Positions 1 to 35,674 of a DNA stretch of 35,674 nucleotides are shown in pieces. Position numbers and translations under genes: made by a program. Position 1 is the first letter of the stretch. Each line of letters starts with the position of its first letter. The notes under the pieces were generated by a model. The model was not told the DNA's origin. It did not search any database and was given only the letters and a program-made list of their open reading frames with translations. Location of the stretch: the NCBI GenBank assembly GCA_030691635.1, contig JAUYEF010000427.1:1-35674 (forward strand), in the 5' to 3' direction. Origin of the DNA: Bacillota bacterium (GTDB lineage Bacteria > Bacillota > Sulfobacillia > JAUYEF01).

Positions 1-154
1 ACCCCACCGGAGCGATGCCGATCGTCTTCTCCCTCAGGTCCAGCTCGTCCAGCACTTCCGCCACCAGCCTGTGGGCGACTCCATGAGTGCAGCCCGGGCA
101 GTAGGTCGTGACCTTCTCCCTCATGGACTTCGGTCGCGAGAAAACGAGGCTCAC
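1..154 (-). CDS. 2-oxoacid:ferredoxin oxidoreductase beta (TPP) subunit, partial (N-terminus only)
   Basis: Reverse-strand translation [51 protein letters not shown]. The YCPGCxHG motif is typical of the beta subunit; GTG start overlaps the stop of the upstream alpha subunit (GTGA). Confidence 0.85.
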
Positions 155-1227
155 TGCTGGTCACCACCCTTCACGGCCTGCATGAGATGCAGGAGCTTCT
201 TCCTTGTGTCCGCGCGTGACGGCACAATCCCGCCCGCGACCCCGTAGAAGTGGACCGGCGCTTTGCATTCCACCGCGAGTTTCGCGTCGTCCACCATCTG
301 GCCCATGCTCATTTCCACCACGAGCATGCCCTTGACGCGACCCGCAAGGTCTCCGAGCGGGGCTTTCGGGAACGGCCACAGCGAGATCGGCCTGAACACT
401 CCGACCCTGTAGCCTTCGGGCCTGATCTGGTCCACCACCGACTTGCAGATGCGGGCAGTCGTGCCGTACGCCACGAACACCCATTCCGCGTCTTCCGTCA
501 GATACTCCTCATACCGGACTTCATTCTCTGCGATACGGGCGTATTTCGCCTGCAACTTCAGGTTGTGCCGGTATAGATCATCGGGATCGAGCATGAGCGT
601 GTTAATGATCCTGGGCTCGCGCCCTTTCGCGCCGTCCGTGACGCAGTCCTTCTCGACCGGCGCCGGGCCTGGGTACTCCGGGAAAACCACGGGCTCCATC
701 ATCTGGCCGAGCACACCATCGCCGAGCAACATCACAGGGTTCCGGTATTTCTCCGCCAGGTCGAACGCTTGCATCATGAGGTTGGCGGCTTCCTGCACAG
801 TGCCCGGCCCCAGCACTATCAGCCGGTAGTCGCCGTGCCCGCCGCCTCTCGTGGCCTGGAAGTAGTCCGACTGCGCCGGCTGGATCCCACCGAGGCCCGG
901 GCCGCCACGAACCATGTTCACGATCACACAAGGGAGCTCGGCCGCGGCGATATACGAGATGCCTTCCTGCTTCAGGCTGATGCCGGGACTGGACGACGAC
1001 GTCATGACGCGTCCTCCGGCGCCGGATGCCCCATAGACCATATTGATCGCGGCAACTTCGCTTTCGGCCTGCAAGAACACGCCGCCCACCTCAGGCAGCC
1101 GCCAGGACATGTACTCAGGTATCTCGTTCTGCGGAGTTATCGGGTAGCCGAAGAAGTACCGGCACCCCCCGCGAATGGCGGCTTCGGCTATCGCCTCATT
1201 TCCCTTCATCAAGACCGGTTCCACCAT
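151..1227 (-). CDS. vorB: 2-oxoacid:ferredoxin oxidoreductase alpha subunit, VorB-like (3-methyl-2-oxobutanoate type)
   Basis: [40 protein letters not shown]...[17 protein letters not shown] is the typical VorB/KorA alpha-subunit N-terminus; followed by the beta subunit and preceded by a ferredoxin. Confidence 0.85.
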
Positions 1228-1229
1228 AT

Positions 1230-1457
1230 CTAGCCCTCCTTCTTGGCCGGCGCTTCACGGTAGACCTCGATCACAGTATCCGGGCAGACACGCGCGCAAA
1301 GCGTGCAGCCGGTGCACTTATCCATCTCAGTCACGGTAGCCGGCCGGAACCCCCGCGCGTTCATCCGGGAGGCCATGAAGATGATCTTTCGCGGGCAGAC
1401 AGCTACACAGAGTTCGCACCCCTTGCACCTGTCCTCGGAAAACACGACCTTCGGCAC
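1230..1457 (-). CDS. 4Fe-4S dicluster ferredoxin subunit of 2-oxoacid oxidoreductase
   Basis: 75 aa with two CxxCxxCxxxCP motifs (CKGCELCVAVCP, CTGCTLCARVCP), immediately upstream of vorB. Confidence 0.88.
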   Translation of the reverse strand: MPKVVFSEDRCKGCELCVAVCPRKIIFMASRMNARGFRPATVTEMDKCTGCTLCARVCPDTVIEVYREAPAKKEG

Positions 1458-1508
1458 CAGAGAACACCTCTTTTTGGGTATGTCGGGATCGAAAACGCAC
1501 GACGCTGC

Positions 1509-2624
1509 CTAGCCGGGCGACCTCTCGTATACCTGCGGTTCGTCTTCTCCTTCGAGCACTCTGATGGCGCCCTCGGCCAGCGCCAGGAGCTCGTCTTCGC
1601 CTGGATACAGCACCACGGTTCCATACTTGGAAACGCGTTTCTCGATCGCCTCGCATATCGTGCTGCAACGGGCGAGGCCGCCTGTCAGCACGATGGCGTC
1701 GACCTTTCCGCCGAGGACTGCCAGCCCCCGGCCTATCTCCTTGGCCACCTGGTAGCTCAGCACATCAAGCAACAGCGCCGATTTCGGGTCCGACAAAGCC
1801 CGCTGCTCGACCACCCTGCAGTCGTTCGTGCCCAGGTGCGCCACGAAGCCGCCCTCGCCGACGACACGACGCTCCATGTCAGCCAGGCTGAACTTGCCAG
1901 AAAAACAGAGTTCCACAAGCTGGGTCGCCGGCAGCACGCCGGAACGTTCCGGGCTCATCGGGCCGTCACCGTCCAGACCGTTGTTCACATCGACCACGCG
2001 TCCATACTTGTGGACTCCCACCGTGATGCCCCCGCCCATGTGCGCCACCACCAGCCGCGTCTCCTGGTACTTCTTTCCCAGTCCTGCGGCGACTTTACGG
2101 GCGACGGCTTTCTGGTTGAGCGCGTGGAAGACGCTCCTTCGCTCGATATCGGGCATCCCGGAGAGGCGCGACAAGTCCTCCAGTTCGTCGACGACCACTG
2201 GGTCGACGACGATCGGAGGAATCCGCGGCGAGAACATGTCTGCACAGGCCTTCGCCATGAAGGCCCCGAGGTTCGAGGCGTGAACGCCGTACCTCGAACT
2301 CCTGAGGTCTTGGAGCATGTCTTCGCTAACCGCATACGCGCCGCTCTTCAGCGGGTGGAGAAGGCCCCCTCTTCCCACCGCCGCGTCTATCCACGTTTCG
2401 CCCTTGATGAACTCCCTGACGCTCCTCATACGCACCGGTAGTTGATCTATCAGGGCACGCCCTTTGAACTCCTCGACGTAATGGTGGAGAGACGTGCTCT
2501 TGAGGAGATCCCTTCCGCTGTAGAGCGCGACCTTTGTGGACGTGGAACCCGGGTTCAATGCAAGGATCCGCCACTTCTGCGGACCCGCCAAGCGGGCACT
2601 CGATACCAAATCGTCTCCCCCCAA
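1509..2624 (-). CDS. buk: butyrate kinase (second copy); true start may be a TTG at about 2609 behind GGGGGGAG
   Basis: ILALNPGSTSTKVALY, VVAHMGGGITVGVHKYGRVVDVNNGLDGDGPMSPERSG: acetate/butyrate kinase family (ASKHA) motifs. Confidence 0.9.
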   Translation of the reverse strand: MGGDDLVSSARLAGPQKWRILALNPGSTSTKVALYSGRDLLKSTSLHHYVEEFKGRALIDQLPVRMRSVREFIKGETWIDAAVGRGGLLHPLKSGAYAVSEDMLQDLRSSRYGVHASNLGAFMAKACADMFSPRIPPIVVDPVVVDELEDLSRLSGMPDIERRSVFHALNQKAVARKVAAGLGKKYQETRLVVAHMGGGITVGVHKYGRVVDVNNGLDGDGPMSPERSGVLPATQLVELCFSGKFSLADMERRVVGEGGFVAHLGTNDCRVVEQRALSDPKSALLLDVLSYQVAKEIGRGLAVLGGKVDAIVLTGGLARCSTICEAIEKRVSKYGTVVLYPGEDELLALAEGAIRVLEGEDEPQVYERSPG

Positions 2625-2637
2625 CGAGAGATTTGGC

Positions 2638-3537
2638 CTACATGACCAGTCGAGCCAGGGCTATCGAGAGCAGTTTGGCTCTTGCGTGGTCTGCGCGCGA
2701 CACGAGGATGATCGGCACTTTCGCTCCCACGACGATGCCTGCCCACGAAGCGCCTGCGATATACTGGAGCCCTTTCAGCAGGATATTGCCTGTCTCTATG
2801 TTCGGCACTATCAGCACATCGGCGTCGCCTTCCACAGCGCTCTTTATCTTCTTGTGTTCGAGCGCTTCCTTAGACACGGCGATGTCCATTGCCAGCGGGC
2901 CGTCAACGATGCCGCCCTTGATCTGGCCTCTCTCCGCCGCCTTCGTCACGAGAGCGGCGTCCGTGCTCGACGGCATGTCCGGGTTGACGAGTTCCTGGGC
3001 GGAAAGCATCGCGACTTTCGGCTCTTTCACACCCATCGCGATGGCCACGTTGATGGCGTTCTGGGTGATGTCAAGTTTCATCTTGAGATCCGGAGCGATG
3101 TTGAGACCGCCGTCGCTGACCACGAGCAGCTTGTGGTATGCCGAGTGCTCAACCACCGCCACATGGGTCAGCATATTGCCTGTCCTCAGGCCCTGTTCCT
3201 TGTCGAGCACCGCCCGTAGCAAGTCGGCGGTCCCGATGTAACCCTTCATCAGGATGTCGCCCTCGCCCTCCCGGATCAGCGCGACGGCCTGCCTCGCGGC
3301 CTCACCGTGGCTGGCCGCATGCACGATCCGGTGCCTGGATGAGTCGAGCCCGAGCGAACCCGCCGCCTTCTCGATGATAGCCCGGTCTCCAACGAGCACG
3401 CCCGTGGAGACGATACCCAGCTGGGTGGCTTTTTCCACTGCTTCGATCACATCTGGATCTCCGGCCGCGGCGACAACCACCCTGGCCGGTTGGCGTTTTC
3501 TTGCTTCTTCTAGTAGCGCGTCAAAATCGCGCATCAC
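2638..3537 (-). CDS. ptb: phosphate butyryltransferase
   Basis: 299 aa, Ptb/Pta-type: VVVAAAGDPDVIEAVEKATQLGIVSTGVLVGD...DILMKGYIGTADLLRAVLDKEQGLRTG; sits between two butyrate kinases. Confidence 0.9.
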   Translation of the reverse strand: MMRDFDALLEEARKRQPARVVVAAAGDPDVIEAVEKATQLGIVSTGVLVGDRAIIEKAAGSLGLDSSRHRIVHAASHGEAARQAVALIREGEGDILMKGYIGTADLLRAVLDKEQGLRTGNMLTHVAVVEHSAYHKLLVVSDGGLNIAPDLKMKLDITQNAINVAIAMGVKEPKVAMLSAQELVNPDMPSSTDAALVTKAAERGQIKGGIVDGPLAMDIAVSKEALEHKKIKSAVEGDADVLIVPNIETGNILLKGLQYIAGASWAGIVVGAKVPIILVSRADHARAKLLSIALARLVM

Positions 3538-3550
3538 TCCACCCCACCTT

Positions 3551-4624
3551 CTAGTACTCTTTGGGACTTTCTTCTCCCCTCAGGACCCTCAAGACACCTT
3601 CAGCAAGCGAAGCCATCTCATCGCCGCCTGGATAGATGAGAACGGGCGCTATGTAGCTGACCATCGCTTTCAGCGCATCTGTGACCCTGGAAGAGTAGCT
3701 GGCGCCGCCGGATATTATGACAGCATCGACATCCCCGCAGAGCACGGTGGCCATGGCACCGATCTCCTTGCCCGTCTGGTAGATCATCGCCTCAAAGACG
3801 AGCCGGGCCCTATCGTCGCCTCTGTCAACACGTGCCAGCATCTCACGCACGTCCTTTGTGCCCAGGTGGGCGTACATCCCCCCCTCCGAAGTTATTCTCT
3901 TGATCAGTTGCTCCCTGGTATACTTGCCGGAGAAACACAACCTCACCAGGTCGCCGGCCGGTAGGCTCCCTGTTCTCTCCGTCGAGAACGGCCCTTCTTC
4001 GTTTGCGTTGTTTACGTCTATGATCCGGCCCTTCCTGATAGGGCATACCGAAGTCCCGCTCCCAAGGTGGACGACGACCAGGTTCGCGTCATCGAACGCA
4101 ACGCCGAGGTCCCTGCACGCAAGCCTTGCCACCGCCCGGACATTCAGGGCATGGAGAAAACTCTTTCTCTCCAGGTCAGGCAGGCCGGTGACCCGCGCAA
4201 CCGGGCAGAACTCATCGACCGACACAGGATCGACGATGTAGGCCGGCACGTCCCATTTCGACGCGAGCTCGAAGGCGATGATGGCCCCAAGGTTCGACGC
4301 GTGTTCCCCGCGTTTCGCCTCCTGAAGGTCTTGCACCATGCTCGCCGTCACACGGTAGGTCCCCGCGTCGACAGGCCGGAGCAGCCCTCCCCTCGCCGCT
4401 ATCGCCGAAAAGCGCGTGCCTTTGGCAGGAGATGCTCCGAGCTCAGATTCGATTGCGGTGAGCCTGACGGGAAACTGTTCGCTGATCCTCCTGAAGCGGG
4501 CTAGTTCGTGAGTCGGGTGCACGATGTTGGATTCCCAGGTCATCTTGTCGTCTTCGAAAAGCGCCAGCTTCGTGCTGGTCGAACCCGGGTTCAATGCGAG
4601 GATTCGAGAAGGCAACACACACAC
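3551..4624 (-). CDS. buk: butyrate kinase (first copy); likely start TTG at 4615 (GGAGG-8 nt-TTG)
   Basis: ILALNPGSTSTKLALFEDD, VVHLGSGTSVCPIRKGRIIDVNNANEEGPFSTERTG. Confidence 0.9.
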   Translation of the reverse strand: MCVLPSRILALNPGSTSTKLALFEDDKMTWESNIVHPTHELARFRRISEQFPVRLTAIESELGASPAKGTRFSAIAARGGLLRPVDAGTYRVTASMVQDLQEAKRGEHASNLGAIIAFELASKWDVPAYIVDPVSVDEFCPVARVTGLPDLERKSFLHALNVRAVARLACRDLGVAFDDANLVVVHLGSGTSVCPIRKGRIIDVNNANEEGPFSTERTGSLPAGDLVRLCFSGKYTREQLIKRITSEGGMYAHLGTKDVREMLARVDRGDDRARLVFEAMIYQTGKEIGAMATVLCGDVDAVIISGGASYSSRVTDALKAMVSYIAPVLIYPGGDEMASLAEGVLRVLRGEESPKEY

Positions 4625-4634
4625 CTCCGGGACC

Positions 4635-4660
4635 CGGTTTCAGCGATCTGCCCGAAACCG
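4635..4660. repeat. inverted repeat CGGTTTC-N12-GAAACCG in the leader of the buk-ptb-buk-vor operon
   Basis: Perfect 7-bp arms, just upstream of the first buk RBS (GGAGG). Confidence 0.5.
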
Positions 4661-4810
4661 ACACTTCCTTCAACGCCCGGCGTCCAAAAACCTCTCTTTC
4701 TAGTCCAATTCGCCATATTCGTTCTTGGCCTCCCTACGCCCTTTGGGTCGTCTCGGGTTCGCCCGGTGGCACGCGCTGGAGACACCACCAAGCCGCATTT
4801 CAGCCGGCAA

Positions 4811-4836
4811 AAGACAAAAGCCGCCTCTTCGGCGGC
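4811..4836 (-). terminator. Rho-independent terminator downstream of spo0A
   Basis: Minus strand GCCGCC-GAAGA-GGCGGC followed by TTTTGTCTTTT; located after the spo0A stop at 4920. Confidence 0.75.
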
Positions 4837-4919
4837 GTTTTGACATGTCGCACCCAGCTCGGCAGGCCGGAGGCGGCTGGTTCTGGTTTCGGGTCGTGGG
4901 ATCCTGCTCTCGCCCGGAG

Positions 4920-5684
4920 TCAGGACTTCATCCCCATCCGGAGCCTGTCGGCGATCATCGCGATGAACTCGGAATTCGTCGGCTTTCCACGGTCCTGGCT
5001 CACGGTGTGGCCGAATATCGAGTTGATCAGGTCAAGGTTGCCCCTGTTCCAGGCCACCTCTATCGCATGCCTGATGGCGCGCTCGACTCTGGACGGTGTG
5101 GTCTTGTACTTGCCGGCTATGCTCGGGTAGAGTTCTTTGGTTATGGCGCTCAGAAGCTCGACCCTTGAGACCACCATCACTATGGCGTCACGGAGGTAAT
5201 GATACCCTTTGATGTGGGCGGGGATCCCGATTTCGTGGATGATGCCGGTGACTTCCACATCCATGGTCTTGGGCTTGGGCGCAGCCTGCGGCCGGGTCAT
5301 CTCCTGACCGTTGCCCACCATTTGCCGGACCCGGCTGGTGAGCACTTCGAGGTCGAAAGGCTTGAGAACGTAGTAGTCTGCGCCCATCTGGATGACTTTT
5401 TGGGTCACTTTCTCCTGACCGAACGCGGTGAGCATGACGATTTTCGGCCTTTTCTTCAAGTCCATCTGCGAAAGCCGCTCCAGGACGCCGATCCCGTCAA
5501 GATGAGGCATTATGATGTCAAGAATGACGACATCTGGCTCCGAGCGCATGATGAAGTCGATGGCCTCCAAACCGTTGTGTGCCACCGCCACGACTTCCAT
5601 GTCCTCCTGCCCGTCGAAATACTCCCTCAGGAGCTCGCAGAATTCGCGGTTGTCATCTGCAACCATGACACGGGTCCGAGCCAA
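4920..5684 (-). CDS. spo0A: sporulation master response regulator Spo0A (TTG start, AAAGGAGG RBS)
   Basis: Receiver domain [61 protein letters not shown] plus the Spo0A C-terminal domain ([46 protein letters not shown]). Confidence 0.97.
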
Positions 5685-5755
5685 TTATGGTGCCTCCTTT
5701 TCCGTAAATTACCATATTGGGGGCTTCTCGTCGTTCTCTTGAGTTTCCTTTTGAC

Positions 5756-7162
5756 CTATCCCGAAAAATTTTCCCCACAGTTCGTCAAAACAAGACGCTG
5801 GGCGCCAATTGCGCGCCCAGCGCTCTTGCTGGCTCGTGGCCAGATTCCGGTTGTCTCCACCATCCACTCAGCGAAGACCCCGAAGCCTCTTGTCGGATCG
5901 TTCACCAGGACATGGGTTATGGCTCCAACCACTTTACCGCCCTGGACTATCGGACTCCCGCTCATCCCCTGGATTATCCCGCCTGTCCGGCTGAGCAGCC
6001 GCTGGTCGACGATCTTTATGACCATGCCTTTGCTCTGTGGCCTGCTCTGGTAGGACACCTTCTGTATGATAACGTCGAACATCTCAAGACGCTGCCCTTC
6101 CACCACCGTTACCATCGAGGCGGGCCCCTCGACCACTTCACTCGCCAATGCCATGGGAAGCGGCTGGTCATAGGCTGGGTTCTTCAATTCATGGTAGAGC
6201 GTGCCGCCTATTCCGAATTCCGTGTTTGCGTCGATCGAGCCTATCACATCGCTCTCCTGGACAAACACGCCCAGCTTCTCCCCTGGCTTCCCCTTCTTCC
6301 CCTCTTCTATTCCCGTGACTTGGGCTCGCACTATTCGCCCATTGTAGACCGAGACCGGAGTCCCCGTTTCACCATCGGTGATTATGTGCCCTAGGGCTGC
6401 AAAGCGGTGAGTCTCATTGTCGAAAAATGTCAGTGTACCCACCCCAGCCGCTCCGTCACGCACATAGAGTCCGATGCGGTACCTCTTGGTCTCGCGACAC
6501 AGCACGGGCTTGACCGGCCTTGTGAAAACAGCCTTCCCGCGCTTTATGTCCAGCACCGCATGCCTACCCTGGCGCCCTGCTTCGTCTAAGGCTTGTGCAA
6601 GAGCTTCTTCGCTGTGGATGCTCTGTCCGTCAACTTTCGTGATCACATCCCCCGGCAGCACTCCGGCAGTCCGGGCAGGAGACCAGCTATTGCCTGCGTC
6701 GTCCTGCACCAGAGATGTGCGAGTCACGATCACGCCGTCGGCCTGGAGCAGCACACCTATCGAGTGCCCGCCAAGAGACAACATCAGCCGGGGAACGACT
6801 TCGACCGTTATCTTCCTCACCGGGATTCGCCCGAAGAGCTTGAACTCGACCGTGACCTTGCCTTCGGCCAGAGCTCTGAGGCTTACCGGTGCCCCGTAGA
6901 AGGCGTTCGTTCCGACCTTTGCCGGCTCGATGGAGAGCACCCGGTTCTCGCCAGCTCTTGCGGTAACGAACGGCAGACCAGGATGGAGTTCTCTCGTTTG
7001 CGACTCTGATAGCCTTACCTGTGCAGGGAACTGGAGGAAACTGATCAAGGGGCGGCTCCAAATTACGGAGGCGATTACCAGGATTAGGATGAGCGTGCGT
7101 CTCCTCGACCGTCTCAACAGACCGCCACAGTCTTCTGGCTGTCCTGCACGGCGGTGCATCAC
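5756..7162 (-). CDS. spoIVB: SpoIVB peptidase (PDZ plus S55 peptidase)
   Basis: GHIITDGETGTPVSVYNGRIVRA...TGGIIQGMSGSPIVQGGKVVGAITHVLVNDPTRGFGVFAEWM: S55 catalytic region; adjacent to spo0A as in most spore formers. GTG start. Confidence 0.95.
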   Translation of the reverse strand: MMHRRAGQPEDCGGLLRRSRRRTLILILVIASVIWSRPLISFLQFPAQVRLSESQTRELHPGLPFVTARAGENRVLSIEPAKVGTNAFYGAPVSLRALAEGKVTVEFKLFGRIPVRKITVEVVPRLMLSLGGHSIGVLLQADGVIVTRTSLVQDDAGNSWSPARTAGVLPGDVITKVDGQSIHSEEALAQALDEAGRQGRHAVLDIKRGKAVFTRPVKPVLCRETKRYRIGLYVRDGAAGVGTLTFFDNETHRFAALGHIITDGETGTPVSVYNGRIVRAQVTGIEEGKKGKPGEKLGVFVQESDVIGSIDANTEFGIGGTLYHELKNPAYDQPLPMALASEVVEGPASMVTVVEGQRLEMFDVIIQKVSYQSRPQSKGMVIKIVDQRLLSRTGGIIQGMSGSPIVQGGKVVGAITHVLVNDPTRGFGVFAEWMVETTGIWPRASKSAGRAIGAQRLVLTNCGENFSG

Positions 7163-7296
7163 CTCATTTCGCGCTTTGTTGGTTTCTTGCTTGCGTTTTC
7201 ATGGTCTCACCGGCAGGATGGCATTATCCTTTCAGGTCGACATAAGGTGACGCCCACTATTCAGCAGAACTGGGGTGGGCAAATCGTTGAGCAGGC

Positions 7297-7334
7297 AAAA
7301 AAAGAAACACCGGGACATTTTCTCCCAGTGGTGT
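7297..7334 (-). terminator. Rho-independent terminator downstream of recN
   Basis: Minus strand ACACC(act)GGGA-gaaaatg-TCCCGGTGT followed by TTTCTTTTTTT. Confidence 0.75.
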
Positions 7335-7390
7335 GGTAGACATAATACGCGCCAGTGCCAAGACCGCGCGCCTCCGGTGGTTTTCCGCCG

Positions 7391-9112
7391 CTACAATTGC
7401 GTCATCGTGCCGCGAGCCCTCACCAGTATCTCCTCCGCGTGCTCGAGAGATGCTCGCGTCGCAGGACCGCCGATCATGCGGGACATTTCGGCGAGCCTGG
7501 TGTCGCCGTCGACCGGCGTCGCGCTTGTGACCGACCGGCCCGATACGGTGCGTTTGGAGACCACAATGTGGCGGCGGGCGAATGCCGCGATCTGGGCGAG
7601 GTGTGTCACACACAGCACTTGCGCCCATTCTGCGACCTTCGCGAGTTTGGAGCCGATGGCATACGCCGCGTCGCCGCCGATCCCGGCGTCTATCTCGTCG
7701 AACACAAGTATCGGGATGCCTTCCGTCCTTGCGAGCACGGCCTTCAGCGCGAGCATGATTCTCGACATCTCGCCTCCAGACGCGATCCTGGCGAGAGGTC
7801 GTAACGGCTCGCCGGGGTTCGGGCTGAGCAGGAACTCAACGCTGTCCGCTCCCACGGGCCCCACTCTCACGCGCTCGCCCCTCATGGAGGGCCCTGTGGG
7901 GTCCGGCGTCCAATCGAAGTGCACGTCAAACTGCGTGTCCTTCATGCCGAGCCCCGTAAGCTCGTCCGCGACCATCGCCGAAAGGCGGCCGGCAGCTTCG
8001 TGCCGTACATCGGAAAGGCCCAACGCGGCCGATCCGAGGGAGTCGAGGAGGGTTCCTTCTGTCTGCCGCAGTTCAGCGACTTTCTCTTCCGCATGCCGGA
8101 GCTGGTCGAGCGCGAGCGACGCGCTCTTCGTCCACTCAAGTATCTCGGCGATGGTATCGCCGTATTTCCGTTTCAGCTGGCCTATGAAAGCAAGCCGGTC
8201 GTCGACCCAGGCAAGCCTTTCAGGGTCAGGCCTCATGATGTCGCGGCGCCTGCGGAGATGGAGCCCGGCCTCCTCAAGCCACACGAGAGCCTGCTCGAGC
8301 GCGTCAAGCGCGGGCTTCGAATCGTGATCGACACGGGCGGCTTCCCCGAGAACGCTCTTTGCCTGTTCCGCCACATCGGCCGCCGAGGCCTGCTCCCCTG
8401 CCCCGCCAAAGACGAGATCGTAGGATGCTGCGTACGCCTCGAGAAGCTTCTGCGCCGAAGACAGAACCCGCCGTTCTTGGGCAAGGTCTTCCTCTTCGCC
8501 TTCCCTGAGGCGAGCCTCCGATATTTCGTTGAGCTGGAACTGCAGCAAGCCGGCCTCCCTCGCGCGGCTCTTGTCATCAGAGAGATCGCGAATCATCGCG
8601 CGGACCTCCGCGAGGCGCGAAACGAGACCGGATACCTGGCTCGTGAGGTCAGAGGCTTCCTGCCCGGCGAATGAGTCGAGCAAGAAGACGTGCCGCGAGG
8701 TATCGAGAAGTTGCTGGTACTCTCCCTGGCCGTGCACGTCCACCAGTTCGGACGCGACTTCGCGGAGCATGTGGGCCGTTGCCAGCCTGCCGTTTATGCG
8801 GGCCACGGACTTGGAACCCTGGTAGACCTCTCTGGCAAGCACCAGGCTATCGTCGCACTCAAAACCCCACGAGCGCACCCTTGCCGCGAGAGACGCGGGG
8901 ATCGAGTCAAAGAAAGCTTCGATGACGGCGCGCTCGGCGCCCTCCCGCACCACGTCGGCGGAACACCGGGCGCCGAGAACGATCTGGAAGGCGTCGATGA
9001 TGATGGACTTGCCCGCTCCGGTCTCCCCTGTGAGCACGTTCAGACCGCTTCCGAGCCCGAGCGTAACCTTATCTATGATGGCCAGGTTCTCGATGGTGAT
9101 TTCGGCGAGCAT
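7391..9112 (-). CDS. recN: DNA repair protein RecN
   Basis: MLAEITIENLAIIDKVTLGLGSGLNVLTGETGAGKSIIIDAFQIVLGARCS...; C-terminal ASGGEMSRIMLALK..IPILVFDEIDAGIGG. Confidence 0.97.
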   Translation of the reverse strand: MLAEITIENLAIIDKVTLGLGSGLNVLTGETGAGKSIIIDAFQIVLGARCSADVVREGAERAVIEAFFDSIPASLAARVRSWGFECDDSLVLAREVYQGSKSVARINGRLATAHMLREVASELVDVHGQGEYQQLLDTSRHVFLLDSFAGQEASDLTSQVSGLVSRLAEVRAMIRDLSDDKSRAREAGLLQFQLNEISEARLREGEEEDLAQERRVLSSAQKLLEAYAASYDLVFGGAGEQASAADVAEQAKSVLGEAARVDHDSKPALDALEQALVWLEEAGLHLRRRRDIMRPDPERLAWVDDRLAFIGQLKRKYGDTIAEILEWTKSASLALDQLRHAEEKVAELRQTEGTLLDSLGSAALGLSDVRHEAAGRLSAMVADELTGLGMKDTQFDVHFDWTPDPTGPSMRGERVRVGPVGADSVEFLLSPNPGEPLRPLARIASGGEMSRIMLALKAVLARTEGIPILVFDEIDAGIGGDAAYAIGSKLAKVAEWAQVLCVTHLAQIAAFARRHIVVSKRTVSGRSVTSATPVDGDTRLAEMSRMIGGPATRASLEHAEEILVRARGTMTQL

Positions 9113-9118
9113 TGCTGG

Positions 9119-9571
9119 CTACCGCACAAACCCGCGCATACGTTCCAGCACATACGGCACAGATTCTTTGGGCCTGACGACGACCAGCAGCGTGTTGTCT
9201 CCCGCGACCGTGCCCACGATCTCCTTCCACCGCAATGCGTCCATCGCCTCGCCCACGCCGGGAGCCATTCCCGATAGTGTCCGGACGACGATGATGTTTT
9301 CACTGTAGTCAAATCCCAGGCAATAGTCCTCCAGCACGCGCTTCATGCGCTCCCCCGCGCTTGACGTGTACTGGTCCTCAGGCAGCGCGTACCTGTACCT
9401 GCCGTCCCCGGTGGGGACCTTGAGCAGCATGAGCTCCTTTATGTCCCGGGAGATGGTCGCCTGTGTGACGTCTATGCCCTCTGCGCGCAGTTTGTGGGCG
9501 AGCTCTTCCTGGGTCTCCACCACGCCTGCGCGGACGATTTCGAGTATCTTCATCTGGCGTCTTGCTTTCAT
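9119..9571 (-). CDS. argR: arginine repressor ArgR
   Basis: 150 aa: MKILEIVRAGVVETQEELAHKLRAEGIDVTQATISRDIKELMLLKVPTGDGRYRYALP...GTVAGDNTLLVV. Confidence 0.95.
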   Translation of the reverse strand: MKARRQMKILEIVRAGVVETQEELAHKLRAEGIDVTQATISRDIKELMLLKVPTGDGRYRYALPEDQYTSSAGERMKRVLEDYCLGFDYSENIIVVRTLSGMAPGVGEAMDALRWKEIVGTVAGDNTLLVVVRPKESVPYVLERMRGFVR

Positions 9572-9598
9572 GGGCCCCTACCTCCCGGCGAGTGTTTT

Positions 9599-10462
9599 CT
9601 AGTGATCAGCGCCGCTGTGTCCTTCTTTCATCTTTTTTCGGAGGACCTCAAAGAAATTCCAGTCCTTCAGCCTCACGAGATGCGCCTGTCTTTCGGCCCG
9701 CGACACAGAAACCACATCGCCTGGCTCCAGTCCCGCGCCCTGCTGGCCATCCACCGTCAAGAAGACATGCTCTGGCGAGCCCGCGAAGCTGATGCCCACC
9801 CTGCTCCTGCTGGATATGACCATAGCGCGCGAATACAGGCTATGAGGGCACACGGGCGTGATCAGTATGCAAGAAACCTCAGGGCTCACCAGAGGCCCGC
9901 CTGCGGACAGGGAATACGCGGTGGAGCCGGTGGCCGTCGAGACTATGAGGCCGTCGCCCGGGAATGTGTCTATGTAGCGGTCATCCACCCAGATGTTGAC
10001 CCGGATCAGCCGGGCAAACGGGCCTTTGGCGACGACGACTTCATTCAGCGCGCTGAACTCAGATGCCACGCCGCCTTCCCGCTCTACCCTGATGTCGAGC
10101 ATTGACCTGCGTTCGATGAAGAACTCGCCCCTGAGGAACTTGTCCAGCGTCGGAAAGAGGTCCGGAGTCTCCACTTCGGTCAAGAACCCGAGATGGCCGA
10201 GATTTACTCCGAGCAGCGGGATCTGGCCCGGTGCCGTGGCCCTGACGGCAGCCAGCAGTGTCCCGTCGCCGCCCAGCACCACGCAGTAGTCGGCGACGCT
10301 CGACCATTCGCTGGGGGGGACAGCGTCCCAGTTGCCGGCCAGTCCTTTGACATCGGGAGACAGGATGACTTCGACGCCTCTCTGGCTCAAGAACTCGCCG
10401 GTGGCCACCGTGTACTTCAGTGCATCCGTCTTGCTGAGGTTCGGGAAGATGGCTATTCGCAT
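9599..10462 (-). CDS. nadK: NAD(+) kinase
   Basis: VVLGGDGTLLAAVRATAPGQIPLLGVNLGHLGFLTEVE, FPGDGLIVSTATGSTAYSLSAGGPLVSP. Confidence 0.95.
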   Translation of the reverse strand: MRIAIFPNLSKTDALKYTVATGEFLSQRGVEVILSPDVKGLAGNWDAVPPSEWSSVADYCVVLGGDGTLLAAVRATAPGQIPLLGVNLGHLGFLTEVETPDLFPTLDKFLRGEFFIERRSMLDIRVEREGGVASEFSALNEVVVAKGPFARLIRVNIWVDDRYIDTFPGDGLIVSTATGSTAYSLSAGGPLVSPEVSCILITPVCPHSLYSRAMVISSRSRVGISFAGSPEHVFLTVDGQQGAGLEPGDVVSVSRAERQAHLVRLKDWNFFEVLRKKMKEGHSGADH

Positions 10463-10525
10463 GGAGTCTCCTGTCCAGCCTGTATAGGACCTGCATGCTA
10501 TTCTGCATAAAATAACACGTCTCCT

Positions 10526-11356
10526 TCAACTGCGCGGCGGACCACAAGCAGAGCTGTGCGCCCTGGCGACTGCTTCATCTATTTCTTTTGAGGTCAGGCC
10601 CGCTCCGTCACCCGGAGAGTGGACGGCATAGAGGAGAAACTCGATGTTGCCCTCCGGGCCCCTGATTGGAGAAGGCATGAGACCGAGACACCGGAATCCC
10701 TCGGCTTTGAGAAAACTGGAGACGCTCTCGAGGACTTGCCTGTGAGTCTCTTCAGACTTCACCACTCCCCCAGGCACCTGCCCTCTGCCGGCCTCAAACT
10801 GAGGCTTCACCAGTGCCACCAGGTGAAACGGGGTGTCGCAGGCGTGGGTGACCGCAGGCACGATTTTCGTGATGGAGATGAAGGACACATCCATCGTGAC
10901 GACCGTGGGTTTCTCCAAGATCATATCGCTGCTGAGGTACCTGGCGTTTGTCCTCTCGAGGAGAATGACGCGTGGGTCCTGGCGCAGCTTGTGGTGGAGT
11001 TGCCCGTAACCGACGTCGACCGCGTAGACCTTCCGCGCGCCGTGCTGCAGCAGGCAGTCGACGAACCCGCCGGTGGAAGAGCCCACGTCGAGCGCGCACG
11101 CCCCGTTGACCGGCACCGCGAACTCACGCAGCGCCGCCTCGAGCTTCAGCCCTCCGCGGCTGACATAAGGTATGGCGGGACCCTTCACCTCGATATGCGA
11201 TTCGGCCGGGATTCTCTGGCCGGGCTTCTCGGCGACCACGCCGCCCACACTGACCAGCCCAGCCATGACAAGCGCCTGGGCCTTCTGCCTGCTTTCCGCG
11301 AGGCCCCTCGCCACCAGTGCCGCGTCGAGCCGGGTCCTCTCCCCCGTCATCGCCAC
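10526..11356 (-). CDS. tlyA: TlyA family RNA methyltransferase (S4 domain plus FtsJ-like)
   Basis: RLDAALVARGLAESRQKAQALVMAGLVSVGG...YVSRGGLKLEAALREF..ALDVGSSTGGFVDCLLQHGARKVYAVDVGYGQL. Confidence 0.93.
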   Translation of the reverse strand: MAMTGERTRLDAALVARGLAESRQKAQALVMAGLVSVGGVVAEKPGQRIPAESHIEVKGPAIPYVSRGGLKLEAALREFAVPVNGACALDVGSSTGGFVDCLLQHGARKVYAVDVGYGQLHHKLRQDPRVILLERTNARYLSSDMILEKPTVVTMDVSFISITKIVPAVTHACDTPFHLVALVKPQFEAGRGQVPGGVVKSEETHRQVLESVSSFLKAEGFRCLGLMPSPIRGPEGNIEFLLYAVHSPGDGAGLTSKEIDEAVARAHSSACGPPRS

Positions 11357-11386
11357 CGCCTTCCGTCTGTGGGCCTACGCTGGAGG

Positions 11387-13255
11387 TCATCTCTGACAGA
11401 GCGAAAGCGCGCGCTCCGCGATTCCCGGCGCATCCAGGCCAAGTCGCTCTCTCAGCGCCTCCGCGGCTCCATGTTCAACGTAGGCGTCCGGTACGGCCAC
11501 ACTGTCGAATACGACGGCACGCGCCCCCTGCTCCTGCGCGAGTCTGCTTACTATGAGGGAACCGGCGCCCCCGATCCCGGCGCCTTCTTCCACCACGAGC
11601 AGCGCCCTGGTCTTGAAGGCGTGTGTCCTGACAGTCTCCCAGTCCAGAGGCTTCAAGAAGCGCAGGTTCAGGACCGTGGCCTTGACGGCGCGTTCCTTGA
11701 GTCTATCCGCCGCCTCCAGGCATGCGTCGAGGCAGTGGCCCACCGCCGCGATGCAGAGGTCTTGGCCCCTTCTGACCACCTCAGCCTTTCCCCATTCTAC
11801 CGGCGCAGAGTCCCGGGGCGGAGCGACCTCGCCGCGCGGGTACCTGATCGCGCAGGGGCCGCGCGATGCGATCGCCAGGTCAAGCATCGCCGAGAGTTCG
11901 CCGGCCGAGGAAGGCGCCATCAATGCAAGGTTGGGTACCGGCAAAAGGTATGTGATGTCAAAGACACCCTGGTGAGTCTCTCCGTCCTCACCGACGATGC
12001 CGGCACGGTCGAGCGCGAAGACCACCGGCAGCTTCTGAAGGCACACATCGTGGTTGACCTGGTCATAGGCACGCTGCAGGAAAGTCGAGTAGACCGCGAC
12101 GACAGGCGAAAGCCCTCCCGCGGCCATACCCGCCGCCAGGGTCACGGCATGCTGCTCGGCGATGCCAACGTCGAAGAAACGGTCCGGGAACTCCCTGGCG
12201 AAGCCCGCCAGCCCGGTGCCGTCCGCCATCGCTGCGGTTATCGCGACGACCCTGGGGTCGCGGCGCGCGATATCTCTCAGCGCCGAACCGAAGGCGGAGC
12301 TGTACGAAGGTCTGCCGCCCGGTTTCACCGGATGGCCGGTCTCCGGGTCGAACGGACCGGGACCGTGGAAGACGCCGGGGTCCTGCTCGGCGAGCTGGTA
12401 ACCCTTGCCCTTCCGCGTGACGACATGAACGACGGTCGGCCCCGAGGAGTCGCGGGCGTGCCTCAGGATCGCCTCAAGTTCGCTGGTGTTGTGCCCGTCC
12501 ACAGGGCCAAGATAGGTGAACCCCAGCTCCTCGAACAGCACTCCGGGCACCACCAGGTATTTCAAGCTGTCCTTTATCCTGCGGCACACGTCTGCCACAC
12601 TCTGTCCGGCGAGAGGAATCCTCCTGAGGAACTTCTCGATGTCGCCTTTGGCTCTCCGGTAGGCTGGACCGGTGCGTATGCGCGCAAGGTACTGGGCGAG
12701 GGCTCCAACGTTCGATGAAATGGACATGCCGTTGTCGTTGAGGACGATGATGATGCGGGTCTTTTCCCTTCCGGCGTGGTTCAGAGCTTCGAAGGACATG
12801 CCTCCTGTCGTCGCACCGTCGCCTATGACGGCCACGACATGGTAGTTGTCCTTGGACAGGTCCCGCGCTGCGGCGAGGCCCATCGCGGCGGATATCGATG
12901 TGCTCGCATGGCCCGTGCCGAAGGCGTCGTGCGGGCTTTCCTGCCTCTTTGGGAAACCAGACAGGCCCCCGAACTGCCTGAGGCTGGCAAACCTGCTGGA
13001 ACGCCCTGTGACGAGCTTGTGAGGGTAGCACTGGTGTCCGACGTCCCAGACTATCTTGTCCCGAGGTGAGTCGAAGACCCTGTGGAGCGCAATCGTGAGT
13101 TCAACCACGCCGAGGCTTGCCCCGAGGTGGCCCCCGGTGCAGGCGACGGTCCGGATTATCTTCTCCCGGATCTCCGATGCCAGAGCTTGTAGGTCGCGGG
13201 CATTGAGCCTCTTGAGGTCCGAAGGCCCGTGGATCCCATCCAACAAACCGTTCAA
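11387..13255 (-). CDS. dxs: 1-deoxy-D-xylulose-5-phosphate synthase
   Basis: 622 aa: HLGASLGVVELTIALHRVFDSPRDKIVWDVGHQCYPHKLVTGR...; GDGATTGGMSFEALNHAG; VVAVYSTFLQRAYDQVNHDVCLQKLPVVFALDRAGIVGEDGETHQGVFD. Confidence 0.97.
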   Translation of the reverse strand: MNGLLDGIHGPSDLKRLNARDLQALASEIREKIIRTVACTGGHLGASLGVVELTIALHRVFDSPRDKIVWDVGHQCYPHKLVTGRSSRFASLRQFGGLSGFPKRQESPHDAFGTGHASTSISAAMGLAAARDLSKDNYHVVAVIGDGATTGGMSFEALNHAGREKTRIIIVLNDNGMSISSNVGALAQYLARIRTGPAYRRAKGDIEKFLRRIPLAGQSVADVCRRIKDSLKYLVVPGVLFEELGFTYLGPVDGHNTSELEAILRHARDSSGPTVVHVVTRKGKGYQLAEQDPGVFHGPGPFDPETGHPVKPGGRPSYSSAFGSALRDIARRDPRVVAITAAMADGTGLAGFAREFPDRFFDVGIAEQHAVTLAAGMAAGGLSPVVAVYSTFLQRAYDQVNHDVCLQKLPVVFALDRAGIVGEDGETHQGVFDITYLLPVPNLALMAPSSAGELSAMLDLAIASRGPCAIRYPRGEVAPPRDSAPVEWGKAEVVRRGQDLCIAAVGHCLDACLEAADRLKERAVKATVLNLRFLKPLDWETVRTHAFKTRALLVVEEGAGIGGAGSLIVSRLAQEQGARAVVFDSVAVPDAYVEHGAAEALRERLGLDAPGIAERALSLCQR

Positions 13256-13328
13256 ACTAGATCACTTGACCTTTCACCGTTCTCCCAGTTCCTAAGTATG
13301 GCCCCGCCGCGCATTTGTTCCGCCGTAC

Positions 13329-13784
13329 TCAGGAAGCATGCACCAGGATCGCGGTGACGATGCCAAGAAGGGCTCCTGCGAACACCTCGAAGGGCGAATG
13401 GCCCAGGAGTTCCCTCAGCCTGACATCCCTGAACGTCTTGGAAGCATGCCACTCATGCATGATCTGGTTCAAGATCCGAGCCTGCCTGCCTGCGGACCTG
13501 CGTATGCCCGCTGCGTCGTACATGGTGAGCATGGCCAGCACGAAACTTATGGCGAACGCGTCCGAATCCCAGCCATGGACCAGCCCCGCGATTGTGGCAA
13601 GAGCGGTAACCAGCGCGCTATGCGCGCTCGGCATGCCGCCCGGGCCCACAAGCAGCTCGAAATCGAAGCCGGAGTCCTTCCTGAAAGAGAAAGCCACCTT
13701 GAGCACCTGCGCACATAGCCATGCGAGCAGCGGAGACAAGAGTATCTTGTGACCCTTGAGTGCGGCGATCAATCCCATGAGCAT
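13329..13784 (-). CDS. divergent PAP2 family (YuiD/DUF212-like) membrane protein
   Basis: KILLSPLLAWLCAQVLKVAFSF...GGMPSAHSALVTALATIAGLVHGWDSDAFAISFVLAMLTMYDAAGIRRSAGRQA. Start taken at the ATG overlapping the ispA stop (TAATG) rather than the longer ORF call. Confidence 0.88.
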   Translation of the reverse strand: MLMGLIAALKGHKILLSPLLAWLCAQVLKVAFSFRKDSGFDFELLVGPGGMPSAHSALVTALATIAGLVHGWDSDAFAISFVLAMLTMYDAAGIRRSAGRQARILNQIMHEWHASKTFRDVRLRELLGHSPFEVFAGALLGIVTAILVHAS

Positions 13785-14629
13785 TACCTCGACTTGACGT
13801 AGTTCACTAGGTCGCGCAACCACCATGCACGGTCATCGAACGGTACAAGGCTCTCCAGAGCCAGGGTGGCCTTGAGCGCGATCCTATCGCTCGTGGCTTC
13901 GACGCCGCATATCACTGGATATGTGATCTTGTCGCGGACGCCGTCCTGCCCCGCGAAGTCCTCCAAATCGTCGGCAGCCTGGTACAGCGCTCCGAAGTGA
14001 AGCGCGTAGTCCGTCAGAGCCTGCAGATCCTCCCGCGGAGCGCCTCCGAGGATGGCCCCCATCCTCGCGCTGGCGCAGAACATCCGGGCCGTTTTCAGCT
14101 CGTGGATTCGCTCGATCGTGGGCGCAGGTGTGCCGGAGGTCGCTCCCATGTCGAGCGCCTGCCCGCCAACCATGCCCCCAGGACCCGCCGCCCGCGCGAG
14201 CTCCAGCGCAAGGCCGGCCGCGACGTTCCCCGGCACGCCTTCAGACACCGATGATGCCAGCGCCTCGAACGCGAGCGTGAGCAGGCCGTCTCCGGCCAGG
14301 ATCGCGGTGGCTTCGTCAAACGCCACATGGACTGTGGGCTTGCCCCGGCGCACGGCGTCGTCATCCATCGCCGGCAGGTCGTCGTGCACGAGTGAATACG
14401 TATGCACGAGTTCTACCGCAGCCGCCGCGACCACCGCGGCGTCGGGTCCGCGGTACATGCTGTTGACGAACAGCAGCATCGCGGGTCTCAGTCGCTTGCC
14501 GCCGCCGAACACCGCGTATTCCATCGCCTGTGCCAGAGGCGACGGCACGCCTGCCTGGGATGACAGCAGGCGCCGGAGTTCGCCGTCTACCAGCCCAGCG
14601 CTCGAGTCGAGATGGTCCCTGAATCGCAT
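13784..14629 (-). CDS. ispA: polyprenyl synthetase (farnesyl/geranyl diphosphate synthase)
   Basis: GGGKRLRPAMLLFVN...VHTYSLVHDDLPAMDDDAVRRGKPTVH (DDxxxxD first Asp-rich motif); QAADDLEDFAGQDG. Confidence 0.95.
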   Translation of the reverse strand: MRFRDHLDSSAGLVDGELRRLLSSQAGVPSPLAQAMEYAVFGGGKRLRPAMLLFVNSMYRGPDAAVVAAAAVELVHTYSLVHDDLPAMDDDAVRRGKPTVHVAFDEATAILAGDGLLTLAFEALASSVSEGVPGNVAAGLALELARAAGPGGMVGGQALDMGATSGTPAPTIERIHELKTARMFCASARMGAILGGAPREDLQALTDYALHFGALYQAADDLEDFAGQDGVRDKITYPVICGVEATSDRIALKATLALESLVPFDDRAWWLRDLVNYVKSR

Positions 14630-14633
14630 GATG

Positions 14634-14870
14634 CTATCTTTCCACCTTGAACTCCTCGAGTTCCAATGCCCCGTCCTTGGCCCGGGTCACCAGCTCGATC
14701 CGCTTCTCCGCACCATCCAACAGCCGCGCACAGTGGCCGGACAGTTTGACCCCTTCTTCATAGAGGCGCAGGGCGGCGTCAAGGCCAAGGTCGCCCGCCT
14801 CGAGCAGCCTTACGATCTCCTCGAGCCGCGCGAGCGATGCCTCGAAGCTGGGCTTATCTTGCTCCGCCAT
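14634..14870 (-). CDS. xseB: exodeoxyribonuclease VII small subunit
   Basis: 78 aa: FEASLARLEEIVRLLEAGDLGLDAALRLYEEGVKLSGHCARLLDGAEKRIE. Confidence 0.95.
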   Translation of the reverse strand: MAEQDKPSFEASLARLEEIVRLLEAGDLGLDAALRLYEEGVKLSGHCARLLDGAEKRIELVTRAKDGALELEEFKVER

Positions 14871-16116
14871 CCTCTTCCTTACCTCCTGGATTCCATGCCG
14901 TCTTTCCTTTTATCTCGCACTCAAGCCTGCCGTCCGATAGCCGGACGCCGACCACTTCCCGCAGGTCGACCGCCCGGACCGACTTCAGCAATTCGCCAGA
15001 TGCATCCGAGCAGATGGCGTAGCCACGCGCAAGGATCTTGAGGGGGCTCAGAGCCTCCAGGCGCCCGACCAACGACCTGGCCTGGGCGTCCTTGTTCTCC
15101 ACGAGCCGGCGGGTCCACGAGAGCGCGTCCTTCAGCAGGTCATCCAAAGCCTGCCGCCGCTCGTTCACAAGGTCCTCTGGACGGCGCAGCACAGGCCTTG
15201 AGACGAGGCTTCCAAGCGCGTACCGCTTCTCGGCCAGCATACGGGATACGGCCTGTTTCGCCCTGTCCCTGAGTACAATCGTCCTGGCGCATGTTTCTTC
15301 GGCGTCCGGCACCACGAGCTCCGCAGCCGCGGAAGGGGTCGGAGCGCGCACGTCGGAAGCGAAGTCTGCTATCGTGAAATCGGTTTCATGACCGATGGCC
15401 GAAACAACCGGCACGGGACACGCGCGTATCGCGCGCGCCACCTTCTCCGAGTTGAAGGCCCACAGCTCCTCGATGGACCCCCCGCCGCGCCCGAGGATGA
15501 CGACGTCCACCTCTGGGACCTGCACGACCATCTCAAGCCCCCGGACGATGTCGTCCGGAGCAGCCTCTCCCTGCACGAGCACTTCACACAGCACAAGGCG
15601 CACTCCAGGGTGCCGCCGGCGGGCGATGTTTATGATGTCCCGGACGGCGGCTCCCTTTATGGAGGTGACGACCCCGACCCTGCGAGGCAGCGCGGGCAGC
15701 CGTCGTTTGAGCGCTGCTTCGAACAAGCCCTCCGCCTCGAGCCTGGCCTTCAGCTGGAGATAGGCCTTGTAGAGCGAGCCGATGCCGTCAGGCTGGATGT
15801 CGTCAACATACAGCTGGTACTGCCCGTCCCGCTCATAGACGCTCACTGAGCCGTAGGCGAGGACGGCCATCCCGTCCTCCGGTTCGAACTTCATCCGGGA
15901 AGCCTTGCTGCGGAACATAACGCAGCGCACAGACGCGGTGTCGTCCTTCAGCGTGAAATACAGGTGGCCAGACGTGTGCCGCCTGTAGTTTGAGATCTCG
16001 CCACGCACCCAGACACCCTGAAGCTCCGACGCTCCCTGGAGAAGGTCCCGGATCATGTGGGTGAGTTCCCTTACTGTCAGCGCGCCAAGGGGTCTGGCCA
16101 ATACCGGCATCCCCAT
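14854..16116 (-). CDS. xseA: exodeoxyribonuclease VII large subunit
   Basis: LTVRELTHMIRDLLQGASELQGVWVRGEISNYRRHTSGHLYFTLKDDTASVRCVMFR...GRGGGSIEELWAFNSEKVARAI..PVVSAIGHETDFTIADFASDVRAPTPSAAAE. Confidence 0.97.
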   Translation of the reverse strand: MGMPVLARPLGALTVRELTHMIRDLLQGASELQGVWVRGEISNYRRHTSGHLYFTLKDDTASVRCVMFRSKASRMKFEPEDGMAVLAYGSVSVYERDGQYQLYVDDIQPDGIGSLYKAYLQLKARLEAEGLFEAALKRRLPALPRRVGVVTSIKGAAVRDIINIARRRHPGVRLVLCEVLVQGEAAPDDIVRGLEMVVQVPEVDVVILGRGGGSIEELWAFNSEKVARAIRACPVPVVSAIGHETDFTIADFASDVRAPTPSAAAELVVPDAEETCARTIVLRDRAKQAVSRMLAEKRYALGSLVSRPVLRRPEDLVNERRQALDDLLKDALSWTRRLVENKDAQARSLVGRLEALSPLKILARGYAICSDASGELLKSVRAVDLREVVGVRLSDGRLECEIKGKTAWNPGGKEEDGGAR

Positions 16117-16179
16117 TCCCTGTTCTTGTCGTCCCGAGAGCCCGCGGTTGTCCCGACCGTCCGCATGCTCTCCCTGAGG

Positions 16180-17568
16180 CTATCTCGACCTGATATAGGC
16201 GTCGATCGCCTCTGCCGCCCGCTTGCCCGCTCCCATGGCCAGGATAACCGTCGCGGAGCCCGTGACGGCGTCGCCGCCCGCGTAGACACCCTCGCGAGTC
16301 GTGAGCCCTGTGGTTTCGTCCGCAATCAGGCCGCCCCACCTGTGAGTCTTCAGGCCCGGAGTCACCTGCGAGATGACCGGATTCGGGCTCGTGCCGAGCG
16401 CCATCACGACCGTGTCTACCTCCATCACGAAGTTCGAGCCTTTGACCTCCACCGGCCGGCGCCGGCCTGATTCGTCAGGCTCGCCTAGTTCCATCCGGGT
16501 GCACTCGATTCCAGAGACCCAGCCCTTATCGTTGCCGTGCACCTTCACAGGGTTAGTCAGCAGGTCGAATATGACGCCCTCTTCCTTGGCGTTTTCGATC
16601 TCTTCGAGCCGTGCCGGCATCTCCACTTCGCTGCGCCGGTAAATGATATGGGATGCATCTGCTCCAAGCCGCAGCGCGCACCTGACAGAGTCCATCGCCA
16701 CGTTGCCGCCGCCCACCACCGCAACCCTCTTGCCGCAGACTATCGGGGTGTCGTACTCAGGGAACATGTATGCCTTCATCAGGTTAGTCCGGGTGAGCCA
16801 TTCATTGGCCGAATACACGCCGTTGAGGTTCTCTCCCGGGATGTCCATGAACTTGGGCAATCCCGCGCCTGTCCCCAGGAATACCGCCTTGCACCCCTGC
16901 TCGAACATCTCATCCACGGTGATCGTCCTGCCTATGATCACATCAAGCGCGATCTCCACACCGAGACTCTTCACGTAGTCCACTTCCTGACGGACGATGG
17001 CCTTCGGAAGCCTGAACTCCGGTATGCCGTATATCAGCACACCACCGGGGGCGTGGAGCGCCTCAAAGATCGTGACGGCATAGCCCATCTTGGCCAGGTC
17101 GCCTGCACATGTGAGGCCGGCCGGCCCCGCGCCGACGACCGCGACCTTATGCCCGTTGGGCAGAGCCATCTGCGGCACGCCCACTAGGCCATTGTCCCGC
17201 TCGTAGTCGGCGCAATACCTCTCGAGCCTCCCTATCGCCACGCTCTCGCCTCTGCGGGCGAGGATGCAGATCTTCTCGCACTGCTCTTCCTGCGGGCAGA
17301 CTCTCCCGCAGACGGCCGGAAGGCTGTTAGTGTCCTTGATCTTCCGGGCCGCGCCCGCGACATCCCCATCCTTGACCATGCGGATGAACCCAGGGATGTC
17401 GACATTGACCGGACAACCGGCTATGCAGAAGGGCTTCTTGCACTGGATGCAGCGTGAAGCCTCACGGCGAGCCATCTCCCCAGTATAGCCGGTGGCCACT
17501 TCGTTGAAGTTCCCGACCCTGGCCCTGGGGTCCTGGTGCGGCATCGCCGTGCGTGAAGGTGATGCCAT
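16180..17568 (-). CDS. nfnB: GltA-type NADPH-binding flavoprotein, NfnB-like large subunit of NADH-dependent ferredoxin:NADP+ oxidoreductase
   Basis: EASRCIQCKKPFCIAGCPVNVDIPGFI..VCGRVCPQEEQCEKICILARRGESVAIGRLERYCADYE...KVAVVGAGPAGLTCAGDLAKMG; 1-nt overlap with nfnA. Confidence 0.85.
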   Translation of the reverse strand: MASPSRTAMPHQDPRARVGNFNEVATGYTGEMARREASRCIQCKKPFCIAGCPVNVDIPGFIRMVKDGDVAGAARKIKDTNSLPAVCGRVCPQEEQCEKICILARRGESVAIGRLERYCADYERDNGLVGVPQMALPNGHKVAVVGAGPAGLTCAGDLAKMGYAVTIFEALHAPGGVLIYGIPEFRLPKAIVRQEVDYVKSLGVEIALDVIIGRTITVDEMFEQGCKAVFLGTGAGLPKFMDIPGENLNGVYSANEWLTRTNLMKAYMFPEYDTPIVCGKRVAVVGGGNVAMDSVRCALRLGADASHIIYRRSEVEMPARLEEIENAKEEGVIFDLLTNPVKVHGNDKGWVSGIECTRMELGEPDESGRRRPVEVKGSNFVMEVDTVVMALGTSPNPVISQVTPGLKTHRWGGLIADETTGLTTREGVYAGGDAVTGSATVILAMGAGKRAAEAIDAYIRSR

Positions 17569-18404
17569 CAGCGATCACCTCCGCACTGGCAGTAGTGTTC
17601 GTTCGCGACCTTCTCCTCTGCAAGGTACATCTGGCTTCTCCGTATGGACTCTGCGTAGTCGACCAGGTGGCCGTCGAACATGGGCCCGTGAACGCAGCAG
17701 AACTTCGTCTGCCCACCGACGCTCACGCGGCATGCGCCGCACATTCCCGTGCCGTCGACCATTATGGGGTTGAGGCTGACCCAGGTCTTGATGCCATACG
17801 GCCTAGTCACATCCGCCGATACCCGCATCATCACGAGCGGCCCAATCGCGATCACTTCGTCCATCTTCGCGCCTGCCTTGATCAGGTCGGCCAGCTTCGT
17901 CGGGACAAACCCGTGATACCCACGTGTGCCATCGTCGGTGCAGACATGCAGCTCATTGGAGACCGCGGCCATTTCCTTCTCCATGATGAGCAGGTCGGCC
18001 GTACGGGCTCCGATGATGGAGATCACCTTCACGCCCTTCTGGTGCAGAGCTTTCGCCTTCGGGTACAGTGGCGCCACTCCGACACCGCCTCCGGCGCACA
18101 CAACCGTGCCGCTTTCCAGCAGTTCGGCAGGCACGCCCAGCGGTCCGACGAAATCGAGGATGCCCTGGCCCACCTCCAGAGTCCCCAACTCGCGGGTGGT
18201 CTTGCCCACTTCCTGGAATACAAGTGTGATAGTTCCTGCATCTCTGTCAAAGTCCGCAATGGTTAGTGGGACACGCTCTCCCTTCTCGTGGAGGCGTATG
18301 CTGACGAACTGCCCCGGCTGTGCCTTGCGGGCTACGAGCGGGGCCTCAATCACCATCTTCTTGTGAATCGATGTGAGATGCTCCTTCTCTAGAATCCTGA
18401 ACAT
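17568..18404 (-). CDS. nfnA: FAD/NAD-binding protein with [2Fe-2S] site, NfnA-like small subunit
   Basis: MFRILEKEHLTSIHKKMVIEAPLVARKAQPGQFVSIRLHEKGERVPLTIADFD..; C-terminal GTGMCGACRVSVGGQTKFCCVHGPMFDGHLVDYAE. Confidence 0.85.
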   Translation of the reverse strand: MFRILEKEHLTSIHKKMVIEAPLVARKAQPGQFVSIRLHEKGERVPLTIADFDRDAGTITLVFQEVGKTTRELGTLEVGQGILDFVGPLGVPAELLESGTVVCAGGGVGVAPLYPKAKALHQKGVKVISIIGARTADLLIMEKEMAAVSNELHVCTDDGTRGYHGFVPTKLADLIKAGAKMDEVIAIGPLVMMRVSADVTRPYGIKTWVSLNPIMVDGTGMCGACRVSVGGQTKFCCVHGPMFDGHLVDYAESIRRSQMYLAEEKVANEHYCQCGGDR

Positions 18405-18561
18405 CAGCGCCTTCCCCTCCCGAAATCTAGATCAAGATGCCCTGCCCATGCCCACAAAGCAAAGCTCAACCTACTTTCAACGAATTTGGTATCTTCTCCT
18501 TTAGCAGCAGCGGGCGCGGACGGGCAAAACCGGCGGCAAAACGAATGGATGAGGAGGTACG

Positions 18562-18960
18562 CTAAGCCAGCTGTTTTGTGAGCGTGCCCAGCACACCGTT
18601 CACGAAACGCCCGGAATCCTTCGTGCTGTATTCCTTGGCAAGTTCCACAGCTTCGTTGATTATAATACTGCGGGCGGTGGTGGTGTTGAGCATCTCGAAC
18701 AGCGCCATGCGGAGTATCGCACGGTCGATCAGCGGGAGTCGCTCCAAGAGCCAGCCTTTCAGAGTCGGCCTGATCATGTCGTCGAGCTCGGTGGCCCGGC
18801 TGCTTGTCCCATCAGCGATCGCGCGGGCGAACTGGACACCGTCTTCATCGACTCTCAGACCCTCAGACGCGAAGGCGAGGGCCGCGTCCACGCTTGTGCC
18901 CGCTGTCGCCATCTGGTACAAGGTCTTAAGCGCAAGCTGGCGCGCCTGCCTCCTTTTCAT
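18562..18960 (-). CDS. nusB: transcription antitermination factor NusB
   Basis: MKRRQARQLALKTLYQMATAG...MIRPTLKGWLLERLPLIDRAILRMALFEML..SIIINEAVELAKEYSTKDSGRFVNGVLGTL. Start set at MKRRQAR. Confidence 0.95.
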   Translation of the reverse strand: MKRRQARQLALKTLYQMATAGTSVDAALAFASEGLRVDEDGVQFARAIADGTSSRATELDDMIRPTLKGWLLERLPLIDRAILRMALFEMLNTTTARSIIINEAVELAKEYSTKDSGRFVNGVLGTLTKQLA

Positions 18961-18982
18961 CGTGTTACTCACTGGCGATGCA

Positions 18983-19219
18983 TCACCTGTCCGATGGTGG
19001 TAGGTATTTATCAATTATCTCCGCGAGGCTCTCCTGGCTTTCATCGATGCGCTTCCCGATCCTGTAGCCCAAGTAGGTGGAAGCCAGGATGAAAGCCGTC
19101 CAGAAGAACCCGAACCTCATGATCATGAGCGGGACCAGGAGGCCCAGCACAGTCCCGTAGAGCTTGCCTTTGTGGTTTGTCAGGATCTCAGACGCTATTC
19201 TCTCCCACAAGGTCCTCAC
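18983..19219 (-). CDS. DUF2273-like small membrane protein
   Basis: 78 aa: GKLYGTVLGLLVPLMIMRFGFFWTAFILASTYLGYRIGKRID, downstream of amaP with a GTGA overlap. Confidence 0.85.
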   Translation of the reverse strand: MRTLWERIASEILTNHKGKLYGTVLGLLVPLMIMRFGFFWTAFILASTYLGYRIGKRIDESQESLAEIIDKYLPPSDR

Positions 19220-19755
19220 TCCACGCGGCTCCGGCGTACTTCCGCCGTTATGTTTTCAACCTGAATGCGGACTTCAGACACTTCAACGCCCACGACGTTC
19301 CGCACGTAAGACTTGACTTGACTCTGCACCTCAGACGAGACCGAAGGGATGCTGATGTCAGGGCTCATGACGATCGAGAGCGAGACATGGAGCCCATCGG
19401 CGGACATGTGGACGGTGCCACGCACTTCTCTCACTCCCTGGACCTGCCTCGCGACTTTCTTCACAAGGTTTTCGATCCCATCCAGGGATATCCGCACCTC
19501 GCCGAGAGACGTGTCGTGGACGACCGCCTGGCCGGCGTACTTCCTTCGGAACGCGTAGACGATGAGCCTGAGGCTGATGACCAGGTAGAACAGCGATATC
19601 AGCCCAACGAGCCACCTGATCTGGATGTTGTCAAGGCTTGTCCGCACAATGTCCAGAGGCATTCGCCAGCCGAAAGCCATCAGCACAAAAATGACTGCAA
19701 GCACGTCCAGCGTCAACGTGTATACCGCCAGCACCACTCTATCGTAGATTCGCAT
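19216..19755 (-). CDS. amaP: alkaline shock response membrane anchor protein AmaP
   Basis: 179 aa, two N-terminal TM segments followed by an Asp23-like domain; neighbours an Asp23 gene and a DUF2273 gene. Confidence 0.85.
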   Translation of the reverse strand: MRIYDRVVLAVYTLTLDVLAVIFVLMAFGWRMPLDIVRTSLDNIQIRWLVGLISLFYLVISLRLIVYAFRRKYAGQAVVHDTSLGEVRISLDGIENLVKKVARQVQGVREVRGTVHMSADGLHVSLSIVMSPDISIPSVSSEVQSQVKSYVRNVVGVEVSEVRIQVENITAEVRRSRVE

Positions 19756-19792
19756 CTCCCTACCCCTTTAGCCCCTTTCTGCTAGACGCCGT

Positions 19793-20197
19793 TCACTTCG
19801 GTATATCGGGGCTTTCTTTGTTAACGGGTGGCTCGAAACTGACTCCCTGAACGTGGATGTTGACTTCCACCACGTCGAGGCCCGTCATGATTTCGACCGA
19901 CCGTTTGACATTCTCCTGTATCTTCTGGGCAACCTCGGGAATCCTCACGCCATAGTCCAGCACGACAAAGAGGTCGATCGCCGCCTCCTTTTCCCCGACC
20001 TCCACCTTGACGCCTTTGGAGAGACTCTTCTTTCCCAGGATCTCAGCCATGTCTCCGACGAGCCCTCCACTCATGCCTGTGACCCCGGCGACCTCGCCCG
20101 CCGCGATGCCTGCTATGACCGAGACCACATCCTCCGATATCTTCACGACTCCGACATCGGAGTCCAAGCCAGTGACGGTATCTTCGCGCTTCTCCAA
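19793..20197 (-). CDS. Asp23/Gls24 family envelope stress response protein (likely TTG start at 20197 behind GGAGGTGA)
   Basis: VKISEDVVSVIAGIAAGEVAGVTGMSGGLVGDMAEILGKKSLSKGVKVEVGEKEAAIDLFVVLDYGVRIPEVAQKIQENVKRSVEIMTGLDVVEVNIHVQGVSF. The longer ORF call (to 20317) would span the promoter. Confidence 0.9.
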   Translation of the reverse strand: MEKREDTVTGLDSDVGVVKISEDVVSVIAGIAAGEVAGVTGMSGGLVGDMAEILGKKSLSKGVKVEVGEKEAAIDLFVVLDYGVRIPEVAQKIQENVKRSVEIMTGLDVVEVNIHVQGVSFEPPVNKESPDIPK

Positions 20198-20246
20198 CCA
20201 GCCAGTCACCTCCCGGCGCCTGCGATCCGCATGCACCGATAGAATT

Positions 20247-20275
20247 ATTATACTAAGCCCTCTCACTAATGACAA
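20247..20275 (-). promoter_or_regulatory. sigma-A promoter for asp23-amaP-DUF2273(-nusB)
   Basis: Minus strand TTGTCA-N17-TATAAT (-35 at 20275-20270, -10 at 20252-20247), located between the spoIIIAH stop (20324) and the asp23 start. Confidence 0.75.
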
Positions 20276-20323
20276 CAAAGCCCAGTCCGCGCAGGACGTG
20301 GGCGTTTGTATTGCCAAACCGGG

Positions 20324-20851
20324 TCACCGCCGGGCGATGATCCGCATAGCTTCGGGCTTGATCCCTATGAGCCGCGTGACCACATCGGAAATCTTCGCGA
20401 CATCCAGTTGCGTGATCTCTTGCGCGCGGATGACGATGACCAGCGCGCCGTTTCCCATGAACACGACGGCGTCTTCGTATCCTCTGGCCTTAACAAGATG
20501 CTCGACCTCCGATTCCTTCGCGGCCTCTTGCGTCAGGGAGAGCAGGCGCTGTGCTGCCTCCTTCTTGACCTGGGCGTCAGTGTTTGGGCTGGCGGCGATT
20601 TCCCGCAATCGCTCGAGCTCCTGGCTCCTCTGCCGTTCTCGTTCGACTTTCGAGTCCGCGAAGTAGTCCGACTCCGGCACGCGGAGCGCCTTGCTCGCCG
20701 CCTCGCCTGCGGGCGATGGGGGCGCGACCACAGGACCCTTCAGGAACTCAGCTCTCTTGTATGCCACAAACCAGATGAGGTACGCGACGATGGCCGCGAA
20801 CAGCAGGATGCCCAGAAGCCGGGACCGCCTGAGGTTATACGTCCGGAACAT
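20324..20851 (-). CDS. spoIIIAH: SpoIIIAH-like protein (SpoIIQ-partner ring component)
   Basis: N-terminal TM plus conserved C-terminal domain: EAAQRLLSLTQEAAKESEVEHLVKARGYEDAVVFMGNGALVIVIRAQEITQLDVAKISDVVTRLIG; last gene of the spoIIIA operon. Confidence 0.92.
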   Translation of the reverse strand: MFRTYNLRRSRLLGILLFAAIVAYLIWFVAYKRAEFLKGPVVAPPSPAGEAASKALRVPESDYFADSKVERERQRSQELERLREIAASPNTDAQVKKEAAQRLLSLTQEAAKESEVEHLVKARGYEDAVVFMGNGALVIVIRAQEITQLDVAKISDVVTRLIGIKPEAMRIIARR

Positions 20852-20854
20852 GTC

Positions 20855-21436
20855 TCATTCACCCGCTTTCATAGGAAGCACCGAAACTCTATGCGCCGGC
20901 ACATTGAAGAGCACCTGGATCGCCCTGAAGATCTCCGCCCGGACACGCGGGTCCTGCGCGCCGCTCGAAACGACCAGCACGCCTTCCACTTTGGGCGACG
21001 TGGTCCTGGTGACGACCGGCCGGTCGCCCGTGGTGGTCTGCCGTGCGATGACGGGTTGCGAGGAGTCGGTCTGTTCCTCAGTAACCCGGGTCATGCCCGA
21101 CTGGTCCTTTTCCTCGGTCCTGCGTGTGTTGAGCTGCCGGTTGCCCGCCAGCACGTTCTCCGGCGTGCCCGCAAGCGTGAGGGAGACCACCACGCGGCCG
21201 GAACCCCGTATCTGCCCGATCACTCGCTCTGCCTCTTGGGCAAGCTTCGCCTGGTACCAGGTCAGCGAGAGGGTCTCGTCCGGCACCGGCGCCTCCTTCG
21301 CCTGGCCCTGCGCAGGCGCCGGGCTGGGCGCGCTTCTCTCCGCAGACATCATGCTCCCGACCAGCAACAGAATGATTCCGAGAGCGCCAAGAGCCAACAG
21401 GTTAAACGGAGCCTTCTTGAGTCGCTCGATCCACAA
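20855..21436 (-). CDS. spoIIIAG: stage III sporulation protein AG
   Basis: N-terminal TM; LAQEAERVIGQIRGSGRVVVSLTLAGTPENVLAGNRQ...PKVEGVLVVSSGAQDPRVRAEIFRAIQVLFNVPAHRVSVLPM. Confidence 0.93.
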   Translation of the reverse strand: MWIERLKKAPFNLLALGALGIILLLVGSMMSAERSAPSPAPAQGQAKEAPVPDETLSLTWYQAKLAQEAERVIGQIRGSGRVVVSLTLAGTPENVLAGNRQLNTRRTEEKDQSGMTRVTEEQTDSSQPVIARQTTTGDRPVVTRTTSPKVEGVLVVSSGAQDPRVRAEIFRAIQVLFNVPAHRVSVLPMKAGE

Positions 21437-21448
21437 CCGCCATCACTC

Positions 21449-21955
21449 CTATCCTGCAATGGTCACCGTAACATCTTCAGGCCTCAGGTTCAGGTACGCG
21501 GACAGCAGGGCCTTTAGCGCTTCCGCCATCGCGCCTCCGCTACGGGCCTTCCCAGGGTCAAGCCAAAGATGGACCTCCAGCCGCTGCACTGATGCTGTGT
21601 CGCGTGCTGTGGCCACCGTCACGCGGCAGTCAGCCGCCCTGACGCCCTCGATCGACATGGCCATCGTCTCAGCCTGCCACTTCACCCTCGCGGCAAACGT
21701 TTCATCGCCGGGCGTCTGCCCTGAAAAGGCGGGCGCCGCAGTGCCGAATGGCGGCAGGATGGCAGGGTCTGCGCCGCCGCGCACGCGCTGCACGATTCCC
21801 ACCACCGGCTGGAGCACAAGAGAGACGATGATCATCCCGAGCGCCACGCGGACATATTTCCGCGTGCTGCCCTGCGGAGTCACGGCCTCGGCGATGCCGG
21901 CGATCAGTGAGGTGAGGGCGAGTGTCATCACCCAACCACGCAGCCAGGGGACCAA
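21449..21955 (-). CDS. spoIIIAF: stage III sporulation protein AF (TTG start at 21955)
   Basis: LVPWLRGWVMTLALTSLIAGIAEAVTPQGSTRKYVRVALGMIIVSLVLQPV; GGAGG RBS 7 nt before the TTG; operon position. Confidence 0.85.
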   Translation of the reverse strand: MVPWLRGWVMTLALTSLIAGIAEAVTPQGSTRKYVRVALGMIIVSLVLQPVVGIVQRVRGGADPAILPPFGTAAPAFSGQTPGDETFAARVKWQAETMAMSIEGVRAADCRVTVATARDTASVQRLEVHLWLDPGKARSGGAMAEALKALLSAYLNLRPEDVTVTIAG

Positions 21956-22014
21956 GCGATCGCCTCCACTATAGACTCTCGGGTCCTCTGCAGGGGCTCG
22001 ACGCCCCGGCGCTT

Positions 22015-23181
22015 TCAATAAGGTCTGGACGCGCCGGCGATGACGGCCAGGCTCACCCAGACCATCATGGCCACGACTCCGAGCGCGACGCACATCATGA
22101 TCAGCGAGCTCCCGATGCCGTTCAGGCAGGAGCTCATCCGTTTCGCTCCGAGCGGCTGGACGAGCGCGGCTACCAGCCGGTATACGAACACCAGAGATGC
22201 GATTTTCGCCAAAGGGAACACGATCAAGAAGAAGACGACCAGCGCTCCGGCGGCGCTGACTGCGCCCTTGAGCACGTTCGATGACGAGAAAACCATCTCG
22301 GCCGCGTCCGAGAACATTCTCCCCACGACGGGTATGAACGTGGTGCTAAGAAACTTGGCGGTCCTGATGGCGGCGCCGTCGGACACGGCCCCGGCGGCCT
22401 TCTGGACCGCCATCATCCCCAAGAACAGCGCGAGTGACAGCCCTAGCACCGTATTCGCGACCAGTCTTATGAGTCCGGTGACGCCCGAAAGGTCGAACGC
22501 GTCCCACGTGTGGTTCACGATCTCGAGCACGGCCGCCAGTACGATGACCGGCAGCACGACCTCGCTCGCCATCGTGGCGACGACGTGGACCGTGGAAATC
22601 GTGATCGGGCTCAACAGGCCCGCGGTGACCGGAGCGCCCGAACTCGCCACCAGGGCGATCAGTGCCGGTAGGAGGGGACGCATGAGCGACAGCAGGTCGG
22701 AACAGGCCTTCTGGGACACCTTGAGCGCCACGCCGAAACTGGAGAGCGCAAGCGTAATGAGGACCAGGTGGCACGTCGCGTAGGCCACCCGCGCCACAGC
22801 ATCACTGTTGAACCCCACCTGCAGGTTCTGGAGCAGCGCAGAGATGACTGCCAGCACGATCAAGGACCCGAGCAGCTTTGTGTTGAGCCGTAGCTCGGAG
22901 AACAAGTAGCGGGCGACCAAGCTAAGGAGGTAAGGCCCGTCCAGCTTCGACCTTCCGGAAATCACATCCGTGAAGACCTGGCGCAGGTCGATCCCGCTGC
23001 CGGCAGGCTGGTCGAGACCAGATAGCATATCGTCTATCTGGCGGTAGTCCGCGGGGAGAGGGGCAGGCAGCTGCATCTCCGGCACAGAGGCGAGACATGG
23101 AGCGGCCAGCGACAGCACGCAGGTAGCGACAAGCCACAACACAGACGCGCGACTGTTCTTCACCCACCGGCACCCCCTCAC
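22015..23181 (-). CDS. spoIIIAE: stage III sporulation protein AE
   Basis: 388 aa multi-TM; operon position; ATGA overlap with spoIIIAD. Confidence 0.93.
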   Translation of the reverse strand: MRGCRWVKNSRASVLWLVATCVLSLAAPCLASVPEMQLPAPLPADYRQIDDMLSGLDQPAGSGIDLRQVFTDVISGRSKLDGPYLLSLVARYLFSELRLNTKLLGSLIVLAVISALLQNLQVGFNSDAVARVAYATCHLVLITLALSSFGVALKVSQKACSDLLSLMRPLLPALIALVASSGAPVTAGLLSPITISTVHVVATMASEVVLPVIVLAAVLEIVNHTWDAFDLSGVTGLIRLVANTVLGLSLALFLGMMAVQKAAGAVSDGAAIRTAKFLSTTFIPVVGRMFSDAAEMVFSSSNVLKGAVSAAGALVVFFLIVFPLAKIASLVFVYRLVAALVQPLGAKRMSSCLNGIGSSLIMMCVALGVVAMMVWVSLAVIAGASRPY

Positions 23182-23564
23182 GCCATGATAGTAAGCACTG
23201 CCTGCATGATGGCTCTCACGACCGGAACAGTGAGCAACAGGACCAGCACCTTGCCGGCAAACTCCACCCGCGCGCCCAGGGCCCCTTCGTCAGCGTCCCT
23301 GCAGACCTGCGCACCGAACTCGGCCAGGTACGCCACGCCGATCACCTTGATCACGGTGGTCAGGTACGAGATATCCAGCCGCGCCAGGGACGACAGGTCC
23401 TCCAGGAGCACGAAGACCGCCACGAGCTTGTCCGCCACCAGCAGGAAGAGGAGCGTTCCCGCCGCCAAGGCGACAGGCGTCGCGAAGTCGGGCCTGGCCC
23501 GGCGAATGAGTGTCAGCACCACAGCGCTGACCAGCGCTATCCCGATGATCTGGAGAATGTCCAC
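23178..23564 (-). CDS. spoIIIAD: stage III sporulation protein AD
   Basis: MDILQIIGIALVSAVVLTLIRRARPDFATPVALAAGTLLFLLV..YLTTVIKVIGVAYLAEFGAQVCRDADEGALGARVEFAGKVLVLLLTVPVVRAIMQAVLTI. Confidence 0.95.
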   Translation of the reverse strand: MDILQIIGIALVSAVVLTLIRRARPDFATPVALAAGTLLFLLVADKLVAVFVLLEDLSSLARLDISYLTTVIKVIGVAYLAEFGAQVCRDADEGALGARVEFAGKVLVLLLTVPVVRAIMQAVLTIMA

Positions 23565-23585
23565 CGCGCCGTCCTCCAGGATGGG

Positions 23586-23792
23586 TTAGTAGAGCCGGAA
23601 GATGGTCTTGACTTTCTCGAACAGGTCGCCCACCAGCTGGATCACCCACATGAGCACAATGACGATTCCTGTCAGCGTCAGCATCCAGGCATACTCTTCC
23701 TTGTTCGCCTGCTTCAAGACGCTGTGGATGACGGCGACGAGTATGGCCACGCCCGCTATCTTGAAGACCATGTCAAGGCTGACTGTACTCAC
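23586..23792 (-). CDS. spoIIIAC: stage III sporulation protein AC
   Basis: 68 aa, two TM segments: MVFKIAGVAILVAVIHSVLKQANKEEYAWMLTLTGIVIVLMWVIQLVGDLFEKVKTIFRLY. Confidence 0.95.
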   Translation of the reverse strand: MSTVSLDMVFKIAGVAILVAVIHSVLKQANKEEYAWMLTLTGIVIVLMWVIQLVGDLFEKVKTIFRLY

Positions 23793-23843
23793 GGTTTTGC
23801 CCTCCGCTACGTGGGTTCCGGTCTATGGCGCAGTCTCCCCGCA

Positions 23844-24377
23844 TCAGACGAGTATCAGCGCCACAAGCGCCCCGCAGAGCAGGCCCATTTGCCTGTAGAG
23901 AAGCGCGTACTTGGCGCTCCTGTCCCTCGCCTCGCCGATATGAACGCCGAGTTTGCCTATCATCGCCGCAAGGTGCCTGGCCTGATCCTTCCGGTCAGAG
24001 ACGCCCAGAGCCGGCCCGAGAAGACGCAGCGCGTCGATGTCGGCCCTGTCCACCAGCAGCAGGCCGCCCAGCGAGTCCAGTGCGCTCGCCCATGCTTTCC
24101 CCGCAGAATCCCCGTCGCCGGAGCGCAGGTTCTGGGAAACACGCTCCAGGAAGGCCCTCGGAGCGCCCGAACATGGCCGCGCCGCCTCATCGAGCGCGGC
24201 AGCCAGGGTGGCCGACTGGTACTCCACCAGCGTTATCAGCCGTTCGAGCGCCGCCCGCAGTTCCTCCAGCACCCGGAGCCTTTTCTCAAGCCTGCCCGCC
24301 GCAAAGGACCCACACAGCACGCCCGAGGCGATGACAAGCCCGGCGCCGGTGAATCTGATGACTGCCGCCATGCTCAT
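23844..24377 (-). CDS. spoIIIAB: stage III sporulation protein AB
   Basis: MSMAAVIRFTGAGLVIASGVLCGSFAAGRLEKRLRVLEELRAALERLITLVEYQSATLAAALDEAA; start ATG at 24377 overlaps the spoIIIAA stop (ATGA). Confidence 0.92.
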   Translation of the reverse strand: MSMAAVIRFTGAGLVIASGVLCGSFAAGRLEKRLRVLEELRAALERLITLVEYQSATLAAALDEAARPCSGAPRAFLERVSQNLRSGDGDSAGKAWASALDSLGGLLLVDRADIDALRLLGPALGVSDRKDQARHLAAMIGKLGVHIGEARDRSAKYALLYRQMGLLCGALVALILV

Positions 24378-25354
24378 AATGCGCCCCCCAGCGGGCCACG
24401 CAGCAGTGTGACGCCGCGGCCATCGCAGACTTCCTCGACGGTCCCGGGCCCGCGCCTGCAGCTGAGCAGGATGATCCGCGAGAACGTGCTGGAGGACACC
24501 AGCCGCTGCAGAGAAGGCCTGTTCGCGAGGTCCTTCTTGCCTGCGCCGTGGGCCGAAGCGATGACGGCGACACCGGCGCAAGAAGCTTCGACGCACGCCT
24601 GCGCATCTTCGGCTGTGCCTATCTCGTCCGTGACGACAACATCGGGGGTCATGGCCCGGATGAGCATCATCATGCCCTCCGCCTTAGGGCAGGCGTCGAG
24701 GACATCCGTCCGTGGGCCGACATCGTTCTGGGGCACGCCCCGGTAGCAGCCTGCGATCTCAGACCGCTCATCAGCTATGCCCACATTCTGCGGCGCGACG
24801 CCACGGGCCGGGATGCCGCCGCTCAACAGCCTGGAGATCTCCCGGAGCATCGTGGTCTTGCCGGACCCCGGAGGGCCGACTATGAGTGAACTGGCCGGAC
24901 GCGAGTTATCGATCATGTGGGGAATCACAAGGTCGGCCGCGCCGGGGCAGTCGCGAGTGACCCTGATGTTGAAGCTCCGCACGTGTTTAATGGTCTTCAC
25001 CTTGCCCGCTTCAACGACTGCCTTGCCTGCCATGCCGATCCGGTGTCCGCCCTTTACGGTGATGTACCCGTTGCGGAGCTCTTCCTCGAAGGCATGCACG
25101 GAGTTCGCAGACACCATGTTGAACATCCTGGTCACGTCCTCGGCGTCGACCACGTGAGGCGCTCCATTTCCGACCAGGACCTCGCGCTGGTCCATCAGCA
25201 GGACACACGGCAGCCCGGTCCTGACCCTGATCTCGGACAGCCTCTCAAGCGCAGCGTCCGGATAGGCGGATAGCGTTCCCGCAACTTGCCGCCTCAGCTT
25301 CTCTGGGAAGAAGACCAGAAGTTCCTCTTCGATTCTTGTAAGCGCTCCTGGCAG
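24374..25354 (-). CDS. spoIIIAA: stage III sporulation protein AA (ATPase); N-terminus extends beyond the ORF-track ATG, candidate CTG start at 25354
   Basis: Walker A IVGPPGSGKTTMLREISRLLSG. In-frame upstream translation LPGALTRIEEELLVFFPEKLRRQVAGTLSAYPDAALERLSEIRVRTGLPCVLLM resembles the SpoIIIAA N-terminus. GGGGGGAG lies 7 nt upstream of the CTG; no ATG/GTG/TTG occurs in frame before the TGA. Confidence 0.88.
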   Translation of the reverse strand: MPGALTRIEEELLVFFPEKLRRQVAGTLSAYPDAALERLSEIRVRTGLPCVLLMDQREVLVGNGAPHVVDAEDVTRMFNMVSANSVHAFEEELRNGYITVKGGHRIGMAGKAVVEAGKVKTIKHVRSFNIRVTRDCPGAADLVIPHMIDNSRPASSLIVGPPGSGKTTMLREISRLLSGGIPARGVAPQNVGIADERSEIAGCYRGVPQNDVGPRTDVLDACPKAEGMMMLIRAMTPDVVVTDEIGTAEDAQACVEASCAGVAVIASAHGAGKKDLANRPSLQRLVSSSTFSRIILLSCRRGPGTVEEVCDGRGVTLLRGPLGGAL

Positions 25355-25389
25355 GGCCCGACTCCCCCCAAGCTTGTCTCATGTTCTAA

Positions 25390-25416
25390 AGCATATTAGG
25401 GCCGGGCCGGCCGTAT
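25390..25416 (-). promoter_or_regulatory. candidate sigma-E-like promoter for the spoIIIA operon
   Basis: Minus strand ATA-N16-AATATGCT, one mismatch from ATA-N16-18-CATANNNT; it would place the transcription start about 20 nt upstream of the GGGGGGAG RBS. Confidence 0.4.
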
Positions 25417-25439
25417 GAGTACTTTCCGGTCAACAAGAA

Positions 25440-25467
25440 GCAGGGCGGTCCTTGACGATCGCCCTGC
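25440..25467 (-). terminator. probable Rho-independent terminator downstream of the CD1247-type gene
   Basis: GCAGGGCG-N12-CGCCCTGC inverted repeat followed on the minus strand by TTCTTGTT (weak U-tract). Confidence 0.5.
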
Positions 25468-25492
25468 TCTGCGCGCAATTGGCGTGGTTCCG

Positions 25493-25957
25493 CTATTCTT
25501 TTGGAAGCGAGTCCTCATCGCCGTAGAGACGGTGGCCGTGCGGCCGGCGCGACACCAGAGGGGCCTCGTCCTCGTCAACGGTGTAGTCTTCTTCGAAGAC
25601 CGTTTCACCGCACTTCGGGCAAATCAGCTTAACCTGCCCGTCATCCCCTGTGTCGTAGTCGTCCTCTATAACCAGGACGTTACCGCAGGACGGGCACTCG
25701 AACTCAGCATACTCGTCGGATTCCAGATCGCCCAGGTACTCCTCCTCAACAGCGGCAAGGTCTTCGTCTATGGCATCCACATACTCTCTAAGTTCCTCGA
25801 ACGAGCTCTTCACGCCCGCGATTTCGCCCGCTATCTCCTCCAGCACCTCAAGAATCCCGGAAAGCAACCTGCCTTCGTTCGTTTCAGCGGAGACGTTCAG
25901 GCCTTTGGCGAGCCCTTGCAGATAAGACACCCTGCTCTTGATCTCGTTCATTCGCAC
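25493..25957 (-). CDS. CD1247 N-terminal domain-type protein with C-terminal zinc ribbon (CPSCG...CPKCG)
   Basis: MRMNEIKSRVSYLQGLAKGLNVSAETNEGRLLSGILEVLEEIAGEI...FECPSCGNVLVIEDDYDTGDDGQVKLICPKCGETVFEED. Confidence 0.82.
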   Translation of the reverse strand: MRMNEIKSRVSYLQGLAKGLNVSAETNEGRLLSGILEVLEEIAGEIAGVKSSFEELREYVDAIDEDLAAVEEEYLGDLESDEYAEFECPSCGNVLVIEDDYDTGDDGQVKLICPKCGETVFEEDYTVDEDEAPLVSRRPHGHRLYGDEDSLPKE

Positions 25958-26098
25958 CCTCCTCCTGCATCTTTTGTAAAGTTGCCATGAAGGAAGGCTA
26001 ATATTCGGTTGCCGCGCGGGCGCGTTCGCTGCCGTCTGGAGCCATTCCTCGCCGCCTGGGACCCACTCGCTACCATCGCGAGACCCTCTGTCTGCCGC

Positions 26099-26656
26099 TT
26101 AGACCCTTTCTATGTAAGTCCTGCTCCTAGTGTCGACCTTGATCTTGTCGCCTTTGTTCACGAACAGCGGGACCTTGATGATCGCGCCTGTCTCGAGAGT
26201 CGCGGGCTTTCCGCCGCCTGTGGCCGTGTCCCCGCGGAAGTTGGGCTCGGTCTCGACCACTTCAAGGTCGACAAAGTTCGGGATCTCCACTCCGAGCGTC
26301 GTCCCCTCATAGGTCAGAAGCCAGATGTTCATGTTCTCCTTGAGGAAGTCGATACCGTCGCCTATTTTGTCCCCGGTGAGCGGGATCTGCTCGAACGACT
26401 GGGAATCCATCACTATGTACTCAGTGCCCGTGTTGTACAGGTACTGGCATTCCCGCCTCTCCACGTGCGCCCGTGGGAGTTTCTCGCCGGCATCAAAGGT
26501 GCGTTCGAGCACGGCGCCTGTCTTCACGTTCTTCAGCCTGGTGCGTACGAACGCGGAGCCTTTGCCCGGCTTCACGTGCTGGAATTCGACGACTGAGTAC
26601 ACCTCACCGTTGTACTCGATTGTGATGCCTGTCTTGAAGTCGTTTGTCGAGATCAA
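26099..26656 (-). CDS. efp: elongation factor P
   Basis: 185 aa: [74 protein letters not shown]. Confidence 0.98.
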
Positions 26657-26747
26657 TCTCTGCCCCTCCCATCAGGTCGCCGCATCGGACCCACACGACG
26701 AGCGGACGCTCGTCTCCAGGCCTTCCCTGTCTCTAGGTCTTCCCGCA

Positions 26748-27818
26748 TCAGCCGATCTCTATCAGGTGCTTGGGCACGTGCGTCAGGTTCTTGTACCCGT
26801 CCTCCGTTATGGCGACGAGATCCTCGATCCTGACACCGCCCCACCCAGGCACGTAGACGCCAGGCTCAACGCTCACGACATTTCCCGGGACAAGCGCGAC
26901 GCCGGCGGAACGCTCACCGAGGCTCGGCATCTCATGTACGGCCAGCCCCACCCCGTGCCCCAGGGTATGGCCGAAATGCTCACCGTGGCCGGCTTGCTTT
27001 ATGATGTCCCTGGCCACGGCGTCAACGGCGGCGCAATCCTTGCCCGGGCCGATCGCATCAAGGGCGGACGTCTGAGCCCTGAGCACAAGTTCATAGACCC
27101 TGCGCTGCTCTTCCGAGGCTCTGCCCACGACGACCGTCCTGGTGGCGTCGGAGCAATAGCCGGATACTTCAGCCCCATAGTCTATTGTGACAAAATCGCC
27201 CTCTTCGATGAGCTTCGCTGAGGCGCGGCCGTGCGGCATGGATGACCGCTTTCCAGAGGCAACGATGATATCAAAGGCGAGGCGTTGTGCGCCTTCTCTG
27301 CGCATGAGGAATTCCATCTCGAGGGCTATGTCGCGTTCGCTTGTACCGGGCCTGATCTTCGCGAGCACTGTCATGAAGGCGTTGTCCGCGATGACCGCGG
27401 CTTTCGTCATCAGGTCGATCTCGGAAGCCGTCTTCCGCGCCCTGAGCCCGACCAAGAGCCGCTCGCACGGCACAAGATCCACACCGGTCAGCTGGTGCTT
27501 CAGCCTCTCAAACCACAGGACCGTGGCATAACTCGGGTCGAAAGCGATCCTGGACGCTCGAGACTCCATCACGATCTGTGGCAGCACGTCGCCTTCCGGC
27601 TTGCCCTCGACGATCCTGAAACCCGGCGCTTCGGCTGCAGCTTGCTCTGTGTACCGGAAGTCCGTCATCAGCACGGCATCGTCGAGCGTCACCAGCACCG
27701 TTCCGGCGCTCCCGGAAAAGCCTGATGCCCAGAGCCTGTCCTCCGGCCGGGCAATAATGATGCCCTCCAGCGACTCGTCGCGGAGAGCAGCACGTATCCT
27801 ATCGAGATCTGCCATCAC
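26748..27818 (-). CDS. M24 family Xaa-Pro aminopeptidase/dipeptidase
   Basis: VTIDYGAEVSGYCSDATRTVVVG, GHGEHFGHTLGHGVGLAVHEMPSLG, GNVVSVEPGVYVPGWGGVRIEDLVAI: M24 metal-ligand motifs; upstream of efp. Confidence 0.95.
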   Translation of the reverse strand: MMADLDRIRAALRDESLEGIIIARPEDRLWASGFSGSAGTVLVTLDDAVLMTDFRYTEQAAAEAPGFRIVEGKPEGDVLPQIVMESRASRIAFDPSYATVLWFERLKHQLTGVDLVPCERLLVGLRARKTASEIDLMTKAAVIADNAFMTVLAKIRPGTSERDIALEMEFLMRREGAQRLAFDIIVASGKRSSMPHGRASAKLIEEGDFVTIDYGAEVSGYCSDATRTVVVGRASEEQRRVYELVLRAQTSALDAIGPGKDCAAVDAVARDIIKQAGHGEHFGHTLGHGVGLAVHEMPSLGERSAGVALVPGNVVSVEPGVYVPGWGGVRIEDLVAITEDGYKNLTHVPKHLIEIG

Positions 27819-27921
27819 ATCAGCCCCCGGATCCTGGCTTTCGCGCCATTACCAATAGTAACACACGGTAGTGGCGTCTTGCCATAGAAAGCCCGGATGC
27901 GGCCAATCTCCAGTAGCCTGC

Positions 27922-28089
27922 CTACTTGCGTTCCGGAGGAACCACCCCAAGCGGGACCCTCGTGATGATCACCTGACCGCCGACTGCGGACATCCTGACG
28001 AGACCCTGCCCTTCGATGCCGATGCGCACCAGCGCTTCTCTCGGGATCGACACAGTTCCACCCATGGAAACTATGGCCTTCAGGCTCAA
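27922..28089 (-). CDS. small AbrB/SpoVT-type (swapped-hairpin) protein, 55 aa, TTG start; absent from the supplied ORF track
   Basis: Translation MSLKAIVSMGGTVSIPREALVRIGIEGQGLVRMSAVGGQVIITRVPLGVVPPERK*, with the AbrB-like 'G.V.IP...L...GI..G..V......G.VII' pattern; GGGGAGGAG RBS just upstream of TTG-TTG. Confidence 0.65.
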   Translation of the reverse strand: MSLKAIVSMGGTVSIPREALVRIGIEGQGLVRMSAVGGQVIITRVPLGVVPPERK

Positions 28090-28126
28090 CAAGGACTCCT
28101 CCCCGGTAGTGGCTGTCTGATTCTAG

Positions 28127-28141
28127 CACCACCGGGTGGTG
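28127..28141. repeat. inverted repeat CACCAC-CGG-GTGGTG upstream of the AbrB-like ORF
   Basis: Perfect 6-bp arms with a 3-nt spacer, between a TTGACA (28153-28148) and a TAGAAT (28125-28120) on the minus strand. Confidence 0.5.
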
Positions 28142-28206
28142 GCGATTTGTCAAAACGTGCGTCGTCGGACAAGCAGTTTTATATTGAAAGTCGAATCGTG
28201 TCTGGC

Positions 28207-28231
28207 GGCCCCCGGAGCACCGGCGGGGGCC
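28207..28231 (-). repeat. GC-rich hairpin downstream of glyA (possible terminator/attenuator without a U-tract)
   Basis: GGCCCCCG-N9-CGGGGGCC, 8-bp perfect arms. Confidence 0.45.
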
Positions 28232-28266
28232 TAACGTAGCCGCGCTGCTTACTGCTCCAACCAGCG

Positions 28267-29508
28267 CTACTGGTAGATCGGGAACGCGCACGCGAGCGCT
28301 ATGGCCTTCTCGCGGACGGCCGCGAGCGCTGCCTCATCCTTGCGGCCGGCGACGGTGTCCGCGATGAGCTCAGCTATCCTGGCCATCTCCGGCTCTTTCA
28401 TACCGCGGCTGGTCACCGCCGGAGTGCCGACCCTGATGCCGCTCGTCGTGTTGGGTGGCTTGGAGTCAAACGGGATGGCGTTCTTGTTCACCGTGATGTG
28501 CACCGTATCCAGGACCTGCTCCACCGTCCTGCCGGTGACTCCCTTGGGCGTGAGGTCCACCAGCATCAGGTGGTTGTCTGTGCCGCCTGACACCAGCCGG
28601 AAGCCCTGATTCACCAGAGCGTCCGCCAGCGCTGCAGCGTTCTTGATGATCTGCTGCTGGTACGCCTTGAAGCCCGGCTCCATGGTCTCTTTGAACGCTA
28701 CGGCCTTGGCCGCGATGATGTGCATCAGCGGCCCACCCTGGATGCCCGGGAAGACGGCCTTGTCTATGGCCTTGGCGAACTCGGCCTTGCACAGGATGAG
28801 CCCGCCTCTCGGCCCCCGCAGCGTCTTATGCGTGGTGGTCGTCACGAAGTGCGCGTAGGGCACCGGCGACGGGTGCAGCCCGGCGGCAACCAGGCCCGCG
28901 ATGTGGGCCATGTCCACCATGAGATATGCGCCGACCTCATCGGCGACTTCGCGGAAGAACTTGAAGTCGATTATCCTGGAGTAGGCGCTGGCCCCGGCGA
29001 CGATCATCTTCGGCTTCGACTCCAGCGCGAGCCGCCTGAGCTCGGCATAGTCGATGCGCTCGTCGTTCTGGCTCACGCCGTAGGGCACGATCTTGAAGTA
29101 CTTGCCCGAGATGTTCACGGGACTGCCGTGAGTCAGGTGGCCGCCATGGGCAAGGTTCATACCCAGTATGGTGTCGCCTGGCTCCAGCATCGCGAAGTAC
29201 ACGGCAGTGTTCGCCTGGGCTCCCGCGTGAGGCTGGACGTTTGCGTGCTCTGCCCCGAAAATCGCCTTAGCACGCTCGATCGCGAGCGTCTCAGCGATGT
29301 CCACCTTCTCGCAGCCACCGTAGTAACGGCGCCCGGGGTAACCCTCAGCGTACTTGTTTGTCAGCACTGTGCCGGCCGCCTCAAGCACGGCGTCGGATAC
29401 TATGTTCTCCGAGGCAATGAGCTCGATCACCGACTGCTGCCGCTCGAGTTCCTGCATGACCGCGGAGTAGATTTCTGGATCCACCCTCTTCACATTCTCA
29501 AGGTGCAC
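28267..29508 (-). CDS. glyA: serine hydroxymethyltransferase
   Basis: 413 aa: [47 protein letters not shown]...[19 protein letters not shown]. Confidence 0.98.
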
Positions 29509-29534
29509 TTCCCGAGCCCCCCTTTCGCGTGGAA

Positions 29535-30935
29535 CTACCTCATCCTGGCCAGGTGAATCGGTTGTCCCCCGATCCCGTGGGACGCCTCCATGATCGCCTC
29601 CGGCAATGTCGGGTGCGCGTGGACCATGTCCGCCAAGTCTTTGGCCGTAGCTTTCATCTTCAGAGCCACAGCTCCTTCATGGATCAGATCATCCGCGTGG
29701 GGGCCCATGATGTGCATCCCAAGCAGCCTGCCGTCACGCTCGTCCGCAACTATCTTGACCACGCCCTCCGTCTCACCCATGGCCACTGCCCGGCCGTTGG
29801 CCGTGAACGGGAACTTCGATACCTTCACGGCAATGCCGGCCTCCCTCGCTTCCGCTTCCTTCAGCCCGACGCTGGCGACCTCTGGGATCGAGAACACGCA
29901 GCCGGGAACGACTGAGTAGTCCATCTCGGCATCGTGGCCGAAGATGTTCTCCATGGCGACGATACCTTCGGCCGAGGCCACGGGGGCGAGGTAATACTTG
30001 CCGACCACGTCCCCGATCGCATAGATGCCCGGCACGCTGGTCCTCATCCTGGAGTCCGTCTTGATCCCCTTCCGGTCGTACTGGACACCGAGCCCGTCCA
30101 GGTCGATCCCACCGAAGTCCGGCACCATGCCCATGGCCACCAGGACCACTTCAGCCTTGTACTGGACCTTCTTGCCCTCCTTGTCGTCGCAGCGGACAAG
30201 TCTCTGCCCGTCCTCCGTCTCGACAATCTCCTTGATGTACATGCCGGAGTTGACCGAAATCCCCTTGCGCTTGAGCACGACCATCAGCCTGCGCGCGATC
30301 TCCTCATCTATGGGAGGCAGGATCACGGGCGAGCGCTTGATGATGTCCACCTTCGTGCCCCACGCGTTGTAGATGCAGGCAAACTCGACGCCGAGCACGC
30401 CGCCTCCTATGACGAGCATGGTCTTGGGCACGGATTCGAGTTCCAGAGCATCGTCGCTCGAGATGGTCAGGGCAAGGCTTTCCTTGGGAACGGGCGGCTG
30501 TTGCTGAGATGCGCCGGTGGCGAGGATCACGTTCTTTGTTTCCAGCTCCAAAGTCGTGCCGTCGTCACGTTTGACCACGACCCTACCCGGTTCGGGAACG
30601 CTGCCCCATCCTTTGATGAGTTCTACCTTGTTGCTTGAGAACAGGCGCTCGACGCCCGTGACGAGCTGCTCGACCACCTTCCTCTTCCGTGCCATCGCGA
30701 CCCCGAGGTCGAAGGACACTTCGCCCACGTTCGTCCCGAACTCCGCGGCGCGTGTCGCCGTGAGGTAAACCTCGGCGCTGCGCACAAGGGCTTTGGTAGG
30801 GATGCAGCCCCTGTTCAGGCAGCAGCCGCCGAGCCTTCCGCCCTCCACGACCGCCACCTTGCCGCCGAGCTGCGCGCCCTTAATCGCGGCGACGTAGCCG
30901 CCCGGCCCTGAACCTACAACCACGACATCGTACAT
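29535..30935 (-). CDS. lpdA: dihydrolipoyl dehydrogenase
   Basis: [56 protein letters not shown]... (GGxCLNxGCIPTK redox motif); C-terminal [13 protein letters not shown]. Confidence 0.97.
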
Positions 30936-30947
30936 TCCGCCTACCCC

Positions 30948-31769
30948 CTACCTCTTCTGGTTCCACCCAGCATCTGCGTATTTTTTGCGCAGGAGCCGCT
31001 CTGCCGAGTCCCGCTCGCGGGCACTCAATTCCTGCTCCACGAATTCTATGTCAAGGCACCTGGAGAGTCCTTCCCTGAGCGCCGCGCACACTTCCGCGAA
31101 CTCGGGGCGGCGTTGCAGGAATTCCGAAAGCCCTCCGGCCTTCTTGGCCAGTGTTGAGTCAAGCCTGTTCCTTGCGGCATCGGATTTCAGCGTAAGCACG
31201 GACGTCAGACGCGCCGGCAGAAACGTGATGGGAATCGAGCCATGCTGCAGGATTGTGCCCATCTTCCTCGTCTGGGCGCTTCCGATGACCTTCTTCCCCT
31301 GGCAGACAACTTCATACCAGGAAGGCGAGTCGAAGCAGGCCGCCGATGAGTGCTCGCGCGGGTCGTGCCCCGCCTCCTGGGCAGCAACCATTCCTGCCTC
31401 CATGCCGAGAGCCCTGAGGCCTTCGACAAGGCCGGTGCTTATCCGCCTGTATGTCTCGACGACACTGCCTGGGAACTCGGCCTCTCGCACGATGATGCCG
31501 TACGTGACTTCATCGTCGTGGAGCACTGTCCTGCCGCCCGTGGGACGCCTGACCAGGTCGTAGCCGGCCTCAGCGACCCTTCCCAGGTCGATCTCACGCT
31601 CCAGCCGCTGGAAGTAGCCGATCGAGATTGTGGGCGGGTCCCAGGCGTAGAACCTGAGAGTGGGTGGCGACGCCCCTTCGGACACCGAGAACATGATGGC
31701 CTCGTCTATGGCCATGTTCGAAGCGCCCCGGTGAGGAGCGTCATAAATGACTCGCCATCTTGCGGTCAT
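30948..31769 (-). CDS. lipM: lipoate/octanoate-protein ligase family, LipM-like octanoyltransferase
   Basis: RRPTGGRTVLHDDEVTYGI and AACFDSPSWYEVVCQGKKVIGSAQTRKMGTILQHGSIPI (LipM-like region including a candidate catalytic Cys). ATGA overlap with the upstream radical SAM gene. Confidence 0.8.
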   Translation of the reverse strand: MTARWRVIYDAPHRGASNMAIDEAIMFSVSEGASPPTLRFYAWDPPTISIGYFQRLEREIDLGRVAEAGYDLVRRPTGGRTVLHDDEVTYGIIVREAEFPGSVVETYRRISTGLVEGLRALGMEAGMVAAQEAGHDPREHSSAACFDSPSWYEVVCQGKKVIGSAQTRKMGTILQHGSIPITFLPARLTSVLTLKSDAARNRLDSTLAKKAGGLSEFLQRRPEFAEVCAALREGLSRCLDIEFVEQELSARERDSAERLLRKKYADAGWNQKR

Positions 31770-32746
31770 GAGTCGTCGTCCTCCGCAGCGCTGGTGTCAA
31801 ACCACGAAAGCGCCTGGCCTATCGCCTCTTCGATCTCTGACGGCTGCAACGGCCTTGGATAATTATACACAAGGCCGCCCGGCCGTTCATTGTAGTAAGG
31901 CCTGTTGCAGTCCGAGCAGCCGCTCGTCTGGAAGGCGCGCCCGTCCGAAAGGCGTTCTCTGAGCAGCCCATCCTCGATGCCGAACGACACGAGACGGCCG
32001 TTCACAAACTTCATGTTTTCCGCCTGCGCAAGCCCTTCCACGACAAGCCACCTGGCTGCCTGGATGGCCCTGTACCTGGGCAGGGGCGGAGGCTTTTCGT
32101 GTTCCAGCGGCGTTCCCTTGACCGGCGTGAACGAGAACAGCCCTACCACGACCTGGAGGTCATGCATCGTCTGGAACATCTGAATCAGGGCCTCATCTGT
32201 CTCGCCAAGCCCGGCTATCAGGTGCGTGCCCATGCGCCCTGGGTAGTCGCGCGCGGCCGCTCTGATCAGCGCCAGCGCCGCGCTCCAGCCGGGCCCCTTG
32301 CAGCGCGCGTAAACCTCTTCGCTCGCGGCGTCCAGCGGGACGGACACCCGGTCCGCGCCCGCTTCGAACATGGCGCGGACGACCTGTTCACCACCACTCA
32401 CCGACACACACAACGGGATGTCGCAGCAGGCTTTGACCGCGTGGACGATCGCCTGTGTCCGGGCCACAAAGCCCGGCGACATGACCACCTGGATGCAGGC
32501 ACGTTTGATCAAGCCTTCGCGGTACGCCTCAGCTATGGCGCAGGCGGCCTCCTCGACAGGGAAATCGGGCCAGGTCACCCGCGAGAGCAGGTCTGCGCGG
32601 CTCGAACTGGCCGTCCCCTGCGCACAGAACGCGCAGGCCCGCGAGCATTTCGTGCCACACATCAAGTAAGCGGTCGTGGGGGCGGCGTCGAGCTTCGACC
32701 GTTTCAGTCCGAGCACAGCCGCGCTGCCCGCGGATACACGGATCAA
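31766..32746 (-). CDS. radical SAM protein, proposed LipS2-like lipoyl synthase component (TTG start overlapping the upstream stop as TTGA)
   Basis: MIRVSAGSAAVLGLKRSKLDAAPTTAYLMCGTKCSRACAFCAQG.. (CX3CX2C), ..SGCSDCNRPYYNERPGGLVYNYPRPL. The ORF-track extension to 32899 runs into the upstream gene. Confidence 0.7.
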   Translation of the reverse strand: MIRVSAGSAAVLGLKRSKLDAAPTTAYLMCGTKCSRACAFCAQGTASSSRADLLSRVTWPDFPVEEAACAIAEAYREGLIKRACIQVVMSPGFVARTQAIVHAVKACCDIPLCVSVSGGEQVVRAMFEAGADRVSVPLDAASEEVYARCKGPGWSAALALIRAAARDYPGRMGTHLIAGLGETDEALIQMFQTMHDLQVVVGLFSFTPVKGTPLEHEKPPPLPRYRAIQAARWLVVEGLAQAENMKFVNGRLVSFGIEDGLLRERLSDGRAFQTSGCSDCNRPYYNERPGGLVYNYPRPLQPSEIEEAIGQALSWFDTSAAEDDDS

Positions 32747-33603
32747 AGCACGCAGCACTCCTCTCCCCGCCGGGCCACGAGCCCGAGGTAACGCGCCAGC
32801 CTCCTGGCCTGTGGTGCGGGGTTCACGATGGTGTTCACGCCAGCACGAACGGCAAGAAGATCGAGCGTGCGCCTGTAGCGACCGCCGGGTCTCATGCACC
32901 CCAGCTGGATGGGCGTCTCAGGGAAATCAAGCCGTGCCTCAGCCAGGATCTCAGCCACAGCCGCAGGGGCCGGGGGCTCCACCCCCGCGAACCGGGTGCC
33001 CGGCGTCGGGATCAGCACCAGGAAGACCAGCGCGGGCGCGCCCAGCTGCTTGAGGATCCCGAGGGCGCGGCGCTCGCCGCTGATCGCGCCTCCCCTCAAC
33101 CCGATGCAGATGTGGGGCACCACCCGGGCGTGCCTGCAGAGTGCCTCATAGGACCGGACATAGTCGGCCACCGTCTTGTCGAGGCCGTACACTTCACGGA
33201 TCGTCTCGTCGTCTCCGACGAAATCGAAGGAGACGGCTCCAGCCATCTTCCCTGCGGAAGCCGCCTCCTCTTCACTGACAAGGCCAACATGGAGATTCAG
33301 CCGGCACGTCTTTGCCAGTTCCTCAAGTTGCTGAGCGTGGCTGCCGAACGGCACGACGCCTACCGGGCTGCACCCGCCGCTGATGAGGAGGCTCTTTGCC
33401 CTGCCCTGCAGGACCCAGGCTCGAGCCTCCTCAAGCGATATCATGTTGTCCAGGTAGTGCCCTCCGCAGTGCGCGCAGTTCAGGCCGCATTCCGTGCCTG
33501 TCAGCGACACCGCCGCCGTCCGCGCCGGGTAGGCGAAGGTTATGTCATGCCCAAACGAGCGCACCCTCGCCTCCCACGCCGAAGACAGCAAGTCATGCAG
33601 CAC
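32743..33603 (-). CDS. radical SAM protein, proposed LipS1-like lipoyl synthase component (GTG start overlapping the gcvPB stop, TAGTG)
   Basis: MLHDLLSSAWEARVRSFGHDITFAYPARTAAVSLTGTECGLNCAHCGGHYLDNMISLEEA (CX3CX2C); QLGCMRPGGRYRRTLDLLAVRAGVNTIVNPA. Confidence 0.7.
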   Translation of the reverse strand: MLHDLLSSAWEARVRSFGHDITFAYPARTAAVSLTGTECGLNCAHCGGHYLDNMISLEEARAWVLQGRAKSLLISGGCSPVGVVPFGSHAQQLEELAKTCRLNLHVGLVSEEEAASAGKMAGAVSFDFVGDDETIREVYGLDKTVADYVRSYEALCRHARVVPHICIGLRGGAISGERRALGILKQLGAPALVFLVLIPTPGTRFAGVEPPAPAAVAEILAEARLDFPETPIQLGCMRPGGRYRRTLDLLAVRAGVNTIVNPAPQARRLARYLGLVARRGEECCVL

Positions 33604-35063
33604 TACGCTTCCCTTCTCCACCTTGGGTTGAACTTCCGGACCGCGCCGGCTTCGTCAAGGCGGCCCACCACAGTGTCGTGAGGCGCCGTCTTGGCGATCT
33701 CCGGGTTCTCGTATGCTTCCTTCGCTATCGAGTTGAGTGCGTTGATGAAATAGTCGAGCGACTCCTTGGACTCAGTCTCGGTGGGCTCGATCATAAGCGC
33801 CTCATGCACGATGAGCGGGAAGTAGACCGTCGGCGGGTGAACGCCGTGGTCCAGAAGCCTCTTGGCGATGTCGAGCGTCCTCACGCCCGTTTCCTTCATG
33901 ATCCTGAACGGCGCCGCCACGAACTCGTGCTTGCAGTGCCTGTTGTACGGCAGGTCGTAGTACGCCAGGATGTTCCGCATGATGTAGTTGGCGTTCAGCA
34001 CCGCGTCCTCGCTGGCCTTCTTCAGCCCGTCCGGACCGAGCGCCCTGACATACGTGTATGCCTTCACCACCACGCCGAAGTTCCCGTAGTACCCCTTGAC
34101 CTTCCCGATCGAGTCGGGGTGGTTGTAGTTCAGGAAGTATTTCTTGCCGTCATAGTCGACAGTGGGCACCGGCAGGAACGGCACCAGGTGCTCAACGACG
34201 CCGACAGGCCCAGAGCCCGGTCCGCCGCCGCCATGGGGCGTGGAGAACGTCTTGTGCAGGTTGAAGTGCACCACGTCAAAACCGGCATCCGCGGGCCTCG
34301 ACCAGCCCATGATGGCGTTGGCGTTGGCGCCGTCGTAGTACAGAAGCCCGCCCTTCGCGTGCACGATCTCGGCGATCTTGTGGATGTTCTCATCGAAGAG
34401 CCCAAGCGTGTTCGGGTTCGTGAGCATCAGAGCAGCCACGTCCTCGCTCATGACCTTTGTCAGGTCTTCGAGGTCGACGCCGCCTCGCTCGTCGGACTTC
34501 ACGTTTACTATGTCGAAACCGGCCATGACGCTCGACGCCGGGTTCGTGCCATGAGCTGAGTCGGGGATGATCACCTTCGTGCGCTTCTGGCCGTTCTTCT
34601 TTTGGTAGGCCTTGATGATGAGGAGACCTGTGTACTCCCCATGCGCGCCGGCAGCGGGCTGCAGGCTGACGCGGCTTACTCCGCCTATCTCCGCCAGGTA
34701 CTGCTCCATCTCATACATCAGCTGCAAGATGCCCTGCGAAGCCTTCTCCGGCTGGTACGGGTGAGCGTACGCGAAGCCCGGGAGCCTCGATACCTGCTCA
34801 TTGACCTTCGGGCTGTACTTCATCGTGCACGAGCCGAGTGGGTAGAACCCGATATCCACACCGTGATTGAGCTGGCTGAGCTTGGTGTAGTGGCGGACGA
34901 TGTCCACCTCTCCGACCTCAGGGAGGTCGGGCGGGACCGCGCGAAGCTCGCCCTTGGGCACGAGGTTCTCGACCGGCACATCGGGAACGTCGAGAGCCGG
35001 AAGCGAGTAGCCCTTCCGTCCGGGGGAGCTCAGTTCAAATATCAGAGGCTGTACCTTTTTCAT
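33603..35063 (-). CDS. gcvPB: aminomethyl-transferring glycine dehydrogenase subunit GcvPB
   Basis: 486 aa: [50 protein letters not shown]...[19 protein letters not shown]...[23 protein letters not shown]. Confidence 0.98.
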
Positions 35064-35674
35064 TGAACTCCCTCCAGTACCGAGGCAAGCTCGTCGATTT
35101 CCTGCTTGCTCCTCTTCTCAGTCACAGCAAAGCTCAGGTGATTCGCAAGTTCCGGGTACCAGTGCCCGACATCGAGCGCTCCCAGGATGTTGTGCTTCAA
35201 CAGCTCATCCTGGACCTTGCACGGGCAGACGGCGCCCTTCACGGTGAACTCCTTGAAGAACGGAGCGTCGAACGCCAGCTGAAACTTCCCTGTGGCCTCT
35301 ATCCTCTTTGCTGCGTAGTGCGCCTTCTTCACACACAGCTCGGCGACTTCCCTGATGCCCTGCTTGCCGAGCGTGGTCAGGTAGACGCCCGCGGCGAGCG
35401 CGTTCAGGGCTTCATTCGAACAGATGTTGGACGTCGCTTTCTCGCGCCTGATGTGCTGCTCTCGCGTCTGGAGAGTCAGCACGAAGCCACGCTGGCCCCT
35501 GTTGTCCACGGTCGCGCCGACGATCCTTCCCGCCATGCGCCGCGCCATCTTCTCCCTGGTCGCGAAGAACCCCAGGTGAGGACCACCGTAGCTCATCGGG
35601 TTACCCAGCGCCTGGCCCTCGCCCATGACGATGTCCGCGCCGTAGTTCCCCGGAGCTTCGAGCAGGCCCAGCGA
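35060..35674 (-). CDS. gcvPA: aminomethyl-transferring glycine dehydrogenase subunit GcvPA, partial (runs off the window)
   Basis: [103 protein letters not shown] overlap with gcvPB. Confidence 0.97.

Follow-up and report, generated by a model that had tools for sequence, protein, structure and literature searches.

The question raised by this locus is what two adjacent radical SAM genes do inside a glycine cleavage (gcv) operon. It lies on a 35,674-nucleotide contig of a Bacillota bacterium (JAUYEF010000427.1, assembly GCA_030691635.1), which was analysed whole and is called the window here. An earlier note on this DNA had proposed a lipoyl synthase of the LipS1/LipS2 type, distinct from LipA. 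The two consecutive short open reading frames on which it built were verified on the minus strand, with their positions, lengths and CX3CX2C motifs (Table 1). In LipS1 the motif was CGLNCAHC, at residues 39–46 (C39, C43 and C46), and in LipS2 it was CSRACAFC, at residues 34–41 (C34, C38 and C41). An in-frame GTG further 5', at 33621, is a possible alternative start for lipS1. The stop/start overlaps from gcvPB through lipS1 and lipS2 to the lipM-like gene were also real: TAGTG for gcvPB/lipS1, TTGA for lipS1/lipS2, where the TTG start of lipS2 overlaps the lipS1 stop, and ATGA for lipS2/lipM, where the ATG start of the lipM-like gene overlaps the lipS2 stop.

Table 1 Operon genes in the window, and related reading frames from the same genome and from relatives.
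Feature	Location	Strand	Details
gcvPA, glycine dehydrogenase subunit 1	35060..35674	-	C-terminal 204 aa, truncated where the contig stops; NF001696 290 bits
gcvPB, glycine dehydrogenase subunit 2	33603..35063	-	486 aa; NF003346 757 bits
lipS1, predicted radical SAM lipoyl synthase subunit 1	32743..33603	-	286 aa; GTG start; NF053742 and ligands
lipS2, predicted radical SAM lipoyl synthase subunit 2	31766..32746	-	326 aa; TTG start; NF053743 and ligands
lipM-like octanoyltransferase (predicted)	30948..31769	-	273 aa; ATG start; PF21948 129 bits
lpd, dihydrolipoyl dehydrogenase (L protein)	29535..30935	-	466 aa; TIGR01350 521 bits, cut-off 409
glyA, serine hydroxymethyltransferase (SHMT)	28267..29508	-	413 aa; PF00464 581 bits
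2-oxoacid dehydrogenase E2 (own genome, contig C26)	L081:908-2074	+	lipoyl and E3-binding domains
LipS1-LipS2 single frame (relative)	L066:974-3169	+	
LipS1-LipS2 single frame (relative)	L068:7860-10079	+	
LipS1-LipS2 single frame (relative)	L079:7914-10085	+	
LipS1-LipS2 single frame (relative)	L097:280-2499	-	

Pfam alone was uninformative, matching LipS1 to Radical_SAM only at E 0.013. Among solved structures there was no useful relative for LipS1, and LipS2 had only weak BioB and LipA matches. The identity of both proteins was settled by the NCBIfam equivalog models together with ligand conservation. LipS1 reached 284.1 bits with NF053742 (curated cut-off 230) over model positions 1–268 of 268, and LipS2 349.3 bits with NF053743 (curated cut-off 270) over positions 1–292 of 292. 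With the LipA model TIGR00510 (cut-off 310), LipS2 scored 20.5 bits and LipS1 had no match; with the BioB model TIGR00433 (cut-off 225), LipS1 scored 16 bits. The comparison suggested in the earlier note thus placed the pair above both LipS cut-offs and far below those of BioB and LipA. The residues that set the LipS enzymes apart pointed the same way. By mutagenesis, the auxiliary-cluster ligands of the Thermococcus kodakarensis enzymes are H159, C230, C276 and C277 in LipS1, and C85, H178, C276 and C279 in LipS2 (PMC9585515). Their counterparts here, assigned by residue order and similar spacing, were H164, C236, C283 and C284 in LipS1, and C84, H175, C277 and C280 in LipS2. When 94 LipS1 and 79 LipS2 sequences were aligned, conservation of these ligands and of the three radical SAM cysteines was 99–100%. 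In a maximum-likelihood tree, the window LipS1 and LipS2 each fell inside their own fully supported group, both groups including archaeal members and standing apart from LipA and BioB. The other sequences in the tree were LipA, BioB and four BioB-like sequences (matches of the BioB model) of the same class, with HydE, HydG and ThiH not named among them.

These results bear on whether the two proteins could instead be biotin synthase-like or other radical SAM proteins unrelated to lipoate, merely carried in a gcv operon. A weak BioB match of LipS2 (47 bits, cut-off 225) speaks for this, as does the former annotation of the family as biotin synthase (PMC9585515). However, both proteins pass the LipS1/LipS2 equivalog cut-offs and keep all LipS-specific ligands, their linkage to gcv, lipM and lpd is conserved, and the tree sets BioB and BioB-like sequences apart from them, so that a role outside lipoate synthesis is very improbable. 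Biotin synthase as an identity for the pair was rejected on the BioB model scores and the tree. A second alternative concerns the ligase-fold neighbour, and would leave the role of LipS1/LipS2 unchanged: it could be an LplA-type lipoate/octanoate ligase, the pathway then salvaging free octanoate instead of drawing on octanoyl-ACP. Its best NCBIfam match was the LplA large subunit (122 bits, under the cut-off) and its best PDB match was LplA (2ars), while none of the LipM equivalog models matched it; PF21948 did, and Cys145 was conserved. Against a ligase stand the lack of an LplB gene next to it within the window, and a cysteine-bearing insert that is missing from LplA-type homologues. LipM is expected to have a catalytic cysteine, and Cys145 with its insert matches this. 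The residue sits within the insert ACFDSPSWYE; the Bacillota homologues examined share both, and the LplA-type homologues from Chloroflexota and archaea have neither. Cys145 and its insert fit a LipM over an LplA, and we consider the ligase unlikely. The lipM-like protein was the only one of the LplA/LipB/LipM fold found in a genome-wide search.

The earlier note had named a canonical lipA gene as evidence that would count against its reading. No match to lipA was obtained in the window's genome, an assembly of 3.84 Mb in 451 contigs with a completeness of 96.8% and a contamination of 5.3%, by a search that did match in 12 of the 14 control genomes. Since the assembly is fragmented and partly contaminated, this absence is strong, short of absolute, evidence. 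We extended the comparison to the class, as genome searches at the order level gave only the window's own genome. With thresholds of our own choosing (208 bits for LipS1, 197 bits for LipS2), 34 of 61 genomes of the class carried both LipS1 and LipS2 and 29 carried LipA, seven having both systems and five neither. LipA was absent from 27 of the pair-bearing genomes, and the two systems were anticorrelated (Fisher p 2e-6, in a statistic that ignores kinship among genomes). In this Bacillota class, the LipS1/LipS2 pair largely replaces LipA, the two-protein enzyme being its usual replacement.

The gcv setting was borne out for gcvPB, for part of gcvPA (NF001696 model positions 244–445 of 447) and for the LipM-like neighbour. 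The operon is only partly visible, gcvH and gcvT not being found in the genome assembly. This is likely due to an assembly gap, because the window contig ends within gcvPA and relatives carry gcvH immediately upstream of that gene. In 26 of the 28 relatives with both gcvH and lipS1 on one contig, the two were 2.3–3.3 kb apart. From these relatives we infer GcvH to be the substrate of the pair. The genome also encoded a 2-oxoacid dehydrogenase E2, adjoining an E1-beta-like open reading frame, on another contig that matches the window contig in G+C content (0.617 vs 0.619). This E2 is a possible second lipoylation target. No LipL-like protein was found in the genome.

Family models, ligands, tree, missing lipA, LipM-like partner and operon agree with one another, and by this sequence evidence the reading of the pair as a non-LipA, LipS1/LipS2-type lipoyl synthase holds up. 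Very probably, lipS1 and lipS2 code for the two proteins of a radical SAM lipoyl synthase, which acts in maturing the glycine cleavage system's lipoyl carrier. In the proposed pathway, the LipM-like transferase would move octanoyl from a carrier protein to the lipoyl lysine of GcvH, with both the carrier-protein donor and GcvH inferred. LipS2 would then insert sulfur into C8, spending its auxiliary [4Fe-4S] cluster, and LipS1 would follow with sulfur into C6, likewise spending its auxiliary [4Fe-4S] cluster, to give lipoyl-GcvH. The order, LipS2 at C8 and then LipS1, is taken from the T. kodakarensis enzymes (PMC9585515). Lipoyl-GcvH would be used by GcvPA/PB and GcvT, and its dihydrolipoyl arm reoxidised by Lpd.

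We found 80 LipS1 loci in public genomes. Most of the Bacillota ones had the order gcvPA-gcvPB-lipS1-lipS2-lipM-lpd, which recurred in dozens of Bacillota. The gene glyA occupied the same position also in the loci of Candidatus Fermentithermobacillaceae and in locus L062. In this family, lipS1 and lipS2 formed one open frame of 724–740 codons from stop to stop (Table 1), with L097 looking identical in sequence to L068. Both LipS equivalog cut-offs were passed by the two fused frames tested. The linker of about 65 residues was less conserved than the domains and had little third-position excess. The fused frame is possibly a natural single-chain, two-step lipoyl synthase; the portions of PMC9585515 and PMC10332631 consulted held no mention of a single-frame LipS1-LipS2 fusion. 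As a tentative idea, somewhat doubtful at present, LipM and LipS1/LipS2 might in this lineage be the sole route for lipoylating both GcvH and a 2-oxoacid dehydrogenase E2 without a LipL amidotransferase, with the two halves merged into a single-chain enzyme in the Fermentithermobacillaceae.

Elsewhere in the window, between glyA and a pepP-like peptidase gene (about 27820–28266) there was no clear long conserved frame; a short frame in this gap resembles an AbrB/SpoVT-type regulator (VSMGGTVSIPREALVRIGIEG...). Judged by eye, a phosphate butyryltransferase-like gene at 151–4624 has a butyrate kinase-like gene on either side, next to a 2-oxoacid:ferredoxin oxidoreductase subunit, an arrangement resembling acid metabolism of the branched-chain or butyrate type. 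Sporulation genes were also noted by eye at 4920–7162 and 20324–25195, namely a Spo0A-like regulator, a SpoIVB-like protease and a SpoIIIA-type cluster, which fits a spore-forming member of the Bacillota with high G+C content (62%).

The locus forms a compact operon, tying a predicted LipS1/LipS2 synthase to the glycine cleavage system and to what is probably a transferase, not a ligase. Annotation readily mistakes LipS genes for biotin synthase or unspecified radical SAM genes, and genomes may therefore be miscalled as lipoate auxotrophs. The earlier note had considered such a pair unusual in a bacterium. The pair stands, its rarity does not: bacterial LipS1/LipS2 has been proved genetically and biochemically (PMC10332631), NCBIfam models exist and the pair is common in the class. 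With bacterial examples published in 2022–2023 and already in NCBIfam, the window pair is a further example and not a new system. LipM together with LipS1/LipS2 is reported from other phyla, and lipS1/lipS2 linked to canonical genes from Sporomusa (PMC10332631).

As in Bacillus subtilis, GcvH would first be octanoylated by a LipM-type enzyme, with sulfur then inserted into the protein-bound octanoyl group. B. subtilis LipA is a single chain with a CX4CX5C auxiliary motif, and LipA was not found in the window's genome. The T. kodakarensis system (TK2109/TK2248) likewise has two radical SAM proteins, and shares with the window pair the radical SAM motif and the auxiliary-cluster Cys/His set (PMC9585515). 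In the window, by contrast, the two genes are adjacent, overlapping and part of a gcv operon, and a LipM-like transferase replaces the LplA/LplB of the archaeon (PMC9585515). The bacterial sLpl(AB)-LipS1/LipS2 pathway shares the LipS1/LipS2 lipoyl synthase for GcvH-like proteins; there, the ligase sLpl(AB) attaches octanoate to LbpA, which belongs to the sHdr system, and lipT often occurs as well (PMC10332631). The window instead combines a LipM-like transferase with the glycine cleavage system.
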